In this document: in pieces, positions 1-64,000 of the stretch
Numbering within the stretch: the stretch's first letter is position 1
Layout of the letters: every line of letters starts with the position of its first letter
Notes under the pieces: model-generated
Told to the model about the DNA's origin: nothing
Databases searched by the model: none
The model's input: only the letters and a program-made list of their open reading frames with translations
Origin: a virus
Reading direction: 5' to 3' (one strand)
DNA length: 64,000 bases
Virus record (IMG/VR): IMGVR_UViG_3300033153_006411
Span: 19,135 to 83,134 of that record
Made by a program: the position numbers and the translations under genes

Positions 1-6
1 GAACAA

Positions 7-738
7 ATGAGAAAGTCCATCGGCGAGTGGAACAATGTTATGATTGTCAATCGGGGGAGGTTCGAAGATTACGCATTCATCGAGGCGTGCAAAGAAGCAA
101 AAGTCAAATTCAATCAAGTTATCTTGAGGTACGGTCGAAAGTGGGCTACTCCCTTTGATATGGTGGTTCCATTCTCGACTGTACATATCACACCGGAACG
201 GTTGATAGATACCGCACGTGTCGTAGTACCGTGGTTGCGCACCAAATCTATAGATGTCATTCAAGACATCGCCATCTCGCGCCTCATGACGGAGGAACGA
301 TTAATATATCCAACCCGAATGAGATTCGTAAATCACAACCACGATGGTGAAAAGGTATGTGGTCCCGCATACTGGGCGTTGTGTGATGCAGAAGAGGATA
401 CGGCACTACTACGGTATGATTTCTTTAAGGAGGGGATGACACGCCTTACAACAAATTTAGCCACGTGGTCACCAGAACTAATAGAGTCACAACTCGATCA
501 TCCCGAAATGAAACGTTGCATGACCAGAACCACAGCAAACGCCGATTTAGCCACGGAAAATATGTGGAAAAGTGTTTCTCCAGAGCCATACGAATTCACG
601 GACAAACCACGTTGGTGGGAAGGAGTTCAGGAAGAAATCAATGAAATGCACGACGGTGGGAAGTATAATGAAAAATGGCACACACCAGCACACCGACTAC
701 TCGGTTACGGGAGTGCTTCATATGGAACTGTCAAATAA
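7..738 (+). CDS. Hypothetical phage protein
   Basis: A 243-residue soluble protein with no family I recognise. The start shown is the first ATG in the window. The frame stays open to the window edge, so the true start may lie further upstream. It has mixed alpha/beta composition, a Trp-rich stretch near residue 205 and no signal peptide or membrane segment. It is first in a plus-strand run with a sulfotransferase and an ATP-grasp protein, so a part in the same modification pathway is possible but unproven. Confidence 0.65.
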   Translation: MRKSIGEWNNVMIVNRGRFEDYAFIEACKEAKVKFNQVILRYGRKWATPFDMVVPFSTVHITPERLIDTARVVVPWLRTKSIDVIQDIAISRLMTEERLIYPTRMRFVNHNHDGEKVCGPAYWALCDAEEDTALLRYDFFKEGMTRLTTNLATWSPELIESQLDHPEMKRCMTRTTANADLATENMWKSVSPEPYEFTDKPRWWEGVQEEINEMHDGGKYNEKWHTPAHRLLGYGSASYGTVK

Positions 739-774
739 GTACACTTGAACCACCAACTACGAGGAACTATATTA

Positions 775-1575
775 ATGATTATGGATATACTGTCTGCTGA
801 AGAACCAATTTTTGTGTGTGGTGTTCCCAAATCGGGAACAACTATGGTTGGGCAAATATTAGCCAACAACCCCGACCTTCAAACCGATTCTGACATCGTA
901 CCGGCTTTGGATTTCATACGTCATGTTGAAAAGACCTATAAAGATTTCTTCTTCTTTAATGAACAACCCGGAACCATTTTGGGAGATATGGACAAGTATT
1001 GGACAGATAATGATTACAGAGAATGGCACTTACTGAACCTCGAATATTTCAAGAGTATACACTACAGTTACCGGATGGGTGCGAGACACTGGGGTTCTTC
1101 GAGTCCGCTCTGTTATCAGCATACATCACTCTTATGGAAGTGGTTTCCGAAAGCCGTATTCTTAATGGTTATGAGAGACCCCAGAGATCAATGGAGTAGT
1201 TTCAAACACCTGCACATGCGAAAGGGTGCTGATTCGTGGAAAAGTTTCAACTATTGTCACGTCACCCTCCCGTCGAGGGGAGATAATCATCCACAAATCA
1301 AATTTGTAGAATATCATGAAGTGGTACACAACCCGACAATAGTATTTGATACACTCGGATTATCTGTCCCAGAAAACTGTACTAAGGGTATGCGTGACAT
1401 ATTTCTCTGCCGTACCCACGGAAATGCCGACATGATTGATGAATTACGTCGCGGCACGGATATGATAACATCCCGAATCGGGCGATGGAAACGCGACCTG
1501 AACGGGGATGAAATTCGAAGATGTACGGAAGCATTCCCAAAAGAATGTGAATATTACGATAATTTAGACTTATGA
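775..1575 (+). CDS. Sulfotransferase family protein
   Basis: A 266-residue P-loop sulfotransferase, a family that moves sulfuryl groups from PAPS to sugars, lipids or proteins. The 5' phosphosulfate loop VPKSGTT is near residues 17-23. The 3' phosphate-binding segment MRDPRDQWSSF is near residue 130, with the usual conserved Arg and Ser. The ATG at 775 is chosen because GAGGAA lies 8 nt upstream; a TTG further upstream lacks a site. Its stop overlaps the ATP-grasp start. The substrate cannot be read from sequence; a surface glycan or small molecule is a reasonable guess. Confidence 0.8.
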   Translation: MIMDILSAEEPIFVCGVPKSGTTMVGQILANNPDLQTDSDIVPALDFIRHVEKTYKDFFFFNEQPGTILGDMDKYWTDNDYREWHLLNLEYFKSIHYSYRMGARHWGSSSPLCYQHTSLLWKWFPKAVFLMVMRDPRDQWSSFKHLHMRKGADSWKSFNYCHVTLPSRGDNHPQIKFVEYHEVVHNPTIVFDTLGLSVPENCTKGMRDIFLCRTHGNADMIDELRRGTDMITSRIGRWKRDLNGDEIRRCTEAFPKECEYYDNLDL

Positions 1576-2882
1576 ATTTATTGATACCACATGGTAGGAC
1601 CGCTGACAAATACCTAGTGCAGGCTGCACAGGATATGGATCACTGTGTCCATCTTATGTGCAACCTTCAAGAGCGCAGCCGACAGAGAGACGTGGGACGG
1701 GAATGTCTACCGGATGTATGGGTACCCCTTCCTTCGAGATATGATTTAAAACTCTCCCTCGAAGATTATCAAAAATGGTACCACGAGCAAATCCGCACTT
1801 ACGTAGCAGACCATGATATCCATGCAATACTTCCGTGCTCGTCAATGGATGTTGTCATGGATGAAGTTGCACAGATCAACGAGGACTTCACGCTACTCGG
1901 TGTCACCCCTGAACAAGCAGCATTCTTTAGGGATAAAACCGTTTATCTCCCTGCTATGATAGCAGCCGGAATTCGGGTACCTGAAATTTATGAAATAGTG
2001 GAGCCTAGTGGTGAGCCAGAAAATTACGATATCCCATATCCCTGCATCGCAAAACCCGGACTCGGATGTGGAGGTTATGGAATTTTCATCTCAGAAGCCG
2101 AATACAACCTTCGGCGGTTTTTTGGTCATTCCGATAACACGGACGGTTTTTCCGAACGCGCTTTCTTCTACCAAGATAAAGACTTTGCCGGACGCCCCAA
2201 ATCTTACCGTCACTATGGATACGGGGGTCGATACCTTATCCAAAAATATCTTACCGGACCTTGCATCTCCCTATCGGGAACGACTGTCAATGGCGTACCT
2301 CAACTCGACTTGGTTTACGACATTGGCATCACAGACCCACCCACCTGTGCTGAAATTAACTTCGGGTGGCCGAGTATCCATCCTGAAGCCGAAGTCGCCG
2401 CTCGACGGCTTGTTGATTCTCTCAGAAAAAATAAACTGGAACCCCCCGATGGGGCGTGGATGGCAGACGCCATCCTCCACGAAGGAGAACTCTGGCTCGT
2501 AGATTTCTCGGTACGGATGTCAAGCTCCGGTACTAAGATGCTTTACCATACTTGTAACGACCTTTCTTACCCAACCAATGTTATAAATGCGGCTCTGGGC
2601 GAAGAATGGCGAATGATAACCCCCAAACCGGTTATCCCTACCTATTATAGCTTCATCCCCTTCCCGAAGGGCAAACTTTTAAACATCCGATATCCAGACG
2701 CTAGCCAGTTGGAAGAAATCGTGCTTTCGGTTGAGGAAGGTGAGCGTGTTTTTGAAATGCGCAATGATGTTCAGGTCGCGGACCGTGGTTGGATCGTGGC
2801 AACATCACCGAATGGAACACGTGATGACGCAGAGGATATCGTAAAAACCTTCATTAGTAACGTCCAGTACGATGTCAATTAG
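1572..2882 (+). CDS. ATP-grasp family ligase
   Basis: A 436-residue ATP-grasp protein. These enzymes join a carboxylate to an amine or thiol through an acyl-phosphate. Visible are a lysine-bearing strand before a glycine loop (IAKPGLGCGGYG, near residue 157), a YLIQKYLTGP hinge near 220, and a metal-binding stretch in the C-terminal half (GELWLVDFSVRMSSSG). The N-terminal part resembles a carbamoyl-phosphate-synthase-like pre-ATP-grasp fold. It overlaps the sulfotransferase stop by 4 nt (ATGA), so the two are translationally coupled. The substrate is unknown. Confidence 0.78.
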   Translation: MNLLIPHGRTADKYLVQAAQDMDHCVHLMCNLQERSRQRDVGRECLPDVWVPLPSRYDLKLSLEDYQKWYHEQIRTYVADHDIHAILPCSSMDVVMDEVAQINEDFTLLGVTPEQAAFFRDKTVYLPAMIAAGIRVPEIYEIVEPSGEPENYDIPYPCIAKPGLGCGGYGIFISEAEYNLRRFFGHSDNTDGFSERAFFYQDKDFAGRPKSYRHYGYGGRYLIQKYLTGPCISLSGTTVNGVPQLDLVYDIGITDPPTCAEINFGWPSIHPEAEVAARRLVDSLRKNKLEPPDGAWMADAILHEGELWLVDFSVRMSSSGTKMLYHTCNDLSYPTNVINAALGEEWRMITPKPVIPTYYSFIPFPKGKLLNIRYPDASQLEEIVLSVEEGERVFEMRNDVQVADRGWIVATSPNGTRDDAEDIVKTFISNVQYDVN

Positions 2883-2933
2883 TAGTAAATATCAACAACC
2901 ATACCATATAGAGTAAATTTAGAGGAATTAACA

Positions 2934-3242
2934 ATGTTCATGACAGTTTCCAGATTCGCCCGAAAGAACGCGGAGCCGTGCACGCAGGCAGACATCGACA
3001 CCATCATACCGGCTATGCCATCCCGCGTTGCGTATAAAGCGACATTCGATGGATTACAGACGGCGGGTGATGTCATTTATCGTTCTGGTTCTATTAATGG
3101 TGCCAATGAGATTGAGACAGTAACGCTATACCGCACCCAACAGGATTATGATACTTTCAAAATCGCTCCAGAATTGTTGGCATTTAAAAACGAACTTCTG
3201 ATAATTTACAATTTAGTAGCTATTACAGAGGAAGTGATTTAA
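2934..3242 (+). CDS. Small hypothetical protein
   Basis: 102 residues, preceded by GAGGAA 8 nt before the ATG. I recognise no family. It is predicted soluble, with a beta-rich middle. It sits in the same plus-strand run as the ATP-grasp and oxygenase-like genes. Confidence 0.6.
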   Translation: MFMTVSRFARKNAEPCTQADIDTIIPAMPSRVAYKATFDGLQTAGDVIYRSGSINGANEIETVTLYRTQQDYDTFKIAPELLAFKNELLIIYNLVAITEEVI

Positions 3243-3261
3243 TCACGATTGTGGAATACTG

Positions 3262-3813
3262 ATGTATCCGTATATTGAATTTTTTGATTCAGAAGAAATA
3301 GGATATACAGAAGATATGCGAGAGAATCTTCTCGCAGTCGCAAAGGGGTTAACCGGCTTCGCACAGTATGAAAGTCTAGATGGTACGATTATCCAGCTAG
3401 AGCATCGGGCGACCCCCTTCGTCGAGTTCGAAATTACGAAGGCAATGCGCAACCTCATTCAACCACAAGTTCCGGTCACCGCCGCAACATTCCTCAAACT
3501 TAATCCCGGAACCCATGTCCCTATCCATCTTGATAATCATTTATTGCGATCTACCGTATTGAGCTTCCCACTAACGCCAGAACCAGAACACTTTGCTCCG
3601 ACCTTGTTTTATGAGAATGAGAGTAGTACGATACCGATTGAAGTAGGTCACTGGCACGGTCGCCCGGGCGCAATAAACACCAGAGAATACCATGCCGCTT
3701 ATAATAATAGATACACGCGGATCAAGTTCCAATTATGTTTTGAAATGATGTTGGATGAATTCATGACACTTTACCACAGCGGGGAACTTTTCCGTACACA
3801 ATTAGGCAATTAA
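3262..3813 (+). CDS. Aspartyl/asparaginyl hydroxylase-like (cupin-fold) protein
   Basis: 183 residues. An HxD-type metal motif (HLD inside HVPIHLDNH) lies near residue 90. A later Arg/His stretch (NTREYHAAYNN then RIKFQLCF) resembles the distal His and 2-oxoglutarate-binding Arg of Fe(II)/2OG aspartyl-hydroxylase-like proteins. Two similar proteins are encoded on the opposite strand about 1-3 kb away, so the cluster holds three related oxygenase-like genes. The substrate is unknown and the assignment rests on motif spacing only. Confidence 0.55.
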   Translation: MYPYIEFFDSEEIGYTEDMRENLLAVAKGLTGFAQYESLDGTIIQLEHRATPFVEFEITKAMRNLIQPQVPVTAATFLKLNPGTHVPIHLDNHLLRSTVLSFPLTPEPEHFAPTLFYENESSTIPIEVGHWHGRPGAINTREYHAAYNNRYTRIKFQLCFEMMLDEFMTLYHSGELFRTQLGN

Positions 3814-4434
3814 ATGGAACACTCGTTTCAACAGCAAGTCATAGATTATGAAGGAGTCCGATTTAACATCAGACCCCTTGAGTCATCCGATTTCAAAGAA
3901 TACACACGAGTTGTAGGCACGCAAAAGGGAATCATGGAGCGCAGTCGTGGGTTGGATATTACCGACTTCTTGTCTGAGTTTCAACAGCGCAGTAGTGGTA
4001 GAAACATACTCGTTGGTGCCTTCACTGATGAGGGTATTCTTAGATCGTGCGTGGGTATGTTCTTCTGGGACAAATTACCCGGAGTAACAGATCACACGAT
4101 GGTAGTAGATCATTCCTACGCACCCCTTTTCAATCCGAAGAAAAGTGGACAATTACATATCATCAAAAGCCTACATCAGTATTGTGAATCCCAAGATCGC
4201 TATTATCACTATTGTGTTAAACATGCCGGACACATGAAAGCCGAATTGAAGATGTGGGACAAATACACCGATGAGTTTTTCAATAGATATGAACGGTATA
4301 TTGAGTGTATTGTTCCAGCCGGAACACGTCCATCATGGGATAGTTATTGGGGTATCATGGGGAGAATAACTTATCCCTATGATATAGCCATACACTCAGT
4401 TAGACTTAAGCAAGAATACCGGAACTACGCCTGA
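3814..4434 (+). CDS. GNAT-like acyltransferase (tentative)
   Basis: 206 residues. The N-terminus (FNIRPLESSDFKEY) looks like the first strand and helix of GNAT acetyltransferases, followed by a beta-rich middle. The acetyl-CoA loop (Q/RxxGxG/A) is not clear, so this could be a degenerate or different fold. It starts directly after the preceding stop (TAAATG) and ends head-to-head with a minus-strand gene with no gap. Confidence 0.45.
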   Translation: MEHSFQQQVIDYEGVRFNIRPLESSDFKEYTRVVGTQKGIMERSRGLDITDFLSEFQQRSSGRNILVGAFTDEGILRSCVGMFFWDKLPGVTDHTMVVDHSYAPLFNPKKSGQLHIIKSLHQYCESQDRYYHYCVKHAGHMKAELKMWDKYTDEFFNRYERYIECIVPAGTRPSWDSYWGIMGRITYPYDIAIHSVRLKQEYRNYA

Positions 4435-5115
4435 TTAAAGAAAGGTTTTCAGATCGTCGTATAATACTTCGGTAATTAGTACAACTCGTGGTTTCGCTGA
4501 CGCGGTGTTGAGAACCCTATGATTCCATGCGGTATTAAGAAACCACATATCGCCGGAAGCTATATGTATTGATGATTCCTCTCCCCGCCTTCTGAATTCA
4601 AAACTCGAATCGTCCATATCAACTCCTATTTGAACCCTGCATATAACTGATGTGTTCAGATCAATATGCCATGGTATCTCAGCACCGGGAGGAGTAATAG
4701 TGAGCCGTGTTTGGTAAACGGAGCCAAACATACCCTCAAGATATTTTTGGATTTCGCTGGTTCCGTCTCTCCAGTCGGTGTAGCTAATTTCTCCATCTTG
4801 ATCGGTGTCTGACGCTTGTTGTTGAAGGAGCAGCAGTTTGTAATTGTCGGGCACCATATTGGCTAACCTACAATTTTCTTTTCTGGAGATTTTGTACCTG
4901 TCCGTATTAAAATCACTAGGAGCGCCACTGGTTGCGATTTCTCGCGCTTGCTCCAGAACCGCTTCAGGAATGCCGTGGTCTAATTTAACATAGGTTGGTA
5001 AATCGTTTCGCCCCGGTCCGTTGATTCCCTTTACGTGGTTCCGGTTCAGTGATTTATTTTCTATTGCTTGCTTGGTGTGTTTGTCATCAAAGCGAATATC
5101 GTGATGGCCTGCCAT
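4435..5115 (-). CDS. Fe(II)/2OG oxygenase-like protein
   Basis: 226 residues. The core has PPGAEIPWHIDLN (HxD metal motif, near residue 152) and, about 55 residues later, WNHRVLNT followed by PRVVLITEV, matching the distal His and Arg of aspartyl-hydroxylase-type oxygenases. It shares this layout and a similar N-terminus (GNN/GPGR..LPT) with the gene at 5890-6567, so the two look like paralogues. It lies downstream of the desaturase gene in a minus-strand operon. Confidence 0.65.
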   Translation of the reverse strand: MAGHHDIRFDDKHTKQAIENKSLNRNHVKGINGPGRNDLPTYVKLDHGIPEAVLEQAREIATSGAPSDFNTDRYKISRKENCRLANMVPDNYKLLLLQQQASDTDQDGEISYTDWRDGTSEIQKYLEGMFGSVYQTRLTITPPGAEIPWHIDLNTSVICRVQIGVDMDDSSFEFRRRGEESSIHIASGDMWFLNTAWNHRVLNTASAKPRVVLITEVLYDDLKTFL

Positions 5116-5128
5116 GAGTTTGTCCTCT

Positions 5129-5902
5129 TTAGTCAGATCGTTGGGTTTTCATTAAACCAAATGTTTCTAGGGTTCGGGCTCCAATATCAAGTTCCCACCA
5201 TTTGAAACCGTTTCTATACCGATTTGGGTACTTATGATGGTTGTTGTGCCAACCTTCACCCGGAGCGAGCATGTTCACCCACCAGTTATTGGTACTAGAG
5301 TCCGCTGGTCTGAGGTCATAAGTTCGGTATCCAAACATATGACTGATAGCGTTGACGTGGCTATATGCATGAAATGCAAAAACCGCAGGTAGACAATAAC
5401 CAAATACCATCAATAATGGATCGATCAAGAATAACAATCCCGCCCATGCGAACAGTATCTTGAAGTAGTGTTGTTGGCAGAACCTAACATGAGGGTTCTT
5501 CATTAAATCCCGAACCATTCCCTTTGGAATTTCAAATGGGTTCCATAGATGGAAGTACGCTCGCACACCACCAAGGATTTTTGGCGAGTGTGGGTCTTTC
5601 TCGGTATCACAATACGCGTGATGTAAACGATGGGTACCAGCCCACCCCATTGGCGTTCCGCCAGTAGCCAAACACCCACTGTAGATCATCAGAACCTCAA
5701 ACCACTTGTATGTGGTGAAACTCTTGTGGGCGAGATAGCGATGAAAACCAACACTGATACCGATTGATCCGATAACACAGTACCAGAATGCATATCCAGC
5801 AGCCCACATCCACCATGACCCATATATGAATGCGGGAATTAATGCAAGGTGATTCAGTATGTGAAGAATTCGTAGTTTGTTTGAAAAGTTTAGCTCAGGC
5901 AT
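5129..5902 (-). CDS. Membrane fatty-acid (acyl-CoA type) desaturase
   Basis: 257 residues. It carries the three histidine boxes of the di-iron membrane desaturases: HRYLAH (54-59), HRLHH (91-95) and HNNHH (219-223), with hydrophobic segments between them. Known enzymes put a double bond into acyl chains in the inner membrane. It overlaps the upstream oxygenase-like gene by 13 nt, so they form one minus-strand operon. Together with the phage acyl carrier protein (20815) and PLA2-like protein (62868) it suggests host-lipid remodelling, which is inference. Confidence 0.9.
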   Translation of the reverse strand: MPELNFSNKLRILHILNHLALIPAFIYGSWWMWAAGYAFWYCVIGSIGISVGFHRYLAHKSFTTYKWFEVLMIYSGCLATGGTPMGWAGTHRLHHAYCDTEKDPHSPKILGGVRAYFHLWNPFEIPKGMVRDLMKNPHVRFCQQHYFKILFAWAGLLFLIDPLLMVFGYCLPAVFAFHAYSHVNAISHMFGYRTYDLRPADSSTNNWWVNMLAPGEGWHNNHHKYPNRYRNGFKWWELDIGARTLETFGLMKTQRSD

Positions 5903-6567
5903 GGCACCATATCCTCGATAGCATTATAGAAGCAGCCCGTAATAATAACGATACGGGGCTCGTCACTCAGCACCTCAACACAGTGGTTGTATCCGGTATT
6001 TTTAAACCATACTTCCCCGGGCTTCATGACCTGTGTTTCGATTACCCCACAGCGTTCAATTTTGAATTCTTGCACCCCTTGTATCATGATGCTTGCACGA
6101 CACGCATAGTTGGTATTGGTATCGATATGCCAACCGACCGTTCCCTTCGGTGGGGCAATTGCGATGCGTGATCGAAAGTGGGGGTTGACGAATTGATTAA
6201 TCAACGGCCCGAAACGGGGTTCTTGATAGTTTTGGTATTCCCACTCATCTGGAACTTCGTCTGCGCCCTCGGGGCGATCTCCGGTGGTCTGAAGTAGAAG
6301 TTGCCTGTAGGCAGGGAGACTTTGATGAAAAAAATCTTTTAACATACAGGCTTGTGCGATTTCATAAACGTCTGAATTATTAACATCGCTATAATCGTCG
6401 GGGTGACTCGCGATTCGCGTCATGACTAATTCCTTTAAGGCAAGGAAGGAAGTTTCGTCATATTCCCCAAGTTGTTGGAAGGTGGGTAACAACTTTCTGT
6501 CGGGTCCGTTGTTTCCGTGACACCGTGCTCTCATACGATGTTTATCTTGAAGTGCATATTGGCTCAT
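5890..6567 (-). CDS. Fe(II)/2OG oxygenase-like protein, paralogue
   Basis: About 225 residues. PPKGTVGWHIDTNTNY gives the HxD motif and a distal YNHCVEVL plus PRIVIITG gives the second His and Arg region. The start at 6567 is preferred because GGAGA lies 8 nt upstream; an in-frame ATG at 6585 has no site. The protein resembles the 4435-5115 product in motif order. It is first gene of the minus-strand operon with the desaturase. Confidence 0.65.
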   Translation of the reverse strand: MSQYALQDKHRMRARCHGNNGPDRKLLPTFQQLGEYDETSFLALKELVMTRIASHPDDYSDVNNSDVYEIAQACMLKDFFHQSLPAYRQLLLQTTGDRPEGADEVPDEWEYQNYQEPRFGPLINQFVNPHFRSRIAIAPPKGTVGWHIDTNTNYACRASIMIQGVQEFKIERCGVIETQVMKPGEVWFKNTGYNHCVEVLSDEPRIVIITGCFYNAIEDMVPCLS

Positions 6568-6645
6568 ATTTGTGTTCTCCGCCATAATCACAATATATAC
6601 CGTCGCAGTATAAGTGTCAAGGCTTTCAGGTATTAATATTTATCA

Positions 6646-6652
6646 GTAAATA
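6646..6652 (+). promoter_or_regulatory. GTAAATA putative late promoter element
   Basis: GTAAATA 22 nt before the ATG at 6675. The same heptamer with similar spacing precedes both tail fibres, the endolysin and several other genes in the window. It resembles the T4 late -10 TATAAATA. Confidence 0.5.
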
Positions 6653-6674
6653 CACTGATAACGAGGAGCTTACC

Positions 6675-7979
6675 ATGACCAATATCGACTTACAAGTAGC
6701 ATTAATGGAATCCGGTCGCATGAATCTCATGCATTTACCGTCGGGAGCCATTTCGTGGTTGTGGGATCGTCCGACAAAACAAATTGATGCTGCCGAGTCC
6801 CTAGCGGTCGCAGCCAATGCACACGGCAACCCCGTGGTGGATGCTTCATTGTTAAAAGCTGACCAGAATGTGTTACTGATAAAATGCGAAGGAGGTGAGT
6901 CTTTTCGAATATACCCTGATGGCGGCTTTTCCCACAATGATTCACCCATGGATATCGGGGGTTGTTCGTCTGTGCTTCAAGGTATGCAGCAGGATGAGTG
7001 CCCAATGGACGACAACGGACACCAAATGCCTATGGATATGCCTATGGATATGCCTATGGATATGCCTATGGATATGCCTATGGATATGCCTATGGATATG
7101 CCTATGGTGATGGGTGAGTCCGACGAATTTAAGCCATTCGAATTAACAACATACCGGACGGATGGTGATGTATGGATAACCGGATACAATGATCTGAAGG
7201 CTGCTATATCTTTCGGCAAAGGAGAAATGGGTGATGGCGAAACCGTGGGATTTACAGTAACCGCCCCAACCAAAAATGCCTTTTCAAAACCAGAAATGTA
7301 CCATCAGGAAGGCGAGGTGGCCGAGGATGCCGGTAATGATGAGCACATGGACGCAGAGGCTCCTGAGAGCGGCGTAGCGACGCCCATTGGTATGACCAAC
7401 CTAGCAGGCGAACCAACCATGGACGAGGCTGACGGGGCTGGTGGTGGCTTCTCAATGGGTTCTGGCTCTGGTGCACCATACGTTGGTGACATGGCAATGG
7501 ATGCTGACCCAGAACTTGAAAATCTGGTAACATCTCGTGGACTTGGTGAAGCCAGTGTTCATATGTTTCGTAACGAGAGTGACGAAGCCCTGAGCGCCCT
7601 CGCTGAAGCATTAGGTATGGATGAGTATGACCCATCGGACGATATGGTAGATGTTGAGAATATCAATCTGGAAGTTTATGACGAATCTACCGATTCATAT
7701 CAGGAATTTCCTGTCTCCGTTGAGTGGAACGTAGAACCAACTGAATACGAGGGTCAATATCTATTCTACCAAGGTAGTGCGGACGTGGAAAGTATCAACC
7801 TAGTTAACCCAATTCGGGTCAACGGGAAGGTATACCGGCAGATGGATGATGAATTGGCGGCTCTTATTTTACAAACGTATAACACGAAAGAGACATCGTT
7901 ATCGGATTACATTGCTGACCAATATGCTCACAAAATCGACATACCTCAGCACAAGTACCCAGACTCATCACGTAATTAA
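6675..7979 (+). CDS. Acidic protein with MPMD tandem repeats
   Basis: 434 residues, very rich in Asp, Glu, Met and Gly. Residues near 118-145 are a tetrapeptide repeat, MPMD six times then MPMV, from a 12-bp DNA repeat. A low-complexity acidic and Gly/Ser-rich middle follows, and the C-terminal third looks folded. It has a strong GAGGAG site and a GTAAATA element upstream, as for structural genes here. Its function is unknown; a virion or scaffold role is only a guess. It ends convergently with the dCMP deaminase gene, overlapping it by 4 nt. Confidence 0.7.
   Translation: MTNIDLQVALMESGRMNLMHLPSGAISWLWDRPTKQIDAAESLAVAANAHGNPVVDASLLKADQNVLLIKCEGGESFRIYPDGGFSHNDSPMDIGGCSSVLQGMQQDECPMDDNGHQMPMDMPMDMPMDMPMDMPMDMPMDMPMVMGESDEFKPFELTTYRTDGDVWITGYNDLKAAISFGKGEMGDGETVGFTVTAPTKNAFSKPEMYHQEGEVAEDAGNDEHMDAEAPESGVATPIGMTNLAGEPTMDEADGAGGGFSMGSGSGAPYVGDMAMDADPELENLVTSRGLGEASVHMFRNESDEALSALAEALGMDEYDPSDDMVDVENINLEVYDESTDSYQEFPVSVEWNVEPTEYEGQYLFYQGSADVESINLVNPIRVNGKVYRQMDDELAALILQTYNTKETSLSDYIADQYAHKIDIPQHKYPDSSRN
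7026..7109 (+). repeat. 12-bp in-frame tandem repeat (x7)
   Basis: Seven copies of ATGCCTATGGAT, the last ending GTG instead of GAT. Copies are essentially identical at DNA level, which points to recent expansion or contraction by slippage. It encodes the MPMD repeat. Confidence 0.95.
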
Positions 7980-8521
7980 TTAACCTCGACAGGAAGTCCC
8001 TGACTGAGGTCGTAATATTTGCCTGACCAAAAACCAAATTGACCCTTCCGAATGCGACCTTTCCACCAGCGGAACTTAACTCCGGCTTCTTCAAATATTC
8101 CCAGAACTTCATCATGGTCAGCATCCCATACGGCATCGTCATTGCGTGACATCTTGAATGCCATCTGACCCTCCGCGTGAACGATGATTTCGGAGATTCC
8201 CGATTGAATCACCCCACGAGCGCAGGGCGTACATGGTAACCAATTAATGTAGAGTTTGGCACCAAGGCAACTCGTACCCTTGCGTCCTGCGTTGTATATC
8301 GCATTACGCTCGGCATGCTCGAAGTATTGATATTTCAGCGGGCGCTGTTGTCTTTCAAGAGTATCCTCGATCCCTCGTGGGTACCCGTTGTAGCCGAAAC
8401 TGATTGGCGTGTTGTCTTGGTCAGCTATATAACAACCTGAGTGTGTACTTTCGTCGGGGCTGCGATCTGCAACCTCGTAGCACATGTTCATGTACATTTG
8501 ATCCCACGATGGTCTGTCCAT
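7976..8521 (-). CDS. Deoxycytidylate (dCMP) deaminase
   Basis: 181 residues. The zinc-dependent deaminase signature is complete: HAE at 69-71 and PCTPC at 96-100. The N-terminal region WDQMYMNMCYEVADRS matches dCMP deaminases, which make dUMP for thymidylate synthesis. The start at 8521 is chosen over longer in-frame options because those overlap the divergent kinase gene at 8635. No thymidylate synthase or dUTPase is in this window. Confidence 0.88.
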   Translation of the reverse strand: MDRPSWDQMYMNMCYEVADRSPDESTHSGCYIADQDNTPISFGYNGYPRGIEDTLERQQRPLKYQYFEHAERNAIYNAGRKGTSCLGAKLYINWLPCTPCARGVIQSGISEIIVHAEGQMAFKMSRNDDAVWDADHDEVLGIFEEAGVKFRWWKGRIRKGQFGFWSGKYYDLSQGLPVEVN

Positions 8522-8634
8522 TTCGAATTCCAAGTTTGGTGTATAAACACATATAGTATCGTTTGTGGCACCGGTCAAGTGATTGACAGACCGCCGTGTG
8601 GGTGTTATAGTTACGGGATGAATGGAGAAACAAA

Positions 8635-9981
8635 ATGAAAACGATTCCAATAGGACCATCAATAGTGATGATGGTCGGTCCTTCTGGGGCTGGCAAGAGT
8701 ACATTGATAGAAAGGCACTTCAACTCGCGTGAAGTCATTTCTACCGATGCTCTGCGCGTGGAATTTACCGGCGACAAGCGTCGGCAAGATAAGGACGATG
8801 AGGTGCTGGCCGAGGTCAGTCGCCGTGTCGAAGCGAAAATTAATGTCGGGCAGCGCGTTGTTATCGACGCCACCCACGTGCGCGACCAAGATCGTCGCCG
8901 CTCACTCGAACTCGGACTGATGCTGGATGTCCCAATAACCTACTTGGTGGTGAACCGGTCGGTTGAATCCAAAATGCAAAAAGCAGGTTGGAGAAAGGAC
9001 ATTTACGTTAAGAAGCTCACTAGCGGAAAACTTGTTAGCCTCATCGAGGCACACGAAGATACCTTCGTAGCCAACGAACACAAAATTCTTGCCGGTGACA
9101 GTCAAGGTAAGAAAGTCACGGTTATCGATACTCGCGTGGAAGAGTTCAAAGTCGCCCGCGAACTATCACGGGAAAATCCGGTTGAACAGTTGATATCGAG
9201 TGGTTTCAATCGCGTGCGTGTCGTCGCTGACGTGCACGGAAATCTGGAATCATTTCGTAAGGCTATCGACGTACCCGAGGACACCTTCCTGTTGTTTTTG
9301 GGAGACCTATTGGACTACGATGTCCGTGGTATCCAGATTGTAGAACGTGTGTACAAAATGGTTCAAGAAGGCCGTGCTATCACTCTTCGTGGTAATCACG
9401 AACGGAAGATTGCGAACTGGGTTGTCAAGGAGCGTGGTAACGGTTTCGAAGGGAGTATCACTTCCGGCAACGACTTCACTGTTAATATGGTTAAGGCTAT
9501 GACGCCAGCGCGTCGTGCTTTGTGGGAACGAAGGTTCCTAGCTCTGGTTGACCTGTCTCCTGATTGGATACAACTGGATCGGTTTCTATTCGTTCACGGT
9601 GCAGCACACCGCTCTATTTGGGATGATACATTATTCCGTGCAGAGGAAGAATCGAAGCGTATGGCCATGGCCATGTTCGGTGAGTCCACAGGCAAGACCA
9701 TCGGCGGTTACCCTGAGCGGTTGTACAACTGGGTTGATGATATTCCCACCCGACACACCGCTGTCGTTGGGCATGCCGTACTGTCAACCGAGGAGCCATT
9801 AACCAAAACCAATGACAAGGGTGGTAAGGCTATTTTCCTTGACACTGGTTCCTCGAAGGACATAGATGACTTCGGTCGCGGTCCTGCTGTTCGTGGACAC
9901 CTGTCATGGATGGAACTGAGCATTGGGGCTTTGTCACGCAATGGCAGCTATGTGGTGTTCGATGCATTTGGTCGGGACTGA
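8635..9981 (+). CDS. Polynucleotide kinase-phosphatase (Pnkp-like)
   Basis: 448 residues with two catalytic domains. An N-terminal P-loop kinase has GPSGAGKST (15-23). A C-terminal calcineurin-like phosphatase has DVHGN (199-203), GDLLDYD (223-229), GNHE (253-256) and GHAV further on. This order matches bacterial and phage Pnkp-type RNA end-healing enzymes, which phosphorylate 5'-OH ends and remove 2',3' phosphates so ends can be ligated. The RNA ligase-like gene at 11968 is the natural partner, but its motif I is altered. Confidence 0.88.
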   Translation: MKTIPIGPSIVMMVGPSGAGKSTLIERHFNSREVISTDALRVEFTGDKRRQDKDDEVLAEVSRRVEAKINVGQRVVIDATHVRDQDRRRSLELGLMLDVPITYLVVNRSVESKMQKAGWRKDIYVKKLTSGKLVSLIEAHEDTFVANEHKILAGDSQGKKVTVIDTRVEEFKVARELSRENPVEQLISSGFNRVRVVADVHGNLESFRKAIDVPEDTFLLFLGDLLDYDVRGIQIVERVYKMVQEGRAITLRGNHERKIANWVVKERGNGFEGSITSGNDFTVNMVKAMTPARRALWERRFLALVDLSPDWIQLDRFLFVHGAAHRSIWDDTLFRAEEESKRMAMAMFGESTGKTIGGYPERLYNWVDDIPTRHTAVVGHAVLSTEEPLTKTNDKGGKAIFLDTGSSKDIDDFGRGPAVRGHLSWMELSIGALSRNGSYVVFDAFGRD

Positions 9982-10327
9982 AAAACCACACAACCAACGT
10001 CGCGTATGGTTTGCATACGCGATGTTGGTTTTAATGAACATCATCGACGTGGTGTTCACCCGCACAGCCCTCTTCGTGAACACCACTGAAGCCAATCCCG
10101 TTATGAACCACATGTACCAGAACTTCGGTATATGGGGTATAATTGCCGTGAAGATATTTTTCCTGACATTACTCGGATTCACGATTAAACACCTCCCACA
10201 ACTACATGCAGGTTACCGAACAGTATTTTATTGCGCAGTTGGAATCTACGGATTACTGGCTGCTTACCACGCATACTGGTTATTCGGAATAGACCCCCGA
10301 TGGATAAGTAATATACACTTTGGATAA
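9962..10327 (+). CDS. Small multi-span membrane protein (DUF5658-like)
   Basis: About 121 residues from the ATG at 9962, which overlaps the end of the kinase-phosphatase gene by 20 nt. Three hydrophobic segments are visible, including LVLMNIIDVVFT with the charged pair seen in DUF5658-type proteins. No enzyme motif is present. Other in-frame starts are possible, so the N-terminus is uncertain. Confidence 0.65.
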   Translation: MHLVGTEKPHNQRRVWFAYAMLVLMNIIDVVFTRTALFVNTTEANPVMNHMYQNFGIWGIIAVKIFFLTLLGFTIKHLPQLHAGYRTVFYCAVGIYGLLAAYHAYWLFGIDPRWISNIHFG

Positions 10328-10342
10328 TTGGAGAAATTAATT

Positions 10343-11968
10343 ATGCTACGTACAAAATCATCAAGTTGGTTCATTCCATTCTGCTTTGTCGGAGCGTTGA
10401 TAGGTATAATTCTCACGACCGGTCACTCTCCTGCCGCCCAACTCCGCTACGACACCAGTTCTCAACTGAATTACGGCGAACAATTCCAACGGGTACTCGA
10501 TGCAATACGTGGCAATAGCGTTAATGCCGAGGCAGTAAAATCAGAGGAAGATTTATTCAATATTGCCGTCGATGCCATTTTGGAAAAAATTGGTGATAAG
10601 CACGGAAGATATTTTTCCGCTGAAGAATACCAACGGTTACAAGGCGACCTTCGACCTGCAAATTATACCGGTGTGGGGATTCAAATTGCTCCCGGCGCAG
10701 GTGGTGCCATTATTCTCAACATATTTGACAATTCTCCATTGCATAACATGGGCGTTAGAGTAGGTGATTTAATCACCGCTGCTGGTTCTCTGGGTGAACC
10801 GATGGTTGAATACGATCCAGAAGACCTGATGGTAATCGTAACCGCAATTAAAGGACGGGCAGGGACGGATGTTATATTAAACACCAGACGTGGAACTCGG
10901 AACCTTCCGCCTATTACTGTTCCACGAATACAGACTAGAAATCAATACGTGTATATGAAACGTTCCGAGACCGGAGTTCTCACAATACGAGTGACACAGT
11001 TTTCCGGTTCAGTCATCGGTGATATCAAATCTATGCTATCAGATCGAGGGTGGTTAGGTAGAAACGACGTGCTGGATACGAGTATTATCAAAGGTGTGGT
11101 TTTGGATTTGCGGGGTAATCCCGGTGGTATATTGGGTCAAGCGGTATACGTTAGTGATTTGTTTCTCCCAAAGGACGTATCAGCAGTTCGCGTCATCGAG
11201 CGCCCCGAAGTTGAAGGCGGACCGGCTATGGCGTATAATTACCTAACTGCTGACGAAAGAATGTTCCCTGTTGATATTCCACGAGTAATATTGATAAACG
11301 GCGGTTCGGCGTCTGCATCGGAAATCGTTGCCGGAGCAGTACAAACACATGCCGAAGGTCTCATCATGGGTATTAAATCCTACGGTAAAGGTTCGGTGCA
11401 AACTGTCATTGATTTGCCCGGAGGAACCGGCATTAAAACCACCTCGGCTATCTACTTTGCGGGTGGCACCATGGAAATCGATGGTATCGGAGTAATGCCT
11501 GATGCTGTAGTTCTTCAACCCGACCCTATCGGACTGAGTGCCGACGACAAGAGTTTCAATGGTCACCTTATAAAGATTTCAATGGACCCCGAAATGGATC
11601 ACCAATTGAATGTGGCTCATACTTACATCAATGCATTTATCAGTGGTGAGCATGTATTGGACGTACCGGAATCACGACAGGCTGCGGAAAACAAAGCACA
11701 CGGTGCTGAAACCAAACTCATAAACATTTGCGACCAACGGGGACTTCGGGGTTGTCCACCAGTGGATATCACATTATTCGAAAACATTGATCACGGTTCG
11801 TTTTTATCAGATACGGATGCTGCGGGTTGGATGTGTTACCCAGACGAAGGAGAAACCGAGTGGGACGACATGTCATTTCTGGATGGCTACGGCATAAGTG
11901 ATTTATTCAGCCTTTCTTTATCGGGCCAAATGTGTCCAAATGACGAAATAACATTTACGTTGGAATAA
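10343..11968 (+). CDS. C-terminal processing (tail-specific) protease, S41 family
   Basis: 541 residues. An N-terminal hydrophobic anchor (residues 10-30) is followed by a PDZ domain (GVGIQIAP... GVRVGDLITAAG), then the S41 core with DLRGNPGG and the dyad Ser in NGGSASASE (near 322) and Lys in YGKGS (349). Bacterial CtpA/Prc enzymes cut tagged or periplasmic proteins; the anchor suggests this one acts outside the cytoplasm. The ATG at 10343 follows TGGAGAA. Its stop overlaps the RNA ligase-like start (TAATG). Such proteases are uncommon in phages. Confidence 0.88.
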   Translation: MLRTKSSSWFIPFCFVGALIGIILTTGHSPAAQLRYDTSSQLNYGEQFQRVLDAIRGNSVNAEAVKSEEDLFNIAVDAILEKIGDKHGRYFSAEEYQRLQGDLRPANYTGVGIQIAPGAGGAIILNIFDNSPLHNMGVRVGDLITAAGSLGEPMVEYDPEDLMVIVTAIKGRAGTDVILNTRRGTRNLPPITVPRIQTRNQYVYMKRSETGVLTIRVTQFSGSVIGDIKSMLSDRGWLGRNDVLDTSIIKGVVLDLRGNPGGILGQAVYVSDLFLPKDVSAVRVIERPEVEGGPAMAYNYLTADERMFPVDIPRVILINGGSASASEIVAGAVQTHAEGLIMGIKSYGKGSVQTVIDLPGGTGIKTTSAIYFAGGTMEIDGIGVMPDAVVLQPDPIGLSADDKSFNGHLIKISMDPEMDHQLNVAHTYINAFISGEHVLDVPESRQAAENKAHGAETKLINICDQRGLRGCPPVDITLFENIDHGSFLSDTDAAGWMCYPDEGETEWDDMSFLDGYGISDLFSLSLSGQMCPNDEITFTLE

Positions 11969-12702
11969 TGTCGAAGTTCCCAACAATCAAGACAATCGAC
12001 GACGTACTGCCGTTCGTCAAGCATCACGAAGAGTTCACCGTGACTGAACATCAATGGGGTATATCAATTGATTACCAGACACCAGATGTAACCACGTTCA
12101 ATACCCCACAGGCGAGAGAATGTCGCGGCATAAAATTCCGCTTGGACGGTAGTCTTCTAGCTCGCCCTTATCACAAGTTCTTCAATATCGGTGGTTCGCG
12201 AATGCGCACTGAAGCATTGATTGCGTCAGGGCGCTTCGACAACAAACACACTATCCTCTATATGCCGCATGGCTCGATGATTCACCCAATCGTTCATAAT
12301 GACACGGTGTTCTTTTGCACCCGCTCGGGGATCACTGACGTAGCTGAGCAAGCACTCAGGTTTGTCACGCCTGTCCACGACTCACAGAACGCCGGACCGT
12401 GGTGTACGGATTTCTGCTATGATTTGGCAAAATCAAATCTCACAGCAATTTTTGAATGGTGCCCCCAAGTTGAACCCGTTCAAAAATATCCAGCAAACAG
12501 GCTAGTACTGACCGCTATCCGTACAAATCAAACTGGGGAATACCTCAGCTATGACAGCATGCGAGCACTAGCCGGTTCGTACTATATTCCTATGATCGGT
12601 TCCTTCGATGGCGACTGGACAGACGTTGCGAAAAATGAAAGTTATGTCATTCGGTGGAATGATGGTATGATGGGTAAACTCAGAAATAATCGCGGAAAAT
12701 GA
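11968..12702 (+). CDS. RNA ligase 1-like protein with substituted catalytic lysine
   Basis: 244 residues. The upstream signature ECRGIKF..LLARPYHKFFN and later motifs (IFEW, then YVIRWNDG..GKLR) match T4 Rnl1-type ligases. Motif I, normally KxDGS with the AMP-accepting lysine, reads M99-P-H101-G-S here, so both the Lys and the Asp are missing. T4 Rnl1 uses Lys99. Read literally, it cannot form the ligase-AMP intermediate. It may be a binding or sensor protein, or the ligase step may be supplied elsewhere. It lacks a separate C-terminal specificity domain. Confidence 0.75.
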   Translation: MSKFPTIKTIDDVLPFVKHHEEFTVTEHQWGISIDYQTPDVTTFNTPQARECRGIKFRLDGSLLARPYHKFFNIGGSRMRTEALIASGRFDNKHTILYMPHGSMIHPIVHNDTVFFCTRSGITDVAEQALRFVTPVHDSQNAGPWCTDFCYDLAKSNLTAIFEWCPQVEPVQKYPANRLVLTAIRTNQTGEYLSYDSMRALAGSYYIPMIGSFDGDWTDVAKNESYVIRWNDGMMGKLRNNRGK

Positions 12703-12703
12703 T

Positions 12704-12952
12704 ATGGATTTAAGCAATTACGGAGAAGATATTTTGACTGCTGATGGGTTGGACGATGCCATAATCGGTGTCGGTACCCGATGTGGTCAACCACCCATTG
12801 CAGTGTACGATGTATCGAAGGTGCTTGACATTCTCGTGGATCGCGACGGCATGACATATGAAGAAGCTGAAGAATACTTCGGTTTCAATATCGAAGGAGC
12901 GTGGGTCGGGGGACAAACCCCAATCTGGCTTCGCGTACCAGAGCAAGACTAA
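12704..12952 (+). CDS. Conserved small phage protein
   Basis: 82 residues, acidic. The pattern DGLDDAIIGVG, then DRDGMTYEEAEEYFGFN and GAWVGGQTPI resembles a small protein family common in tailed phages; its role is not known to me. It starts 1 nt after the RNA ligase-like gene. Confidence 0.75.
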   Translation: MDLSNYGEDILTADGLDDAIIGVGTRCGQPPIAVYDVSKVLDILVDRDGMTYEEAEEYFGFNIEGAWVGGQTPIWLRVPEQD

Positions 12953-12969
12953 CTCACTAGGAGAAAGAA

Positions 12970-13161
12970 ATGAACTACGACGACCACGAAGATTTTAACA
13001 AGCATAGATTACCACATGAAGCAACGAAAGAATTCGCGAATGCTCGTGCCGCAGTGTACGACAACGCCAATGCAGTTTTTGCTGGCGGCACCCGAGATGG
13101 TATTGCTGCCCTCGTATTGGGTGGTACACTTTATCTAATAGCTAGTGCCTTACTTCTGTAA
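12970..13161 (+). CDS. Small single-span membrane protein
   Basis: 63 residues. An acidic, polar N-terminal half is followed by one C-terminal transmembrane segment (IAALVLGGTLYLIASALLL). An AGGAGAAAG site precedes the ATG. Its stop overlaps the next start (TAATG). Confidence 0.65.
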   Translation: MNYDDHEDFNKHRLPHEATKEFANARAAVYDNANAVFAGGTRDGIAALVLGGTLYLIASALLL

Positions 13162-13529
13162 TGAATACTGATATATTGATGACATCCATATGCATCGTTT
13201 TGGCTATGGTGGCGATATATGTGATCCTCATCAGGAAGCATGCATCCAAAGATGAACGTGCCCGCGTCGAACGAACGTTGTATGCATCAGCCGGTGAAAT
13301 TGTTACGTGCCTGAACGGACATGAGATATGTGAGTTGGCTAAGGATATTTTTGTAGCTGACTTAATCAGTGTTAGTCAGTTCAAAAACTGGCGTCACCAA
13401 CCACAGCCACAGCCGCATGATCCAATAACACCGTGTATGGTATGTAGAGCGCCCTATGTTAACTCAACTACAGCGTATGGTGGAACACAGTTGCACATCG
13501 ATGGCGAGTGGAGAACCACCCGCTCTTAA
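13161..13529 (+). CDS. Membrane-anchored protein with cysteine pairs
   Basis: 122 residues. An N-terminal transmembrane helix (residues 5-25) is followed by a cytoplasmic domain with CLNGHEIC and CMVC. Four cysteines in this spacing could bind zinc. The last 4 nt overlap the end of the convergent LamG-like gene. No family recognised. Confidence 0.6.
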   Translation: MNTDILMTSICIVLAMVAIYVILIRKHASKDERARVERTLYASAGEIVTCLNGHEICELAKDIFVADLISVSQFKNWRHQPQPQPHDPITPCMVCRAPYVNSTTAYGGTQLHIDGEWRTTRS

Positions 13530-14398
13530 AGTCCTGCGTTGTAATGTGCAAGGATTCGGGCATCGGGTAGCATGTAGTTGTAGATAGCTATGTTATCGTA
13601 CTGGCCATCCGTCCGCGAAAAACTATCAAACGATGTATAACCAACTCTGAAAAATGTTTGGTTACCACCCCCATTATAACCAGTGGCGTAACCCACAGTA
13701 TCATATTCTACCCCATCGATCCAGAATGTAATCGTTTTCGCTAATCCGTTCCGTGTGGTAACAATATGATGAACGGTGTTGAGTGATAACTGCGCCGTCG
13801 CCGATGTCGTGACTATTGGCGAGCGAACATTGATTTCGTGATAGGCTCCGAGATGACCGGTGGAATTCACCGTTAAACTCCATAAGGCATTGTATTGAGC
13901 CTGTGGTAGGTTCGTCTGTGTACCACAGTGCACTATATGGTTCCGATCATTCAATGCACCACTTCCGCCACTAAAAGTATCCAACTTAACCCAACATTCA
14001 ATGCTCATGTAGCTTATTAACTGCAAGAGATTTTGACCAGTCTGAATCAGGTGCCCTCCATTGTAGGTGGTGGGTGGGACGATATCTGCATTTGCTCCGG
14101 GAAAATCATATACTCCTCCCCCATCATTGACCAATCCGGGGAGGCCGTTAGGACCAGCACCGGGAAGAAGAGGTGGTGAAGGATTACCAGAAGTGAGCCG
14201 TGCATCAAATCCTGTACTCCGCTCGTGACCGGTCACTTGAGCTATGAATGCATTAGGTCCAGAATCAGTCGTAAATGTACCGCCAATGCCCCACGCATCG
14301 TTCAATTCGTAAAAGACGACAGGATTATCAGCAAGCACCTCGTCAGAAGCCGAGATCGTAGGCTGATTGACCATATGCGCTGTGATGCCCGCGTGCAT
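13526..14398 (-). CDS. LamG/concanavalin-like virion protein
   Basis: About 290 residues. The C-terminal two thirds fit a LamG-like jelly-roll: SIECWVKLD, then TVHHIVTTRNG, ITFWIDGVEY, and YDNIAIYN at the end. These folds bind sugars and are frequent in tail-fibre tips and adhesins. The start overlaps the stop of the tail-fibre gene (TAATG), so it is translated with it. It is likely part of the receptor-binding apparatus. Confidence 0.75.
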   Translation of the reverse strand: MHAGITAHMVNQPTISASDEVLADNPVVFYELNDAWGIGGTFTTDSGPNAFIAQVTGHERSTGFDARLTSGNPSPPLLPGAGPNGLPGLVNDGGGVYDFPGANADIVPPTTYNGGHLIQTGQNLLQLISYMSIECWVKLDTFSGGSGALNDRNHIVHCGTQTNLPQAQYNALWSLTVNSTGHLGAYHEINVRSPIVTTSATAQLSLNTVHHIVTTRNGLAKTITFWIDGVEYDTVGYATGYNGGGNQTFFRVGYTSFDSFSRTDGQYDNIAIYNYMLPDARILAHYNAGL

Positions 14399-16302
14399 TA
14401 TACAGGCACCAAGTTGCCGAACAATGTCCAAGTAGTGGTGGTCACTTTAAGAGCCGTTGCTACTGCATATTGCCCGTTCAATACTAGAGTTAAGTTTGCA
14501 TTAACATTTAGCGTATCGGTGTCTATTGCTACCGTTGTTGCTCCCGCTCCCAGTTGTTGAAAATGGATTTCTGTTCCTATAGGATATGCAACAGAAGCAT
14601 TGGATGGAAGTGTCACTGTGTTTGCACCTGCATTGTCCATTGTAACCATTTTACCAGAGTGTCCCAATGTAAACGCACCGGGTCCATATGACACTCCTGT
14701 TTGTATTTCGAATTCAAGTTTTGCGTCTATACCACCATTCACAACTAGCGTAGACCCATCCCATGTGAAGTTCGGGTCACCTTCGAGTGTTCCGTCACCG
14801 GTCCATACACCGATCTGATTATTAACAGGGGTGCCTACCTTTATTACATCACCAGCACCCGCTACAGTCTGCCATGTTGCAGTGGTTGCACTAGTGGCTA
14901 CTAGAGTCTGTCCAATTGTTGGGGGTATTGCGGCGTCTACATTTACGTCTGCACCAGTAGTGGCTAGGTCGGAAGCTGCACCGACATCCTGCCATGTTGC
15001 AGTGGTTGCACTAGTGGCTATTAGAAACTGTCCGATTGTTGGGGGTGCGGCGAGGTCTATGTTTACGTCTGCACCACTCGTGGCTAGGTCGGAAGCCGCA
15101 GCGCCACTAGCTGTGAGATCGATACCATTCCAAGTAATAGTACCGCCATCGTTATATAATTTGTCTGTTGTAACAGTTGGGGCTGTTTGGGAAGGAATAA
15201 CAATAGCACCGGAAGAACCACCACCAGCACCAGCGCCCGGGGTTAGTGTCACGTTACCACCAGCCGCTATTCCGAGTGCATCACCAGCAGTCACGTTAAC
15301 GTCACCACCGACACCACTCAATTGCGGTAGACCGCCGAGGATGTTAACGTCACCACCACCACCAGTACCAGTACCACCAGCACCACCGATAACAGACGCA
15401 GCACCACCAGCACCGTTGGAAGTATCACCTTCACCACCGGTTATGGAGATCGCACCACCAGTATTTGCGGCACCAACGCCAGCACCGGCAGTCAATGAAA
15501 TTGGGGCACCGTCGGCGGCAACAGAAGCACCGGGGTTGATTATTACTTCACCACCAATACCTGTTGTGGAGTCACCACCAGTAATCGCAACTGCACCACC
15601 AGCGGCGGCAGTACCAACACCACCTGTAATGGATACGCTACCACCAACATTACCAGTACCAGAATCACCAGCACCGATGGACACAAGTCCACCCAGTCCG
15701 ATTGCAGCATCACCAGCAGCAAGAACAACACTACCACCAATACCAGCAGCAGCACCACCAGCACCAGCAGTCAAGCCGATATCACCGCCGTTACCATTGG
15801 TACCACCATCACCGGTTACGAAGTTCATAGTACCACCAGCGGCGGCTATGTTGCCGTCACCAGTTGTGACCGTGAACCCGACACCAGTATTACCGGCATT
15901 GCCAGTAGGGGTTTCGATATCGAATCCCGCAGTGGACCAATTGAGAACAGAAGCGGGCACAACATAGGTGCCAGAGTTATCACCCATGGTGAATGCGATA
16001 ATGTTATCATCGACACCCGTGAAGTTTTCGACATAAATTTGGGTGTTGAGATCGGCGTCTTCTAGTTTGGACAGTACGACACCACTAACACCAGCTAGGA
16101 TAGCCCAACCACCACTGTATATTTCGAAGTCACCAAAGTCAGTGTTGTACCGCATCATGCCATTGGTTGGTGAGGCAGGGCGTTGAGCCGTGCCACCAAC
16201 TGGGATGGTCATCGAGGTAGTCCCGGGCAATTCAACGAGAGTTTCACCCGAGGCTGCAATAGTAGGCCAGAGTGTATCTCTCCAGTGGTTTTCTTGTGTC
16301 AT
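14398..16302 (-). CDS. Glycine-rich tail-fibre protein (paralogue B)
   Basis: 634 residues. An N-terminal domain (residues 1-125) is nearly shared with the next fibre gene. It is followed by a long Gly/Ala-rich repetitive shaft with units such as GGAISITGG and GGDVNILGG, then a distal domain containing two near-identical ~40-residue blocks (ATWQDVGAASDLAT / ATWQTVAGAGDVIK). The end resembles structural tip modules. It is repetitive at DNA level, so the many open frames on the plus strand here are shadows. Transcription probably starts at the GTAAATA element at 16327. Confidence 0.85.
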   Translation of the reverse strand: MTQENHWRDTLWPTIAASGETLVELPGTTSMTIPVGGTAQRPASPTNGMMRYNTDFGDFEIYSGGWAILAGVSGVVLSKLEDADLNTQIYVENFTGVDDNIIAFTMGDNSGTYVVPASVLNWSTAGFDIETPTGNAGNTGVGFTVTTGDGNIAAAGGTMNFVTGDGGTNGNGGDIGLTAGAGGAAAGIGGSVVLAAGDAAIGLGGLVSIGAGDSGTGNVGGSVSITGGVGTAAAGGAVAITGGDSTTGIGGEVIINPGASVAADGAPISLTAGAGVGAANTGGAISITGGEGDTSNGAGGAASVIGGAGGTGTGGGGDVNILGGLPQLSGVGGDVNVTAGDALGIAAGGNVTLTPGAGAGGGSSGAIVIPSQTAPTVTTDKLYNDGGTITWNGIDLTASGAAASDLATSGADVNIDLAAPPTIGQFLIATSATTATWQDVGAASDLATTGADVNVDAAIPPTIGQTLVATSATTATWQTVAGAGDVIKVGTPVNNQIGVWTGDGTLEGDPNFTWDGSTLVVNGGIDAKLEFEIQTGVSYGPGAFTLGHSGKMVTMDNAGANTVTLPSNASVAYPIGTEIHFQQLGAGATTVAIDTDTLNVNANLTLVLNGQYAVATALKVTTTTWTLFGNLVPV

Positions 16303-16326
16303 GATTCATTCCTGTCAATGCTGTAG

Positions 16327-16333
16327 TATTTAC
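16327..16333 (-). promoter_or_regulatory. GTAAATA putative late promoter element
   Basis: GTAAATA on the minus strand, 24 nt before the tail-fibre start at 16302. The leader that follows (with TTGACAGGAA just before the ATG) closely matches the leader of the paralogous fibre gene at 18396, so the promoter region was duplicated with the gene. Confidence 0.6.
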
Positions 16334-16356
16334 TCATACTTAACACGTTAGCAAGA

Positions 16357-18396
16357 TTAGGCATTTGCCAGAATACCAAAACAAACACGAGCCAATGTAG
16401 AACCCGTATCAGGGGTGGTGTATGTCATTATGAGTTCATCACCTGCGCTAAGGACTAGTGGACCGAGAGCCGCCACGACACCAGTAAGTGATCCGATGGC
16501 GAATGTTATCGTTCCTATTGACGTACCGGGAGCAGTACCACCGGGTGATGCAACATGGAGATCGAATGTCGCCGGAGAAACCGAGGCCGTTGTCAGGGCA
16601 TCACAATAAGCAAAATGTCCACCGGTTCCCAAAGTAATAGTTCGTGGAATCGCCCAACGATGCACGTTTAGACCGGGAGTGGCAGCTACGAGCGAACTTC
16701 CCAAATATGCATTCAGATCATATGGGTGTAGTGCGGCAGCAATTTCGGTATCAACATAATTCATGGTGGCAGCGTCTTGCGCTATTACGGGATCAAGTAC
16801 GTTACCGATTGCAAAGGCACCAGCGTTGATAGCACCAGTCATGGTACCACCAGCCAGTGCTAGGAATGGACCAATAGCAGCAATTCCATCATCAACGTAT
16901 TTCTTGTTCGGCATATCATTATTAGCCAGAACCAGAGCTTCGTAAGATGCCGTTGATGTGGACAATGTACCATCGTCCTCAACCGTGAATCGTGTTGCAC
17001 CACCAGTAGCCATGTTGATAGCACCATGAGGGCTACCTGTACCAGCCGTCAGAGTGATATCGCCAGCAGGAACACCAGTAGCATTGGCAGTAGATATATT
17101 GAAGGCACCAGAGCCACCAGCACCAGAACCAGTGATCGCACTGATATCACCACCAAATTCTCCACCGCCACCACCGCCGTCACCTGCGATAATAGCCAAA
17201 TCACCACCATCACCAGACCCACTACCAGCACCGGATGTAATGGTTAAGGCACCACCAACATCACCATTACCACCAGCACCAGCATTCAAAAGCAATGCAC
17301 CACCTACGCCGGATGTTGTGCCACCGGCACCAGCGGTTACATCGATAGCACCACCAGCGGCTATGCCAAGTGAATCACCAGCAGTAATGTTAACATCACC
17401 ACCAACACCACTCAGTTGCGGCACGCCACCGAGGATGTTAACATCACCACCATCACCAGTACCAGTACCACCAGCACCACCACTAATAGAGACAGTACCA
17501 CCAGTACCAGCCGAAGCATCACCTTCACCACCGGTTACGGAAATTGCACCACCAGAGTTTGCCGCACCAACACCAGCACCCGCGACTAAGCTAATAGGAG
17601 CACCATCCGCAGCAACCGATGCCCCGGTAATAATATTGATCTCGCCGCCAATCCCTGATGTGGAAGCACCACCAATTAAGTTTATAGCCCCACCAGTATT
17701 TGTGGCACCAAGACCAGCCGTAATCGTTACATCACTACCGGGGTTGCCACCGCCAGAATCACCAGCCGAGATAAAAACAGGTCCACCAATACCAGCGGTA
17801 CCATTACCAGCAGCAAACAGTAGACTACCACCGTTACCGAAGGAAGCACCACCTGCACCAGCGATTATATTAATAGGACCACCAGTAGTGTTAGTTCCGC
17901 CACCACCAGTTGTGATATTGATAGCACCACCAGCGAAGGCTGCATCACCTGCACCAGTTGTTACCGTGAATCCGACACCAGCGTTCGAGGAAGCACCGGA
18001 GGGGGTTGTGATTCCGAATCCACTCGTTGACCAGTTAAGTACCGAAGCAGGCATGGTATAGGTGCCAGAATTATCACCCATTGTGAATGCGATAATGTTA
18101 TCATCGACACCCGTGAAATTTTCAACGTAGATTTCGGTGTTGAGGTCGCCGTCTTCTAGTTTGGACAGGGTAACACCAGCAAGAGTAGCCAAGATAGCCC
18201 ATACACCATTATACGCTTCAAAGTCGCCGAGGTCGGTGTTGAACCGCATCATGCCGTTGGCTGGTGAAGCAGGGCGTTCAGACGTGTCGCCGACTGGGAT
18301 AAGTGTAGCAGTGGTTCCGGGCAAATCTACGAGGGTTTCACCCGACGCGTAAATGGTAGGCCAGAGTGTATCTTTCCAATGGTCTTGTTGTGTCAT
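16357..18396 (-). CDS. Glycine-rich tail-fibre protein (paralogue A)
   Basis: 679 residues. The N-terminal ~125 residues (MTQQDHWKDTLWPTI...) match paralogue B closely, as does the shaft segment around GGDVNILGGVPQLSGVGG. The C-terminal ~250 residues differ: a linker with KKYVDDGIAAIGP and a beta-rich tip ending VCFGILANA. Conserved base and shaft with unlike tips is the usual pattern of receptor-binding diversification. Confidence 0.85.
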   Translation of the reverse strand: MTQQDHWKDTLWPTIYASGETLVDLPGTTATLIPVGDTSERPASPANGMMRFNTDLGDFEAYNGVWAILATLAGVTLSKLEDGDLNTEIYVENFTGVDDNIIAFTMGDNSGTYTMPASVLNWSTSGFGITTPSGASSNAGVGFTVTTGAGDAAFAGGAINITTGGGGTNTTGGPINIIAGAGGASFGNGGSLLFAAGNGTAGIGGPVFISAGDSGGGNPGSDVTITAGLGATNTGGAINLIGGASTSGIGGEINIITGASVAADGAPISLVAGAGVGAANSGGAISVTGGEGDASAGTGGTVSISGGAGGTGTGDGGDVNILGGVPQLSGVGGDVNITAGDSLGIAAGGAIDVTAGAGGTTSGVGGALLLNAGAGGNGDVGGALTITSGAGSGSGDGGDLAIIAGDGGGGGGEFGGDISAITGSGAGGSGAFNISTANATGVPAGDITLTAGTGSPHGAINMATGGATRFTVEDDGTLSTSTASYEALVLANNDMPNKKYVDDGIAAIGPFLALAGGTMTGAINAGAFAIGNVLDPVIAQDAATMNYVDTEIAAALHPYDLNAYLGSSLVAATPGLNVHRWAIPRTITLGTGGHFAYCDALTTASVSPATFDLHVASPGGTAPGTSIGTITFAIGSLTGVVAALGPLVLSAGDELIMTYTTPDTGSTLARVCFGILANA

Positions 18397-18421
18397 GGTC
18401 CGTTCCTGTCAATGTACTACT

Positions 18422-18428
18422 TATTTAC
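18422..18428 (-). promoter_or_regulatory. GTAAATA putative late promoter element
   Basis: GTAAATA on the minus strand 25 nt before the fibre start at 18396. The divergent tmRNA promoter starts 8 bp away on the other strand. Confidence 0.55.
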
Positions 18429-18435
18429 GCGATAC

Positions 18436-18466
18436 TTGACACCAAACGGGATTGGGTATATAAATA
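18436..18466 (+). promoter_or_regulatory. tmRNA promoter (TTGACA-N17-TATAAATA)
   Basis: TTGACA at 18436-18441, a 17-nt spacer and TATAAA at 18459-18464, continuing as TATAAATA. The predicted start is near 18471, just before the first helix of the tmRNA acceptor piece. The same architecture precedes tRNA clusters at 52107, 57451, 58226 and, on the minus strand, 42697. Confidence 0.8.
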
Positions 18467-18470
18467 AGAT

Positions 18471-18801
18471 TACAGTTGCTTGAGCGAACCTTGGACGCTC
18501 TGCGGACGCGGGTTCGAATCCCGCCACCTCCACCACTATGGGGGTGCACCGGTTTCGACGTGGTGATGAAAGACAAGTAGTGAGACTGTCGGGTAAGATA
18601 TCCCCGAAAAGATTCAATTAAACTATCAGCAAACGATAGCTTCTATGATGGAGAGTACGCTCTCGCTGCGTAAGCAGGAGGCAGATTCTCAAGCGGTCTA
18701 AACAACCGACACATCCGAGGTGTAATGAGCCTTGTTACCAAAGTACTAGAGAAGGGCAGTTGGCGTTGACCGTGAATACGGACCACTGCCCTTCTCGTTT
18801 T
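18471..18801 (+). ncRNA. ssrA: tmRNA, circularly permuted (two-piece type)
   Basis: The acceptor piece comes first. The T arm (stem GCGGG/CCCGC, 18508-18524) and acceptor strand CACCTCC + ACCA (18525-18535) closely match the E. coli tmRNA 3' end. After only CTAT comes the 5' acceptor strand GGGGGTG (18540-18546) and the signature GGTTTCGACG. All seven acceptor pairs form with one G-U. P2 pairs form across the pieces: CAGT/ACTG and CTTG/CAAG. The tag frame 18629-18673 reads ANDSFYDGEYALAA-stop, a normal proteolysis tag. No T arm follows the tag, so this is not a standard linear gene. It rescues stalled ribosomes. Confidence 0.93.
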
Positions 18802-18802
18802 C
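18749..18802 (+). terminator. Terminator / 3' helix of tmRNA
   Basis: GAGAAGGGCAGT (18749-18760) pairs with ACTGCCCTTCTC (18785-18796), followed by GTTTTCT. A smaller hairpin CCGT/ACGG sits inside. It ends the tmRNA transcript and may remain as the last helix of the coding piece. Confidence 0.8.
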
Positions 18803-18867
18803 TACCCCTCCGAAACTCCTAAAATGATAAGTACTAATGTGAAAAAATTTACACAGGAGATTCAGTG

Positions 18868-19173
18868 ATGGCTCAAGTCAGTTATGCCACACGTAGGAAG
18901 ATTCGTATCATCGAAAAGGAACTGGGAGCCGACTGGGAAACTCAGCATGCCGGTAAATCGATTGACGCGATCTACAACATCGTTATGGGTGACTTCCGCA
19001 AAAATCTATTTTGCAAAGTAGACCCAGAGACCAAAACAAAATTAGATGAAATGGTCGAATATAATGACATGCAAATGTCATCTTTAGTTGAAAAACTCGT
19101 CCGTGAGGAGTATGATAGGTATACACATGATCGAGATGCACGTGCCGACCATCTAGCATCTCAATTTGCCTAA
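18868..19173 (+). CDS. Small DNA-binding-like protein (ribbon-helix-helix type, tentative)
   Basis: 101 residues. The segment KTKLDEMVEYNDMQMSSLVEKLVREEYDRY resembles the helical part of ribbon-helix-helix repressors. CAGGAG lies about 8 nt before the ATG. It is the first gene after the tmRNA on the plus strand. No experimental family match can be claimed. Confidence 0.6.
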   Translation: MAQVSYATRRKIRIIEKELGADWETQHAGKSIDAIYNIVMGDFRKNLFCKVDPETKTKLDEMVEYNDMQMSSLVEKLVREEYDRYTHDRDARADHLASQFA

Positions 19174-19197
19174 TTAATCCGATTCGGAGTTTGGCCT

Positions 19198-19437
19198 ATG
19201 AAAGAAACAGCCCCCTGCCCATGGTGTGATGATGGAGGAAGGCCGTTTCTTTACCTTTCTCGTAAGCCGTTCATGTCATACGCTATGCAATGTAATGTTT
19301 GCTTTTCTCGCGGTCCTCATGTTATTATCAAAGAACGCGACCCCCGTCTGAAAATGAAGGACAGGGAGAAACTTGTCAAACAAGCTCAAGACGAGGCTAC
19401 CGAGAAATGGAACGAGTTATATGAGAAATCCGGCTAG
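19198..19437 (+). CDS. Lar-like zinc-ribbon protein
   Basis: 79 residues. CPWC near the N-terminus and a second CNVC about 25 residues on, followed by a Gly-Pro and a C-terminal W-containing helix (EATEKWNELY), match Lar-type restriction-alleviation zinc proteins. In Rac prophage Lar modulates EcoK restriction; whether this relative does so is unknown. CGGAG precedes the start. Confidence 0.7.
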   Translation: MKETAPCPWCDDGGRPFLYLSRKPFMSYAMQCNVCFSRGPHVIIKERDPRLKMKDREKLVKQAQDEATEKWNELYEKSG

Positions 19438-19654
19438 AATGCACACCATCATGGGACTGTTGGCTCAGCTATGGGGAAAGAATCCCGACATGAGATTAGT
19501 TCAACTCTGCTACTACGTAGAAGCCGAAAGTGCCAAGCGTTGCGGAGCCGAACCCCGCTCTGATATTTTCTACCTTGACGATGATGACTTTCTGGAGCAA
19601 CTTCAGATTATCCTTGAGAAAGAAATCAAACCAGTTGACCCGTTCTTCATTTAA
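19421..19654 (+). CDS. Conserved small phage protein
   Basis: About 77 residues. The pattern LLAQLWGKNPDMRLVQLCYYV then DIFYLDDDDFLEQL matches a small conserved family found in phages and prophages, role unknown. The start at 19421 overlaps the Lar-like gene; ATGs at 19439 and 19451 are alternatives. Confidence 0.65.
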   Translation: MRNPARMHTIMGLLAQLWGKNPDMRLVQLCYYVEAESAKRCGAEPRSDIFYLDDDDFLEQLQIILEKEIKPVDPFFI

Positions 19655-19669
19655 GTCTATATTCCGGCA

Positions 19670-20092
19670 ATGGAACAACTAATAGATTTAATGTATCTCG
19701 ACGAGCTTGACCCATCTGGGGTCATCTACCCAACCGAAGTGGTCGCTCGTGCCGTTCAAGAAATCGAGAAACGTATCAACAAGACCGACGGAATTCTCGG
19801 CGAATGCAGTATACCCGTAGGAACCGATTTCTATGCAACCCCTGATATTAGATATCAATCCATTGATATGGGTCGGGTCAGTCATATTGTTCGGCACGTA
19901 TGGATAGAGAAGAACAGGCTAAAGTGCAAAGTGAAGTTGTTAGGGCAGTATGCCCAAATCCGCGAGTTAATGCCAGTCGCGTTCGAAGGAATTCCGCGAG
20001 CCATTGGTGCAATCGAGGGCAGCGGTAAGGAAAAGGTGTGTACAGAGTACACCCTTATTACGGTAGACCTAGCAATGACGGAGCTTGAATAA
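19670..20092 (+). CDS. Conserved phage protein, prohead-protease-like fold (weak)
   Basis: 140 residues. GILGECSIP, then RVSHIVRHVWIEKNRLKCKVKLL and GIPRAIGAI follow the order of strands in prohead-protease-like (S78-type) domains, but the usual catalytic Ser is absent at the expected place. It could be an inactive homologue. Its stop overlaps the next start (TAATG). Confidence 0.45.
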   Translation: MEQLIDLMYLDELDPSGVIYPTEVVARAVQEIEKRINKTDGILGECSIPVGTDFYATPDIRYQSIDMGRVSHIVRHVWIEKNRLKCKVKLLGQYAQIRELMPVAFEGIPRAIGAIEGSGKEKVCTEYTLITVDLAMTELE

Positions 20093-20607
20093 TGAGTTTA
20101 ATGATGAATGATAAAAATCAATTTGTATTTCCGACTGAGGTGATTAATGATCTAGAAATCCTTGCCAGAGACCGATGTGTGGTGAAACGGGATGGCGGAG
20201 TTTCTAATCGGCGTATTGATGCCAACAGAACAGATTTTGATGTAGATTATCTGGGTGTACAAGCTGAATATTGTTTCTCTATTTTATTTGATGTTGATAT
20301 GCATCATGAGGTAGGTGCCCTGTCCGGCGACTCTGGAAAACATGATTATGTAATTGATGGAGTTACTTTCGGAGTTAAAGGTGCCTTCGCGAATGCAAAA
20401 TATCTACTTGTGCCAAAGCACCAGTACCCAGTGAGTGCGGACGTGTTGGTTATGTTCCGGCATGTCTCAAAAAGAATGATGGTTTGTCATGGATATACTA
20501 CTGGTGACAACTTCATGGAACATCACATATGGAAAGATTTAGGATATGGAAGTGATGCTGTTATGCACGTATCAAAGTTGAACCCAATCAGTGAACTTAT
20601 TGATTAG
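20092..20607 (+). CDS. PD-(D/E)XK nuclease-like protein (tentative)
   Basis: 171 residues. YLGVQAEYCFS (a helix with Glu), GDSGKHDYVIDG and FGVKG are spaced like the E, D and ExK elements of restriction-type nucleases, with Val in place of the second acidic residue. A second protein with similar layout is encoded at 62346. Confidence 0.5.
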   Translation: MSLMMNDKNQFVFPTEVINDLEILARDRCVVKRDGGVSNRRIDANRTDFDVDYLGVQAEYCFSILFDVDMHHEVGALSGDSGKHDYVIDGVTFGVKGAFANAKYLLVPKHQYPVSADVLVMFRHVSKRMMVCHGYTTGDNFMEHHIWKDLGYGSDAVMHVSKLNPISELID

Positions 20608-20615
20608 GTGTAAAT

Positions 20616-20828
20616 ATGCCTATCTATGAATACGAATGTAAGGCTTGTGATAAGCGTTCTGAGTTTATCCAAAAGTTCGATTCCGCCCCCAAACGGAAAT
20701 GCCCACGGTGCGGCGAACTAAAACTCAAAAAGGTGATTTCCCGTAGTTCCTTTCAGTTGAAAGGGTCTGGGTGGTATGAGACCGATTTTAAGAATAAGTC
20801 TGGAGGTTCAGATAATGAAAAACACTAA
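20616..20828 (+). CDS. FmdB-type zinc-ribbon protein
   Basis: 70 residues. Starts MPIYEYECKACDKRSE and has CPRCG near residue 37, the standard FmdB/CxxC putative regulatory zinc ribbon. The C-terminal tail is polar. It overlaps the acyl carrier protein start by 14 nt. Confidence 0.85.
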   Translation: MPIYEYECKACDKRSEFIQKFDSAPKRKCPRCGELKLKKVISRSSFQLKGSGWYETDFKNKSGGSDNEKH

Positions 20829-21048
20829 AGATACCGTGATGAACATGATCGCGGAACAAATGGGGATGCCCGTAGACGCTATAGAAACCACCCACAGAAT
20901 GGTTGATGATTTGGGAGCAGATTCGCTTCACGTCGTCGAGCTAATCATGGGATTGGAAGAAGAGTTCGAAATCGAAGTAGATGATGATGAATTCGACAAA
21001 TGCACTACTGTCCAACAAATAATTGATTATGTGAGCCTTGACTCCTGA
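20815..21048 (+). CDS. Acyl carrier protein
   Basis: 77 residues, strongly acidic. The phosphopantetheine site is DDLGADSLHVVEL with Ser37, and the four-helix length is normal. The ATG at 20815 follows TGGAGG. ACPs carry acyl chains for fatty-acid or lipid A synthesis. A phage copy could feed or divert host acyl groups. The membrane desaturase in this window acts on acyl chains too, but no direct link is visible. Confidence 0.92.
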   Translation: MKNTKDTVMNMIAEQMGMPVDAIETTHRMVDDLGADSLHVVELIMGLEEEFEIEVDDDEFDKCTTVQQIIDYVSLDS

Positions 21049-21094
21049 TCAGTTAGGTTATATGTTGATAGGATAGTAATAGAGGCAAACCCTA

Positions 21095-21640
21095 ATGCGC
21101 TGGTGGATTCCCGTATCCAAAATCTGTAAGTTCCTTTCGTGGACAACCGAAGAGGATGGTATAACACATCAACACGGTTTGTACCGGCTCATAACCGACA
21201 GGGAGATGAGCGAGCCGTATCTACATCGGTATTATCTCCTGAGCACCAGATGGTTGAAGCACTGGTTCCCAAAACTCTCCTACCGACTAGTGTTGCACAA
21301 GTGTGTGCGATCCGATGCTGATGGTCTCCATGATCACCCATGGGCTTGGAAGTCGAAAATACTCGACGGCGGTTATTGGGAATCCATCCCACGCTTATCA
21401 GAGGCAGACCCCGATTTCGAAACCTCAAGGGAGACCGCGAGGGTGTGGCGTGATCCGAAGGATGGATGGCGCAAAGGAAGTGCACTCGCGTACCATCGGC
21501 TCGAATTGCCCCATGAAGGTGCAGAATCATGGTCTCTATTTCTAATGGGGCCGAAGGAAAAGGATTGGGGATTTCAAGATCGCCACGGTGTTTGGGTTCA
21601 GTGGGAAGAATACATTCACAACCGGCACCTATATCTATAA
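21095..21640 (+). CDS. Cupin-like phage protein
   Basis: 181 residues. DGLHDHPWAWKSKILDGGYWE contains two His close together before a Gly-rich turn, and HRLEL follows about 60 residues later, the layout of a cupin metal site. GAGG lies upstream of the ATG. The substrate is unknown. Confidence 0.65.
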   Translation: MRWWIPVSKICKFLSWTTEEDGITHQHGLYRLITDREMSEPYLHRYYLLSTRWLKHWFPKLSYRLVLHKCVRSDADGLHDHPWAWKSKILDGGYWESIPRLSEADPDFETSRETARVWRDPKDGWRKGSALAYHRLELPHEGAESWSLFLMGPKEKDWGFQDRHGVWVQWEEYIHNRHLYL

Positions 21641-21882
21641 TGACCAAGATCACATTACTGCAATTGGAGGTCGTCGAGTATGAAGATGCGGCTGATCTAG
21701 AGCGGCTTATTAAATTTCATAGGGACATGCTGTCTAAGGCAATCGACGACCTGAAGAACCCGAAGACCGATGCCATTATAAGCGCCGTTGCTTATAATCT
21801 GGTACATCTGATGCGAGAGCTACAGAAAAACAAACGGCAACGGGCTAAGCTGCTAGTACTCGACGGTGGCAAAAAAGACTAG
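21640..21882 (+). CDS. Small helical hypothetical protein
   Basis: 80 residues, helical and charged. The start overlaps the cupin-like stop (TAATG). No family recognised. Confidence 0.6.
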   Translation: MTKITLLQLEVVEYEDAADLERLIKFHRDMLSKAIDDLKNPKTDAIISAVAYNLVHLMRELQKNKRQRAKLLVLDGGKKD

Positions 21883-21948
21883 ACAAATCCGAAAACTTTA
21901 TGTTAGACTTCTCTTACATTTTGAATCAAATTATAAGAGGATGTATAC

Positions 21949-23391
21949 ATGTCATCAGACGCTAGCGACGAAGATATTGCACGTGCCAAAGCGGAGACAG
22001 AGTTTCTAGTCACGCCTTCCCAATTATATCAAACACTGGAACACTGCCTTTCCGCAGTCACCCCAGAAGGACAACCCAAAGAACAAGCGAACGTGATGGT
22101 ATGGGGTGCCATGGGTATCGGTAAGACCGATGTCTGTCGTACTCTCGGCGTGCCATGGGGCATGCGCATAGTTTCCCTCCACCTTCCACAGTACGACCCT
22201 ACTGACCTAAAAGGCATTCCGATATTTCTTGATGACAAGGGCAACACTCTTGCTGAAACGGATTCCAAAGGTAAGGTTCGCTGGATACCTTCCAGTTATC
22301 TCCCACAATTCATCAACCGTATTATTGATGAAGAATGCACCGAAGCAACCTTCGTATTTGATTGGCCAGATGCCGAGCAAATCATGGTTCACCTTTATTC
22401 GCCTGATGGTAAGATTATTTGCCGTGCGAATGATCAGATGCAGGGCGATCTTGGTTTGGACAAATACACGGTTGATATCGATTCCATTAAGGGAACTGTA
22501 ATGGTACGTGGTGACCTCCAGAAGGGAGCCCGAATCCACGTCATCGACAAAGCCATCATCTTCCTTGATGAGCTTTCCGCCGCCGTACCTGAAGTACAGA
22601 ACGCTGCTCTCCAGTTGGTACTGGACAAGCGTGTCGGTGAATATGACGTTCCTCCTTTTACTCCGCTGATTGCCGCTGGTAATCGTGAATCGGATCAGGC
22701 TTTCGTAAGCCCGATGTCCATGCCCCTGTGTAACAGGTTCATGCACCTTCGCCTCATTCACTCTGTGGAAGACTGGATGGACTGGGCTGTCATCAAACGC
22801 ATCGATCCTTCAATCCTTGGTTACATCCAGTGGAAGAAGCATCACCTGTTTCATTTCGAGCCCGACACTATCACCGAGGGTGATTGTGGTTTCCCCACAC
22901 CTCGTTCGTGGGCTAAGCTCAGTGAGCAAATGAAAGGAATGGACGGATTACCAGAGTCGATTCAGGCTGCAATCATTACTGGTTACATCGGTAAGGCTAT
23001 CGGTCAGCAGTTCATCGAACACCGAAAGATAGCACATAAGCTGCCTTCTACGGACGAAATTCTTCAGGGTAAGGAACCCGATATCCCTGACGACTTGAAT
23101 GTTGGAGCCAAGTACCACCTTGCCTTGGGTCTGTGCTATGCACTTGCTGATTACCATGCCAAGTACTTCGACGAAGAACTCGGTAATGATGCGGAGTTCC
23201 AATGCAAAGAATGGCAGACAGCAGCCAACTCGTTCTGCAACTTCATCCACGATAATTTAGGTAAGGAGATGACGGTACTGTGTGTACACGTTGCCTCCCG
23301 TCATTTGGATATTTCATTCGTGAAATTCCGAAGCCCTAAGTTTACAGCCTTCGCCAAGAAGTATCGGAACATCATCCGCAGGACTATCTAA
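21949..23391 (+). CDS. MoxR-like AAA+ ATPase
   Basis: 480 residues. Walker A GAMGIGKTD (near 54-62), Walker B IIFLDELS near 205, and sensor-1 region IAAGN near 240 are clear. The next gene encodes a VWA-domain protein with a metallopeptidase-like region, the standard MoxR/VWA pairing, in which the ATPase acts as a chaperone on a metal-loaded or assembled target. An upstream TTATAAGAGGATG leader supplies the ribosome site. Confidence 0.88.
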   Translation: MSSDASDEDIARAKAETEFLVTPSQLYQTLEHCLSAVTPEGQPKEQANVMVWGAMGIGKTDVCRTLGVPWGMRIVSLHLPQYDPTDLKGIPIFLDDKGNTLAETDSKGKVRWIPSSYLPQFINRIIDEECTEATFVFDWPDAEQIMVHLYSPDGKIICRANDQMQGDLGLDKYTVDIDSIKGTVMVRGDLQKGARIHVIDKAIIFLDELSAAVPEVQNAALQLVLDKRVGEYDVPPFTPLIAAGNRESDQAFVSPMSMPLCNRFMHLRLIHSVEDWMDWAVIKRIDPSILGYIQWKKHHLFHFEPDTITEGDCGFPTPRSWAKLSEQMKGMDGLPESIQAAIITGYIGKAIGQQFIEHRKIAHKLPSTDEILQGKEPDIPDDLNVGAKYHLALGLCYALADYHAKYFDEELGNDAEFQCKEWQTAANSFCNFIHDNLGKEMTVLCVHVASRHLDISFVKFRSPKFTAFAKKYRNIIRRTI

Positions 23392-23392
23392 C

Positions 23393-24835
23393 ATGCAATT
23401 GCATGAATTCGATGCGACTATCCTCGGAATAGCCGAGAGTGAGGAACAGTCTAACAAGTTTGTTCCTCCTCCGCGACGGTTCCGTAAGGATGAGTTCGCC
23501 GACGAGGATGCTTACAATGATCTCATCGTTGCCAAATCTCAGCTTCTTAAAGAATTCCCGTTTTGGGGAATTCTTGGGCTGACGGTGGTATTGGTCGAGC
23601 GTCCCGATGACGAATTACCAACGCTTGCCACTGATGGTATGCACATTTTCTACAACGCGAATTTCACAAAAAAACTCACAAAGGGTGAACGTGTTTTCGC
23701 CATAGCCCACGAACTGTTTCATGGTCTATACGATCACGCTGGCAACAACAGCCGCTTCGAACATTATACCGGTATCAATATGAAACGGTTGTTCGAAGAG
23801 GGCGATCAGGAAAAGATAAAAGAAGGGATGAGGCTGAAAATGCTTTGGAACTTTGCCGCCGACTTTATAGTTAATGGCGGACTGGTCGAAGCCCACGTTG
23901 GTGAATTCATCAAGACAATCAATATCCTTTACGATGACGAATATCTTGGTTGGGCGGTCGAAGATGTTTACGATGACCTCCTGAAGAATCCTGAAAAGAT
24001 TCCACAGGACGCACAGTGCCTAGACGAACACATCGAAGTTGAGGTTGTGTCTGACGAGGAAGCTGCCAAGGCCAAGGAAGAAGGGAAAGACGGCGAAGGC
24101 AACAGATTCGTCATGGGAGAATCCGAATACGAGAAATTGAAATACGAGTGGAAAGAAACCATGATCTCTGCCGCTGCTGCTCAGAAGGAACACGAGCAAC
24201 GCGAATCGACTGCTGCCGGTTGTATCCCTACAGCCATTCAACGCCTTATAGACGAACTGGCGAAGCCGAAGGTGAACTGGAGGCAGGCATTGCGCCGTGC
24301 GGTCCAACGAATCATCCACCGACGGTATTCGTACAAGTCTCCAAACAAGGGGCTCTTCAGTCGTGGCATCACAATCCCGGGTTTCCGTGATTCTGTAAAC
24401 AAGCTGGATGTTGCTATCTTCGTCGATACCTCTGGTTCCGTTAGTGAGGCACAGTTAACCGCATTTATTTCCGAATTCAAAGGCATGATGGACGCATTCC
24501 CGCGTTACAAAATCCACGCTCACTGTTTCGACGGTGCTGTCTGTGAAGAGAGTATTGTCAAGCTGGAGAAAAGCCATGGGCAAGATGGTTGGGACCACAT
24601 CCGTAAATTCATTAATCGTATTTCCGGTGGTGGTGGTACAGACTTCCAATGCAACTGGGATTACCTCAAGGAACACAATATTAAGCCACGCATGATCATC
24701 ATGTTGACGGACGGTTATCCGTGCGGTGGTTGGGGTGACCCCCGATGGGCTCCTACCATATTCTTCATGATGGGGAATGGTAGATCAATCAAGGCACCGT
24801 TCGGAGCAACGATTCATTACGAAGACTTCCAATGA
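23393..24835 (+). CDS. VWA-like protein with metallopeptidase domain (DUF2201 type)
   Basis: 480 residues. The N-terminal domain has HELFHGLYDHA (HExxH-like, near residue 107). The C-terminal VWA domain has the MIDAS DTSGSVSE near residue 345 and a later GGGGTDF and LTDG. It begins 2 nt after the MoxR gene and its stop overlaps the next gene. In cells such pairs mature or remodel protein complexes; the phage target is unknown. Confidence 0.88.
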   Translation: MQLHEFDATILGIAESEEQSNKFVPPPRRFRKDEFADEDAYNDLIVAKSQLLKEFPFWGILGLTVVLVERPDDELPTLATDGMHIFYNANFTKKLTKGERVFAIAHELFHGLYDHAGNNSRFEHYTGINMKRLFEEGDQEKIKEGMRLKMLWNFAADFIVNGGLVEAHVGEFIKTINILYDDEYLGWAVEDVYDDLLKNPEKIPQDAQCLDEHIEVEVVSDEEAAKAKEEGKDGEGNRFVMGESEYEKLKYEWKETMISAAAAQKEHEQRESTAAGCIPTAIQRLIDELAKPKVNWRQALRRAVQRIIHRRYSYKSPNKGLFSRGITIPGFRDSVNKLDVAIFVDTSGSVSEAQLTAFISEFKGMMDAFPRYKIHAHCFDGAVCEESIVKLEKSHGQDGWDHIRKFINRISGGGGTDFQCNWDYLKEHNIKPRMIIMLTDGYPCGGWGDPRWAPTIFFMMGNGRSIKAPFGATIHYEDFQ

Positions 24836-25698
24836 TCGATGTCCAATCCCTATTTCCTGAACTGGAAGGTTCCATTGTAACCTTCACTGGTGAGACAATC
24901 ACGGTCATGGTGCGTCACCGCGACACCCTTAGCTTTGAACTGAAGAAAGCAATGAGCCACCGAACGAAATGTCCGATGCATTTCATGATTCAGACAAAAA
25001 CTGAATTCAAGCAAGAATGGTGGATGGACGGTTCTATATACAACCCCTTCGGTGCTGCCATACAAACCATCACCAATACGGATTATTTGGAACATCATTA
25101 TAACAAGGCTGGTCAATTGGCTTGTGAGTATGGTCCGGCGAAAATAGAACACCGTTACGGAAAACATTACAGGGAAGAATGGCGCAATTTGAAAGGACAA
25201 CCCCACCGCGATGGTGGACCGGCATTAACCGAAGTGGAATATTACTCCCCACCAGTTTCGGGGAAAGCGGAGATCACTCAGCGGGTATTCACGTGGTGCC
25301 AGCGCGGGGAGCCATCGAATGGCGACTCATGGGCGGATCAGATTGATCTCTCGGGGACAGAAACGATTAAGAAAACGCCAGACGGATTCATACGAACGTT
25401 GGAGATGACAGAACGTCAACTAACGTGGTACCAAGATGGGCAGAAACACCGAACCGACGGACCAGCGGGCATAATTTTCCACGACTTCAAAGAAATTGAG
25501 AAAGGTGGGAAAATTAGATGGACGTGGGGTAGTTGGGACATGGATTGGTGCATTAAGGGAAAGATTATACCAACCGGAAAAATACTGAAGTGGGCTAAAG
25601 CAGCCTCGATTAAAATGTGGAACGAGCCTTGTTACGACAAGTCTGTGTTCCGAAACCCTGAAGATGAATTTCATTTCATCACTGACTTTGCGGAGTAA
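24832..25698 (+). CDS. Repeat protein with HRxDGPA-type motifs
   Basis: 288 residues. At least three imperfect repeats resemble the phage pattern Trp/Tyr...G..HR.dGPA: GQPHRDGGPALTE, GQKHRTDGPAGI and a variant ACEYGPAKIE, each preceded by a beta strand. Such repeats occur in large phages and look MORN-like. It overlaps the VWA gene by 4 nt. Confidence 0.65.
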   Translation: MIDVQSLFPELEGSIVTFTGETITVMVRHRDTLSFELKKAMSHRTKCPMHFMIQTKTEFKQEWWMDGSIYNPFGAAIQTITNTDYLEHHYNKAGQLACEYGPAKIEHRYGKHYREEWRNLKGQPHRDGGPALTEVEYYSPPVSGKAEITQRVFTWCQRGEPSNGDSWADQIDLSGTETIKKTPDGFIRTLEMTERQLTWYQDGQKHRTDGPAGIIFHDFKEIEKGGKIRWTWGSWDMDWCIKGKIIPTGKILKWAKAASIKMWNEPCYDKSVFRNPEDEFHFITDFAE

Positions 25699-25702
25699 AA
25701 TT

Positions 25703-25894
25703 ATGAACGTACAAGATTTCACGGTAACCGAACGTGTTGATGGCGAACGGCGAGCGTGTACCGATGGTTTGCGAATTAACATGACTAAGGAGTATGCCGA
25801 ATCATTGCTAATCATTTTGAAAACGGAACTATTGGACAAAACCAAACACGAAGTGGATATCTGTCTATTTGGTGAGATAGCGCTTGACTACTAA
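25703..25894 (+). CDS. Small hypothetical protein
   Basis: 63 residues, no family recognised. It follows the repeat-protein gene after 4 nt and ends before a hairpin-rich convergent intergenic region. Confidence 0.55.
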   Translation: MNVQDFTVTERVDGERRACTDGLRINMTKEYAESLLIILKTELLDKTKHEVDICLFGEIALDY

Positions 25895-25895
25895 C

Positions 25896-25944
25896 ACGCC
25901 AGAAGTGGCGAATTAAGTCCAAATAAGGCGATAATTCGCCAACT
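25896..25944. terminator. Convergent intergenic hairpins
   Basis: CGCC/GGCG makes one small hairpin and GGCGAATTA (25909-) pairs with TAATTCGCC about 20 nt later. The gap separates convergent genes, so a bidirectional termination function is likely, although no T-run is strong. Confidence 0.45.
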
Positions 25945-25952
25945 AAGGCGAG

Positions 25953-26594
25953 TTAACCGAACTGCTTTTTGGCTGCACTGGCAATCTCGCCAGAGTGAAA
26001 TGGCAGAACACGTAGAACACGATTAAGGTGCTTGCACGTTATTCCTCGCTCACTAGGATTACGCTCACGCGGATATCGCTCTTCAGGATAGATCGCAGCA
26101 TCTAGTACCGTACACATGTACTGGTAACCCCAATACAGGAACGACGGACACGTACAATGCATCTTGATGTTTCCCGCCCACAGCAACATACGAGCACGTT
26201 CTGAGAAATTCAAATCTGGGTCTGATGCTATTTCCTCCCAGTCTTCAAATTGAATGCTGTTGGTGTAGCGGATACGATTGCTCTCGCTGTTTGAAGAGTT
26301 GACGTGGAAGTTCATTACATCGTCTGGCTGGAATCCAACAAACCTAATACCGGTTAGTTCATCTGCTCTGATTTTCTGACTCAAGAAACTACCATCAACC
26401 AACGAGCCGATTTCCTTATAAGTGGCTTCGTTCAGGGTAGCGACTGTTCGCATCGGGACACTAATGTAGGGACTGTGTTGCTGGCACACCGCAGAGTGCC
26501 GAGTGTAGTCAACATTTTCTACGATGGTATTAGAACCATGGTATCCCCATTGTCCCCGTAGTACTGGTCGGTTCTGTAACTTCGATACCTGCAT
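25953..26594 (-). CDS. Conserved phage protein with CxC...C...H zinc-like motif
   Basis: 213 residues. Near the C-terminus CTCPSF, then PSERGITCKHLNRVL give a C-x-C...C-x-H arrangement like a SWIM zinc finger with an insert. I have the impression of similar motifs in virion proteins of large phages, but cannot name one. It lies just downstream of the endolysin gene in one operon. Confidence 0.6.
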   Translation of the reverse strand: MQVSKLQNRPVLRGQWGYHGSNTIVENVDYTRHSAVCQQHSPYISVPMRTVATLNEATYKEIGSLVDGSFLSQKIRADELTGIRFVGFQPDDVMNFHVNSSNSESNRIRYTNSIQFEDWEEIASDPDLNFSERARMLLWAGNIKMHCTCPSFLYWGYQYMCTVLDAAIYPEERYPRERNPSERGITCKHLNRVLRVLPFHSGEIASAAKKQFG

Positions 26595-26596
26595 GA

Positions 26597-27142
26597 TTAA
26601 TCTACCGACAAGATGAATGAGTTAGCACGGTTCATCCAACCTTTGCGGAACTTCTCCTGCGTTGGGTTGTTAGCGATGATCTTCTCATAGAATGCCTTGC
26701 GCTCCTCGACCATGGCGTTCTGAAAATATGGACCCATTGCGTCTTGAGCCTTCTTGGCAGCGTCACGAGTCATCGGCCCCATGCCACCATCGACACCAAG
26801 AGTTCCGAAGCCAGCCTTATTTATGGTCTTCTGGAGAATCTTCACAGCGCGACCCGGTCCGTGATTGACAGCCATGTCAAATACGAATACCTGTGGGTGT
26901 GGGAACACGAGCCAATCAATCTTCGGCTTCTTTAGGTAACGTGTATCATAGATGTCCCGAGCTTCATCCTCGGTGAGGTTCTTCACGTCATCCACCGAAA
27001 CGGGGTGACCGCGCCATTCAGTCAAGGTCTGCTGTGTCACACCCAGATTGGTCGCCCCACCTTTGTCTGCGGGATCGTTGACGAATCCACCCTCATGTTT
27101 TAAAATAATGTTCTTAATTGGGTCATCGTATACATTACTCAT
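26597..27142 (-). CDS. Endolysin, glycosyl hydrolase 108 family
   Basis: 181 residues. The N-terminal catalytic domain has HEGGFVNDPADKGG with Glu17 as the expected acid, then GVTQQTL and the DMAVNHGPGRA segment. The C-terminal part (GVDGGMGPMTRDAAK) is a peptidoglycan-binding-3 type domain. No signal peptide is seen, so export would need a holin. No holin is identified in this window. A GTAAATA element lies 34 nt upstream. Confidence 0.92.
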   Translation of the reverse strand: MSNVYDDPIKNIILKHEGGFVNDPADKGGATNLGVTQQTLTEWRGHPVSVDDVKNLTEDEARDIYDTRYLKKPKIDWLVFPHPQVFVFDMAVNHGPGRAVKILQKTINKAGFGTLGVDGGMGPMTRDAAKKAQDAMGPYFQNAMVEERKAFYEKIIANNPTQEKFRKGWMNRANSFILSVD

Positions 27143-27176
27143 GATATTTCCTTGAATTGATTGGGAGTTATGTCTA

Positions 27177-27183
27177 TATTTAC
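27177..27183 (-). promoter_or_regulatory. GTAAATA putative late promoter element
   Basis: Minus-strand GTAAATA before the endolysin start at 27142. This places the endolysin in the same putative late class as the tail fibres. Confidence 0.55.
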
Positions 27184-27271
27184 GTCGATAAGCACTGGAA
27201 CCGAAATTTCATTAAGAAAAAAGAATGTTGGCTCTCAGGTTCATGTTGAGAACTAAGTCACACTTTAGAAT

Positions 27272-27300
27272 TTGATCCAAGTCGGCATTCAATGTATATT
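27272..27300 (+). promoter_or_regulatory. Sigma70-like promoter
   Basis: TTGATC, 17-nt spacer, TATATT. It lies about 80 nt before the secreted-protein gene at 27379. The leader also contains a CGAAC/GTTCG hairpin. Confidence 0.5.
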
Positions 27301-27378
27301 GAACTCGTGTCTGAAGTTAGACGTAATAAAAGCCACGAACAATACCGTTCGTAGTTGTAACAAATTAGGAGCATTAAA

Positions 27379-28113
27379 ATGCGCAAGGTAATCATCTCAA
27401 TCTTTGCAGCCCTCACACTAGCAGCAACCGGTGTTTTGGCTGATCCCCCTCATAACGTAACTCATTATACCAGTAGCAACGACGGCGGACTCATTCAGGG
27501 TTCATCCGTTACCGCTGGTTCCATCAGTGGTGCAACTACGGTAGGTACTGGCTTCGCTGGTACATACGGCATCTCTATCATGAGTGCCGGAACAACTGGC
27601 AAATTCAAAACGGGCGAGTCTCTTAGCCTCATCCAAGGTACTTCTTGGGTTGCTGGTCACTCCGAGTCTGGTACTCTGGTAGAAGGCGCAGGTGCCGCTG
27701 GTTCTATTGCTGGTGGTGAAGCTGACGCCGGTTTTGGTGGTGCAGGATACTTCGCTGAAGGTTCTCATCAACATCGCTGCCACCACGGTTGCGGTCCCCG
27801 TATCAATCGAGAGACTACACAGGTAGGCGACGCTTGGGCATTTGGTGGAGCATCTGGTTCCTCATGGGCTGCTTCTGGTAGCATCGGTGACGGAGAAGGT
27901 CTGTCTGTACAGGGCTTCGAAGCATACGGTGAAGCCAAAGCTAAGTCCAAAATCACCAACGACGGTGGCGAGTACACTGCTATTACTAACGTGAAGACTG
28001 CTTCTGGCGCTCTGTCATACACCATCGAAGAAGGTAAAGCGATTGGTCAGACACACGCTGTCGGTTGGGGATTTGCGGGTGCCGATGTATGGCGGGTACA
28101 CGAAGACGACTAA
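27379..28113 (+). CDS. Secreted glycine-rich protein
   Basis: 244 residues. A classic Sec signal peptide (MRKVIISIFAALTLAATGVLA, cleavage after LADP is plausible) is followed by a Gly/Ala/Ser-rich body with a central HQHRCHHGCG cluster that could bind metal. No family recognised. The following gene is separated by a terminator and could be part of the same pair. Confidence 0.7.
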   Translation: MRKVIISIFAALTLAATGVLADPPHNVTHYTSSNDGGLIQGSSVTAGSISGATTVGTGFAGTYGISIMSAGTTGKFKTGESLSLIQGTSWVAGHSESGTLVEGAGAAGSIAGGEADAGFGGAGYFAEGSHQHRCHHGCGPRINRETTQVGDAWAFGGASGSSWAASGSIGDGEGLSVQGFEAYGEAKAKSKITNDGGEYTAITNVKTASGALSYTIEEGKAIGQTHAVGWGFAGADVWRVHEDD

Positions 28114-28133
28114 GTCTTAGTATCCAGAAACAC

Positions 28134-28161
28134 GGGGTCTGAACCTAGACCCCTCGTTTTC
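28134..28161 (+). terminator. Rho-independent terminator
   Basis: GGGGTCT-gaacct-AGACCCC followed by TCGTTTTC. It ends the secreted-protein transcript or attenuates before 28192. Confidence 0.75.
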
Positions 28162-28191
28162 AACAACAACTTCCCGAAAGGAGAAAACTCA

Positions 28192-28800
28192 ATGAAAATC
28201 ATGCTGATTTCAGCACCGGTTCTGGCTGGCAACAACAATGCTACTGCGACTGCTACAACCAGTGCGTCTTCCCAACAGGGAAACACGCAGGGTATTACTA
28301 CAACCAACCACGGTTCCGACCTCAGCGACGCTGTTCCTGCTGTTGTGGCTCCCTCGTTGACAACCACACTGTCTGAAACCTGTATGGGTTCCACCAGCAT
28401 GGGTGTCGCAGGTGCCGGTTTCGGTATCTCTTTTGGTTCCACATGGAAAGACGAGGCATGTGTTCGCCGTCTGGACTCCCGTGAGCTTCGCAGCTTCGGT
28501 TCAGGTCTGGCTCCAAACGATGCCATCCTTTTCCACTTCGCTGCTAAAGAGCGTATGTGTGCCGACAAGAAGATTCGTGCTGCCTTCGAACGCGTCTACA
28601 TGATGACTGACCGCAAAGATGCCCTTTGCCAGTCAACATCTGACGAGCAAGTTAAAGCTGCCCACGAACGTGCTGCTGCACAGGCTGCTGGCCTTGAAGT
28701 TAGCAACGACATTTACTACGTCGAAGACCAACGTTCTGACAAGCAGATCGCGATGGACAAGCGTAATGCTCGTCAAGTGCAATGGGAAGACCGCAGGTAA
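28192..28800 (+). CDS. Hypothetical, possibly exported protein
   Basis: 202 residues. A short hydrophobic N-terminus, Ser/Thr/Ala-rich first third and a charged C-terminal half with conserved-looking CVRRLDSRELRSFG. GAAAGGAG precedes the start. It may be cell-surface or virion-associated; no family recognised. Confidence 0.6.
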   Translation: MKIMLISAPVLAGNNNATATATTSASSQQGNTQGITTTNHGSDLSDAVPAVVAPSLTTTLSETCMGSTSMGVAGAGFGISFGSTWKDEACVRRLDSRELRSFGSGLAPNDAILFHFAAKERMCADKKIRAAFERVYMMTDRKDALCQSTSDEQVKAAHERAAAQAAGLEVSNDIYYVEDQRSDKQIAMDKRNARQVQWEDRR

Positions 28801-28802
28801 AC

Positions 28803-28852
28803 ATTGACATTCGTGTCATTGAAAAAGGGGACATTCGTGTCCCCTTTTTATT
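28803..28852 (+). terminator. Tandem TTCG-tetraloop hairpins / terminator
   Basis: TGACA-TTCG-TGTCA is followed by AAAAAGGGGACA-TTCG-TGTCCCCTTTTT. The second is a strong Rho-independent terminator. The two hairpins share their loop-proximal GACATTCGTGTC core, as if one was copied from the other. Confidence 0.85.
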
Positions 28853-28891
28853 TGGGTTGCAAAAAATAGTAATGCGAGTTATATTCTCTGA

Positions 28892-29179
28892 ATGAAATAT
28901 AATATTAGAGAAATGAGTTGGTTCAAGAGACGCGCCCCCACCAAAGACCCTATTCCGGTCGAAGTGCTTGAGGTAGAAGACCTTCAACTGATCCATAATC
29001 ACCCTACCAACTTGCTAGTCAAGTTTCGGTTCTATCACCGTGATGGTACTGAAACGTATGAAACGCACGAACTGGGCGGTAGGGTTCATCAGAACGCAAT
29101 CAAGAAAGATCGGTGGACATTGAACGGTCTGAATCCTAACGGACTGAGTGCTCTCATCGACTTAGAGGAAGAAGAATGA
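28892..29179 (+). CDS. Small hypothetical protein
   Basis: 95 residues; an internal ATG at 28913 is an alternative start. No family recognised. A TTGCAA/TATATT promoter-like pair lies just upstream. It overlaps the phosphoesterase gene (ATGA). Confidence 0.55.
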   Translation: MKYNIREMSWFKRRAPTKDPIPVEVLEVEDLQLIHNHPTNLLVKFRFYHRDGTETYETHELGGRVHQNAIKKDRWTLNGLNPNGLSALIDLEEEE

Positions 29180-30084
29180 AATTCGATCTCATCAGTGACT
29201 TTCACGTTGAAATGAACGTGGCACACCAAACAACCCGTATTTACGAAGAGGGTGATCCGATCCACTATGCGTGGCACAATGACCGCAAGAATGATTTGCT
29301 GGTCATGGCTGGAGATTCTGCAAACTCTCACGAGTTCGCTCGTGACGTGATCGTGGAGGCATCGAAATACTACAAGCATGTGTTGTTCGTGGACGGCAAC
29401 CATGAACACTACAGCAACTATCAGAACGGTCGAACTGTGATGTGGGATATGGAATGGTTCAACAGACAGTTCAATTGGAATGACAAGGTTGTAGACAATG
29501 TGACCTACTTGGATGGTGATCACACCTACAAGATAGGTAGAACACTGTTCATAGGCGTCAACGGTTGGTACAACTTCACGTTCACCCGTGGAGCGCACTT
29601 TAAAGAGCAGTGGAGGGCATGGCAGAACCATAGCAATGATCCGGTGTGCATACGCTTCGGTAAAAAGAACAAGCCGCACAAGCTCGCTGAGCGCCATATG
29701 AACCTACTGAAGAATCACGTCATTGCTGCACAGGATGACGACACCATTGACGAAATAGTAGTGATCACTCATACGTTGCCAATCGAGTCAGCGTTCGGAC
29801 AGTTCGGTATGCCGTCGCATCCGTTCTATCCACTGAACGGTGCCTACGGTAACGAGTTGATGTGTGGTGTGTGGTTAGCCGACGAAGCCAAGAAGATAAA
29901 GGTCTGGTGCTTCGGTCACACTCACGAGCAACGAGACTACTTCGAGAATGACATCCATTTCATGTGTAACCCTCGTGGTTACCGTGCAGAAAAGAAGTGG
30001 CACGGTCTAGGGTTCGAGGGTATCAAGGAAATCGACACCACTGACATCCACATCCGGTCTGCCTTCGGTGAAGTTGAGGACTGA
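29176..30084 (+). CDS. Calcineurin-like metallophosphoesterase
   Basis: 302 residues. The order of motifs is complete: DFHVE near residue 8, GDSANS near 49, DGNHEHY near 74, ITHTLP near 198, GHTHEQRD near 253. The acidic/His ligands fit a two-metal phosphoesterase. The substrate cannot be inferred; nucleic-acid or nucleotide hydrolysis is common in phages. Confidence 0.85.
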   Translation: MKFDLISDFHVEMNVAHQTTRIYEEGDPIHYAWHNDRKNDLLVMAGDSANSHEFARDVIVEASKYYKHVLFVDGNHEHYSNYQNGRTVMWDMEWFNRQFNWNDKVVDNVTYLDGDHTYKIGRTLFIGVNGWYNFTFTRGAHFKEQWRAWQNHSNDPVCIRFGKKNKPHKLAERHMNLLKNHVIAAQDDDTIDEIVVITHTLPIESAFGQFGMPSHPFYPLNGAYGNELMCGVWLADEAKKIKVWCFGHTHEQRDYFENDIHFMCNPRGYRAEKKWHGLGFEGIKEIDTTDIHIRSAFGEVED

Positions 30085-30090
30085 AATTTC

Positions 30091-30119
30091 TTGACAAAGT
30101 TCTACCCGTCCTGTATTAT
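30091..30119 (+). promoter_or_regulatory. Sigma70-like promoter
   Basis: TTGACA, 17-nt spacer, TATTAT. It drives a run of overlapping small genes from 30151. The TTCTTGACAAA context recurs at 39571, 45774 and 53613. Confidence 0.8.
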
Positions 30120-30150
30120 GTGGGAATATTGATACAGGACGGAGTAGCGC

Positions 30151-30273
30151 ATGAAAAATAAAACACTCAAAATGATTGGTCGCCGCAAGGCAGGTTCTTG
30201 GGGTCGCACTGGTTCCAAACAACTGAAGCGCATTGCTTCCAAAGCCTCACGCCGTGCCGGAAAAGTTTCGTAA
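30151..30273 (+). CDS. Very small basic protein (40 aa)
   Basis: Reads MKNKTLKMIGRRKAGSW and continues highly basic to SRRAGKVS, with 14 Lys/Arg in 40 residues. GGAG lies before the ATG. Its stop overlaps the next start (TAATG). A nucleic-acid-binding or host-takeover peptide is plausible; no homologue is known to me. Confidence 0.65.
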   Translation: MKNKTLKMIGRRKAGSWGRTGSKQLKRIASKASRRAGKVS

Positions 30274-30524
30274 TGGAAACCATCGGAACCTTCAACGGAA
30301 CGAAAATCGACTACCGCTTCGAATACACCGAAGCGCGTAAATTCATGGGTCAAAAAGGCACCGACATGGATCAACTCACCAGTACGGTTGCCCACCTTTA
30401 CCTTCAGTGTCCTGAAGACATGCGTGTAGCGTATCAAGCCCTTCTTCAAGAAATCACACGCCGTAAAGAGATGCTTGATTTGATGTCTCTGCTTGATGTT
30501 GACATTCCGAGGAAGACAGCATGA
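30273..30524 (+). CDS. Small hypothetical protein
   Basis: 83 residues, mostly helical. Its start overlaps the preceding stop and its stop overlaps the next gene (ATGA). No family recognised. Confidence 0.6.
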   Translation: METIGTFNGTKIDYRFEYTEARKFMGQKGTDMDQLTSTVAHLYLQCPEDMRVAYQALLQEITRRKEMLDLMSLLDVDIPRKTA

Positions 30525-30847
30525 GTGTCCGTAGCGAAGCTGCCGATCAGATTGCTATCAAGCTGACTGACCTCGGTCTCAACGAAGTTTACGGATGTAT
30601 CGCTGGACTGCGAGGTCGTTTCTATGACATCACTTTCTGCAAGGCTCGTGTCACCGACGGGGCGATCCACTATTACAGTGATAAATTCATACAAGTCAAA
30701 TGGCAGACCGGTATCCGGTCAATGCAGCGCAATGGTAGTGCTGTTTTTGATACCACCGAGAATGCACTCGAATTCGTAAGATTGGCTTTCGCCGAATGCG
30801 ATACCGAAGCTGCATTCAAGGTTCCCCAAAGGGAGAATAAAGCATGA
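30521..30847 (+). CDS. Small hypothetical protein
   Basis: 108 residues, alpha/beta. The ATGA overlaps at both ends show it belongs to the small-gene operon. No family recognised. Confidence 0.6.
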   Translation: MSVRSEAADQIAIKLTDLGLNEVYGCIAGLRGRFYDITFCKARVTDGAIHYYSDKFIQVKWQTGIRSMQRNGSAVFDTTENALEFVRLAFAECDTEAAFKVPQRENKA

Positions 30848-31047
30848 CCGAAATCGAAATCCAACCCAAACAGAAATTGTATAAGACTGCATTCAGTCCG
30901 CTGTTTGACGTTTTCGTCAGCATCACCCACGCACATCAGGACGTAGACGCTCGGTGGATTTACACTTGCCAGTCGTCGTACAACACCGAGGCGATCCTAA
31001 CCGACCACCTCTTCCGCGAAGAAGAACTCGAAAGGCTCTGCTTGTGA
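30844..31047 (+). CDS. Small hypothetical protein
   Basis: 67 residues. HAHQDVDARWIYTC is the most distinctive stretch. No family recognised. Confidence 0.55.
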   Translation: MTEIEIQPKQKLYKTAFSPLFDVFVSITHAHQDVDARWIYTCQSSYNTEAILTDHLFREEELERLCL

Positions 31048-31163
31048 AAGAACTCGCAACACTTATGGAGTTCTGGGAACTCATTGTCATCTTTTTATTG
31101 TTCGGCGCATACTGTGCCAACCTATTCAAGATGCAACGCTGGTTCCCTTGGGGCGGGTGGTAA
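31044..31163 (+). CDS. Single-span membrane peptide (39 aa)
   Basis: GTG start overlapping the preceding stop (GTGA). It reads VKELATLMEFWELIVIFLLF and on to RWFPWGGW: one transmembrane helix with a Trp-rich C-terminus. Small phage membrane peptides often act on host envelope functions, which is only a possibility here. Confidence 0.55.
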   Translation: MKELATLMEFWELIVIFLLFGAYCANLFKMQRWFPWGGW

Positions 31164-31165
31164 TC

Positions 31166-31366
31166 ATGTTTTTGTCCATCGAAACCCATGTGAAATTCTA
31201 TAAACTCACCCTTCTCGACGGTTCCGTGCGAATAGTTCGCAGGGACGTTTACTGGGATACTGGGTTTAAGTCGCAGGAAGAAATCGACCTCATCAATCAA
31301 ATTGAAACCCAATTAGAAAATCATTGTATTCCGTCAATGCTTGACTTTCTTGAAGAAAGTCTGTAA
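31166..31366 (+). CDS. Small hypothetical protein
   Basis: 66 residues from the ATG at 31166. A promoter with an inverted repeat lies inside its 3' end (31341). No family recognised. Confidence 0.5.
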   Translation: MFLSIETHVKFYKLTLLDGSVRIVRRDVYWDTGFKSQEEIDLINQIETQLENHCIPSMLDFLEESL

Positions 31367-31369
31367 GAT
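31341..31369 (+). promoter_or_regulatory. Promoter with GACTTTC/GAAAGTC inverted repeat
   Basis: TTGACT, 17-nt spacer, TAAGAT. The spacer carries GACTTTC-ttgaa-GAAAGTC, overlapping the -35. The same arrangement is at 38668, and partial versions are at 53070 and 55131. It fits an operator for a phage or host regulator. Confidence 0.7.
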
Positions 31370-31397
31370 TGTCGGAATTGAGAGATTGGAGAGATAT

Positions 31398-31943
31398 ATG
31401 ACTGATAACAGCAAATACGTAACAGTGACCGAAGCCGACATGCGTTCCATGATGGAAAGCGAATGTGGCTTTGAGCAAATTCGTCTCAAAGGTACCTACG
31501 AAATTGTGTTTCAACGTCAAGTCGAATCAGCAAGGGGCGTCAAGTTTCCATATGCGGTTCGCGTATACTCTTCCGTTGCCAATGGCACCACCCGCGATGT
31601 TGGCGAAGACGCCATCCGCGTCGTACTCATTAACACCGAAACCGACCGTCCTATGAAGATCATGGGCGAAGGTCGCAAGAACCGCAGCAAGAAGTCCAAG
31701 GCGGGATCGCGCATCAATCGTACTGCACCAACTGGCATCCCCACTGAAGAACGCGTAGCGGGTCTTCTGGGGCGGCTCAGAGACCGTTGTAGGGATTACT
31801 TCTACCACATTGTGGCTAACCCCTGTCCGAAGTGTGGTAGCGCCCTGTCGCTGCGTCACGCTAACGGCAACGACTTCTACGGTTGCACCAATTTCCCAGA
31901 GTGTAAGCACACTCAATCAGAGGTGAAGACCCGTGATAGTTAA
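31398..31943 (+). CDS. Protein with topoisomerase-type C4 zinc ribbon
   Basis: 181 residues. The C-terminal 35 residues (CPKCGSALSLRHANG then YGCTNFPECKHT) match the C4 zinc ribbon of type IA topoisomerases. The N-terminal 140 residues show no topoisomerase core. GGAGAG precedes the ATG. It may bind single-stranded nucleic acid. Confidence 0.7.
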   Translation: MTDNSKYVTVTEADMRSMMESECGFEQIRLKGTYEIVFQRQVESARGVKFPYAVRVYSSVANGTTRDVGEDAIRVVLINTETDRPMKIMGEGRKNRSKKSKAGSRINRTAPTGIPTEERVAGLLGRLRDRCRDYFYHIVANPCPKCGSALSLRHANGNDFYGCTNFPECKHTQSEVKTRDS

Positions 31944-32253
31944 ACTGAACCCATATCTGGTCGCCAAACAGAATCTCAATCGTGTTGACATTGCACGACT
32001 GGTTGTCCTTCACGCATATAAGGATTGGGTTTTCGCCCGAGCACATACCGGTGGCGACACGCAGAAACTACTGAAGGAACTGCGAAGAATTGAATTTGCA
32101 ATGCAGGCGGTATGGAAATTCGACCGCGACGAATCCCGACACACTTGGAAATATCTAATGCCGAATACCACGGTTAACGAGCATAGATCGAGCCAGTGGG
32201 TGAAGGACTATTTGCGTGCGATGCGTGGTCACACGCTACGGTACCCAGTATGA
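31933..32253 (+). CDS. Small hypothetical protein
   Basis: 106 residues with a GTG start overlapping the preceding gene by 11 nt. Basic, rich in His and Arg. No family recognised. Confidence 0.55.
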   Translation: MIVKLNPYLVAKQNLNRVDIARLVVLHAYKDWVFARAHTGGDTQKLLKELRRIEFAMQAVWKFDRDESRHTWKYLMPNTTVNEHRSSQWVKDYLRAMRGHTLRYPV

Positions 32254-32465
32254 CCGAGAAATGCATCAATTGTGGTCTAGACGATACTGAGGTAGAATTG
32301 GAACCCATGCCCTGTTGTGGCGAATACGTATGTTGGGATGACTGTCTTCAGTGGGAACCAACCAAATGCCCGAAATGCAACAAAGGTATCGAGGTCACCT
32401 TGAAAGACCCCGTAACGAAAGAATCCTATGTAATACCAACATGGGTAAGAGAGGTATCAACATGA
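32250..32465 (+). CDS. Small zinc-binding (RING/zinc-ribbon-like) protein
   Basis: 71 residues. CINC, CCGEYVC, and CPKC give a pattern similar to a treble-clef or RING-like zinc site. ATGA overlap with the upstream gene. Confidence 0.65.
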   Translation: MTEKCINCGLDDTEVELEPMPCCGEYVCWDDCLQWEPTKCPKCNKGIEVTLKDPVTKESYVIPTWVREVST

Positions 32466-32734
32466 GAAACGCAATCCAAAATATTATTTCACTGATCCGT
32501 GCAAACCCCGAGTATGCAAAAGTAGCAATCACACTTGATGCGTGCATCGGTCTGGTATTCGGTCTGTTCGCCTACGTCTGCCTGAATGCAGCCAACATCG
32601 AGCTTACCAATATCCTTGTACTGGGATTCGCATCAGCAATTGCGCTTGTCGCCATCGGCATTGCAGGGTATACTGTCCTCTACAACACCGGTTATGACTT
32701 CACCGACGACGAAGTCGAGTATGAGGAAGACTAG
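32462..32734 (+). CDS. Two-span membrane protein
   Basis: 90 residues with two hydrophobic segments (residues ~22-42 and ~48-70) and an acidic C-terminal tail. Overlaps the neighbours at both ends. Function unknown. Confidence 0.6.
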   Translation: MRNAIQNIISLIRANPEYAKVAITLDACIGLVFGLFAYVCLNAANIELTNILVLGFASAIALVAIGIAGYTVLYNTGYDFTDDEVEYEED

Positions 32735-33027
32735 TGATAGAAAGTTTCAAACGTTGGAGTAGAGCAAGGCTGCGGAGGAAACTCCGCGCCAAGTCGGCAC
32801 GGTATAAAGCCGTGTGGGCGAACAAGCCGGATGAAGATATCATCCATGCACATAAGGATGCCATGGGTTGGATTATTCTAGAACGTCCGGGAAAATACAC
32901 AAGCGGATATAAGTCGCTCGGTTCTGTTACCAGAAGTTGCCGACGCCGGTTGAAGAAATATATTTTACCTGAAATGAAAAAGCGAGGAATCGATGAACGA
33001 GAATACACCCTGCACGACTTCGTCTGA
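32734..33027 (+). CDS. Small basic protein
   Basis: 97 residues, GTG start overlapping the preceding stop. The N-terminus is very basic (RWSRARLRRKLRAKSARYK). No family recognised. Confidence 0.55.
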   Translation: MIESFKRWSRARLRRKLRAKSARYKAVWANKPDEDIIHAHKDAMGWIILERPGKYTSGYKSLGSVTRSCRRRLKKYILPEMKKRGIDEREYTLHDFV

Positions 33028-33376
33028 AGTCATCTACGTTGCCAATCCGTACACTGGAACTTCCTTCGAGCGCAACCAACGGTTCCTCGCAGTGGAGAAA
33101 TACACAGCACATCTGATCCGCGAGGGCAAGACAGCAGTCTCCCCGATTGTGCACTGTCATGTACTGGCATTCCGTCATGGCTTACCTCACGATTTCGCTT
33201 TCTGGCAACATTACTGCCTGAACCTATTATTTGTTTGTGACGAGATGCATGTTCTGTGTTTGGACGGATGGGAAGACTCGGTTGGTGTACTGGGAGAAAC
33301 CACCGAGGCGGAAGACCTCAATATTTCAATCACCTACATCGACCCCGAAACATACGAGGCTATTCCCCGTGGATGA
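32993..33376 (+). CDS. DUF1937 / nucleoside deoxyribosyltransferase-like protein
   Basis: 127 residues. IYVANPYTG at the N-terminus, a central VSPIVHCHVLA, and CDEMHVLCLDGWEDSVGVLGE match DUF1937, which is related to nucleoside 2-deoxyribosyltransferases. These act on nucleotides or modified bases. It overlaps the upstream gene by 35 nt. Confidence 0.8.
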   Translation: MNENTPCTTSSEVIYVANPYTGTSFERNQRFLAVEKYTAHLIREGKTAVSPIVHCHVLAFRHGLPHDFAFWQHYCLNLLFVCDEMHVLCLDGWEDSVGVLGETTEAEDLNISITYIDPETYEAIPRG

Positions 33377-33641
33377 AAATATCCAAGCACACCTGAAGTC
33401 ACTACACCCTGATACATTTGCAGGATGGGATGGGTTCGAGATTAATATGAGAGTGCGTAAACGCGGAGACAAAGAGGACATGCTCGTCACTTTGCTCAAC
33501 AAGCACCCCACCTTTATAGCTGATATTCATGCAACATTCCTGATAGTCGAAGCAGGAGACGGTAGTGATATCATCCGCGTCGGCAAACACGAACTTGCTG
33601 ATGAATACAACAGCGTCTACATACCGGAGTTCGCAAAATGA
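33369..33641 (+). CDS. Small hypothetical protein
   Basis: About 90 residues with a GTG start overlapping the preceding stop. No family recognised. Confidence 0.5.
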   Translation: MDENIQAHLKSLHPDTFAGWDGFEINMRVRKRGDKEDMLVTLLNKHPTFIADIHATFLIVEAGDGSDIIRVGKHELADEYNSVYIPEFAK

Positions 33642-33976
33642 TGCGCCTACCCGAAGACATCGCAGAAAGAATCTATGACGTACTGGTTGCACATACCGGT
33701 GCGCCGGAACAATACCGTCACTCCTTCGTTTATACGTACAGTGATAACAGAGACGAACTCTCGTACAAACCAACAGAGTTCCGCGTCTGCTCTAAATGGG
33801 GCATGGCGGGAAAATTCTGGTGGGCTAACAACAAATTCTATGTCAGCGGACGATCACGTTGTGAATGCTCCACTGACCGCGACTACGAAATGGAAGCTGC
33901 GGAGTGTGAGGAAGTGAACAAACTACTGGCACCCATCTATGCAGAATTCGAACAACTGGAGAACAGCCATGACTGA
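33638..33976 (+). CDS. Small hypothetical protein
   Basis: 112 residues. FWWANNKFYVSG and a Cys pair (CEC) in the second half. Overlaps both neighbours. No family recognised. Confidence 0.55.
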   Translation: MMRLPEDIAERIYDVLVAHTGAPEQYRHSFVYTYSDNRDELSYKPTEFRVCSKWGMAGKFWWANNKFYVSGRSRCECSTDRDYEMEAAECEEVNKLLAPIYAEFEQLENSHD

Positions 33977-34175
33977 CCGAATTAATGGAGTATTTGTCAC
34001 CCTAGATAAGGACATCCGCATTGACGATGCAGAGCATCTTCTGAACGCCATTCGGATGGTAAAGGGTGTTGCGGACGTATCACCAAACATCAGTGATCCC
34101 AACGTACACGTCGCCAGAGTAACTGCCAAAATAGAAATAACGAACAAGTTATTTGAAGTTTTGCGGGAGTACTAA
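33969..34175 (+). CDS. Conserved small phage protein (ACT-like fold possible)
   Basis: 68 residues. GVFVTLDKDIRIDDAEHLLNAI then VKGVADVSPN has the beta-alpha-beta rhythm of small ligand-binding folds and resembles conserved phage proteins of unknown role. Confidence 0.65.
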   Translation: MTDRINGVFVTLDKDIRIDDAEHLLNAIRMVKGVADVSPNISDPNVHVARVTAKIEITNKLFEVLREY

Positions 34176-34207
34176 CTGACAACGGTACGCTCGGTTGCGC
34201 TCTAACG

Positions 34208-34214
34208 GTAAATA
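34208..34214 (+). promoter_or_regulatory. GTAAATA putative late promoter element
   Basis: GTAAATA 30 nt before the ATG at 34245. Confidence 0.5.
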
Positions 34215-34244
34215 TGAGAGCAACCATTCGGAGATCGTTGGAAG

Positions 34245-35729
34245 ATGAGCCTAGCAAAAGAATTGCTCCAAAAAGTCCATGAAGCCAAGCAGGCTGAAGA
34301 CGAAATGAGCATACCCACATATGATGACCTAAAGACGCCGAACAATCACGTCGCAAATTCATCCAATGCCACCAAAGAACGTAAAGTTACCGGTCTTGGT
34401 GACAGGGTAGAAAAGAAGCCTACGGCTGATATCGGTACCCCTCATAACGAGAAGGGCCGCAAGATGTCCGAAGGTGAAAACCCTATGCAGGCTCTCGGCA
34501 TTCGAATTGACCACGAGGGTGGATTGGTCCACTTCAGTCATCCGGGCAACCCCGAGCAAGTTTACACCATTGAGTACAACAACGAATTCCGTAGTTTTTT
34601 GAATAAAACACTCCAACGCCATAAAGATGCTGCTCAGGTTTTCGATCTATTGCACATGTGGTATGAAGAAGGTGAAGGTAACGACCCTCAGAACATGACT
34701 GGTCTCAACGCCAGCAAGGGATTACCGCCAGCACCACCAACGCGTAACCCTCATGAACCGGGACCGTCGCCCATGAGAGAAGCTGCAAATCCGATTGTTC
34801 AAGCCCTTAATATGCACGCCGATGGACGCAACATACGTTTGACCAGTCCTGATGGTACTGTTGGTATGATATTTCCGACATCTCCGGTAATCCAGAAAGC
34901 TATCAACGGTTATATCACTAGTCCTGATGCCCGTGCAAACACCCAAGCTGCCGCTGAACGTCTTTTCAAGATGTTAGGCAACAAGGTTCCCGGCGTTAAA
35001 TCAGCCGAACCAGAAGCCGTTCAGGGTGCTGGACAACAGCAAAGCTATTCACAATCTGCTGGTGGCGGCATCGATACTTCTGGTATGTCTTTGACGCCGA
35101 TGGAAAGCAAAGGACACAAGACTGCTGACGGCGAGATGAACAAGCCAACAATCAAGGCTGGTGTTCCTGCGAAATCCGCCAAGGTACGCGGTAAGCAAAA
35201 CGACGAGCCAAAGAACAAAGGCAACCCCGGTTCCAGTAAGGAAGAAAAGGGTCAGGAAAAGAAGCAGTTCACCGTTAGCCCGAAAGACTACAAGGGCGGC
35301 GAGAACGAGCACAAGTCCATGAAGAAGATGCATGAGAATGTCAGGCAGCTTGAATCCCTATTAGGACGACGCCTCGACAAGGTAAGAGAGGCTTACGGTG
35401 ATCGCGACGGCGACCAATACATTCCGGGTCATCCCGACTTTCAGCAGCAGAAGAAGCCCCGCTCGGCAAGGCGGTTGGTGTCTTTTCTTGACAAGTTCTT
35501 GCAACCGGAAGGTAATAGTAATGGCGAAAAGTCATTTGCGGCTGGAAATCCGCGATTGGTAATGAAAGGGGATCATGCGGTCCTCGATCTCTCTCATCGT
35601 GGTGATGGTAATTCTCCAGAGGGTATGTCTGCCGCGACTCATTCTGTTGCGCGACAATTATCGAAGGGCGGATTCCGCGTACAGCAAGGCGATGCTCCAG
35701 CGTACCTAATGATCGCGGTAGACGGATAG
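34245..35729 (+). CDS. Large hydrophilic hypothetical protein
   Basis: 494 residues. It is hydrophilic, with low-complexity Lys/Gly/Asn/Pro-rich middle and three separable parts. Two internal segments are alike (NPMQALGIRIDHEGGLVHF near 80 and NPIVQALNMHADGRNIRL near 180), suggesting a domain duplication. A GTAAATA element upstream implies late expression. A virion or ejected protein is possible; no family recognised. Confidence 0.65.
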   Translation: MSLAKELLQKVHEAKQAEDEMSIPTYDDLKTPNNHVANSSNATKERKVTGLGDRVEKKPTADIGTPHNEKGRKMSEGENPMQALGIRIDHEGGLVHFSHPGNPEQVYTIEYNNEFRSFLNKTLQRHKDAAQVFDLLHMWYEEGEGNDPQNMTGLNASKGLPPAPPTRNPHEPGPSPMREAANPIVQALNMHADGRNIRLTSPDGTVGMIFPTSPVIQKAINGYITSPDARANTQAAAERLFKMLGNKVPGVKSAEPEAVQGAGQQQSYSQSAGGGIDTSGMSLTPMESKGHKTADGEMNKPTIKAGVPAKSAKVRGKQNDEPKNKGNPGSSKEEKGQEKKQFTVSPKDYKGGENEHKSMKKMHENVRQLESLLGRRLDKVREAYGDRDGDQYIPGHPDFQQQKKPRSARRLVSFLDKFLQPEGNSNGEKSFAAGNPRLVMKGDHAVLDLSHRGDGNSPEGMSAATHSVARQLSKGGFRVQQGDAPAYLMIAVDG

Positions 35730-35761
35730 ACGCGAGCAGGTAAAAAGGTTAGGATATAAGA

Positions 35762-37678
35762 ATGAAACTTCTGGAATTCTTTAGAACCATTCGGGAGAAT
35801 GACTCTAACGGTACCGGAAAGTTCGTTGGAGCAAGACTAACCCGAGAATCAGAGCGCGACATCACCCGATGGATGCGCGATAACGGGTTACGTAAGAAAG
35901 AACCACGCGCCCGCATGCACATCACCGTCGTTGGTGATAAGGAACATGACTTCGATTGGAATCCCGCTACATTCAAACCACCACTCGAAATCGACCCCGC
36001 TTCGTACAAGATAGAAAAATTCGATCACGGTTCCATCGTGCTGTCATTCTCCGTCCCTGAACTTGAGAAGCGACACGAACAGGCAGTCGAGGATTATGCC
36101 ATCCAGTGGGATTTCCCTACGTATCAGCCACACATCACATTAAGCTACGACCCAACCGACCTGAATGATGTTGAGCGACTGCTGACACCAACGTTCCCGA
36201 TGTATGTTTCGCATGAGTACGAACAACCATGGTCGTTTACCGAATCAGACACAGCGTCAGAGCGTCGCCGTAGCGCACGACTGGACGAAGCCTTCCTAGC
36301 TGAACGAAACCTGATGAATGCTCCACTGGCCAAAAAGTGGGCTGGTCATGCTGCCGAGACTCTGTTTGGTTCTGAAGTTGGTGCTGCATTGTTACCGATG
36401 GGTCTCGCTGATCCCGCACTGAAGTGGGCACATCGTGCACTCGCACGATACTTCGTTAATGATATGCCCGCATCACGGCTCCTCTCCTTTACTTCGGGGG
36501 ATGATAACGGAACGTGGCGACCACCGGCAACCGACTTCAATCAACAAGGAATCGAAGGTCATGGTGAAATTATTACACCACAAGATGCGGCTTATGGCAT
36601 CACCAGTGGACACCAAGGTCTCCGATCCATTACGGTTCCTCCTTGGGTTCCGGCTACATTGGAACGGGGTGATGAATTATATTTCTTGGATCAGCGGGGA
36701 GTAAACCATCTTGTTAATAGCAGCATGTTCGGTGCCGTCAAAGACTGGTTCCGTTACTTGGCGAACAACCACCCAGAAAAATTAAAGACCGGAGCCCTGA
36801 ACCGATTGAGTTGGGAAGAGGCTGTGGAATCTGCTGTTGAGTGGCATCAGGCTATGCGAGCGGCAGAAACTAGCGACGACGAAGAAAATGAAAATCACCG
36901 CGTGATGTACATCGATTACGGCAATGGTATTGCGTGGTGGAAACTAATTGGCGAAACCTGCCTCACCCGTGAAGGTAAACTGATGGGTCATTGTGTTGCC
37001 GATTACGTGCACGACGTGGAAAGTGGTCATTCAGTTATTCTGTCATTGCGAGATGAGAAAAATAATCCCCATGTAACAGTAGAACTTAATGATATTGCCT
37101 ATACCAAAGATGCTCCCAAGGCTGGTTATATCATCAACCAAGTGAAGGGAAAGGAAAACAAACCACCAGTTGAGAAGTACTGGAAATATGTTGACGCACT
37201 GATAAAGAAACTCGATGCTGATGGGCTTGAACTTTCCGCCAGTGGCGAAGGTCCATATGACTTATCCGAATGTGAAATCGAAATAATTGGTCCCCTGTTG
37301 GTCAGAATATCACCTCCGCTTCATAACATAACATCACAATTCCATCTAATTCAGCAACATGCTGATGGAAGTCAAAAAGATGTAATGGAAGGAAGTAAAG
37401 GAACTGATTTGTTTGTAGTATTTCATACATTAAGAACAACATATAATATCTTTCCAACCGGCGAAGCCGAACAATACTTAAAGTGGTTGCTACTCAGGGA
37501 CGGTGAATGGGAAATTGATACGGAAACCATCCCAGACGTTAGAGGTGAATATGATTTTGTACCTACCCATATAAATATAAAGGTACCCAAGATCGAATAT
37601 GAAGTCCTTGCTGGTAATCCAAAGGATTTCAAATACGACCTCAAACACGAAATCGCGGTGCATCTAAATGAGGAGTAA
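35762..37678 (+). CDS. Acb1-like 2H phosphoesterase fused to PcfJ-like domain
   Basis: 638 residues. The N-terminal ~150 residues have the two HxT motifs of 2H phosphoesterases: MHITVV (His53/Thr55) and PHITLSY (His124/Thr126), with a DFDWNP and SVPELEKRH segment between them as in phage anti-CBASS Acb1 proteins, which cleave cyclic di- and trinucleotide signals. A linker region follows. Near 400-480, GKLMGHCVADYVHDVESGHS..SLRD and QVKGKENKPP resemble PcfJ-like proteins. The remaining C-terminal part is unassigned. If active, the N-domain would blunt CBASS defence. Confidence 0.7.
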   Translation: MKLLEFFRTIRENDSNGTGKFVGARLTRESERDITRWMRDNGLRKKEPRARMHITVVGDKEHDFDWNPATFKPPLEIDPASYKIEKFDHGSIVLSFSVPELEKRHEQAVEDYAIQWDFPTYQPHITLSYDPTDLNDVERLLTPTFPMYVSHEYEQPWSFTESDTASERRRSARLDEAFLAERNLMNAPLAKKWAGHAAETLFGSEVGAALLPMGLADPALKWAHRALARYFVNDMPASRLLSFTSGDDNGTWRPPATDFNQQGIEGHGEIITPQDAAYGITSGHQGLRSITVPPWVPATLERGDELYFLDQRGVNHLVNSSMFGAVKDWFRYLANNHPEKLKTGALNRLSWEEAVESAVEWHQAMRAAETSDDEENENHRVMYIDYGNGIAWWKLIGETCLTREGKLMGHCVADYVHDVESGHSVILSLRDEKNNPHVTVELNDIAYTKDAPKAGYIINQVKGKENKPPVEKYWKYVDALIKKLDADGLELSASGEGPYDLSECEIEIIGPLLVRISPPLHNITSQFHLIQQHADGSQKDVMEGSKGTDLFVVFHTLRTTYNIFPTGEAEQYLKWLLLRDGEWEIDTETIPDVRGEYDFVPTHINIKVPKIEYEVLAGNPKDFKYDLKHEIAVHLNEE

Positions 37679-37684
37679 TTACTA

Positions 37685-37972
37685 ATGCCAGCAGCATGTA
37701 GAATAGGAGACTCAGTTTCTTGTGGCGATACAGTGGCTCAAGGAAGTCCCGACGTTTTTGTAAATGGTATTCCGTGGACACGTGTCGGAGTTGACAAGAC
37801 TGCTGGTCACTGTTGGAGTCCAACTACGCTAATCAGCGGAGCATCTACCGTGTTTGTTAACGGAAGTAATGCTGGTTTTGCCGGTAGCCCAATTTTCCAC
37901 GGCGGTTGTCCAGACACCTCTCCTCATGGAGGCACAGTTACGGTGGGCTCACCGGACGTGTTTGCAGGCTAA
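37685..37972 (+). CDS. PAAR-domain spike-tip protein
   Basis: 95 residues. Contains paired GSPDVFVNGIPWTR and GSPDVFAG segments and the cone-like repeat pattern of PAAR proteins (compare T4 gp5.4), which sharpen the membrane-piercing spike. His and Cys residues could bind the tip metal. Its stop overlaps the next gene's start. Confidence 0.88.
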   Translation: MPAACRIGDSVSCGDTVAQGSPDVFVNGIPWTRVGVDKTAGHCWSPTTLISGASTVFVNGSNAGFAGSPIFHGGCPDTSPHGGTVTVGSPDVFAG

Positions 37973-38649
37973 TGAGTTGCCAACCATCGTACACCTACCG
38001 ACCAACTGATAGACCAGCGCCCTCGATATCGAATGCTCTCATCTATACCGAACACCGAAGCCGGTTGTTCGCCAGTGGTACGTTCTTCCGAAGCATCGAA
38101 CAGGGTACCAGTCAAAACGATATATCACTCGAAGCTATTGTAACTGAAATAAACCCACCGCTTGAGTTTGAAGTTACGTTCAACGTGTACATCCTCGGTG
38201 TATTGCAGGAAACGTTTGTAACACCACAGACAGTAAACATCGTTCTTCCATCCGGTCCTAACACTTGTTCTGGTGGAATAAGCGCATTGCGTGCTGCTGT
38301 CAATGATGGTACCACCGGTAGCAACATCATTGAAATGCCAGCCCGAAATTATGATGTTTTCGATCCCGTCCCAAATGCCGATCCCGATAACAATTGCGTA
38401 ACTGCATTCGGTCCGATCAATCCGGCTGGTGGTTCTGGACCGCCATCCGGTGCTAATCAGTCATTCCTTGATGCGTTATTCACTGGAACAGAACGGTCAA
38501 TAATCATTATCGCTACCACCGAGAACGATACTGGCAAATCAGTCGATCCCAGTATCCTTCGTAGGATACAGCAGTGGGACGGCACACAGTGGATTCAATA
38601 TGCCAACGTGGCACAGGGTTCCTGCCCTATTGACGGACCACCCGCTTAA
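37972..38649 (+). CDS. Hypothetical protein next to PAAR (possible baseplate)
   Basis: 225 residues, beta-rich, with Pro/Gly/Asn-rich linkers. It starts within the PAAR stop (TAATG), so the two are co-translated, which suggests a spike or baseplate role. No family recognised. Confidence 0.6.
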   Translation: MSCQPSYTYRPTDRPAPSISNALIYTEHRSRLFASGTFFRSIEQGTSQNDISLEAIVTEINPPLEFEVTFNVYILGVLQETFVTPQTVNIVLPSGPNTCSGGISALRAAVNDGTTGSNIIEMPARNYDVFDPVPNADPDNNCVTAFGPINPAGGSGPPSGANQSFLDALFTGTERSIIIIATTENDTGKSVDPSILRRIQQWDGTQWIQYANVAQGSCPIDGPPA

Positions 38650-38667
38650 TTCTCTTTTATAATACGC

Positions 38668-38696
38668 TTGACTTTCCTGAAGAAAGTCTGTAAGAT
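38668..38696 (+). promoter_or_regulatory. Promoter with GACTTTC/GAAAGTC inverted repeat
   Basis: TTGACT, 17-nt spacer, TAAGAT; the spacer holds GACTTTC-ctgaa-GAAAGTC. Nearly identical to 31341, including the following GCGGAATT-like sequence. Confidence 0.75.
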
Positions 38697-38721
38697 GGCG
38701 GAATTAGATAGGAGAATACTT

Positions 38722-38985
38722 ATGAGCACAGAAATTTCAAAAATCAATGACAAAGAACATGTATCAGTACCCGTGAACGTTCTTCAAGCCCTTATCTGGA
38801 ACTGCGAATTGGCTGTCTCTGGTATGGGTAAAGGCGAAGAACTGGTTGCCGATCAGTGCCGCATACTTCAACGCCACATCTCGGATGCGGCTGGCGTACC
38901 AATGCCGGAAGATGTATTCTCATTTGATGAATTCGAGAACGTCGAGTTTGTTGACTTCGGAAAGAAGGCAAAAAACCATGGCTAA
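38722..38985 (+). CDS. Small hypothetical protein
   Basis: 87 residues, start chosen at the ATG after AGGAGAATACTT. No family recognised. It is the first gene after the inverted-repeat promoter. Confidence 0.6.
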   Translation: MSTEISKINDKEHVSVPVNVLQALIWNCELAVSGMGKGEELVADQCRILQRHISDAAGVPMPEDVFSFDEFENVEFVDFGKKAKNHG

Positions 38986-39196
38986 GACAAAACAAGTCGA
39001 AACCCAATACGTCCGTCTGGACGGTGGTCAGTTCACGGTGGCACAGACGCGTGGACAGTTCTATGGAGCCACCTGCAAACGCCGCACCGTAAGCGACCGC
39101 GAATGGGTTGCGATGGTGCGTGACACTATCGAGGTCGAGCGTAGAATCCTTGAGGAGATGAACATAGTCTTCGAAACGGACATCACTGTACGATGA
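38978..39196 (+). CDS. Small basic hypothetical protein
   Basis: 72 residues, overlapping both neighbours. No family recognised. Confidence 0.55.
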   Translation: MAKTKQVETQYVRLDGGQFTVAQTRGQFYGATCKRRTVSDREWVAMVRDTIEVERRILEEMNIVFETDITVR

Positions 39197-39558
39197 AACG
39201 TAAAGTCAAACTCACTGGTGATTGCTTCGACTCCGCCTTCAATATGTTCATGGCGGACACCAGTGGTCGCATGGTTTTGGTTCACGGTCTCCCCACTGGG
39301 AGAGGTGGACAAGCTGCCACAGTAGGAACCTATCCCCATGCATGGATCGAATACCCCGATACCAATCAGGTCTATGATACGGTCGCTGACGTGACCATCG
39401 ACAAGGACCGATATTATCTACTGGGTAACATCCAATTCACCAAGCGCTATGACAGGGAAGCCGTCAACCGCATGCTTCACAAGTACGGTCAAGACACCAT
39501 AGTGTGGAGCCGAATACTAAAGCAACGGGCTAAGAAGATATCCAAGATGCGAATTTAG
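39193..39558 (+). CDS. Conserved phage protein with Cys/His/Asp arrangement
   Basis: 121 residues. GDCFDSAFNMF, LVHGLP.GRGG, then PHAWIEY and VYDTV have Cys, His and Asp in the order seen in papain-like or transglutaminase folds. The family is seen in other phages; activity untested as far as I know. Confidence 0.65.
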   Translation: MKRKVKLTGDCFDSAFNMFMADTSGRMVLVHGLPTGRGGQAATVGTYPHAWIEYPDTNQVYDTVADVTIDKDRYYLLGNIQFTKRYDREAVNRMLHKYGQDTIVWSRILKQRAKKISKMRI

Positions 39559-39570
39559 ATTTGGAATTTC

Positions 39571-39599
39571 TTGACAAAAGTCTGAGACCCCTATAAGCT
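39571..39599 (+). promoter_or_regulatory. Sigma70-like promoter
   Basis: TTCTTGACAAAAGTCTGAG context with a TATAAG/TAAGCT -10 region. It precedes the small-gene operon at 39626. Confidence 0.65.
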
Positions 39600-39625
39600 A
39601 CACGTATTAATTGAGAGGAATACAT

Positions 39626-39856
39626 ATGGAAACTCACATCGAAAATGCCTACCTCGTTCACATCGAACTCCACGTCGGTAACGATACCCGTCATTTACAT
39701 CAGGTCATCTATGCTCCCAACAGAGCAGAAGCAGAAACGGTGACGGCTAACATCAAACCCGATTATCGTGGTAACGACGATCCTTCTTACCAACTGCAAG
39801 TCAAAGGCGGTCCGTTCAAGCTGACTGAAAACCTTTGGATGCTGGAAGAATACTAA
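39626..39856 (+). CDS. Small hypothetical protein
   Basis: 76 residues, ATG after GAGAGGAATACAT. No family recognised. Confidence 0.6.
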   Translation: METHIENAYLVHIELHVGNDTRHLHQVIYAPNRAEAETVTANIKPDYRGNDDPSYQLQVKGGPFKLTENLWMLEEY

Positions 39857-40075
39857 ATGATTGACGATACTATAACACGTGATTTGATGCGCATAGTTAA
39901 CGACCGTGACGTTAATCAGCGACACCGGAATGTTGTCCGCAGAGCAGTAGATGTTATCGCTCAGCTTGAGGGTGGTGAAGCCTACGACCCTGACAAAACC
40001 GATTTCAAGGCTAACTTCGAATCTATGGAAGAGCGTGAAGAAGCGCGATTACAACTGCTGGAGATAGAATTATGA
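39857..40075 (+). CDS. Small hypothetical protein
   Basis: 72 residues, helical, acidic C-terminus. Starts directly after the preceding stop and overlaps the next (ATGA). Confidence 0.55.
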   Translation: MIDDTITRDLMRIVNDRDVNQRHRNVVRRAVDVIAQLEGGEAYDPDKTDFKANFESMEEREEARLQLLEIEL

Positions 40076-40296
40076 ATTATATTGGCGTAGCAATCCTGTG
40101 TGTTATTGCCGCAGGCATTGGATGGTTCTTTGGATTAATGCAAGGGCTCCTTAAGATGAGGGTTCATTATGATGCTGTCAAGCACAAGTACGAGTTACTG
40201 CGCACAGACCATCAGGCAGTGCTGAACAAAGTCGGGAATTTATATCACGAAATAGTAGACCCGCATCTTAATGAAGAGGGTTCACATCATGATTGA
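40072..40296 (+). CDS. Single-span membrane protein
   Basis: 74 residues. One N-terminal transmembrane helix (IGVAILCVIAAGIGWFFGL) followed by a coiled, charged tail. Resembles small spanin/Rz-like inner-membrane proteins in topology only. Confidence 0.55.
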   Translation: MNYIGVAILCVIAAGIGWFFGLMQGLLKMRVHYDAVKHKYELLRTDHQAVLNKVGNLYHEIVDPHLNEEGSHHD

Positions 40297-40603
40297 TTTC
40301 AAAAGAGAAGTGGTTTCGAAAGTTTACGATCTCGAATTTACACCCGAGCAGGCAGCACACATCAGTGATCTGGATGTTCAGATTATTTGGAATACGAGTC
40401 ATGAGGACTTCTACACTTTAGAAAATCAATTACTTCGGATAACTGGGGTGCGTGTGGATTACGACAGGCACAACATGCATCACGGCATGACAATTCAACT
40501 CAACACGGTTGACGATACCGATGAAGCGTGGGAACAGATCAACAAAACAATTGAAACGTTCTTGGCAACCCCGCTCGCAATTGAGCCCGCCGAAGAAGTG
40601 TAA
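40289..40603 (+). CDS. Small hypothetical protein
   Basis: 104 residues with a His-rich centre (RHNMHHGM). Overlaps the upstream gene by 8 nt. No family recognised. Confidence 0.55.
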   Translation: MIDFKREVVSKVYDLEFTPEQAAHISDLDVQIIWNTSHEDFYTLENQLLRITGVRVDYDRHNMHHGMTIQLNTVDDTDEAWEQINKTIETFLATPLAIEPAEEV

Positions 40604-40615
40604 TCGTAAGTAGAT

Positions 40616-40644
40616 TTGACATAGTGCCCTATTAGGTACTATTA
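40616..40644 (+). promoter_or_regulatory. Sigma70-like promoter
   Basis: TTGACA at 40616 with a TACTAT/CTATTA -10 region near 40637-40644. It precedes the HNH gene. Confidence 0.55.
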
Positions 40645-40665
40645 TTAAAGAAAGAGGACGATGCG

Positions 40666-41319
40666 ATGAATAACGAAAAATTAAATTTCCAAGAACCGCC
40701 GCCTGAAGGGGCGAAGGGTCTTGACGCGCACAGAGTGTTGGTGTTGAACGCCGACTACCGTCCGTTCTCTTATTACCCATTATCCACTGCCCACTGGCAG
40801 CAAGTAATGTTCTTACTCGTTAAGGGCATGACTACCGGTGTGAAACGCTTCCACATCGTTGAAGAATATGAGGATGTTTACGTGCATGGTGGTATCAACA
40901 AGGATGGTGAGCAGTCACAAGTACGGTTGCCATCTGTTGTTGCCCACATGCAGTACCTCAAGCCACCAGTGAAGGTACCGATGACAAAGTTCAACGTATT
41001 CTTGCGTGACAACTTCACCTGTCAGTATAGCGGGCAGAAGTGTACGCCAGCCCAGTTGTCGTGGGATCACGTTATTCCGCGTGCTGATGGTGGTGGTACT
41101 TCGTGGGAGAACATCGTTTCGGCTGAGCAGAAGATCAACGAACTGAAGGACGACATGTCCGTCAGGGAGTTCGAGAAGCGACACGGTTACAAGTTGCGTG
41201 CAATGCCGAAAGCCCCAACGTGGGGTGAGCTTTACGAAAAGGGCAAGCATTACCCACCACGGTACCTCCACGAAACGTGGCAGGACTACCTGTACTGGGA
41301 CACCGAGTTGGAAGACTAA
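40666..41319 (+). CDS. HNH endonuclease
   Basis: 217 residues. VFLRDNFTCQYSGQKC begins the domain, then SWDHVIPRADGGGTSWENIVSA supplies the catalytic DH and the central Asn. The second zinc Cys pair usual in this group is replaced by EQKI, so zinc binding may be partial. Such free-standing HNH proteins in phages can be homing or packaging-associated nucleases. AAAGAGG precedes the ATG. Confidence 0.85.
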   Translation: MNNEKLNFQEPPPEGAKGLDAHRVLVLNADYRPFSYYPLSTAHWQQVMFLLVKGMTTGVKRFHIVEEYEDVYVHGGINKDGEQSQVRLPSVVAHMQYLKPPVKVPMTKFNVFLRDNFTCQYSGQKCTPAQLSWDHVIPRADGGGTSWENIVSAEQKINELKDDMSVREFEKRHGYKLRAMPKAPTWGELYEKGKHYPPRYLHETWQDYLYWDTELED

Positions 41320-41708
41320 TGACCCCCTTACTCGGAAGCCAATTAAGGAAGGCAAAGTGGCCGCTGATTCTGTCAGCGGTCATTTTATTCTGTTCCGCGT
41401 TGGGGTTTATTCTAAATTCGCGAATACAGAATGCCCCCGATGAGCCCGTAGTTACGATTGAGCCCGAAGTGCCGGTAGTTCAATTACCCGACGAATGGCT
41501 TTACGTTACCACCAACAGTGTGCTATTATTCCCTGTTGTAAGTGATAAGTGTAGAATTAAGTATGCCCTCATGCAAGTACATAAGGGTACCAAAGTTTTA
41601 GTGATAGCCCGACAAGGCGAATGGGTCGAAGTCGAGCAAAATGACCAAACAGCACTACATACACACGGCTGTATTCACGAAAGTATGTTAGAGAAAAGAG
41701 ATGATTAA
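41319..41708 (+). CDS. Membrane-anchored protein with SH3-like domain
   Basis: 129 residues. One transmembrane helix (residues ~13-35) and a periplasmic-type part in which TNSVLLFPVV...GTKVLVIARQGEWVEVE resembles a bacterial SH3 domain. Starts at TAATG after the HNH gene. Confidence 0.6.
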   Translation: MTPLLGSQLRKAKWPLILSAVILFCSALGFILNSRIQNAPDEPVVTIEPEVPVVQLPDEWLYVTTNSVLLFPVVSDKCRIKYALMQVHKGTKVLVIARQGEWVEVEQNDQTALHTHGCIHESMLEKRDD

Positions 41709-41946
41709 AATTTATTCAACAGCGTTCTGTGGTTTTTGCACAAAGGCAAAAGAACTACTAGACGAAATGAACATTCCGTATGAAGACATCAACATCTACG
41801 AAGATGCTGATGCCATGGAAGTCATGCGCGAGATGGAATTTACTACGGTTCCACAAATCCTAGTCGAAGACATGTGGATTGGTGGTTACGTTGAATTAAC
41901 AGAGATGCAAGAGGCCGGTGCCCTCGCCCACCTTATCGAAGGATAA
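41701..41946 (+). CDS. Glutaredoxin
   Basis: 81 residues, thioredoxin fold. Active site CGFC (10-13), cis-Pro in TTVPQILV and the GGYVEL glutathione-side motif. Phage glutaredoxins usually support ribonucleotide reductase. It overlaps the preceding gene by 8 nt. Confidence 0.92.
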   Translation: MIKIYSTAFCGFCTKAKELLDEMNIPYEDINIYEDADAMEVMREMEFTTVPQILVEDMWIGGYVELTEMQEAGALAHLIEG

Positions 41947-42229
41947 ACAACCACACCGTGATCGGTACTGGTTGATATGTCGCAACGGAGAGCCCTTCGC
42001 ACTGCTGTACTGGGATACTAATGTTCATGCCTGTGCACCCTCAACACCCGAGACTGACAAATTGCTCAAATTGGATAAAACCGATTTCGAAACGCAGTTA
42101 GCATTCGAGACGTATCCGGTTATGACGATGGATGATTATGTGGAGTCTATGTGTGGAATGAGTGAAGACGAGCTACGCGAAGGTGCGACATTGCACTACG
42201 GAAATACGCTCACGGTTGATCTATTTTAG
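41918..42229 (+). CDS. Small hypothetical protein
   Basis: About 103 residues if the GTG at 41918 (preceded by AAGAGG) is used; the 29-nt overlap with the glutaredoxin makes the start uncertain. No family recognised. Confidence 0.5.
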   Translation: MPSPTLSKDKQPHRDRYWLICRNGEPFALLYWDTNVHACAPSTPETDKLLKLDKTDFETQLAFETYPVMTMDDYVESMCGMSEDELREGATLHYGNTLTVDLF

Positions 42230-42233
42230 AAGC

Positions 42234-42337
42234 ATTACGCGCTAGGACTCGAACCTAGAATACCTTGGTCCTGACGGACCAGCCGGATATTTTTGTCATT
42301 TATACAATGACGTGTCTACCAGTTCCACCACACGCTG
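42234..42337 (-). tRNA. Class II tRNA-like RNA (Leu-type D arm), aberrant
   Basis: The D arm TGGTGGAACTGGTAGACAC and T arm CTAGG-TTCGAGT-CCTAG are canonical for Leu-type tRNAs. The acceptor has only five pairs, with two A mismatches at its end, and no CCA is encoded. The anticodon arm GTCAT-TGTATAA-ATGAC gives loop TGTATAA, placing G at position 33 and UAU as anticodon. About 36 nt follow as a variable region, with stem AATA.CC/GGTATT closed by GGTCC-GTCA-GGACC. It may be decayed or serve another role. Confidence 0.6.
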
Positions 42338-42349
42338 CATTGAAATAAC

Positions 42350-42475
42350 TCGATATGGTGGGTCGCTCATCGCCACATGTCGGGGAAGGTCATCAACTAG
42401 CATGTAAAACTTTACCAACGACCCGAACGCATCATCTAGTATCGCCTATGCCTTAACTTGCATAGAACATATCGA
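42350..42475 (-). other. Structured element between tRNA genes
   Basis: No gene or tRNA fits, but four nested or adjacent helices are present: CGATATG/CATATCG closing the whole element (42351-57 with 42468-74), GGGTCG/CGACCC (42360-65 with 42419-24), ACATG/CATGT inside it (42375-79 with 42401-05) and CTATGC/GCATAG (42446-51 with 42460-65). It lies in the minus-strand tRNA transcript, so it may be an unrecognised small RNA. Confidence 0.45.
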
Positions 42476-42477
42476 AT

Positions 42478-42565
42478 TGGTGCCCCAAGAGGGGATCGAA
42501 CCCTCACGCCCTTTCGGACAATAGATTTTGAATCTACCGCGTCTACCTGATTCCGCCACAGGGGC
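42478..42565 (-). tRNA. tRNA-Leu (CAA)
   Basis: 88 nt with encoded CCA. Anticodon loop TTCAAAA in stem GTAGA/TCTAT, class II variable arm TGTCCGAAAGGGCG and T arm GAGGG-TTCGATC-CCCTC. The acceptor has one T-T mismatch at pair 6. Confidence 0.92.
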
Positions 42566-42568
42566 AAT

Positions 42569-42654
42569 TGGTACGGATAAGAGGAGTCGAACCTCCACGC
42601 CCTTTCGAGCACAACGACCTCAACGTTGCGTGTCTACCATTCCACCACATCCGC
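42569..42654 (-). tRNA. tRNA-Leu (GAG)
   Basis: 86 nt with encoded CCA. Anticodon loop TTGAGGT in stem CAACG/CGTTG, and a variable arm closely matching the neighbouring tRNA-Leu. It is first in the minus-strand tRNA transcript. Confidence 0.92.
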
Positions 42655-42666
42655 ATAGTGTAATTC

Positions 42667-42697
42667 TATTTATAACTCCAGTTGGTCAGGAAGTCAA
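42667..42697 (-). promoter_or_regulatory. Stable-RNA promoter (TTGACT-N17-TATAAATA)
   Basis: On the minus strand: TTGACT at 42697-42692 and TATAAATA at 42674-42667. It drives the three tRNAs and the structured element, divergently from the hairpin array. Confidence 0.8.
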
Positions 42698-42744
42698 GTT
42701 ATGATATTCACTGGGCAGTGAATAATGCTCTACGGTCGAATAAG

Positions 42745-42773
42745 TTGACAGTTATTTTTAAGTGTGATACGTT
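42745..42773 (+). promoter_or_regulatory. Promoter of two-loop RNA array
   Basis: TTGACA (42745-42750), 17-nt spacer, TACGTT (42768-42773). The predicted start near 42780 is about 10 nt before the first array unit. A separate ATTCACT/AGTGAAT inverted repeat lies just upstream (42706-42723). Confidence 0.7.
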
Positions 42774-42789
42774 TAAGCCTATGAATCAT

Positions 42790-43222
42790 GATGTGGGTGG
42801 AAGACCAGCCCGATACCGTCGGTTGACCTTTCAATTGCAGTCACCGCCCGCATCAACTTATTACGGTAGCTTGGAAGACCGATGGCGCACAGTCGTTTAG
42901 ACCCTTCGATCAATGTCACCAAGCCGCCAATTTATCAGAGGTAGTTGGAAGACCTGAAAATTTTTGTCGCGTGACCCTCTCGTGAATGTCACCAACTACC
43001 TCAACTTATTACGATGCGTGCGAAAGACCTCGTAAACCAAGTTGTATGACCAATGGCAAATAGTCATCGCTTGCATCAATTTATTACGGTAGCTCGGAAG
43101 ACCAGTGTTGTAGTGTCGAATGACCTCTTCAAGATCGTCACCGAGCTATCAACTTATTAAGGTAGTTGGAAGACCCTATTGGTGTAGTCAAATGACCGGA
43201 TACGTTTAGTCGCCGACTACCT
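42790..43222 (+). ncRNA. Array A: six tandem two-loop RNA units
   Basis: Units begin at 42790, 42865, 42938, 43013, 43088 and 43160, each 62-65 nt, separated by linkers close to AAYTTATTN. Each folds as an outer stem of 9-11 pairs, AAGACC-N11-GTC, a 3-4 nt joint, (T/A)GACC-N11-GTC(A/G), then the returning stem. All twelve loops are exactly 11 nt and differ from each other. Stems vary in sequence but stay paired, for example GATGTGGGTGG/CCGCCCGCATC and GAGGTAGTTGG/CCAACTACCTC. G-U pairs form on the plus strand. I know no described RNA family with this plan. Confidence 0.87.
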
Positions 43223-43299
43223 TTACCAAATCGGCACGTGCTGATAAGCCGGTGGACTAATCCACCATCATATTGTTCATTGGGAACAGGAGTATGAAG

Positions 43300-43899
43300 A
43301 TGGAAAACAATACAATCACGACCGTCAATGATCTCATCCGCATCGCGGATGATAATCATCCCACAGACACCAATGCCGCTGTAGCTGCTGTCATCAAAGC
43401 GATGAAGAAACACAAGCAAAAAGATGACATGCAGGAGTTGCTTATCTCCGCAGGAATCAAGTTGCTTCTGAACGGCATTCGTTCCGAGAACAAATTCAAA
43501 CCCTCACCTGTTGACGGGGTCACCACATTCGAGAGCCATAAAAACAAGTCCGACACCAAAGGCCACAGCACCATCCGCCGTGCCACTCTTAAAACCACAG
43601 AACAGCGTGAAGGTACACGTAATGACATCATCGAGACCATACTCGATGAGGTTTATGGCTCCAACGGATACCGCATGAGCATCGGAAATGCAACCAAGCC
43701 GGTACTCCGCCACTGGGCTAAAATCGAAGGCAAGCAGGCGATTGGTCATACCCGCAACTATGATTTGTTCACTGCCATCGCAGATAGACTGCCCGATGAC
43801 ACCACCAAGGTTGTTGAGTCACTGGACGCTGACGACGTACTGTCTATCAAGTGTAAGACTCATGCAGTCGCCAAGGGTGAAACTCATGCAGCCGCGTAG
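43300..43899 (+). CDS. Hypothetical protein inside the RNA-array locus
   Basis: About 199 residues. AGGAG lies 7 nt before the ATG at 43300; ATG 43294 is too close to it. The N-terminal third is helical, a basic linker follows (KNKSDTKGHSTIRRATLK) and the C-terminal part has IIETILDEVYGSNGYRM and TRNYDLFTAIADRLPDD. I recognise no family and see no RuvC-like DEDD residues. It overlaps the next gene by 14 nt, so the two are expressed together and lie between the two hairpin arrays. Confidence 0.75.
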   Translation: MENNTITTVNDLIRIADDNHPTDTNAAVAAVIKAMKKHKQKDDMQELLISAGIKLLLNGIRSENKFKPSPVDGVTTFESHKNKSDTKGHSTIRRATLKTTEQREGTRNDIIETILDEVYGSNGYRMSIGNATKPVLRHWAKIEGKQAIGHTRNYDLFTAIADRLPDDTTKVVESLDADDVLSIKCKTHAVAKGETHAAA

Positions 43900-44683
43900 C
43901 CAAACGGTGGAGACGCTTAAGAAGATGTGTCACTTTCGACGTGTCCATCTTCGACAGCGCAACGCTCTTGTCCTTTGTATTCAAGGCTTGATACGTTCAG
44001 AACTGGGCTTTCGATCCATCGGTCCAAATGATGAAACCGCCACGGAAAAGAAAGCACGGGAAAAGGTGAACAAGGAAGCCAAGACTCGTGGTGATAGAAT
44101 TATTTCATCATTGAATGGTAAGAAGCTCGCCAAACCACTAGTCGATATCGACCAGAGCATTTATGAGTATATGCTCATCAACTGCAAAGGAATACTCGAT
44201 GGTATCGATATCATGAATTCTGACCTGAAGTCTAAGGACAAGGCCATCGAGAAGAAAGCCAAAGAGTTGCCAGAGTGTGAATGGTGGACTAGCCATAAGG
44301 GTCTGTCAGCTAAAGGTCTTGGTTTGCTAACAGGTGACGCTGGTGATATCGCCCGCTTCGACAAGGAGTCGCAACTATGGAAGCGCATGGGTATGGCAGT
44401 TATCGATGGTAAGCGTCAACGACGTGTGGCTGGCAATGCTGCGAAGGCAATCGAGCATGGATACAACTCCGACAATCGCGCCACCATGTTCACCATCGTG
44501 TCCAGTCTCAACATGGAACGCAACAAGGAATGCTACGCTGACCATCCGTGGTTCAACCTAGCTCGTGATTACAAGGAACGTAAACTGGCTGAAGGTGATA
44601 GACCATGCATTGCCGAAGCACGCGCCAACCGTAGAATGGGAAAGCGAATACTCCGTGATCTCTACTTGCAGGTACATGCATGA
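43886..44683 (+). CDS. IS110-type Transposase_20-like protein
   Basis: About 265 residues from the ATG at 43886, preceded by AAGGGTGA. After a helical, coiled segment (near 90-130), GLSAKGLGLLTGDAGDIARF then ESQLWKRMGM follows the Transposase_20 pattern of IS110 enzymes (helix-hairpin-helix glycines, GD...RF, QL....G). A C-terminal region NRATMF...HPWF...YKERK..GDRP...RRMGKRILRDLY matches the order seen at IS110 C-termini. The IS110 N-terminal RuvC-like DEDD domain is absent and I cannot place the catalytic Ser. IS110 recombinases use a two-loop bridge RNA; flanking arrays make a guide role attractive but unproven. Confidence 0.65.
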   Translation: MQPRSQTVETLKKMCHFRRVHLRQRNALVLCIQGLIRSELGFRSIGPNDETATEKKAREKVNKEAKTRGDRIISSLNGKKLAKPLVDIDQSIYEYMLINCKGILDGIDIMNSDLKSKDKAIEKKAKELPECEWWTSHKGLSAKGLGLLTGDAGDIARFDKESQLWKRMGMAVIDGKRQRRVAGNAAKAIEHGYNSDNRATMFTIVSSLNMERNKECYADHPWFNLARDYKERKLAEGDRPCIAEARANRRMGKRILRDLYLQVHA

Positions 44684-44690
44684 AGTAACC

Positions 44691-44973
44691 TGATGCGAGA
44701 GGAAGACCTATCTCGACTAGTCGTATGACCGTCCAGCCGCCGTCACCTCTCGCGTCAATTTATTCCGGTAGCACGGAAGACCAATCGATAAATGTCGAAT
44801 GACCTTGTGAACTTTGTCGCCGAGCTACCAATTTACCCGATGACTTGGAAGACCCGTAGAGCATAGTCGAATGACCACAGTTCGCCAGTCCCAAGTCATC
44901 AACTTATTTCGGTAGCTCGAAAGACCTTATGAGGCGAGTCAAATGACCCATACTGAGCAGTCATCGAGCTACC
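44691..44973 (+). ncRNA. Array B: four tandem two-loop RNA units
   Basis: Units begin at 44691, 44767, 44839 and 44911 with the same AAGACC-N11-GTC / TGACC-N11-GTC core and the same linkers as array A. All eight loops are 11 nt. Outer stems are again compensated, such as GCGAGAGG/CCTCTCGC, GATGACTTGG/CCAAGTCATC and GGTAGCTCGA/TCGAGCTACC. It starts 8 nt after the Transposase_20-like stop, so it is probably the 3' part of that transcript. The last unit ends 4 nt before a convergent gene. Confidence 0.87.
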
Positions 44974-44976
44974 AAC

Positions 44977-45420
44977 TTACCCGCGTGCTTCGAGTGCTGC
45001 CTTCAGAATCTCCATAGAACGCTCGTAGCGCCGTTTAAGGCTGCTAGTGACACCTTCACGCATGTTGGACATGTTATCGGCTAGCTTGACCTTCAGAGCG
45101 CCCACAGGGGCTTTCCGAGCCATGTTCTCTATGCGCTCGATGTAGGTTCCAGAGAAATTATTCTTGTCCATCCATTGGATGACCTCGATCACTGTTGGAC
45201 TGTATCCCAACTGCTGTAAGTCTTGGATGGTGTAGTCGGTATCCTCGGTAACGTCGTGCAACAGGGCGGCTAGCTGTTCGTCAGCGGTGCCGTTGAATAG
45301 GGATGCCACGGTGGCGGCTACCTGAACAGGGTGCTTCCAGTATTCTTCACCCTGCTTATCGGTTTGACCTTCATGGGCTTTCTGAATGAAGCGGACGGTA
45401 TCTTCGAAGGTTGGGGACAT
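44977..45420 (-). CDS. HD-domain phosphohydrolase (MESH1/RelA-hydrolase-like)
   Basis: 147 residues. The HD metal site is intact: His30 in WKHPVQVA, His55-Asp56 in LLHDVTEDTD and Asp in VKLADNMSN. This set is typical of (p)ppGpp or NADPH-type hydrolases of the MESH1/SpoT group. A phage copy could remove alarmones, which is inference. It is convergent with array B. Confidence 0.83.
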   Translation of the reverse strand: MSPTFEDTVRFIQKAHEGQTDKQGEEYWKHPVQVAATVASLFNGTADEQLAALLHDVTEDTDYTIQDLQQLGYSPTVIEVIQWMDKNNFSGTYIERIENMARKAPVGALKVKLADNMSNMREGVTSSLKRRYERSMEILKAALEARG

Positions 45421-45761
45421 TATGGGCGTCGCGGTCCACCGGCTTTTTCTTGCTCGGCGCTTTGAAATTTCTGTTGCTGTTGGTTTTGCTGCTGTTGTTG
45501 CATCGGCTGCTCGACCTTCTCTTTATGAAACTCACCGAGTGCTTTATTCCGATTCGCAATAAGACCTAGAACTCCCTTACGATGCGAGGGCGAGAGAGTA
45601 CGAGCAAGGACACGACCAAGGTTACTAAGAAACTGCGTCTCGCTTTTCAGCAGAGTATCGAGGTCTTCGTATGGTGACATATCGGTAGCTTCTGCTTCAG
45701 TGAGCAAACCGGCACGCCGTTTGATGTCTTCAATTTCCTTGTCCATAGGGGTATTTATCAT
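45420..45761 (-). CDS. Small hypothetical protein with Gln-rich tail
   Basis: 113 residues. The C-terminus holds a poly-Gln stretch (QPMQQQQQNQQQQ). The start at 45761 is the only well-placed ATG. It overlaps the HD gene start by 1 nt. Confidence 0.6.
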   Translation of the reverse strand: MINTPMDKEIEDIKRRAGLLTEAEATDMSPYEDLDTLLKSETQFLSNLGRVLARTLSPSHRKGVLGLIANRNKALGEFHKEKVEQPMQQQQQNQQQQKFQSAEQEKAGGPRRP

Positions 45762-45773
45762 GATTGATATTTC

Positions 45774-45802
45774 TTGACAAAAGTTCAATAACCTGCTAAG
45801 GT
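45774..45802 (+). promoter_or_regulatory. Sigma70-like promoter
   Basis: TTGACA, 17-nt spacer, TAAGGT in the recurrent TTTCTTGACAAAAGTTC context. It drives the operon from 45870. Confidence 0.8.
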
Positions 45803-45869
45803 ACGCGTATTGGCTAGGAAAGTCAAATGCAAATGCCACGGATTAGCACAAAGCGAGATGGAGAGAAAT

Positions 45870-46259
45870 ATGAATAAAACTTTAACCCCTAATGATGTCC
45901 GAGAGCTTACCGGTACCGGTGGCGAATTCTTCCGTATTGGATTCAACAAACGCCCCAAGCCTCTCGGCAAACGCGCACTAGCTGCGGGTCAGGTACAGCC
46001 TACTAAAGGTGAGTACCGTGAGATGACTTGCCGCTTTGGCGTCCAGAAAGACCTGTCTGACGGCCCGAAGGGCGGTAAGAAGGCTTACGACTTCGACGAG
46101 AAGAACGTTCTCGGCGTATGGATTCCCGAGCAGGATCGCCGTGAAGACGGTAAGGACAAAGGCTACCGCGTTGTTCCTTGTGAGAACGTTACGGTTCTCA
46201 AGGCTCACGGTAAGGTCTGGTCTGTTGAGAGCGGCGTACTCGTCGAGCAAGACCAATGA
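45870..46259 (+). CDS. Conserved phage protein
   Basis: 129 residues, ATG after GGAGAGAAAT. KGEYREMTCRFGVQKDL and NVLGVWIPEQD.GYRVVP look like a WYL-/SH3-like beta fold seen in large phages. A DNA- or RNA-binding role is possible. It overlaps the next gene (ATGA). Confidence 0.6.
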   Translation: MNKTLTPNDVRELTGTGGEFFRIGFNKRPKPLGKRALAAGQVQPTKGEYREMTCRFGVQKDLSDGPKGGKKAYDFDEKNVLGVWIPEQDRREDGKDKGYRVVPCENVTVLKAHGKVWSVESGVLVEQDQ

Positions 46260-46432
46260 GTCCCGAAAGACGAAAGATTTTTGATGACCGCGTTCTGGAA
46301 GTAACCGGAAAGCCCGCGAGCGAATTTGATCCTCGATGGGATGCACTGGAAATTCTGGGCTTGCCGGTACTCCAAGAAGACGGTACCGTCGAATGGCAAA
46401 TGCCGAATACTGATGGCAGGGTGTTCCATTGA
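46256..46432 (+). CDS. Very small hypothetical protein (58 aa)
   Basis: Reads MSPERRKIFDDRVLEVTG and ends PNTDGRVFH. The overlaps at both ends (ATGA, TTGA) support it as a real operon member. Confidence 0.55.
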   Translation: MSPERRKIFDDRVLEVTGKPASEFDPRWDALEILGLPVLQEDGTVEWQMPNTDGRVFH

Positions 46433-46782
46433 ACGCCGTCATCGACGCCGTTGCGAAACTCCCAAAGTGGGCGTTGATTATAATCATGGCAGCGCCCGCT
46501 TACATCGCCTTTGGCTACATGGCGTACAATAAGGAACCAACCAAGCAAGTTATTGTTGGTCACAACGAAGTCGCCGTAGTGATCGACCCAGACTTAACGA
46601 ACTGCGAAGAACGCGGAATCGTTAGTGAAGTCGCTTCTGGTTGTGTCTTAAATCGCATGCTCACCTCTGGAATCCACGGGATACCGGAATCGCATCGTGT
46701 AGAAGTTTACACATTGGAAGTTCTGAACTTCGAATTTCGAATAAATTCGGCGATAGTAAAGGACGTGGGGGTGACGCAATGA
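46429..46782 (+). CDS. Membrane-anchored hypothetical protein
   Basis: 117 residues with a TTG start coupled to the preceding stop; an ATG at 46486 would cut into the transmembrane helix (ALIIIMAAPAYIAFGYM). Two Cys follow in the soluble part. Confidence 0.5.
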   Translation: MNAVIDAVAKLPKWALIIIMAAPAYIAFGYMAYNKEPTKQVIVGHNEVAVVIDPDLTNCEERGIVSEVASGCVLNRMLTSGIHGIPESHRVEVYTLEVLNFEFRINSAIVKDVGVTQ

Positions 46783-47207
46783 ATGCCTTTGAAAAAATCA
46801 AAAAACTAGACGACGCGACGGAAGCCGCGAAGGATTCTGTTCAGACTGTACACGAAACCACATTCGAAGCAATCCTGATATCCGAAGGAATGAAAGCCTT
46901 CGTCTTATGGGCGAACGCATTCCCCAAACGCCATCTTCGATTCGTCTCTGGTATGGGAACATCCACTTTTGCATGTCCCTCCATAGACAACAGTTGCTTT
47001 CTCACGGACATTGATGATTATTGTGAAGGTGTTATAACATGTGGATATTCTGCGAAGGTGGGGGAAATGATTAAGCCAATAATCGACTTTTACAAATTGT
47101 TCTGGAGCAGTGACATGTACCTGTACCCTGCCATGCACGACTTCCTTTACAATCCGGTAACGCGCACGGTCGAGTACCATGACCAAATAATCTACTTGGA
47201 CAAATAA
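46779..47207 (+). CDS. Hypothetical protein
   Basis: 142 residues, acidic, start overlapping the preceding stop (ATGA) and end overlapping the next start. No family recognised. Confidence 0.55.
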   Translation: MNAFEKIKKLDDATEAAKDSVQTVHETTFEAILISEGMKAFVLWANAFPKRHLRFVSGMGTSTFACPSIDNSCFLTDIDDYCEGVITCGYSAKVGEMIKPIIDFYKLFWSSDMYLYPAMHDFLYNPVTRTVEYHDQIIYLDK

Positions 47208-47458
47208 TGAACGACGCCTATATTGTTGGCTACATCGATACGAACGGTGAGCTACAACATTTCAAATTCGACTTCCATGATTTGCCCCTCGGGTCAGGTA
47301 TCCGTGCTGCACGATGCGACGAATTCGACAGGCTCAAGGAAGCGTTCAGGGGACAGGGAATAAAGTTCGGATGCTGGACACTCGAAGACTGGGCGCGAGG
47401 TTGGGGTAGAGCCTCACTCCTGAAACCCAAAGCGAACTTCGCCAAAGGGGTAGGATAA
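47207..47458 (+). CDS. Small hypothetical protein
   Basis: 83 residues, Trp-rich centre (CWTLEDWARGWGR). TAATG coupling to the preceding gene. Confidence 0.55.
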   Translation: MNDAYIVGYIDTNGELQHFKFDFHDLPLGSGIRAARCDEFDRLKEAFRGQGIKFGCWTLEDWARGWGRASLLKPKANFAKGVG

Positions 47459-47478
47459 GGAAATAAATTCAAACCTCC

Positions 47479-47508
47479 TTGACATCCCACCAGAAAATAG
47501 TATATAGT
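47479..47508 (+). promoter_or_regulatory. Promoter of tRNA-Tyr transcript
   Basis: TTGACA at 47479, an 18-nt spacer and TATAGT at 47503-47508. The transcript would start near 47515. Confidence 0.75.
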
Positions 47509-47515
47509 ATACGTA

Positions 47516-47667
47516 GATCACAACATCTAGCACACTATGTGGTGTAATCATCGGAAAGGATTCGAGACCTGAATGATGATGGCGTAGATGGTAAGCACTT
47601 CGGTAACACTTACCAACGCTAATGATGGGCAAATCGGGGACCGACCCTGACAAGTTAGTGATCAACT
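47516..47667 (+). other. Structured leader upstream of tRNA-Tyr
   Basis: About 150 nt with no gene. It holds ATCATC/GATGAT, GCGT-agat-GGTAAG paired to CTTACC-a-ACGC, TCGGGG-accga-CCCTGA and AAGTT/AACTT hairpins in a row up to the tRNA 5' end. It may be a separate small RNA released by RNase P. Confidence 0.45.
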
Positions 47668-47668
47668 T

Positions 47669-47756
47669 GGATGAATTGAGTAGTGTGGTGTGCTTCAGCC
47701 GGTTGTAACCCGGTACCCTTATAGGGTTGTAGGTTCGATTCCTACTTCATCCACCA
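47669..47756 (+). tRNA. tRNA-Tyr (GTA)
   Basis: 88 nt, CCA encoded. Anticodon loop TTGTAAC in stem GCCGG/CCGGT, a class II variable arm ACCCTTATAGGGT and T arm GTAGG-TTCGATT-CCTAC. Confidence 0.93.
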
Positions 47757-47763
47757 AACACCG

Positions 47764-47789
47764 AAAGCTCCTGTAATGGGGCTTTTTTT
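47764..47789 (+). terminator. Rho-independent terminator
   Basis: AAAGCTCC-tgtaat-GGGGCTTT followed by a T-run, just after tRNA-Tyr. Confidence 0.8.
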
Positions 47790-47793
47790 GTGC

Positions 47794-47822
47794 TTGACAC
47801 AAAGCTCATATCCTGTTAAAAT
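47794..47822 (+). promoter_or_regulatory. DNA ligase promoter
   Basis: TTGACA, 17-nt spacer, TAAAAT, 27 nt before the ligase ATG. Confidence 0.8.
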
Positions 47823-47849
47823 CGTCTGATTAGAAATAGGAGAGAGCCT

Positions 47850-49322
47850 ATGCAACCATATGAAGTAATCAGCCTCCTCGAAGGCACATCAAGCAAGACC
47901 GAAAAAGAAGCCATTGTAACTCAGGCGTTCCACGCTGGTAGTTTTGATTTCTTCCGTGGTGCTCAACTCGCATACGACAAGAAGGTGACCTTTGGTACCA
48001 AGACTGTCCCCGATCACAAAACCCTCCCCGTCCTCGATACGTCTTTGACGTTCGACGATTTTACTATCCTCACCGATATGATGCGTAAGCGTCACGTTAC
48101 CGGTGGTGATGCTGTTACGGCGATGGAAGTTACTGCTGAACATTGTGACGAACTGATGTGGGAAGGTTTCTACAAGCGTGTCCTGATGAAGGACTTGCGT
48201 TGTGGTGTAACTGAATCCACTATCAACAAGGCTCTGAAAGTCATCGCCAAGACCGACGTGACTGCGAAGGACTACTTGATTCCAGTACACACCTGTCAGC
48301 TTGCTTATGACTGTAATCAAAAGCCAAAATTCATGACAGGCAAAAAGACCCTTGACCTGAAACTCGATGGAGTTCGTATCAACGCCGAATGTGACATTGA
48401 TACTAAGGAAGTCATTCTGAAATCCCGCAATGGTCTTACCAAAGAAAACTTTCCGCACATCAACAAACTGTTGGAAGAAAAACTGATTCCGCATCTGACC
48501 CGCAGTGTTATGATTGATGGCGAAATGACTGCCAAAGATTTCAAAGCCATCATGTCGCAACTGAATCGTAAAAGCAATGTCAAGACTGCCGACATGCACT
48601 TTGCCATTTTCGACTGCGTTCCGCTGGATGACTTCCGCAGCGGTAAATGTGATCTGGCCCAAGAAGAACGCGACAAGGCTTCTAAGTGGGCTGTCCGTAC
48701 CGTGAATGACCCTCATATGTTTTACATCGAAAAAGAGATAGTCGATCTTGATACTCCTGAAGGTCTGGAACGCGTTGATGAATTTCACGAGGATGCCACA
48801 CTTGCTGGTTTCGAGGGGACTATGATTAAAGACCCCAAGGCACCTTACACCACCAAACGTTCCACCGCATGGCTGAAGAAGAAGCCGTGGGTTACGGTAG
48901 ACCTTCAAATCATCGAGTGTAAACTTGGTAATGACGGTAAGAAATATCAAAACACCCTCGGTCGCATTGACTGTGCCGGTTACGACCACGAACAGGAGAA
49001 ATTCATTCGTGTAGATGTCGGAGAAGGCACCAAAGGATCAATGCCCGACAAGATGCGTGATTTGCTTTGGTCAATCCGTCATCTCCTTCCGGGGCTTACG
49101 ATTGAGGTTCTGGCTCACGAGGTATCCGAGAATAAGGATGGCGAATACAGTTTGCGCCACTCGCGGATAGTGAACTTTCGTCCCGACAAGGACGGAACCG
49201 ATGAATACCGCGAGAGCCTTGCGATGATCAAATCCGAATTGGGTATTTCATTGGCGGAGAACGATCTGTTCATCGATCTGTTCGACCATGCAGCTATCGA
49301 AGCTATCGCGGCAGCATCGTAA
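47850..49322 (+). CDS. ATP-dependent DNA ligase
   Basis: 490 residues. Motif I is KLDGVR with Lys171, followed by motif III FAIFDC, motif IV EGTMIKD and motif V WLKKKP. The N-terminal helical DNA-binding region (1-150) and the C-terminal OB-type domain are both present, as in T4 gp30-type ligases. It seals nicks in phage DNA replication and repair. AGGAGAGA precedes the ATG. Its stop overlaps the next gene (TAATG). Confidence 0.93.
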   Translation: MQPYEVISLLEGTSSKTEKEAIVTQAFHAGSFDFFRGAQLAYDKKVTFGTKTVPDHKTLPVLDTSLTFDDFTILTDMMRKRHVTGGDAVTAMEVTAEHCDELMWEGFYKRVLMKDLRCGVTESTINKALKVIAKTDVTAKDYLIPVHTCQLAYDCNQKPKFMTGKKTLDLKLDGVRINAECDIDTKEVILKSRNGLTKENFPHINKLLEEKLIPHLTRSVMIDGEMTAKDFKAIMSQLNRKSNVKTADMHFAIFDCVPLDDFRSGKCDLAQEERDKASKWAVRTVNDPHMFYIEKEIVDLDTPEGLERVDEFHEDATLAGFEGTMIKDPKAPYTTKRSTAWLKKKPWVTVDLQIIECKLGNDGKKYQNTLGRIDCAGYDHEQEKFIRVDVGEGTKGSMPDKMRDLLWSIRHLLPGLTIEVLAHEVSENKDGEYSLRHSRIVNFRPDKDGTDEYRESLAMIKSELGISLAENDLFIDLFDHAAIEAIAAAS

Positions 49323-49552
49323 TGAGCACATTGGAATCTGATTTCTGTAAATTCGAAGGTCCAGACTCGGGGATGGTGACTTGCATCAAGTTGGGTGTGG
49401 AATGGCCCCCACCTGAGAAGATTAATTTGAACGGCACCGAGTACCAGCGTGTACAGATGTCGCAACTGACTGATGAACAGGCAGCGGAGATGACCTTTAT
49501 TGCACGCGGGGCGATGTACACCCCAACGCTTGACAAAGGTGATTTGAATTAA
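49322..49552 (+). CDS. Small hypothetical protein
   Basis: 76 residues, co-translated with the ligase. No family recognised. Confidence 0.55.
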   Translation: MSTLESDFCKFEGPDSGMVTCIKLGVEWPPPEKINLNGTEYQRVQMSQLTDEQAAEMTFIARGAMYTPTLDKGDLN

Positions 49553-49555
49553 TGC

Positions 49556-49584
49556 TTGACAGACTCAAGCAGACGTAGTAAGGT
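49556..49584 (+). promoter_or_regulatory. Promoter of small RNA
   Basis: TTGACA, 17-nt spacer, TAAGGT, predicted start near 49591. Confidence 0.75.
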
Positions 49585-49590
49585 ATATCG

Positions 49591-49675
49591 TATTGGAGAG
49601 ATACACAACGATTTAATGTCCCGATGGCATTACCCCCCTCTCCTCTCAAACTTCGCCATCGGGGCTCTTTTATTT
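49591..49675 (+). ncRNA. Terminator-ended small RNA with C/U-rich loop
   Basis: About 85 nt with its own promoter and no reading frame. The stem CCCGATGGC/GCCATCGGG (49620-28 with 49655-63) is followed by GCTCTTTTATTT and works as a terminator. Its 26-nt loop contains CCCCCCTCTCCTCTC, complementary to Shine-Dalgarno-like GGAGAG sequences, and one such GGAGAG lies near its own 5' end (49595-49600), so a folded and an open form are possible. Confidence 0.65.
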
Positions 49676-49953
49676 GTAAATAGTAGTAGCAGGAAGCCGG
49701 TTTTAGGCAGCGGACAGCACCCCTTCATACGGGGTCAGATGCCGCGACTCGTAGGCAAGCTCCTACTCTGTGAACCTAGTTACGAACTTCGGTGGAGGTA
49801 GTTACCATCTCCGCAGCGTCCTCAGCAAGACGCTTGACGAAAAAGGCTCCAATTTACCCCTGATGGGTGCCGCGCTTGGGAACAAGATGACCGCTGGAGG
49901 CTCGATCCTCAACTCATCAGGATTTCATTAATGCTAATTCGGAGAAATGACCT
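49676..49953 (+). promoter_or_regulatory. GTAAATA element and long structured leader
   Basis: GTAAATA at 49676-49682 is followed by about 270 nt without a gene. Inverted repeats include ACCCC/GGGGT, GCGTC/GACGC and CCTGATG/CATCAGG, the last closing a 63-nt element with an inner GAGG/CCTC arm. It is not a tRNA. It may be the 5' leader of the gene at 49954 or a separate RNA. Confidence 0.4.
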
Positions 49954-50193
49954 ATGGCAAATAAAACTATCAAAATGGCTGGCCCTGATGCTGCCAACAA
50001 CTACCGCGTCCTTCAAACGAAGGGAACTCTCACAGTCCGTCCCGGCGAACTCTTTACTGAACGATACGTGAAGGACTGCCTACTGCGCAGCCCAAATTAT
50101 GATGTAACCATCATCATGCCGCGCTTTGCCGAAGGCGAATCGCCAATTAGTGGCGGACTCGGAACCTTCAAAGGAACCGCCGTATCTGGCTAA
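49954..50193 (+). CDS. Small hypothetical protein
   Basis: 79 residues, ATG after CGGAGAAATGACCT. Ends in a Gly-rich tail. It has its own terminator and probably its own promoter. A minor virion protein is possible. Confidence 0.6.
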   Translation: MANKTIKMAGPDAANNYRVLQTKGTLTVRPGELFTERYVKDCLLRSPNYDVTIIMPRFAEGESPISGGLGTFKGTAVSG

Positions 50194-50211
50194 ACGCGAT
50201 TGTTCGTGATT

Positions 50212-50241
50212 AAAAAGCCCCGCTAGTCGGGGCTTTTTCTT
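50212..50241 (+). terminator. Rho-independent terminator
   Basis: AAAAAGCCCCG-ctagt-CGGGGCTTTTT. Confidence 0.9.
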
Positions 50242-50255
50242 TTGTAAAATAGGTG

Positions 50256-50284
50256 TTGACATTGTCCCCTTATACATGCTACGA
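50256..50284 (+). promoter_or_regulatory. Sigma70-like promoter
   Basis: TTGACA, 17-nt spacer, CTACGA, before the lipoprotein gene. Confidence 0.6.
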
Positions 50285-50323
50285 TCAGGGTTGCTATAAA
50301 TTTTTATTGTAAAGGAGAATGAT

Positions 50324-50674
50324 ATGAAAGCACTATTCGTTATACCAGTCCTAGCTATTCTATTAGCAACAGGCTGTACTTCCGGTAGCAGGGGAAAGAC
50401 TGTCAACGTCATCGAACCTACGCCCGTGCTGGAAGCCGAAGCGCCACCTGCCGAGATTGTAGCCCCCGTCGAAGTAATAGTCGTGGCTCCAAAAGAGCAA
50501 CCTACTACAAATGACAGCCGCATTGATGCGGTCTCGTTCTTGGATGCCTTGGTGAAGTCAGGTTGTGAAATCGACAAAGCCGAGTACAAAGAAGTCATTC
50601 GGGGAGGAGGTATTGTAGTAACCTGTAAAGGAAATGTCGATCCTCTAGAACTAGACGGACTCGAAGGACTATAA
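50324..50674 (+). CDS. Lipoprotein
   Basis: 116 residues. Signal peptide with lipobox LLATGC (Cys18), then a Pro/Glu-rich linker (APPAEIVAPVEVIVVAP) and a small C-terminal domain. It would be anchored to the outer or inner membrane. Phage lipoproteins often block superinfection or act as outer-membrane spanins; no direct evidence for either. Confidence 0.8.
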   Translation: MKALFVIPVLAILLATGCTSGSRGKTVNVIEPTPVLEAEAPPAEIVAPVEVIVVAPKEQPTTNDSRIDAVSFLDALVKSGCEIDKAEYKEVIRGGGIVVTCKGNVDPLELDGLEGL

Positions 50675-50699
50675 AGGAACTTAGCCACGTGATACAAAG

Positions 50700-50724
50700 A
50701 GACCACCTACGGGTGGTCTTTTTT
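50700..50724 (+). terminator. Rho-independent terminator
   Basis: AGACCACC-tacg-GGTGGTCT followed by a T-run. Confidence 0.88.
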
Positions 50725-50727
50725 GTC

Positions 50728-50941
50728 TGCTCTTAAGAGCACCTTATCCCAGTTAATCTGCTCTTAAGAGCAGAATATAGCCGAACGGGTATATTCTGAA
50801 AATATACCCTTGCGGGTATATTTTCATTTTATACCCTTGAGGGTATATTTTGAAAGAAACTCTCGATTAAGCGGAAAGAAACTCTCGACTAAGAGAGTTA
50901 ATGGGTAAGAAACTATCCATTAAGCACGATTAACGGGGTTA
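50728..50941. repeat. Cluster of palindromes between convergent genes
   Basis: No gene. Holds TGCTCTTAAGAGCA (50728) and its longer copy CTGCTCTTAAGAGCAG (50758), AAAATATACCC-ttgc-GGGTATATTTT (50799-50824), TATACCC-ttga-GGGTATA (50830-50847), and a run of GAAACT(C/A)TC repeats with ACTCTC/GAGAGT and CCATTAA/TTAATGG pairs to 50941. Confidence 0.8.
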
Positions 50942-50960
50942 ATGGGTAAAAATAGGTACT

Positions 50961-52037
50961 TTATACAACCATCACACCGTGCGCCGGTAGAAGCTCGCGC
51001 AACACATAGTGAAGGTGGTAACTGGCGGCACGGAAAAATCGGTGTACTTCTAGTTCCAGACCATCCGACCCAGAATCCAAGTCTCCGAAATTCTCACACT
51101 GCTCGTTCCATTCATCGCTGTCGTATTCTGGAATCTCTTCGGCTGTTCCGAAGTTCCCATCTTGGGAGCATAATTTCCAAACGTCAGCCCTGTCGTGCTT
51201 GTTGCCTTCCTGAGAAAATATCCACGCAATCTTATCCGCGATATCATCCCATGGCACACTGGTGTCTTCGCTGTGCTCTGGATTTACATCTGCGTATTCC
51301 TTGAATATTGAATACAGTTCTTTGGCGCATTCGAGATACGTCGCCGGATTATCATGGTAGACGGTCTCACCACTTTGCTCGTAGGTGAACTGCCACTGGA
51401 GGAATGGCTGGTCAGGATACATCGATACAGCACCATGACCCAATGAACCAGAGTACAGGTCGGCGGCTCCGCTGATGTGTGAGCGAATGTTCTTCAGCAG
51501 ACTACCATGCTTGTTCACCCATGCACCGAGGGTCTGCCCCAAAATGGATTCTACAACGGCGTCGCCTTGAGTCAATACGAAGCTATCACCATCGACCTTA
51601 TTGCGCCGTGAGGAGACGCCTGAGAAGCCGTAGTGGGCAAAGGTGTCTTCGTACACGTGAGCGCCGATGCCGAGAAGTTCCCGACTGAAGTCCTGATGTC
51701 CCTGTGACGCATGGTTGGCTATCATGGTCTGGGCGATCTCGGAATTCTTGGTGCAGATAAGTTGCTCGGTGAATTTTGAACCCTGAGCGCCCGGGAGGAA
51801 ATGGAATGGCACCCAGATGTAGCGTTGGTCGTCAGCCTCTCGATTACTGAGGTCTCCGGCATGGTGTGCTGTTGGTATGGCGTAGAGTTGACTGCCGTCA
51901 TCGTGGTCATCCACGTGAGCGGCTACATTGTCATCGACAAACTGTGCCGACTGTGCGACTATTCTCGCGGATTCTTTGTTGATACCTGCGGCACGAGCAA
52001 TACAATACGTACCATGGTAATGCATATCAATTTGCAT
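50961..52037 (-). CDS. DUF6765-like protein
   Basis: 358 residues. The start MQIDMHYHGTYCIARAAG and SAQFVDDNVAAHVDDHD, with clustered His/Asp residues and a later ITHxx-like HASQGHQDF and HVYEDTFAHYGFSG, match DUF6765 proteins, which look like metal-dependent hydrolases of the zinc phospholipase C type. Activity is unproven. Confidence 0.75.
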   Translation of the reverse strand: MQIDMHYHGTYCIARAAGINKESARIVAQSAQFVDDNVAAHVDDHDDGSQLYAIPTAHHAGDLSNREADDQRYIWVPFHFLPGAQGSKFTEQLICTKNSEIAQTMIANHASQGHQDFSRELLGIGAHVYEDTFAHYGFSGVSSRRNKVDGDSFVLTQGDAVVESILGQTLGAWVNKHGSLLKNIRSHISGAADLYSGSLGHGAVSMYPDQPFLQWQFTYEQSGETVYHDNPATYLECAKELYSIFKEYADVNPEHSEDTSVPWDDIADKIAWIFSQEGNKHDRADVWKLCSQDGNFGTAEEIPEYDSDEWNEQCENFGDLDSGSDGLELEVHRFFRAASYHLHYVLRELLPAHGVMVV

Positions 52038-52106
52038 TTCGGGAGCCCCTTTTTATTATTTTGGTTTGGCTCTGGTATTTAGTTGGGGATTAATTTCGAG
52101 CAAACC

Positions 52107-52137
52107 TTGACTTCGGAACGTGATAGGTATATAAATA
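52107..52137 (+). promoter_or_regulatory. Stable-RNA promoter (TTGACT-N17-TATAAATA)
   Basis: TTGACT at 52107, TATAAATA at 52130-52137. Drives the four-tRNA cluster. Confidence 0.85.
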
Positions 52138-52150
52138 CATCCATATCTAC

Positions 52151-52227
52151 ATTCCCATCGACTAGTTGGCCAAGGTCGCTACCCTCTCAAGGTAGAAACA
52201 CCGGTTCGAATCCGGTTGGGAATACCA
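52151..52227 (+). tRNA. tRNA-Glu (CTC)
   Basis: 77 nt, CCA encoded. Acceptor ATTCCCA/TGGGAAT, anticodon loop CTCTCAA in stem CTACC/GGTAG, T arm ACCGG-TTCGAAT-CCGGT. Confidence 0.9.
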
Positions 52228-52229
52228 AT

Positions 52230-52309
52230 ACACGTGTCTGCTAAATTTGGAATAGGCAACTGGGTTTTCACCCCGGGAAATGCGAGTTCGATCCTCGTCA
52301 CGTGTACCA
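52230..52309 (+). tRNA. tRNA with TTC anticodon (Glu)
   Basis: 80 nt, CCA encoded. Acceptor ACACGTG/CACGTGT, loop TTTTCAC in stem CTGGG/CCCGG. The D arm (TGCT..GGCA with an enlarged loop) differs from the other Glu tRNAs, so identity rests on the anticodon. Confidence 0.82.
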
Positions 52310-52318
52310 AATCACTAT

Positions 52319-52396
52319 GCCCCTATGGTCTAATTGGAACAAGGCACGATCCTTCTAAGGTCGAAGATGCGGGTTCGAATCCTGCTAGGGGTGCCA
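52319..52396 (+). tRNA. tRNA-Arg (TCT)
   Basis: 78 nt, CCA encoded. Anticodon loop CTTCTAA in stem CGATC/GGTCG. Reads AGA. Confidence 0.92.
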
Positions 52397-52398
52397 AT

Positions 52399-52473
52399 GC
52401 ACTATTCGTCTAGTGGTTAGGACACTGCCCTTTCACGGCAGGAACAGGGGTTCGATTCCCCTATGGTGTACCA
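52399..52473 (+). tRNA. tRNA-Glu (TTC)
   Basis: 75 nt, CCA encoded. Loop CTTTCAC in stem CTGCC/GGCAG, and a canonical Glu D arm (TCGTCTAGTGGTTAGGACA). Confidence 0.93.
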
Positions 52474-52513
52474 ACTCCTTGATTTATCCCTCCCCTACTA
52501 CTATATTTTCAAA

Positions 52514-53068
52514 ATGAAAATTGCAATCACCGGTCACACTGCTGGCATCGGCAAAGCGATAGCCGAAGCCTGCGAGGCAGCAGGACACGAAGTAGTCGGT
52601 TTTTCACGGACCACCGGCTATCACTTATTCAAAGATTTGGAAGCGGTTGTCGCCGATGCCGAAGACTGTGATGTCTTCATCAATAATCGATTCGACTATA
52701 ATAACAACCGAGAAGGACAGGTCGAACTGTTGTACCGTATGTTTGAAAAATGGCTCGGCAAAGATAAAAGAATAATCAACATCGGTTCCCGCGCCGGAAC
52801 CTACACCAGCATGGGTAAGATTGATCGGTATTCCGTTCATAAGCATGCCCTCGATGTAGCCTGCGATCAGTTAAATATCCTGCGTGACATGCGTCCGCGT
52901 GTTACCAACATTAAACCCGGATATGTGGATACCGCATCAATAAAACACATCACTGACAATCCTAAACTGAAACCCGAGGACGTTGCCGAGACTGTTATGT
53001 GGGTATTGAATCAACCCCGCATGGTACACATCTCCTCGATCTCTATGTCACACATGCAATTTGGATGA
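52514..53068 (+). CDS. Short-chain dehydrogenase-like protein
   Basis: 184 residues. Rossmann glycines TGHTAGIGKAI (6-16), NN motif near 57 and catalytic Tyr106...Lys110 (YSVHK). Shorter than usual SDRs (about 250). No Ser clearly aligned, though GSRAG is near. Substrate unknown. It follows the tRNA cluster without a separate promoter. Confidence 0.8.
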   Translation: MKIAITGHTAGIGKAIAEACEAAGHEVVGFSRTTGYHLFKDLEAVVADAEDCDVFINNRFDYNNNREGQVELLYRMFEKWLGKDKRIINIGSRAGTYTSMGKIDRYSVHKHALDVACDQLNILRDMRPRVTNIKPGYVDTASIKHITDNPKLKPEDVAETVMWVLNQPRMVHISSISMSHMQFG

Positions 53069-53069
53069 T

Positions 53070-53098
53070 TTGACTTTCCTGAAGAAATTTGATACTCT
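53070..53098 (+). promoter_or_regulatory. Promoter with half inverted repeat
   Basis: TTGACT, 17-nt spacer, TACTCT. It keeps GACTTTC-ctgaa-GAAA but not the full second arm seen at 31341 and 38668. Confidence 0.55.
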
Positions 53099-53126
53099 GG
53101 TCAGTCAATCACTAATCGGAGACACT

Positions 53127-53390
53127 ATGAATAAAATCATCACATTCCTTTGGGAACATTTTATCAAGGAATTCCTTAAAGTCATGGCTGGAGCATTGGG
53201 ACTTATGGGTGCCGTCTGGTTCACTCTCGGACCGTTCTTCGGTATGGCTTGGTTGAGTGACGAAGGGCACCTCCCCGTCTGGTTAATGATTACCGGTTGG
53301 TTGTTTTGGATGATGATTTTGTGTGGTGCCGTTAAATGGATAGAGGAGGATCGTCATGGAATTATTAGGAATTTCAAAAAAGGGTCGTGA
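53127..53390 (+). CDS. Two-span membrane protein
   Basis: 87 residues. Hydrophobic segments near 20-40 and 53-73, basic C-terminus. Overlaps the next gene by 35 nt. Confidence 0.6.
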   Translation: MNKIITFLWEHFIKEFLKVMAGALGLMGAVWFTLGPFFGMAWLSDEGHLPVWLMITGWLFWMMILCGAVKWIEEDRHGIIRNFKKGS

Positions 53391-53577
53391 ACGACTCAAG
53401 CGTGATGGTGCGAAGGGTTGGACTATCCAGCGCACCGAAGACACCATAGCGTTCAGTAGTGACCGTGGACCGTGGCTGCTGGTCATCCCAGCATGTCTCA
53501 CCGAATCCAAGTCCCGTTGGATACACCAGTTCCACGATAATAACTTCAAAATCGTAGACCCCGACCCCTCGGCGTAA
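53356..53577 (+). CDS. Small hypothetical protein
   Basis: 73 residues, with a GGAGGATCGTC site before the ATG. No family recognised. Confidence 0.55.
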   Translation: MELLGISKKGRERLKRDGAKGWTIQRTEDTIAFSSDRGPWLLVIPACLTESKSRWIHQFHDNNFKIVDPDPSA

Positions 53578-53612
53578 TGCGACATAGATCACACTCTACA
53601 CCCCGAACTTTC

Positions 53613-53640
53613 TTGACAAAAGTTGGTGGTTCTGTATAAT
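53613..53640 (+). promoter_or_regulatory. Sigma70 promoter, near consensus
   Basis: TTGACA, 16-nt spacer, TATAAT; the strongest match in the window. Drives the small-gene operon at 53668. Confidence 0.88.
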
Positions 53641-53667
53641 GGACCCATCAACTAGAGGAGATAGATT

Positions 53668-53850
53668 ATGTCAGACTTTGAAACTTTCGTAGCAAAAGAA
53701 CACCAGAAGCGCGTTACCCATTTCGTTCGTTATTGTACTTCCGAAAACCGCGCACCCCGTATCGCCGACGCAATTACAATCTTCGGATTTTGCAAGCGTG
53801 ATGCCACGCCCATCGTCGAAGATGCGATCAAGCAGATGGCTGCTGCGTAA
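53668..53850 (+). CDS. Small hypothetical protein
   Basis: 60 residues after GGAGATAGATT. No family recognised. TAATG coupling to the next gene. Confidence 0.6.
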   Translation: MSDFETFVAKEHQKRVTHFVRYCTSENRAPRIADAITIFGFCKRDATPIVEDAIKQMAAA

Positions 53851-54047
53851 TGTCAGCCATCATCTATCAGGTTTACGACGTGCGTACCGATGAAATTATC
53901 GGTACCATTACTGGAGCAGAGCTACGCACCTTTTGTAAGTGTTCTGCCCGTAGTACAGTCTTCAATAATAAACTGGTCGAGCAATTCAACAACAACAAGA
54001 GACGCATTGACGAGCCCGAGCGCATCCGTCAAATGCTGAGGAGATAG
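53850..54047 (+). CDS. Small hypothetical protein (paralogue pair member)
   Basis: 65 residues. IIYQVYDVRTDEIIGTITGAELRTF aligns by eye with ISYEVTDVDGNAIKEITGTQLREHF of the gene at 54281, and both end with a PERIR motif, so they are duplicates. Confidence 0.65.
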   Translation: MSAIIYQVYDVRTDEIIGTITGAELRTFCKCSARSTVFNNKLVEQFNNNKRRIDEPERIRQMLRR

Positions 54048-54049
54048 CC

Positions 54050-54271
54050 ATGTTTGACATCATACTCATACTGAACGAAATCAACCGCACCGATAGGGAA
54101 ACCATCACGCGCCGAATTTGTGGCAGCAATTTCCTCATGGAGAATGGTGAGTATGCAGAGACCGAGGCTGACCGTTTAGCCCACATCCAATACTGGATAG
54201 AAGAACGCGGAGTGGATCAGCATAATTCCCCGCTGGAACTAATTTCATACACCGTCGAAGCAGTCGGTTAG
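54050..54271 (+). CDS. Small acidic hypothetical protein
   Basis: 73 residues between the two paralogous genes. No family recognised. Confidence 0.55.
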   Translation: MFDIILILNEINRTDRETITRRICGSNFLMENGEYAETEADRLAHIQYWIEERGVDQHNSPLELISYTVEAVG

Positions 54272-54280
54272 GAGGAAACC

Positions 54281-54478
54281 ATGAGAATATCATACGAAGT
54301 TACTGATGTAGATGGGAACGCGATTAAGGAAATCACTGGAACCCAACTACGCGAACATTTTGGCTACGGTCCCCACGACGATGTCTTCACCGAACAGTTG
54401 GTCAGGAAGTTCAACTTGGCAAGCGAGTGTTCAGGCAACCCTGAGCGCATCCGTCTGGTAGAGGAGATAGACACATGA
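54281..54478 (+). CDS. Small hypothetical protein (paralogue pair member)
   Basis: 65 residues. Same length and layout as the 53850 product. TTAGGAGGAAACC is a strong ribosome site. Confidence 0.65.
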   Translation: MRISYEVTDVDGNAIKEITGTQLREHFGYGPHDDVFTEQLVRKFNLASECSGNPERIRLVEEIDT

Positions 54479-54687
54479 GCAAATTGACAGTCACATTCGA
54501 AGTTGACGATGACTTGCCGAGTGAGCGTAGGCTCCAGTATCGCCAAGCGATTATTGATGCAATGGTGGCATATGAACGTCAGGTGGAAGAAGCCAAACGC
54601 GGACTGAATGGGCAGAAATTTATGAGCCACGACGCGGTAGAGAATGCCGGACTCATCGACAAGATGCTGAACGACTGCAACCGGTGA
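54475..54687 (+). CDS. Small hypothetical protein
   Basis: 70 residues, ATGA overlap at the start and a GTGA overlap at the end. Confidence 0.55.
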   Translation: MSKLTVTFEVDDDLPSERRLQYRQAIIDAMVAYERQVEEAKRGLNGQKFMSHDAVENAGLIDKMLNDCNR

Positions 54688-55121
54688 GGGACATCCCGAG
54701 ATATCTCCACCCAACCTTCAAGCGCATGGTTCCGACCAAGGTGCAGTTGTCGAGCAATGGACGGGTCCACGTCGATCTGGATGAACCAGACGAAGCAAGC
54801 CTGTTGCCCGAGTGGTGGAATGGACGGTATCCGAGGATATCCAACAAGGACCGAATAACCAAGCTGTCGGAACAACAAGGCCATCGTTGCTGCTACTGTG
54901 GTGTCCGAACGTGGTCGAAGCATTATGGCGAGCGCGGTAGTTGGATGAATATGGCCACCATCGAACACTTCAGATGCAAAACGCATGGCGGTACCTTTAG
55001 ATATTCAAACATCGTCATGGCCTGCTCCCAGTGCAACAACCAACGGGCGCTGGGTCCACCGGTACTGTTCATGTACGAAAAACAGGGGTTATTAGACCTC
55101 GAATTAGTGCCAAAAGAGTGA
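54684..55121 (+). CDS. HNH endonuclease
   Basis: 145 residues with a GTG start. CCYCG and CSQCN bracket ATIEHFRCKTHGG and a YSNIVMAC segment, giving a zinc-stabilised HNH site (EH in place of DH). AGG upstream. Similar small HNH proteins are common in large phages. Confidence 0.82.
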   Translation: MRDIPRYLHPTFKRMVPTKVQLSSNGRVHVDLDEPDEASLLPEWWNGRYPRISNKDRITKLSEQQGHRCCYCGVRTWSKHYGERGSWMNMATIEHFRCKTHGGTFRYSNIVMACSQCNNQRALGPPVLFMYEKQGLLDLELVPKE

Positions 55122-55129
55122 AATAATAC

Positions 55130-55158
55130 TGTACTTTCGTTAGGAAAGTCTGTATAAT
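55130..55158 (+). promoter_or_regulatory. Promoter with ACTTTC/GAAAGT inverted repeat
   Basis: TATAAT at 55153-55158 with a weak -35; ACTTTC-gttag-GAAAGT (55133-55149) occupies the spacer, related to the operators at 31341 and 38668. Confidence 0.6.
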
Positions 55159-55189
55159 GCTTGCATATCAACTGAAAAGAGACACGCCC

Positions 55190-55942
55190 ATGACTGACCT
55201 CAACACGCTTTTCGCACATACCCGCATTGACATTCTTGACCTGATCGACTCAGCTATCGAAGCTGGCATGATCTACAACGTGGACTACAAGACTGTCAAA
55301 GAAGCTGCGAACCGCAAGATGGAAGAAGGGTACCAGAACTCAGTCGTTGCAACTTACCTCTCCATGACATGTGAAATGCGTCAGGCTACTGTCTCTCCCG
55401 AAATGAGCGAAGCTCTGTACTACAGCGCTTACCCGCAGGCTCACACTCTGAATGCTCGCGACAAGGCGATCACCAAACTGGAAAAAACTGATCCGAATCA
55501 CTGGATGGTTAAGGCCGCTCGTGAATACCTCGAACTGGTTCGTCCGGTTATCGAGAAGTTGGTTATCATCAAGGGCACAGTCGTTAAGGGTCGCAAGCCT
55601 TCTGACAAGCCTCGCCTGACCCCTGAGCGTACTCTGGAAAACACTGGTACTTGTTCAGTATGTGGTCGCAACGTCAAGCTGAACGGCACTGGTCAAATCG
55701 TTGCTTACCTCAATGCTCTGGAAGCTCACAAGATTTCACAAGAGAACGCTCTGCCGAAAGCAATCGAAGCTGCTGAAGCTCTTGCTCTCAAGCAGAAGGG
55801 ATTTGAAGACAACCGTGAAGAGCGTGCAGTACGCAACGCCCCCCAAGGCATCGAATCTCTGATTCGTCACTTAGGTCACGACATCAAGATGTTCACCACA
55901 ATCGTAATCGAGTGGGTAGCCAAGCCGCTGCCCAAGGCATAG
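55190..55942 (+). CDS. Hypothetical protein with CxxC knuckle
   Basis: 250 residues, helical. CSVCGRNVKL near 163 is a half zinc site. AGAGACACGCCC precedes the ATG. No family recognised. Confidence 0.6.
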   Translation: MTDLNTLFAHTRIDILDLIDSAIEAGMIYNVDYKTVKEAANRKMEEGYQNSVVATYLSMTCEMRQATVSPEMSEALYYSAYPQAHTLNARDKAITKLEKTDPNHWMVKAAREYLELVRPVIEKLVIIKGTVVKGRKPSDKPRLTPERTLENTGTCSVCGRNVKLNGTGQIVAYLNALEAHKISQENALPKAIEAAEALALKQKGFEDNREERAVRNAPQGIESLIRHLGHDIKMFTTIVIEWVAKPLPKA

Positions 55943-55951
55943 GAGAAACAC

Positions 55952-56434
55952 ATGGCATCAATCAAAACGTACAGACAGCGGAAACCGTTCCTCGGAATAT
56001 TCACGATGTCACCAAAAATAGAATACATGGAGGGTGACCGCCATGCCGACACGATGTTCAGGATAGAGATAAACGCCGACGGGGAAAAACGGTACAATAG
56101 TGACTTCGGACATATCCGTGACACTAAAATCTCGTTGGAGAAAATCTTCGAAAACCAGTCATACTTGGCACATAACCACTGGGTCGGCGTTTACCGCATC
56201 ACCTACACCAGCGATTGGGAAGGGCTAGGTGTCCGTGCCGGTGACTTTGATCAGTACGTAGTGGATACCGCTGCCGGTAAAGATGATGTCGTGGAGAAAA
56301 TCCAACGCGCTGTCCTTGACGAACTGGAAGACAACAACATTCAAACCGACCTCAATTGGGTTGACCTGATAATCGAGTCAATTGATACCAAACAAGGAAC
56401 ATTGTCGGTAGACACGACCAATCAGATACGGTAA
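55952..56434 (+). CDS. Hypothetical protein
   Basis: 160 residues, alpha/beta, after AGGAGAAACAC. No family recognised. Confidence 0.6.
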   Translation: MASIKTYRQRKPFLGIFTMSPKIEYMEGDRHADTMFRIEINADGEKRYNSDFGHIRDTKISLEKIFENQSYLAHNHWVGVYRITYTSDWEGLGVRAGDFDQYVVDTAAGKDDVVEKIQRAVLDELEDNNIQTDLNWVDLIIESIDTKQGTLSVDTTNQIR

Positions 56435-56446
56435 GGTAAGTAACTT

Positions 56447-56713
56447 ATGAAGAAAAGGACTCGTAATATGGCCGTGACCCTTCATTACAAATATGCCGTC
56501 AAAATCGGTACCCAGTGGGTAGCGGTAAATGATAAAGGGAAGTATCGGCTTGTAGGTGAAGAAAAGGACGCGGAAACAAGATGGGACATACGCGGTGCTC
56601 TCGGGATCGGAGACCGATATCTAAAAGCTGAATGGAATGTAACGATGGGTGAAAAACCTACCTTTGAGATTCATAAAGTACACCGACCACAACGCATTCA
56701 TCATTCGTGGTGA
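56447..56713 (+). CDS. Small basic hypothetical protein
   Basis: 88 residues; ATG 56468 is an alternative start. No family recognised. Confidence 0.5.
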   Translation: MKKRTRNMAVTLHYKYAVKIGTQWVAVNDKGKYRLVGEEKDAETRWDIRGALGIGDRYLKAEWNVTMGEKPTFEIHKVHRPQRIHHSW

Positions 56714-56716
56714 GCC

Positions 56717-56723
56717 GTAAATA
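56717..56723 (+). promoter_or_regulatory. GTAAATA putative late promoter element
   Basis: GTAAATA 23 nt before the ATG at 56747. Confidence 0.5.
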
Positions 56724-56746
56724 CTCAACCAACACAGGATGCAGTC

Positions 56747-57442
56747 ATGCCTACAGAACAACCCGACTTCGGAACCACTGCTGGACGTACAGCTATTGCT
56801 CGTAAAGCAGTCTCGCGCCCAACGCGTACACTACTCAGTAGTGGGAGAATCCCGAAGGGTGCTAGTGTACTAAACCACGGAAGTGGGCGTGCTAACGCCG
56901 ATGGCGCTGCCCTTGCTGCTGCATCTTCCGAATATGCAGAGTACGACCCGAACCACGCACCCAACCCTGATGCACTGGAACGCCGATACGATGTCGTAGT
57001 GTCCAACTACGTCCTGAACGTTCTTCCTCCTGAAATCCGTAAGCTCGCATGGCAAGACATCGCCAGAACTACCGGTGGGACCGCTTACATTACTGTGCGC
57101 TCGACCGGCGACAAGGCCATCTACAAAGGAAAGAAATTCAAGGACGGATACAAGATGGCTACCGGAGCATTCCAGAAGCCGTACACCGCTGCTGATTTGC
57201 AGAAGGAAGCTAAGCGCTATTTCAAGAATGTCGAAGTCATTGACGGTACCCCCTCTGGCATCTCGTGGACTATCTCTGCCAGTGACCCCAAGATATCGGG
57301 CGAAGGCGAGCCTGAGACGCCACAGCAGAAGGATAAGCCTGCTACCCCTGCCAAGGCACGGGCACAAGCGAACGCCGCTCATATGGACACTGACGACGAT
57401 GCTGAGATTGCTAAAATCACACATCTTGCGGGTATGAAATAA
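56747..57442 (+). CDS. SAM-dependent methyltransferase-like protein
   Basis: 231 residues. VLNHGSGRANADG occupies the place of motif I, DVVVSNYVLNVLPPEIRK resembles motif IV and following helix, then GGTAYITVR. The Asn/His in motif I are unusual, so SAM binding is not certain. The C-terminal 60 residues are a charged, Pro/Ala-rich tail. Confidence 0.65.
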   Translation: MPTEQPDFGTTAGRTAIARKAVSRPTRTLLSSGRIPKGASVLNHGSGRANADGAALAAASSEYAEYDPNHAPNPDALERRYDVVVSNYVLNVLPPEIRKLAWQDIARTTGGTAYITVRSTGDKAIYKGKKFKDGYKMATGAFQKPYTAADLQKEAKRYFKNVEVIDGTPSGISWTISASDPKISGEGEPETPQQKDKPATPAKARAQANAAHMDTDDDAEIAKITHLAGMK

Positions 57443-57450
57443 AATAAACC

Positions 57451-57481
57451 TTGACTCGGAAGCAGACTGGTAGTATAAATA
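57451..57481 (+). promoter_or_regulatory. Stable-RNA promoter (TTGACT-N17-TATAAATA)
   Basis: TTGACT at 57451, TATAAATA at 57474-57481, before tRNA-Cys. Confidence 0.85.
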
Positions 57482-57495
57482 TAACAGTAAGACAT

Positions 57496-57573
57496 GGTTC
57501 GGTGGCTGAGTGGCCCAAAGCATGCGCCTGCAAAGCGTAAACCCCGTCGGTTCGAATCCGACTCGAACCTCCA
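57496..57573 (+). tRNA. tRNA-Cys (GCA)
   Basis: 78 nt, CCA encoded. Loop CTGCAAA in stem TGCGC/GCGTA and T arm GTCGG-TTCGAAT-CCGAC. Confidence 0.92.
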
Positions 57574-57614
57574 ACCCCCTTGAACCCCTCGTGCCTTGGT
57601 ATTATCTTTATGGC

Positions 57615-57839
57615 ATGAGAGAACAATTCGAAATCACAACAACCTCCGACCTCACCGAAGTTTCATGCGGTAACCGGGTTAGCTATTCCCTGAACGATGG
57701 GGATACCATCATGTCAATCACCACCAGCGATTCCACGATAAAAGAAAAACTCTCAGTATCGAAGTACCGGAACGCCAGTGTCAAAATAATCATCACGGTG
57801 GAGCACGACGACATGGAATACAAGGATATCCAACCTTAA
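57615..57839 (+). CDS. Small hypothetical protein
   Basis: 74 residues, beta-rich, Ser/Thr-rich. No family recognised. Confidence 0.5.
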   Translation: MREQFEITTTSDLTEVSCGNRVSYSLNDGDTIMSITTSDSTIKEKLSVSKYRNASVKIIITVEHDDMEYKDIQP

Positions 57840-57866
57840 ATTTGTACACCCTTTTATTCATCCTAT

Positions 57867-57873
57867 GTAAATA
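57867..57873 (+). promoter_or_regulatory. GTAAATA putative late promoter element
   Basis: GTAAATA 29 nt before the ATG at 57903. Confidence 0.5.
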
Positions 57874-57902
57874 TTAATATAACAAAAACATAGGTAATAA
57901 AA

Positions 57903-58220
57903 ATGAGCAAAACAAACCTAGAGCGCGTTCAGCCAACCCCGGGCGAATGCACCACCCTGTCGTGGGAGCCAAATCCACGTTATAACCAATTCGATTATGA
58001 TCCCGAACACGGTCTGATAGCTGACATCCGTAGAAAGATTTCAGAAATCTGGGACGCGGCTGACGTGATCGCGATTCCTAAGCGGTGGCAAATGGAGTCC
58101 GACATCGTGATCCCGCCCGAGTCGTGGGCTGATGCAGATGAGACTATCATCCCGTTCTGGTATGGTACCAAGCCCGAAAAACGCTCATGGTGGAAATCGT
58201 TTAAGCGGTTATTTCGGTAA
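57903..58220 (+). CDS. Hypothetical protein
   Basis: 105 residues, Trp- and Pro-rich. A putative late element lies upstream. No family recognised. Confidence 0.55.
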   Translation: MSKTNLERVQPTPGECTTLSWEPNPRYNQFDYDPEHGLIADIRRKISEIWDAADVIAIPKRWQMESDIVIPPESWADADETIIPFWYGTKPEKRSWWKSFKRLFR

Positions 58221-58225
58221 ACGTA

Positions 58226-58254
58226 TTGACTTCTGGCACCGTTGTGCTTAAATA
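58226..58254 (+). promoter_or_regulatory. tRNA-Ser promoter
   Basis: TTGACT, 17-nt spacer, TAAATA; same TTGACTTC context as other stable-RNA promoters. Confidence 0.75.
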
Positions 58255-58261
58255 GTGGTAT

Positions 58262-58349
58262 GGAAGATTGCCGGAGAGGCTAAACGGTTCCGTTTCGAAA
58301 ACGGATGGTCCGAAAGGACACGGGGGTTCGAATCCCTCATCTTCCGCCA
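58262..58349 (+). tRNA. tRNA-Ser (CGA)
   Basis: 88 nt, CCA encoded. Acceptor GGAAGAT/ATCTTCC, loop TTCGAAA in stem TCCGT/ACGGA, variable arm GGTCCGAAAGGAC. Confidence 0.93.
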
Positions 58350-58374
58350 ATCCCCTATTACGGTAAATATCAGT

Positions 58375-59517
58375 ATGAGAATTTCAGACACCATACTCGA
58401 TATCATTACCGCATTGCGTACCGCTATCGAACTGGATGATACCAGTCATACCACATCAATGACGCGGGAACTGTCCCGACTCCCAGAGTTTGAAGGTTCT
58501 ACCGCCACAGCCGGTTACCACGTGTCCCCAGAGGGCGACATCAAGGATGATCACTGGTGGTTGATAATGGATGACGGTTCTGTCTTCGATGCTGATGCTG
58601 ACGAGCCCACACGATGCTCCAAGAAAGATTCACGGCACGGTCGGTACTTTCCTTACACTGGAGAGACAGGCATACCGGCAGCAGTTCTACAAGCCGCTGA
58701 CCATCTCCGCTCCTCATCCCGTGTAGCCAAGAACAAATCCTTTTCCGATATGGTGGGCGAAGGATCAATTACCGAAACCCATGACTATAATCCCGAATGG
58801 GATTATGAAGTCGATGAGCAGGGGCACGATGAAGATGAAATAATGCAATACGTCAACAAGGCAATTGAAGACGTTAAGAGAGAAGTCTTACCGGTGCTTG
58901 GGTTCCAAGACATGAAGGTATTCTTTACACCCGAGGGTGGTTTGGATGGTGATGTGGGGAAATATATTTATGGAACCTCTTCGTATCCCGTAGTGGGTCT
59001 CGATCTTCGACACACAATGGACGGTGTTAACTTCAATGAGCATGCATTTTTTCAACAGATACGTGCCAGTCTCGCTCACGAGCTTGCACATGCATATCAA
59101 GAAAGTAGATACGGTGAAGATGCATTGTACCACGATGACCTCGAAGATGATGCCGAAGCGTTTGCTTATAATTGGGTTATGAATGGCAAGCTAGACCCGT
59201 CTGTTTTAGAAATGAAATTCGATGAGGCGTCAGGTGCATCGGCACCCAGTGCCGCCGCCCGACAGGCTCCAGAAGCCCTACCCGATGCCATGACCATGGA
59301 CGGACAGGAAGGTATGGTGGTCGATGAGTTTGACGACGAGTCGAAACCCGAAGACCTACAGGCAGGATGGGAAGACCTCGTCGGTGAAGACGAAGGTGAT
59401 CTCAAAGAGGTTGACCACCCCGAGTACATGCCCGGGGGCGAGAACGGCACCGACAACTACGACCCCACATACGATGAGCGTAGCGTTCACACTAATGCCG
59501 GTTGGCCGCGTCCTTGA
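58375..59517 (+). CDS. HExxH zinc metallopeptidase-like protein
   Basis: 380 residues. SLAHELAHAYQE (His near 235) supplies the zinc site and catalytic Glu, and DDAEAFAYNW about 25 residues on gives a third ligand region. The N-terminal ~150 residues and the acidic, Gly/Pro-rich C-terminal 120 residues are unlike known peptidases. GTAAATA lies only 5 nt before the ATG, so the mRNA could be nearly leaderless or start further downstream. Confidence 0.75.
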   Translation: MRISDTILDIITALRTAIELDDTSHTTSMTRELSRLPEFEGSTATAGYHVSPEGDIKDDHWWLIMDDGSVFDADADEPTRCSKKDSRHGRYFPYTGETGIPAAVLQAADHLRSSSRVAKNKSFSDMVGEGSITETHDYNPEWDYEVDEQGHDEDEIMQYVNKAIEDVKREVLPVLGFQDMKVFFTPEGGLDGDVGKYIYGTSSYPVVGLDLRHTMDGVNFNEHAFFQQIRASLAHELAHAYQESRYGEDALYHDDLEDDAEAFAYNWVMNGKLDPSVLEMKFDEASGASAPSAAARQAPEALPDAMTMDGQEGMVVDEFDDESKPEDLQAGWEDLVGEDEGDLKEVDHPEYMPGGENGTDNYDPTYDERSVHTNAGWPRP

Positions 59518-59771
59518 CAACACCCCTATAGCGTGATACCTTTACCCTATGCGCTGCTAACGGACCCACCATACGCCGAGGTAGCAAGCTAAAGCTGGAT
59601 AGTGATGCATGTTCGTGGAGCGTAATCATCCCGCGACACAATGACCACCAGTAATGATAGGGGCCAAAAGAGTAGATGAGCGCACTGACGAGTGATGCGA
59701 TAAAGAGTTCTGTACGGGGTGAGGTCGGTCTACATGACCTCACGTCAACCCCAAATTCAACGGAGTATGTA
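59514..59771 (+). promoter_or_regulatory. Promoter and leader region
   Basis: TTGACA (59514), 17-nt spacer, TACCTT. About 220 nt without a clear gene follow. A TGAGGTC/GACCTCA hairpin (59720-59742) lies close to the next start. A longer in-frame start at 59676 for the next gene cannot be excluded. Confidence 0.45.
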
Positions 59772-60068
59772 ATGACTGAACGTCTTAGAAAAATACAAGA
59801 ACTCTCTGAGAAATATCACAGGCAGAAGGACAAGGCCGACCATGCGGCGAGCAAGGCGTATCATACCCATTGTAAAATCGACAAGCTCATGCAGGAAGAG
59901 GTACACTCGTTAGTTCCTGAATCAAATAAGAACTGGCTCGTGTACAAATTCACTGGTTGGGTATGCGAATCAGAAGAGAACCCACTCCAGATGTGCATTT
60001 ACGATGAACGTGACGACCCTGCGCTGGATGACTGTCTCTTCTGTCACGATCCATACGAACGAAAGTAA
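59772..60068 (+). CDS. Conserved small phage protein
   Basis: 98 residues from the ATG after CGGAG. A charged coiled N-terminus and a CLFCHDPYE Cys pair at the end. No role known to me. Confidence 0.6.
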   Translation: MTERLRKIQELSEKYHRQKDKADHAASKAYHTHCKIDKLMQEEVHSLVPESNKNWLVYKFTGWVCESEENPLQMCIYDERDDPALDDCLFCHDPYERK

Positions 60069-60113
60069 TATACGCTCTAGCGTATAACCGATAAATATAC
60101 GATGAAGCGTATA
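60069..60113 (+). promoter_or_regulatory. Paired palindromic operator-like sites
   Basis: TATACGCT-ct-AGCGTATA (60069-60086) and TATACG-atgaag-CGTATA (60096-60113), two related palindromes before a leader peptide. Confidence 0.6.
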
Positions 60114-60131
60114 ATAACCAAGGAGGACCAC

Positions 60132-60152
60132 ATGGCAATATTCACTATGTAG
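60132..60152 (+). CDS. Six-codon leader peptide (MAIFTM)
   Basis: ATG preceded by AAGGAGGA, the strongest ribosome site around, then stop after six codons. A 9-bp hairpin GGCTGCATC-acc-GATGTAGCC follows the stop at once, and the main gene starts 36 nt on. This layout suggests translational control or attenuation. Confidence 0.55.
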   Translation: MAIFTM

Positions 60153-60188
60153 GCTGCATCACCGATGTAGCCGTGAATGGAGAATGCC

Positions 60189-60488
60189 ATGTATCGTGCA
60201 TCAATTGAACGCGCTCGTGCTCGCCGTGTCTGGCAGGCGCACAAACTTATATACGGGGACACCTTGTCTCACGTCCCGCGTTTTAATCAACTCAATCGGT
60301 TCCGTAAAGCACAAAAGCGTGCCGGTTGCGGAAAACCCGGTTGTGTTATGTGTCACTGGGAAAAGATTTTCAGTGTACCTACCATAGCTGACCGTCGGGC
60401 TCAGGATAGCGCCAAGGATTCACTCCTCGATTACGACTTAATGCAGTTAGATGCATTAACTGACCTTGAAATTGACGATTTAATGTAA
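60189..60488 (+). CDS. Small basic protein with Cys cluster
   Basis: 99 residues. Very basic N-terminus (RASIERARARRVW) and CGKPGCVMC; may bind zinc and nucleic acid. Preceded by TGGAGAATGCC. No family recognised. Confidence 0.6.
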   Translation: MYRASIERARARRVWQAHKLIYGDTLSHVPRFNQLNRFRKAQKRAGCGKPGCVMCHWEKIFSVPTIADRRAQDSAKDSLLDYDLMQLDALTDLEIDDLM

Positions 60489-60500
60489 TATACTACATGA

Positions 60501-60870
60501 GTGCAGGCGTCCAGACTATCGCTCGACCCATCCCCTTTAGGTAAGTTTGGGAGAGAGGAAGTTCGGGACACCACAGTACAGGCTAGTGGAGAAATTCCAC
60601 CCGACATAATGTCGAGGACAAGTGAGATAGAGACAGACAGCCGATGGCCTTCGGGCACAGGCGATAGCTGGAAAGAGTGGGGTAAGAGCCCACAACGTGG
60701 CATGGCGACATGCGCGGAAGCAAACTCTAGCCGGTGCAACCCCAGACAGTTCTTATGACTCGGTACGACGAGGGACAGGTAGGGGGCAAAGATCGTCATG
60801 GGAACATGGCGGCAAGACGAATGATAGTCCTAGACAGAATCCCGGCTATCGGATGCCGTAAAGCACTTTT
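60501..60870 (+). ncRNA. rnpB: RNase P RNA (bacterial A type)
   Basis: The universal regions appear in order: GAGGAAGTTCGGGACACCACAG (P4 and CR I region, 60555-60576), AGACAGACAGCCGATGGCC, TGGAAAGAGTGGGGTAAGAG with its paired CCCAC, GCAAACTCTAGCCGGTGCAA, and AGACAGAATCCCGGCTATCGG (CR V, ending 60852). P1 forms by GGCGTCC (60506-12) with GGATGCC (60851-57), and outer GTGC/GCAC precedes a T-run. It would mature tRNA and tmRNA 5' ends with host RnpA. No phage RnpA gene is seen here. Confidence 0.94.
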
Positions 60871-60935
60871 ATTATTTGGTTGAAAAATCCCGCATGGGAT
60901 ATTAGATTAAAGGAAACATCTATGCGGAAACACCA

Positions 60936-61469
60936 ATGAAAAACTTCATGATCGATATCGAGACTCTGGACACGGAGAACACGGCAGCAGTGATTAGTAT
61001 TGGTGCTGTGGTATTTGACCCAGATTCGAAACACGTTGAAGCCAACACATTTCATGTGAATATCGATTTTGAAGAAGCATTGAAGTATGGTACCCACAGC
61101 GAGTCCACCATCAAATTTTGGGAAAGGCAACCCGAAGATGCTGTGTCTACGTTGTTCAATCCAGAGCCGGTATCTTTAAAAGAAGCACTGTTGGCGTTCA
61201 ACAAATACGTCAAGTCGTGGGGAACACCGAAGCCCAAATTCATTTGGGGTAACAGTCCGTCATTCGACGTAGCCATTCTGCGTCACGCATGCAAGCAAAC
61301 CGGTGTCAAGTTTCCATTCACACCGTGGGTCGAGATGGACGTTCGTACCCTCAAGAATCTACTACCGAAGGAAGCGATTCCTAAGAAGACAGGTGTCAAC
61401 CACAGTGCGGTCGATGACTGCTACTGGCAATGTAAGATCGTTCAGATGTTCCATGGGGTGGATTTCTAA
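60936..61469 (+). CDS. DEDDh 3'-5' exonuclease (Rv2179c/DexA-like)
   Basis: 177 residues. FMIDIETL (Asp7, Glu9), SPSFDVAILRHA, and NHSAVDDCYWQ give the four acidic residues and His of DEDDh exonucleases. Its position right after RNase P RNA suggests RNA end trimming, but DNA substrates are equally possible. Confidence 0.87.
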   Translation: MKNFMIDIETLDTENTAAVISIGAVVFDPDSKHVEANTFHVNIDFEEALKYGTHSESTIKFWERQPEDAVSTLFNPEPVSLKEALLAFNKYVKSWGTPKPKFIWGNSPSFDVAILRHACKQTGVKFPFTPWVEMDVRTLKNLLPKEAIPKKTGVNHSAVDDCYWQCKIVQMFHGVDF

Positions 61470-61645
61470 TGACAGAATTAAGAAAGAAAGTTGCTTATTG
61501 GCCTTCGGATAACGCGGCCATGTGGCGGGATGTAAGAGAAGTGTGCCTTGAGCCCGACGGCAAGCGATATACAACACACGACAGTGATGATGGTTATTAC
61601 GTCACCGAAGATGATGGCGAGCGCACTTACTTAAATTTGGGTTGA
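61469..61645 (+). CDS. Very small hypothetical protein (58 aa)
   Basis: Starts MTELRKKVAYWPSD at the TAATG overlap with the exonuclease stop and ends ERTYLNLG. Acidic. No family recognised. Confidence 0.6.
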   Translation: MTELRKKVAYWPSDNAAMWRDVREVCLEPDGKRYTTHDSDDGYYVTEDDGERTYLNLG

Positions 61646-61671
61646 CTCCGAACCCACAAAGGATTAAACTT
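61643..61671 (+). promoter_or_regulatory. Promoter-like sequence
   Basis: TTGACT, 17-nt spacer, TAAACT, close to the stable-RNA promoter type; would transcribe the gene at 61677 and the tRNAs after it. Confidence 0.6.
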
Positions 61672-61676
61672 TAATC

Positions 61677-61871
61677 ATGGCTAAAATAGTACATTTCGAT
61701 GTGTCACGAGGTTTAACCATCATGGATGGTTTTGAGAGTGACCGACCATCCTTCGGGATGCGAGTAGAATTGGAAGAAGATGATGATTTCTATGAAGAAG
61801 TCGCCAACGCAATCCAAACTGTCAATGGTGTAATGTTACTAATTCCTGAATCAGAAGCACCGGAAGCCTAA
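61677..61871 (+). CDS. Small acidic hypothetical protein
   Basis: 64 residues. No family recognised. It is transcribed just before a tRNA cluster. Confidence 0.55.
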   Translation: MAKIVHFDVSRGLTIMDGFESDRPSFGMRVELEEDDDFYEEVANAIQTVNGVMLLIPESEAPEA

Positions 61872-61882
61872 ATAGAATTACT

Positions 61883-61955
61883 GCCCTTATAGCACGATTG
61901 GACGTGCAGCGCTTTCCTAAAGCGATGGTTTCAGGTTCGAATCCTGATTAGGGCG
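61883..61955 (+). tRNA. tRNA-Arg (CCT)
   Basis: 73 nt to the discriminator, no encoded CCA. Loop TTCCTAA in a 4-bp stem CGCT/AGCG, T arm TCAGG-TTCGAAT-CCTGA and one T-T mismatch in the acceptor. Reads AGG. Confidence 0.82.
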
Positions 61956-62014
61956 CAGCTAAGATTTATGCCTGTGGCAAAGCCCGGTAATTCGGGACAT
62001 GGGCGCTTTCTTAT
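61956..62014 (+). other. Structured spacer between tRNAs
   Basis: GCCTGT pairs with ATGGGC around an inner CCCG-gtaatt-CGGG hairpin. No tRNA fits. Confidence 0.35.
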
Positions 62015-62097
62015 GCGGGTGTCTCCTCAATGGTGAGGAATCTGCCTTCCAAGCAGACGCGCAAGCACGGCGAGTTCGATCCTCGTCACCCGCTCCA
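62015..62097 (+). tRNA. tRNA-Gly (TCC)
   Basis: 83 nt, CCA encoded. Acceptor GCGGGTG/CACCCGC, loop CTTCCAA in stem TCTGC/GCAGA and an extended variable region. Confidence 0.9.
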
Positions 62098-62103
62098 AAC
62101 AAT

Positions 62104-62179
62104 GCCCTCATAGCTCAGTAGGTAGAGCAATTCCTTGGTAAGGAAGAGGTCGTAGGTTCGATTCCTATTGAGGGCACCA
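62104..62179 (+). tRNA. tRNA-Thr (GGT)
   Basis: 76 nt, CCA encoded. Acceptor GCCCTCA/TGAGGGC, loop TTGGTAA, canonical D arm TAGCTCAGTAGGTAGAGCA. Confidence 0.93.
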
Positions 62180-62180
62180 A

Positions 62181-62339
62181 ATGACTAAGGACGAATTAAT
62201 CGAAGCTGCCAACAAGCCGGTTACCGAAGAAGATTTAATCGAGTACCGCAGATGGAAGAAAAAACGCGAAGAGGAATTCGAACGCACCGCCCGTGCACAA
62301 CACGTTGATTATGCATTTTCACAACGTTCCTACTCCTGA
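62181..62339 (+). CDS. Very small hypothetical protein (52 aa)
   Basis: MTKDELIEAANKPVTEEDL, then a basic helix RRWKKKREEEFER. It begins directly after the tRNA-Thr CCA, without a clear ribosome site, so it is less certain. Confidence 0.45.
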   Translation: MTKDELIEAANKPVTEEDLIEYRRWKKKREEEFERTARAQHVDYAFSQRSYS

Positions 62340-62345
62340 GAAATC

Positions 62346-62846
62346 ATGTCAATCTTTTTCCCCAAAAATTGTAGAGTGACCCCCGAAATTTACGCCAATG
62401 CGCAAGCTCAGGCTAACCAGATTCCTCTTCTTAATAATTCGATTCGTAAGGGTGCAGGAACTTTGGTGGGGTGCATCGGTGAACAAGGCTTCATTCACCT
62501 CTTCCCCGGATCAGTGTCCCATAACACTTACCAACACGATGTTATGTGGAGTGGTTTGAAGATCGAGATCAAAACCAAAGACCGAACCGTACACCCTAAA
62601 CTTGATTATGATGTATCCATCGCCAACTCCAATATCACACAAAGTGCGGATATATATGCCTTCATGTCTGTGTACCGTAACAAGGTCACCGACCGATACA
62701 TAAGGGTTCATTTCTGTGGATTTTTCCCTACGGACCAATACTTTGAGAAGGCTAGATTCCTGAATAAGGGAGACTACGACCCATCCAATGACTACTACGT
62801 ACAGGCTGATTGTTGGAATCTCTCAATGAGAGAGCTTGACAGATAA
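62346..62846 (+). CDS. PD-(D/E)XK nuclease-like protein
   Basis: 166 residues. GCIGEQGF supplies a helix Glu, HDVMWSGLKIEIKTKDR supplies Asp and ExK, and DYDVSI follows. This is a better match to the PD-(D/E)XK core than the related protein at 20092. Confidence 0.65.
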   Translation: MSIFFPKNCRVTPEIYANAQAQANQIPLLNNSIRKGAGTLVGCIGEQGFIHLFPGSVSHNTYQHDVMWSGLKIEIKTKDRTVHPKLDYDVSIANSNITQSADIYAFMSVYRNKVTDRYIRVHFCGFFPTDQYFEKARFLNKGDYDPSNDYYVQADCWNLSMRELDR

Positions 62847-62867
62847 CCTCTAGCACTAAATACTTTT

Positions 62868-63239
62868 ATGAATAAGAGAAAGTATTACCATCCCCGTGAT
62901 GGCGCAACCCCAACCCGAGAATTCACTACAGATGGATGCAGTGGTGGTATGTCGTGGGCATGGCAAACTTTTGCAAAACCATTCACTAAAACCGATATCC
63001 CGTGGCGTGACTGTTGTGTAGTACACGACCGTGCTTACTGGATGGGTGGTACATGGACAGACAGGCGAGTAGCTGACAGACATTTGCGTCAATGTGTTGG
63101 TCGCCAAGGATACCCTATTATGGGTTGGCTCATGTACCTCGGTGTTAGAATTGGTGGAGCCCCTTTCTTTCCATTTAGTTGGCGTTGGGGATACGGTTGG
63201 AAAATGGGAATCATTGAAAGGATGTTCGGTAAGAAATAA
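62868..63239 (+). CDS. Phospholipase A2-like protein
   Basis: 123 residues. TDGCSGGMSWAW and DCCVVHDRAYW (His53-Asp54) match the calcium-loop and catalytic CCxxHDxxY elements of PLA2-like folds, with a Cys-containing second helix (LRQCVG). CTAAATAC, a variant of the late element, lies just upstream. It could attack phospholipids in lysis or entry. No signal peptide. Confidence 0.72.
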   Translation: MNKRKYYHPRDGATPTREFTTDGCSGGMSWAWQTFAKPFTKTDIPWRDCCVVHDRAYWMGGTWTDRRVADRHLRQCVGRQGYPIMGWLMYLGVRIGGAPFFPFSWRWGYGWKMGIIERMFGKK

Positions 63240-63243
63240 CCAC

Positions 63244-63272
63244 ATTGACCCCGAAGCAAATAGGTACTACAT
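63244..63272 (+). promoter_or_regulatory. Promoter-like sequence
   Basis: TTGACC, 17-nt spacer, TACATT, upstream of the channel-protein gene. Confidence 0.45.
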
Positions 63273-63310
63273 TGTTAAAGTAGTCCCAGTAATTAACATG
63301 GGGAACAGTT

Positions 63311-63883
63311 ATGATTATCAATCAGACTGACGGTATATTAGCGAGACTGTCAATCACGAATATTTTATGGATCGCTTTACTAGGAGCCTCTTGGCAGCAA
63401 GGCTGGCTTCAGTACATCTTTAATCAAGACATCAGTTACATCTCTCACGGCATTGCCGTATTCTCCCTCATGGCTATAGTCCTGAGTTTCTGGAAGGGTT
63501 ACGTACTCGCCGATATTCTTAGACTGCCACCAAAGCTCAGAACGACATCAACCGACTATCGTGAAAAGGATAACATTAGGGAAGTTCTAAAAACCGAGCT
63601 TATGGGTTACATTTCTTTCATTGAATATTTTGCTTCGACCGCTTTGGCGGTGGGCGTACTGGGTACCGTCATCGGTTTGATATTGGGTTTCCAAAACGTC
63701 GATGCTACATCAATATCGAGTGTTGAGAATGCCGGTGCCACAGTAGCCGACGTACTCAGGGGATTATCAGTGGCGTTCCACACCACGTTGGTGGGCGGCA
63801 TAGCAAACCTCTGGATACGTACCAATCACTTTATGTTGTCGCAGGCTTCAGCCAAAATATACTCGACGACCCTAGAGGGATAA
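63311..63883 (+). CDS. MotA/TolQ/ExbB-type proton channel protein
   Basis: 190 residues with about four hydrophobic segments. The C-terminal pair (TALAVGVLGTVIGLILGFQ and ADVLRGLSVAFHTTLVGGIANLW) follows the MotA/TolQ/ExbB consensus, including the GTVIGL turn and the AxxTTxxGL-like helix. Such proteins form proton-driven stators. The next gene begins with one transmembrane helix, as a TolR/MotB-type partner would. Confidence 0.8.
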   Translation: MIINQTDGILARLSITNILWIALLGASWQQGWLQYIFNQDISYISHGIAVFSLMAIVLSFWKGYVLADILRLPPKLRTTSTDYREKDNIREVLKTELMGYISFIEYFASTALAVGVLGTVIGLILGFQNVDATSISSVENAGATVADVLRGLSVAFHTTLVGGIANLWIRTNHFMLSQASAKIYSTTLEG

Positions 63884-63887
63884 ATCG

Positions 63888-64000
63888 ATGTTGTATGATT
63901 GGGGCAATTCCTCTCATGGGGATCAAACAGTCAACACCCTGTTCCGTGATGTCCTCATGGCGGCACTGGGTGCACTCGCACTCGCACTAATCATACTAGC
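63888..64000 (+). CDS. Partial membrane protein (possible TolR/MotB partner)
   Basis: Runs off the window. Visible residues MLYDWGNSSHGDQTVNTLF then DVLMAALGALALALIIL show a short cytoplasmic stretch and one transmembrane helix. Partner identity is inference from position. Confidence 0.55.
   Translation, partial: MLYDWGNSSHGDQTVNTLFRDVLMAALGALALALIIL

What the first reader, a model, noticed from the sequence alone, without database searches (positions are those of the whole stretch)
18471..18801. Phage-encoded circularly permuted tmRNA
The T arm and CCA end precede the tRNA-like 5' half by only 4 nt, and the tag ANDSFYDGEYALAA is intact. Permuted tmRNA genes are known in a few bacterial lineages. 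A phage copy with its own promoter and terminator would keep ribosome rescue running, or redirect tagging, during infection, and gives a clue to host lineage.
Basis: partly seen in the sequence, partly recalled or inferred. Interest (0 to 1): 0.88.

Follow-up and report, generated by a model that had tools for sequence, protein, structure and literature searches.

The report
Phage-encoded two-piece (permuted) tmRNA
A large, poorly known bacterial virus carries its own complete gene for tmRNA, the RNA that frees stalled ribosomes, in the rearranged two-piece form most like that of certain betaproteobacteria; such viral genes are already known, so this is a solid new example and not a new kind of system.

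Summary
Window 18472-18673 matches Rfam RF04321 (permuted tmRNA) over the full model at 101 bits (cut-off 47, E 1.7e-18). The CCA end (18535) is separated by CTAT from the 5' half (18540). The alanine determinant G3.U70, resume codon and tag ANDSFYDGEYALAA are intact; no second T arm was found downstream. The promoter (TTGACA-N17-TATAAATA) is one of four in the window, all directly upstream of stable-RNA genes (0.14 expected by chance). The flanks are phage DNA, and an identical gene lies in a second viral contig. The 4-nt linker with canonical T loop is the form found in Rhodocyclales betaproteobacteria (one with CTAT exactly); the beta Rfam model scores best of three lineage models (65.6 bits, below its cut-off of 84). 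The likely role is ribosome rescue with host SmpB and AlaRS; this is inferred, and no SmpB gene was found. Phage permuted tmRNAs were reported before (53 in a published survey), so this is a new member of a known kind. A more unusual feature of the same genome is a full-length RNase P RNA (60503-60863, 157.8 bits).

The parts
18436..18466 (+). promoter: TTGACA, 17-nt spacer, TATAAATA
   Evidence: Motif TTGA[CA][AT]-N15-19-TATAAA occurs 4 times in the window on both strands, each directly upstream of a stable-RNA unit (tmRNA, tRNA-Leu pair, tRNA-Glu operon, tRNA-Cys); 0.14 expected
18471..18535 (+). acceptor piece (tRNA-like 3' half): P2 strands, T arm, acceptor 3' strand, CCA
   Evidence: RF04321 alignment; coordinates; exact 5' end inferred from promoter position
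18508..18524 (+). T arm GCGGG-TTCGAAT-CCCGC
   Evidence: canonical T loop as in the beta type, unlike the alpha-type T loops
18536..18539 (+). intervening linker CTAT, expected to be removed during maturation
   Evidence: same 4-nt form in Rhodocyclales, exact CTAT in L149
18540..18748 (+). coding piece: acceptor 5' strand, D-loop region GGTTTCGAC, P2 strands, PK1-like stem, tag, downstream region; 3' end of the mature piece is inferred
18629..18673 (+). tag reading frame GCA...TAA, ANDSFYDGEYALAA
18749..18801 (+). 3' hairpin with 12-bp perfect outer stem followed by GTTTT, probable terminator
   Evidence: fold of 18740-18810 is -27.1 kcal/mol; not called by the consensus scan
60503..60863 (+). 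RNase P RNA (class A), possible maturation enzyme; its association with the tmRNA is inference
   Evidence: RF00010 157.8 bits, full model

Best explanation
It is a complete, circularly permuted tmRNA (ssrA) gene of betaproteobacterial type, carried by a large myophage and transcribed from the phage's own stable-RNA promoter. Inferred steps: the precursor folds so that the acceptor stem closes over an ACCA-CTAT loop; RNase P cuts before G18540 and a 3' processing activity trims to CCA at 18535, leaving two base-paired pieces. Host AlaRS charges the acceptor piece through G3.U70, and host SmpB delivers it to ribosomes stalled on broken mRNA during infection. Translation resumes at GCA 18629 and adds ANDSFYDGEYALAA, whose LAA end would direct the product to host proteases. 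Shown: gene structure, intact determinants, promoter class, phage context. Inferred: expression, processing, charging, rescue.
For: Full-length RF04321 match in the range of clear Pseudomonadota matches. Perfect 7-bp acceptor stem with G3.U70, A73 and CCA; 5-bp T arm; conserved GGTTTCGAC; resume codon and LAA-ending tag. Promoter family at four RNA genes. Phage context: sister contig L181/G051 carries the identical tmRNA together with baseplate, lysozyme, sigma-factor and virion genes. Beta type: RF01850 65.6 bits against 49.2 (cyano) and 42.8 (alpha); linker and T loop match Rhodocyclales; the tree groups it with them (support 84/78, long branch).
Against: No expression data. The RF01850 match is below its cut-off (65.6 of 84). 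The P2 connector is the weak part: one RF04321 P2 segment mostly mispairs, and a duplex energy test of the P2 strands was no better than shuffles. No SmpB gene in the 83 kb record or the sister contig, so host SmpB must be assumed. The only near relative is identical, so no conservation or covariation test was possible.
Confidence: 0.75

Rival explanations
1. A decoy: the phage tmRNA competes with host tmRNA for SmpB or AlaRS and inhibits or redirects rescue.
For: A tag-less tmRNA of mycobacteriophage DS6A inhibits endogenous tmRNA in E. coli (stated in PMC11915505). The phage tag is longer than the Rhodocyclales ANDERFALAA.
Against: The tag frame, resume codon and LAA end are intact, which a pure decoy would not need.
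Confidence: 0.12
2. A passive relic of host ssrA picked up by imprecise excision, since ssrA is a common integration site.
For: Known route for ssrA fragments in prophages (discussed in PMC9004378).
Against: The gene is complete, driven by the promoter class shared with other RNA genes of the phage, and diverged from bacterial copies (101 bits against 160-164 for four of the five bacterial genomes).
Confidence: 0.1
3. Assembly chimera or host contamination in a viral contig.
For: RNA genes are prone to contig joins.
Against: Same sequence and neighbourhood in a second viral record, which may come from a related sample; promoter shared with other RNA genes of the phage.
Confidence: 0.02

Closest known systems
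Betaproteobacterial permuted tmRNA (RF01850; Rhodocyclales such as Accumulibacter and Dechloromonas)
   Same: Acceptor stem CACCTCC/GGGGGTG, canonical T loop, 4-nt linker (CTAT in L149), 3' hairpin, AND...LAA tag
   Different: Longer tag (14 aa against 10), diverged P2 and coding piece, below the RF01850 cut-off
Melnitz-type phage two-piece tmRNA (PMC9004378) and other phage permuted tmRNAs
   Same: Complete permuted ssrA in a phage genome
   Different: The Melnitz copy is of alpha type and linked to a glutamine riboswitch; no riboswitch was found in this window
Alphaproteobacterial permuted tmRNA (RF01849)
   Same: Same permuted order
   Different: In the 21 alpha-type loci measured here (organisms unnamed; type judged from the T loop) the T loop is non-canonical and 19 linkers are 22-115 nt; this model scores 42.8 bits on the window
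Cyanobacterial permuted tmRNA (RF01851)
   Same: Same permuted order
   Different: Only a partial match, 49.2 bits

Membership tests
Permuted tmRNA (RF04321) | Acceptor/T-arm half precedes the 5' half in the gene | tested here: met
Permuted tmRNA (RF04321) | Score over the family cut-off, full model | tested here: met
   101 bits, cut-off 47
Permuted tmRNA (RF04321) | G3.U70, A73, CCA for alanine charging | tested here: met
   present in the sequence; charging itself not tested
Permuted tmRNA (RF04321) | Tag reading frame with stop and hydrophobic end | tested here: met
   ANDSFYDGEYALAA then TAA
Permuted tmRNA (RF04321) | P2 helix joining the two pieces | tested here: inconclusive
   outer ACAGU/ACUGU pairs; middle segment mispairs in the model; energy no better than shuffles
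Permuted tmRNA (RF04321) | Cleavage into two pieces | not testable with these tools
   needs RNA from infected cells
Betaproteobacterial lineage (RF01850) | Score over the family cut-off | tested here: not met
   65.6 bits, cut-off 84, though best of the three lineage models
Betaproteobacterial lineage (RF01850) | Short linker with canonical T loop | tested here: met
Functional trans-translation system | SmpB partner | tested here: inconclusive
   not in G000 or G051, both incomplete; host SmpB possible

The most novel reading that the evidence does not exclude
The phage carries both a permuted tmRNA that needs RNase P for maturation and its own catalytic RNase P RNA, next to a DEDD-type exoribonuclease gene and tRNAs, so it would supply its own processing of tmRNA and tRNAs during infection.
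Probability: 0.3. Interest if true: 0.7.

Novelty: new member of a known kind. Interest (0 to 1): 0.35.

Why it matters
It adds a betaproteobacterial-type example to the known phage permuted tmRNAs and gives a host clue for an otherwise isolated large phage. Its 4-nt linker makes a simple substrate for testing how RNase P separates the two pieces, and the phage's own RNase P RNA would let that be tested with phage components.

Tried and rejected
Similarity search of the tmRNA in annotated phages: no match. Similarity search of the RNase P RNA in annotated phages: no match. Standard promoter and terminator scan: none called; the -10 hexamer is TATAAA (the scan wants T at position 6) and the hairpin loop is long. 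Idea that the short linker is phage-specific: rejected, it is common in Rhodocyclales. Idea that the linker alone fixes the lineage: rejected, one alpha-type copy has 5 nt (L198). Idea that phages with permuted tmRNA commonly carry RNase P RNA: not supported, 2 of 50 records had only sub-threshold matches. Relatives by protein: only the identical sister contig. Thermodynamic support for P2: none.

Full report
Observation. The covariance model for permuted tmRNA, RF04321, matches 18472-18673 over its full length at 101 bits. In 299 Pseudomonadota genomes the same model gives a group of clear matches at about 97-163 bits and then falls to 65 or less, so the window score lies with the clear matches, at their low end. 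The gene order is T arm, acceptor 3' strand and CCA, the linker CTAT, acceptor 5' strand, D-loop region, P2 strand, PK1-like stem, tag, downstream region and hairpin. The acceptor stem is 7 of 7 paired, with G3.U70, the alanine identity element, and A73. The tag is ANDSFYDGEYALAA with a TAA stop. A permissive Rfam scan of 18380-18880 finds no second tRNA-like domain.

Weak point. The P2 connector is less clear than the rest. The outer pairs ACAGU/ACUGU (18472-18476 with 18585-18589) form, the middle segment of the model mostly mispairs, and GCUUG/CAAGU (18478-18482 with 18574-18578) is an alternative read by eye. A duplex energy test was no better than shuffled sequence.

Promoter and end. TTGACA-N17-TATAAATA lies at 18436-18466. 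The motif TTGA[CA][AT]-N15-19-TATAAA occurs four times in the window on both strands, all directly upstream of stable-RNA units: the tmRNA, the tRNA-Leu pair, the tRNA-Glu operon and tRNA-Cys; 0.14 are expected. The 3' hairpin has a 12-bp perfect outer stem followed by GTTTT; a consensus scan did not call it a terminator.

Context. The record is an 83 kb viral contig. A second viral contig, L181/G051, holds the identical tmRNA and extends further left, with baseplate, lysozyme, sigma-factor and virion proteins; one of its virion proteins is distantly like those of PA5oct-type and SCTP-2 jumbo phages. No SmpB was found in either record.

Lineage. Lineage models score 65.6 (beta), 49.2 (cyano, partial) and 42.8 bits (alpha), all below their cut-offs. 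A scan of bacterial genomes for permuted tmRNA with a canonical T loop and a 2-9 nt linker gave 38 loci, mostly Rhodocyclales where named, with 3-5 nt linkers; L149 (Accumulibacter) has CTAT exactly. Alpha-type loci (organisms unnamed; type judged from the T loop) have a different T loop and mostly long linkers. The tree puts the phage copy with the beta set (84/78) on a long branch. A betaproteobacterial source is likely; the present host is not shown.

Known or new. Phage permuted tmRNAs are published: 53 suggested two-piece tmRNAs among 18,146 phage genomes, 50 of them aquatic (PMC9004378). This is a new member of a known kind.

Mechanism. The best reading is ribosome rescue during infection using host SmpB and AlaRS, with maturation by RNase P and a 3' nuclease. 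The structure is shown; expression and function are inferred. The same genome encodes a full-length RNase P RNA, which makes phage-supplied maturation possible; no RnpA was found in the two incomplete records.

Noticed in passing
60503-60863: Full-length class A RNase P RNA (RF00010, 157.8 bits, cut-off 100), just after ORF 60177-60488 and before an Rv2179c-like exoribonuclease gene (60936-61469) and Arg/Gly/Thr tRNAs. P4 with a bulged U reads intact by eye. No similar sequence in annotated phages.
   Followed up: partly
L122, L124, L130, L133, L134, L136: RNase P RNA genes next to or inside tRNA arrays of viral contigs; L130 and L136 also hold a standard tmRNA. Some may be bacterial contamination.
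   Followed up: partly
L138:1501-1856: Sub-threshold full-length RNase P RNA candidate (59.1 bits) in record G046, which also holds a permuted tmRNA (L071).
   Followed up: partly
8635-12702: Kinase-phosphatase-like protein (AAA_33 plus Metallophos) and a T4 Rnl1-like RNA ligase, a possible RNA repair pair; a Peptidase_S41 gene lies between them.
   Followed up: no
35762-37678: Protein with an Acb1 anti-CBASS domain and a PcfJ-like region.
   Followed up: no
745-1575 and 5129-5902: Sulfotransferase and fatty acid desaturase genes in the phage.
   Followed up: no
42478-62179: Twelve tRNA genes by ARAGORN, including two tRNA-Glu(ttc) copies at 52230 and 52399.
   Followed up: no

Follow-up and report, generated by a model that had tools for sequence, protein, structure and literature searches.

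A phage locus best explained as a stem-loop TIGR-TasA system with a linked partner gene

The locus and its setting

The window discussed here is a stretch of 64,000 nucleotides, positions 19135-83134 of an 83,134-base IMG/VR virus record (IMGVR_UViG_3300033153_006411). Ligase, dCMP deaminase and phage ATPase families support the assignment of this record to a phage, and a search of 50,697 phage records found no near match to it. Ten similar units lie on the plus strand in two blocks, six at 42789-43223 and four at 44692-44973, with tasA between the blocks, and two tRNA genes adjoin the array/tasA locus. An earlier note, made from the letters of the DNA alone, had described the first block (array A, 42790-43222) as six units with constant sequence blocks, which is what we find, and had spoken of ten units in all, a number that the second block makes up. 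The features of the locus are as follows.

42746..42774 (approximate), plus strand: possible array A promoter, TTGACA, 17 nt, TACGTT, picked out by eye
42789..42855, plus strand: unit 1, guides AGCCCGATACC / TTTCAATTGCA
42865..42928, plus strand: unit 2, guides GATGGCGCACA / CTTCGATCAAT
42938..43002, plus strand: unit 3, guides TGAAAATTTTT / CTCTCGTGAAT
43013..43077, plus strand: unit 4, guides TCGTAAACCAA / AATGGCAAATA, box D' = GTT
43088..43150, plus strand: unit 5, guides AGTGTTGTAGT / TCTTCAAGATC
43159..43223, plus strand: unit 6, guides CTATTGGTGTA / GGATACGTTTA
43294..43899, plus strand: partner gene, 201 aa, AGGAG shortly 5' of its ATG; precedes tasA
43886..44683, plus strand: tasA, 265-aa Nop-domain protein without nuclease domain, ATG at 43886, stop at 44683
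44692..44756, plus strand: unit 7, guides TATCTCGACTA / GTCCAGCCGCC
44767..44829, plus strand: unit 8, guides AATCGATAAAT / TTGTGAACTTT
44839..44900, plus strand: unit 9, guides CGTAGAGCATA / ACAGTTCGCCA
44911..44973, plus strand: unit 10, guides TTATGAGGCGA / CATACTGAGCA

The possible promoter scores under the threshold of a consensus scan, and scanning the locus for promoters and terminators returned nothing convincing.

Several features elsewhere in the window deserve mention in their own right. A bacterial class A RNase P RNA is present in full length at 60503-60863 on the plus strand (157.8 bits); such an RNA in a virus record is unusual for phages. A permuted tmRNA (Rfam RF04321, 101 bits) lies at 18472-18673 (plus strand), and a 638-aa protein encoded at 35762-37678 (plus strand) has an N-terminal Acb1 (anti-CBASS) domain (1.2e-20) and a PcfJ-like C-terminal part (1e-8), apparently as a fusion. 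On the minus strand, 14398-18396 encodes two glycine-rich repeat proteins of 634 and 679 aa, which have near-identical starts (MTQxxHWxDTLWPTI) followed by differing repeats and tails and resemble duplicated tail or fibre genes.

Layout and folding of the array units

Each unit runs from an outer arm through AAGACC, 11 free nucleotides, GTC, 4-5 nt, GACC, another 11 free nucleotides and GTC to the second outer arm, the constant blocks being AAGACC-N11-GTC-RNNT-GACC-N11-GTC. The boxes GACC and GUC are present at both spacers in all units, with a CC-to-G spacing of 12. Unit 2 departs from this pattern with GTCGTTTAGACC, which is one nucleotide longer and has AGACC replacing TGACC, and unit 4 has the sole GTT in place of GTC. 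The segments between GACC and GTC/GTT are 11 nt long in 20/20 cases, and their mean identity across different units is 25% (maximum 41%), which equals chance, so the fixed length and lack of common sequence reported in the earlier note are borne out. Position 1 of the segments is free, and position 11 is never G (0/20). The outer arms of units 3 and 6, and of units 5 and 10, are 90-100% identical, and the segments that they enclose are unrelated. The edge positions are thus variable stems, and the alternating constant edge and loop repeats of a dual-repeat array are absent. No Rfam family matched the units at the gathering threshold.

The outer stems vary yet stay paired, as the same note had claimed, and the covariation behind this is strong. 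In the ten-unit alignment 10 pairs are changed on both sides, compared with 5.9 in shuffles, and 27 cells show two-sided change (8.8 in shuffles), with a covariation score of 0.468 against 0.205; none of 500 shuffles matched the observed cell count or score. Pairing of the outer stem is 94%, and sliding the partner by 1-3 columns reduces this to 24-42%. Covariation, together with the linkage to tasA, rules out chance repeats.

Every unit folds better than its own shuffles (z -2.0 to -5.8). In the minimum-energy folds the 5' GAC is paired with the last GUC in 10/10 units, which places the guides inside one closed hairpin, and in most of them the middle GUC pairs with the middle GAC around an apex of 4-5 nt. 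In these folding models each unit is one long hairpin, with the apex GUC-N4/5-GAC and an internal loop that has one segment on either side. The two hairpin loops per unit implied by the earlier note therefore give way to the two sides of a single internal loop. Covariation is unable to choose between a one-hairpin and a two-hairpin fold because GAC and GUC are invariant; the one-hairpin fold is favoured because of the energies and the relatives described below, whose boxes consist of CC(A) and (Y)G only and are too short for separate hairpins, and on these grounds the two-hairpin fold was rejected.

The tasA product and the identity of the locus

The 265-aa protein matches the NCBIfam model NF052498 (TIGR_Tas_endo) with an E-value of 2.5e-13 and 50.5 bits, short of the curated cut-off of 100 bits for this equivalog, so that it is homologous without being filed as an equivalog. 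Because the score is under the NCBIfam cut-off, the protein is regarded as a distant member; the same model was matched by 18/18 aligned members of the group. As a single sequence the protein matches the TasR chain of PDB 9mty at 2.7e-6, and a profile to which 17 relatives were added improves this to 9.3e-14 and also detects TasH, at 1.8e-5. An AlphaFold model, from whose alignment one row from a phage database record was left out, is all-helical and Nop-like (mean pLDDT 79, pTM 0.74). When this model was compared with the PDB by Foldseek, TasR and TasH were the best matches, followed by IS621, with box C/D Nop5 matched weakly. No nuclease domain was matched in the protein sequence and none is present in the model. 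The protein has a Nop domain and lacks a nuclease domain, and is therefore a TasA.

Section 9 of PMC12045711 describes stem-loop arrays with TasA in which two spacers of 8-12 nt lie between box C/D motifs, with palindromic variable flanks and, according to small-RNA data, processing in the linkers. The linker cutting that the earlier note proposed for the window units agrees with these data from another stem-loop array. Its reading of the segments as guides or recognition elements also gains from the neighbouring gene, which encodes a Tas/Nop guide-RNA protein, and from a layout that is that of the published TIGR stem-loop arrays. We consider it almost certain that the locus is a member of TIGR-Tas of the stem-loop TasA type.

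The repeats of TasR systems start with UG and end with CCA around 9-nt spacers (PMC12045711), which puts the CC of box C and the G of box D 12 apart. This is the CC-to-G spacing in the window (CC-N11-G) and in its relatives.

Relatives and guide turnover

Rhizobium phage RHph_X2_25 (MW960032) carries a TasA that is 31% identical to that of the window, a homologous partner and a stem-loop array, in a locus whose genes are annotated merely as hypothetical proteins. A search with an alignment of the window and RHph_X2_25 TasA sequences led to 17 viral loci and a locus in Rhizobium esperanzae, two pairs of loci being near-duplicates (L015/L016 and L026/L028). The relatives were recovered only with this two-sequence query: scans of IMG/VR with single TasA, partner or DNA ligase proteins gave no close relatives. 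A TasA search of plasmid records found none, and the one IMG/VR match to the array motif (L009), a single unit lacking both a stem and tas, was set aside as chance.

Near the tas genes the template CC-N11-G-N4-CC-N11-G with paired arms occurs 143 times in the sense orientation, twice in antisense and never in shuffled sequence. Of 310 segments in the relatives, 253 have A at position 1 and 296 have C or T at position 11, giving the pattern CCA-N9-YG. Judged by sequence, the guides may be longer in the window than in the relatives, since position 1 is free there and position 11 excludes only G.

The earlier note had named loop sequences conserved among relatives, or freely varying loop lengths, as evidence against its reading; in the relatives stems, boxes and segment length are kept and the segment sequence is not. 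Two pairs of related loci illustrate this. L024 and L025 are 89% identical in their tas cores, 89% in their unit stems and 97% in their boxes, but their 9-nt guide cores are 27% identical, which equals chance. Between L012 and L013 the corresponding values are 91%, 97% and 98%, with 46% for the 9-nt cores. In both pairs guides have been swapped wholesale, with exact 9-nt borders, and the hairpins and boxes kept. One unit of the L012/L013 pair has retained guide B and changed guide A, so replacing one guide does not require replacing the other. Among the spacer cores, 326/330 are distinct. Guides are thus replaced in the relatives while the hairpins are kept.

In L015, L018 and L023 several guide units lie inside an ORF that runs into tasA and, if translated there, would yield repeated peptides such as AHPVPGGQ..AAGKPIGRA. 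In L041, at 6951-7050, two stem-loop units appear to fall within the tas reading frame.

A partner gene linked to tasA

The stop of the partner gene and the start of tasA overlap by 14 nt (ATGCAGCCGCGTAG). An HMM built from the relatives' genes upstream of tas, with the window held out, ranks the ORF at 43294-43899 first among the 717 ORFs of the record (E 7.3e-7; the next reaches 0.76). A homologue of the partner is present in 19/19 tas loci, upstream in 18 and downstream in L027. Scans started from the partner, using two sub-alignments as the full alignment is too divergent, returned 14 loci with tas adjacent in 14/14, four of them in records new to the survey. A set of 299 genomes from the R. 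esperanzae genome's family contains each of the two genes six times, confined to the same five genomes, and 6/6 partner copies are adjacent to tasA.

The partner has no match in PHROG, PADLOC or the PDB (by sequence or fold) and isolated weak matches, none convincing, in Pfam; a convincing match to a ParB-like family was found in none of the four. In Faure et al. (PMC12045711) a ParB-like partner accompanies TasA in part of the operons, and single proteins are described apart from that. The 201-aa partner is absent from the main text of that paper, and priority beyond that text is not certain. Its consistent position beside tasA suggests that the partner is probably a working component of a TasA complex or pathway. 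Going further, we are evenly divided over whether stem-loop TIGR-TasA systems are two-protein systems in which the partner is dedicated and obligate, with the window representing a divergent branch whose guides are longer and whose C/D clamps have 3 bp. If that is true, the partner could be, for example, an effector that gives a nuclease-less TasA its action, or a factor that swaps guides within preserved hairpins.

The partner, found together with stem-loop tasA whichever of the two served as the query, and the guide-swapped pairs of related phages provide two handles on these systems. Both the partner gene and guide turnover deserve bench work, and both are bench-testable because culturable carriers exist (RHph_X2_25 and the Rhizobium esperanzae strain).

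Proposed mechanism, targets and alternative explanations

Taken as a whole, the locus is very probably best explained as a phage-borne TIGR-TasA system of the stem-loop type. Its array blocks would be transcribed and, on the pattern reported by Faure et al. 2025, cut in their AU-rich linkers to RNAs of about 65 nt. Each RNA would form one hairpin: above the outer stem, boxes C and D would pair as a lower GAC:GUC clamp, followed by two facing 11-nt guides and then by the upper clamp, GUC-N4/5-GAC, made by boxes D' and C'. TasA, as a dimer, could hold the RNA at both clamps and present double-stranded DNA with guides A and B, each of which would pair with a different strand, as has been shown for TasR and TasH and would apply to TasA by extension. 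The complex would then most likely bind and bend DNA, so that another mobile element or a host gene is blocked from being transcribed or replicated. Binding and bending are preferred over cutting because there is no nuclease domain, and DNA binding without cutting is the likely mode of action.

With the guides on opposite strands, and with TasR cuts reported to leave a 3' overhang, a target should read guide A, a gap of 0-2 nt and the reverse complement of guide B. Guide matches within the phage's own 83-kb record, a possibility raised in the earlier note, did not rise above those of shuffled guide pairings. Nor did a target above chance emerge when the search was widened to 882 kb made up of related phages and the own record, to 50,697 phage records (BLAST) and, with unit 5 as query, to IMG/VR; the guides of one relative likewise had no such target in the 299 R. 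esperanzae family genomes. A 17/18 match of unit 5 at window position 5457 has the wrong orientation, is at chance level and was rejected. The absence of a target is weak evidence because these searches covered little sequence space and several were exact or near-exact only.

It is improbable that the guides act on RNA in the manner of box C/D snoRNAs, in modification or antisense regulation, rather than on DNA. A Nop domain and a C/D-like layout are common to archaeal box C/D RNPs, whose Nop5 was weakly matched, and a TasA without nuclease would suit such a role; the fold and sequence of TasA are nevertheless much nearer to the DNA-acting TasR and TasH, TasR is reported to be without action on RNA, and a non-exhaustive look recognised no fibrillarin or L7Ae homologue near the locus. 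Recombination of DNA under RNA guidance by an IS110/IS621 relative, as with bridge RNAs, is highly improbable: the weak NCBIfam IS110 match (7.9e-7) and the appearance of IS621 in the fold search speak for it, but the IS110-type N-terminal catalytic (DEDD/RuvC-fold) domain is absent from the 265-aa protein, and tandem arrays with many guide pairs differ from one bridge RNA. Equally doubtful are structural or regulatory RNA repeats (e.g., decoys or packaging elements) with segments that are free because unconstrained, a reading that the adjoining tRNA genes and the lack of targets in the own record, related phages and 50,697 phage records would suit, but against which stand the fixed segment length (20/20), the tasA linkage and a turnover in relatives limited to 9-nt cores while stems and boxes stay, unlike neutral drift.

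Comparison with known systems

The earlier note knew of no named RNA family with this design; the design is that of the TIGR stem-loop arrays of Faure et al. 2025. Beyond this naming, the window and its relatives contribute the partner linkage, guide turnover, and 11 free positions as against the relatives' CCA-N9-YG.

Like IS110/IS621, the locus combines a Nop-like RNA-binding fold with an RNA carrying paired guides, but it has neither the transposase domain nor the single bridge RNA of IS110/IS621. It shares the Nop-domain fold, paired spacers and the CC-to-G spacing of 12 with the dual-repeat TIGR-TasR and TasH systems (PDB 9mty, 9vzx). Unlike TasR and TasH, however, its TasA has no RuvC or HNH nuclease, and its units are stem-loops of about 65 nt, whereas theirs are dual-repeat units of 36 nt. 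The TIGR-TasA/TasParB operons (Faure et al. 2025) likewise join tasA to a second gene, but that partner is ParB-like and occurs with dual-repeat arrays, whereas the window partner belongs to no recognised family and occurs with stem-loop arrays.

The closest likeness is to the stem-loop TIGR-TasA system of a Peromyscus gut contig (PMC12045711), which also has a nuclease-less TasA, tandem stem-loop units and several array blocks. As in the stem-loop TasA systems of that paper, the window units have two spacers within 8-12 nt and box C/D flanks, and variable palindromic flanks replace the edge repeats. The window departs from the Peromyscus system in its GUC/GACC boxes, 3-bp clamps and 11 free positions, and from RHph_X2_25, with its CCA-N9-YG units and 4-nt apex, in the same boxes. 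Its operon includes a conserved partner gene, of which the main text of Faure et al. gives no description, and its clamps, its apex length and its freer segment positions 1 and 11 all fall inside the variation reported there.

Follow-up and report, generated by a model that had tools for sequence, protein, structure and literature searches.

Profile comparisons place the small gene directly upstream of tasA in the window studied here (the whole stretch of viral DNA that was analyzed, 64,000 nt long) in a very divergent but recognizable protein family whose members accompany tasA, mostly sitting immediately 5' of it and in many cases overlapping it. That this is a true partner gene, belonging with tasA and the arrays around it as the original prediction supposed, is supported by a search in the reverse direction, in which every confident partner match had a tasA nearby. 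In what we regard as an evenly balanced judgment, the partner would be an accessory, non-enzymatic subunit of a stem-loop TasA-tigRNA complex, co-translated with TasA. Coordinates of the locus are given in Table 1.

Table 1. Features of the stem-loop TIGR-TasA locus, in window positions
Feature	Position	Strand	Basis
5' stem-loop TIGR array, 6 units, period about 73 nt	42788..43225	+	motif and repeats
Example unit core, AAGACC-11-nt spacer A-GTC GGT TGACC-11-nt spacer B-GTC	42801..42842	+	complementary stem arms flank the core
tasA partner gene	43300..43899	+	ORF call, family profile, start context
Overlap of the partner stop with the tasA start, 14 nt	43886..43899	+	sequence; relatives overlap by 4-14 nt
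tasA, solo Nop-domain protein, 265 aa, without RuvC or HNH	43886..44683	+	ORF, structure-chain and profile matches
3' stem-loop TIGR array, 4 units, period about 72 nt	44690..44975	+	motif and repeats

The partner frame and its overlap with the second gene stood as first described when the open reading frame and start context were inspected. The protein is best read as 199 aa from ATG 43300 to the stop at 43899, because an AGGAG lies 7 nt upstream of that start and is too close to the in-frame ATG 43294, from which a 201-aa version (P0001) begins. An AAGG precedes the tasA ATG at 43886, and from the overlap we infer that translation of the two genes is probably coupled. Homology argues that the frame is truly coding, since a profile built without the window protein recovers it (E = 7.6e-7). 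The gene also remains without a named family: nothing matched in Pfam, PADLOC or curated NCBIfam, the best PHROG reached E = 0.037, and similarity of P0001 to ParA-type proteins was confined to weak, single-member matches (E = 0.03 in NCBIfam and 1.3 in the PDB). Searches for close relatives gave nothing usable for P0001 or the window TasA (P0002) among viral contigs and plasmids, nor for P0001 among phages; P0004 had no match among plasmids, and megablast of the locus region against phages found none either.

The neighboring gene had been described as Transposase_20-like; the matches below identify its product as TasA rather than an IS110 transposase. P0002 alone matched the TasR chain 9mty (E = 2.8e-6), and a profile of 18 TasA relatives (A7) matched both 9mty (E = 2.3e-17) and TasH 21kl (E = 2.1e-7); 9mty, whose entry is named as an IS110-type transposase, was taken as TasR from its chain length and title. 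The Nop domain that serves as the criterion for Tas proteins was thus found in the window protein both with the profile and with P0002 alone. The N-terminal nuclease domain is absent, the alignable region starts at the coiled coil, and no nuclease family matched P0002, in agreement with the earlier supposition that the second protein might lack a nuclease domain. Because a Nop-domain match is combined with the lack of an N-terminal nuclease, we assign P0002 to TasA and not to TasR or TasH. The Transposase_20 label is explained by the homologous RNA-binding C-terminal domain that the window TasA has in common with IS110 transposases; unlike these, P0002 has no N-terminal DEDD/RuvC domain, and its locus carries a guide array instead of one bridge RNA. 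In some related loci the tasA frame stays open through the stem-loop array (L020:4142-4784, L012:4302-4944 and L034:5440-5740, with its 3' end), so that TasA read from the coupled ATG in these three would gain a long array-encoded tail with repeats of roughly 31-44 aa.

The gene pair lies between two arrays, as had been noted, with six units upstream and four downstream. In all 10 hairpin units, GACC and GTC boxes bracket each of two 11-nt spacers, in the layout stem-GAAGACC-11 nt-GTC(nnn)TGACC-11 nt-GTC-stem. The pattern AAGACC-N11-GTC-NNN-TGACC-N11-GTC, allowing at most 2 mismatches, occurred 9 times in the window against 0.02 expected, the tenth unit having a 1-nt insertion, and 5' arms paired with their own 3' arms at 102 of 110 positions (73.6 on average after permutation; none of 20,000 permutations did as well). 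These are stem-loop TIGR arrays as delineated in the main text of Faure et al. 2025 (PMC12045711). The TIGR-TasA contig from the Peromyscus leucopus gut in that text is a close likeness, with a solo Nop-domain TasA, subarrays around the gene, hairpin units, two spacers (8-12 nt there) and box C/D-like motifs; it differs in that no partner is described for it there, whereas in the loci reported here a partner is nearly always present. Spacer targets in the virus's own 83-kb contig did not rise above shuffled-spacer controls, and the target is therefore likely to lie elsewhere. A scan of viral contigs with the array motif gave three matches, all judged to be chance.

The partner family was reached through tasA: a Rhizobium phage relative led to a two-sequence alignment, which led to 17 viral contigs and, separately, to 4 more. 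With an iterative profile, a partner homologue was found in 17/17 of these alphaproteobacterial-type contigs and in 3/3 testable contigs of the second set, two of which duplicate the first set and leave one independent case; the fourth (L028) begins inside tasA and was left out. Partner and tasA overlap by 14 nt in the window and by 4 (L008), 8 (L009, L010, L015 and L017), 10 (L011), 11 (L020) and 14 nt (L012) in relatives. Rhizobium-type loci have a gap of roughly 120-690 nt between the two genes, with array units inside the gap where it was inspected, and in L024 (4278-6524) the order is reversed, with the partner downstream of tasA. Mean identity over 18 loci was about 24% for the partner family and 42% for TasA. 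P0001 and P0003 showed no similarity by direct BLAST, and their kinship rests on profiles. Distances within the two families correlate (mirror-tree r = 0.705; 0 of 5000 permutations as high), a value computed without a control gene that could reflect shared phage history. One phage record (L003), an IS110-like fragment without a TasA-profile match, was dropped; some tables also omit the near-duplicates L013 (of L012) and L025/L026 (the contigs of L023/L019), repeats of the same loci (L029-L033 and L035), and loci near-identical to others (L039-L041).

Actinophage loci extended the family. Searching with a relative of the window TasA gave matches in 80 phage records (74 from mycobacteriophages). 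Two tasA genes, from Mycobacterium phage Euphoria and Rhodococcus phage Peregrin, brought in 47 further contigs; with L048-L050 these make 50 loci, a count that overstates the independent cases because many mycobacteriophage loci are near-identical. When all ORFs of a locus (about 78 each) were scored against the alphaproteobacterial/window profile, the top score fell on the ORF immediately 5' of tas in 37 of the 50, and the iterated profile detected the partner in 47/50 at E < 1e-3, two of these not being directly adjacent by called start. A profile built from actinophages only ranked partner ORFs on top and matched the window partner at E = 0.0056. Partner-like genes stand beside tasA in Peregrin (gp186, 172 aa) and in L078. 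In Euphoria, five stem-loop units lie between the partner-like gene and tasA (gp71-gp70; L049:3084-4588), and the "transposase" genes of Cluster A mycobacteriophages are TasA homologues.

Starting instead from a partner alignment, we recovered 10 viral contigs (4 of them new), 10/10 with tasA, and 3 bacterial genomes (Rhizobium esperanzae, Metarhizobium album and Shinella sumterensis), 3/3 with tasA, although the three bacterial loci are near-identical to loci already in the set; taken together, tasA stood near 13/13 confident partner matches. Homologues occurring widely without the arrays or the second gene, which would have spoken against the original prediction, did not appear, with one probable exception. 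In one Hyphomicrobiales genome, a homologue with 34.5 bits against the rebuilt profile (weak before) has no tasA within 18.5 kb (L103:9047-9631); it is probably a stand-alone partner gene, and the link to tasA is therefore strong but not strictly obligate. The two other weak matches, L046 and L047 (16-20 bits), likewise have no tasA within the roughly 3 kb of sequence covered. An order-level search of 397 genomes gave a strong match in the seed genome only, and stand-alone homologues may be under-counted in it because at most 8 candidates were scored per genome. A search of genome contigs with alignment A3 returned 319 pattern stretches and no relative.

Phage genes are dense and often overlap, and an unrelated gene could have come to lie beside tasA fortuitously. 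We give this next to no credence, however, as the adjacent ORF is the best match in most of the 50 actinophage loci, tasA recurs in the reverse search, and the family spans alphaproteobacterial and actinobacterial phages. Alternatively, the partner may regulate its own locus, binding the tasA operon or the arrays or keeping TasA inactive, without a role in targeting. Such a regulator would suit the order of partner then tasA with overlapping ends in many loci, the array between the two genes in Rhizobium and mycobacterial phages, and the probable stand-alone homologue; it is harder to reconcile with the reversed order in L024 and with overlap loci, which have no regulatory DNA between the genes, and we consider it unlikely.

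Array type bears on the role of the partner more directly. Stem-loop units were seen beside partner and tasA in Euphoria, Peregrin, L078, L055 and Gordonia phage Morrissey (partner match, 2e-30), stem-loop arrays having been directly seen in a subset of loci. In contrast, no partner was found in any of four dual-repeat loci: two Tas loci designated L050 (Microcystis phage Mvi-JY20) and L099, Salicola phage CGphi29, named as a TasH locus in the text of PMC12045711, and Acidianus tailed spindle virus, in which a 212-aa ORF scoring 5.4 bits (E = 0.015, from a small set) was treated as not significant. Of 74 loci, the dual-repeat test picks out L050 alone; L099 escapes it and was assigned by visual inspection. 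In Mvi-JY20, a clear dual-repeat TIGR array, made up of ATGCGAGCC and ACGAAACCC blocks and spacers of about 9 nt, follows just after an unannotated tasA (L050:4505-4830). No partner was detected in L097, which has tasA and hairpins, or in L085, a tasA locus without a visible array. The pattern suggests a clean split between one-protein dual-repeat and two-protein stem-loop systems. Since the partner is tied to tigRNAs whose edge is a helix, the simplest reading is a subunit that recognizes the stem or an exposed TasA surface, and its presence beside TasA across very different hairpin-guide phages suggests that two proteins, not one, are probably needed.

Fold comparisons with the predicted structure of the partner, in which an L7Ae-like fold was also at issue, found nothing convincing of any kind. 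The window protein (mean pLDDT, 77.7; pTM, 0.49) models with helices at residues 11-67, a disordered basic stretch at about 76-91, and then a helix, a beta hairpin and three helices; the model of the L014 relative reached pLDDT 85.8 and pTM 0.42, and the low pTM of both makes the relative placing of parts unreliable. Overall, the models depict the family as all-helical, apart from a small hairpin. Among solved structures there was no convincing PDB match (best E, 0.62 and 3.5); matches to the I-CreI fold (E = 0.6-2) were noise, and VIA-align Z scores did not exceed 5.8, reached with the helical region of photosystem I PsaF, a level that helical proteins would show by chance. Predicted viral structures matched better (A0A2U8UKM3, E = 9.7e-3, prob 0.96; A0A7S5QUW9, E = 0.032; Q854P2 of Mycobacterium phage Omega, E = 0.054), which would fit the partner-like genes in Peregrin and L078.

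The original prediction offered RNA binding, processing or catalysis as what the partner might supply. In an alignment of 23 members, 70% identity was reached only in scattered A, L, R, W, T and Y columns and in none with an acidic residue, His or Cys; this lack of conserved catalytic-type residues is evidence against an enzyme and weighs against catalysis. Processing is also less likely, as stem-loop arrays were processed in E. coli with TasA in Faure et al. 2025 (PMC12045711), whose main text mentions no partner. We therefore hold it very improbable that the partner is a nuclease, whether an RNase for array processing or an enzyme that cleaves the target: stem-loop pre-tigRNAs must be cut by a processing enzyme that is unknown in the same text, but, besides the residues and the E. 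coli result, the partner has no nuclease family or convincing fold match. RNA binding by the partner is possible.

Rather doubtful, but less so than a regulator, is a partner that acts as an effector arm, brought by TasA to a DNA site where it binds or spreads or recruits another protein for silencing or partition. An effector is wanted, given a TasA without nuclease; the linker of the window partner is basic (residues 66-115, pI 9.7), although basicity is not universal in a family whose pI runs from 5.7 to 10.3; and the operon position is the same as in TasParB operons, for which such a role is proposed (PMC12045711, fig. S14) and which likewise have a small protein gene in the tasA operon with arrays flanking. 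TasParB loci as described there, however, have a ParB domain and dual-repeat arrays, while the partner accompanies stem-loop arrays, has no recognized DNA-binding fold, and shows no ParB match in Pfam, either in 19 members (at E <= 1) or in P0001. DUF6793 matched 1 of the 19 (3.1e-4), which was treated as chance.

For the accessory subunit favored here, we propose the following course. Coupled translation would yield partner and TasA together, and through its basic linker and its C-terminal domain, which is helical, the partner would contact TasA, the base-paired guide stem, or both. TasA would need both box C/D sites of its guide RNA to be fixed, and in stem-loop guide RNAs the base-paired stem would replace the compact "edge repeat" of dual-repeat tigRNAs; contact with the partner would then stabilize the guide or the dimer. 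The target would be about 22 bp long, one strand pairing with each of the two 11-nt spacers, and the complex would bind and bend DNA without cutting it, so that a competing element, or a host locus, would be blocked from being expressed or replicated. Binding of the RNA stem by the partner is thus what we infer, and by analogy its role may be like that of an added RNA-binding protein such as L7Ae in box C/D snoRNPs, to which it would be unrelated. Like the box C/D snoRNP (Nop5 with L7Ae), the system has a Nop-domain protein and a dual guide with C/D boxes, and the analogy proposed is that a further small protein sits on the stem of the RNA; unlike it, the partner has no L7Ae sequence match (no L7Ae-type Pfam match in 19 members), there is no methyltransferase, and the targets would be DNA.

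More tentatively, and with less confidence than in the subunit itself, stem-loop TIGR systems at large may be two-protein RNPs in which a fast-evolving subunit, missed by identity-based mining, recognizes the guide stem in an independent L7Ae-like role and sets this branch apart from single-protein dual-repeat systems; dozens of mycobacteriophages would then carry the machine, with tasA annotated as "transposase" or "hypothetical protein." The TIGR-Tas paper clustered neighbors at 50% identity and, in its main text, reports only a ParB-like partner (PMC12045711); clustering at that level would probably miss the present family because of its low average identity. The partner is not described in the literature searched on TIGR-Tas, tigRNA and mycobacteriophage IS110, a search lying mostly outside subscription papers and preprints; the family next to tasA may be a new observation, and prior description elsewhere is possible. 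The function of nuclease-less TasA is named an open question of the TIGR field in the text of PMC12045711. A conserved second protein offers a concrete handle on it, and reconstitutions with TasA alone may miss an essential subunit. As mycobacteriophages that are cultivable and already sequenced (Euphoria gp71-gp70 and relatives) carry the partner, and their genes can be deleted, the question is directly testable.

Elsewhere in the window, a 48-nt repeat, 75% identical between 39561-39608 and 45764-45811, has a TTGACA-type core before two phage genes and looks like a shared promoter. Genes recognized by eye around the locus encode an HNH-type protein (40666-41319), a glutaredoxin-like protein (41701-41946) and a DNA ligase-like protein (47850-49322), and the window carries 12 tRNA genes.
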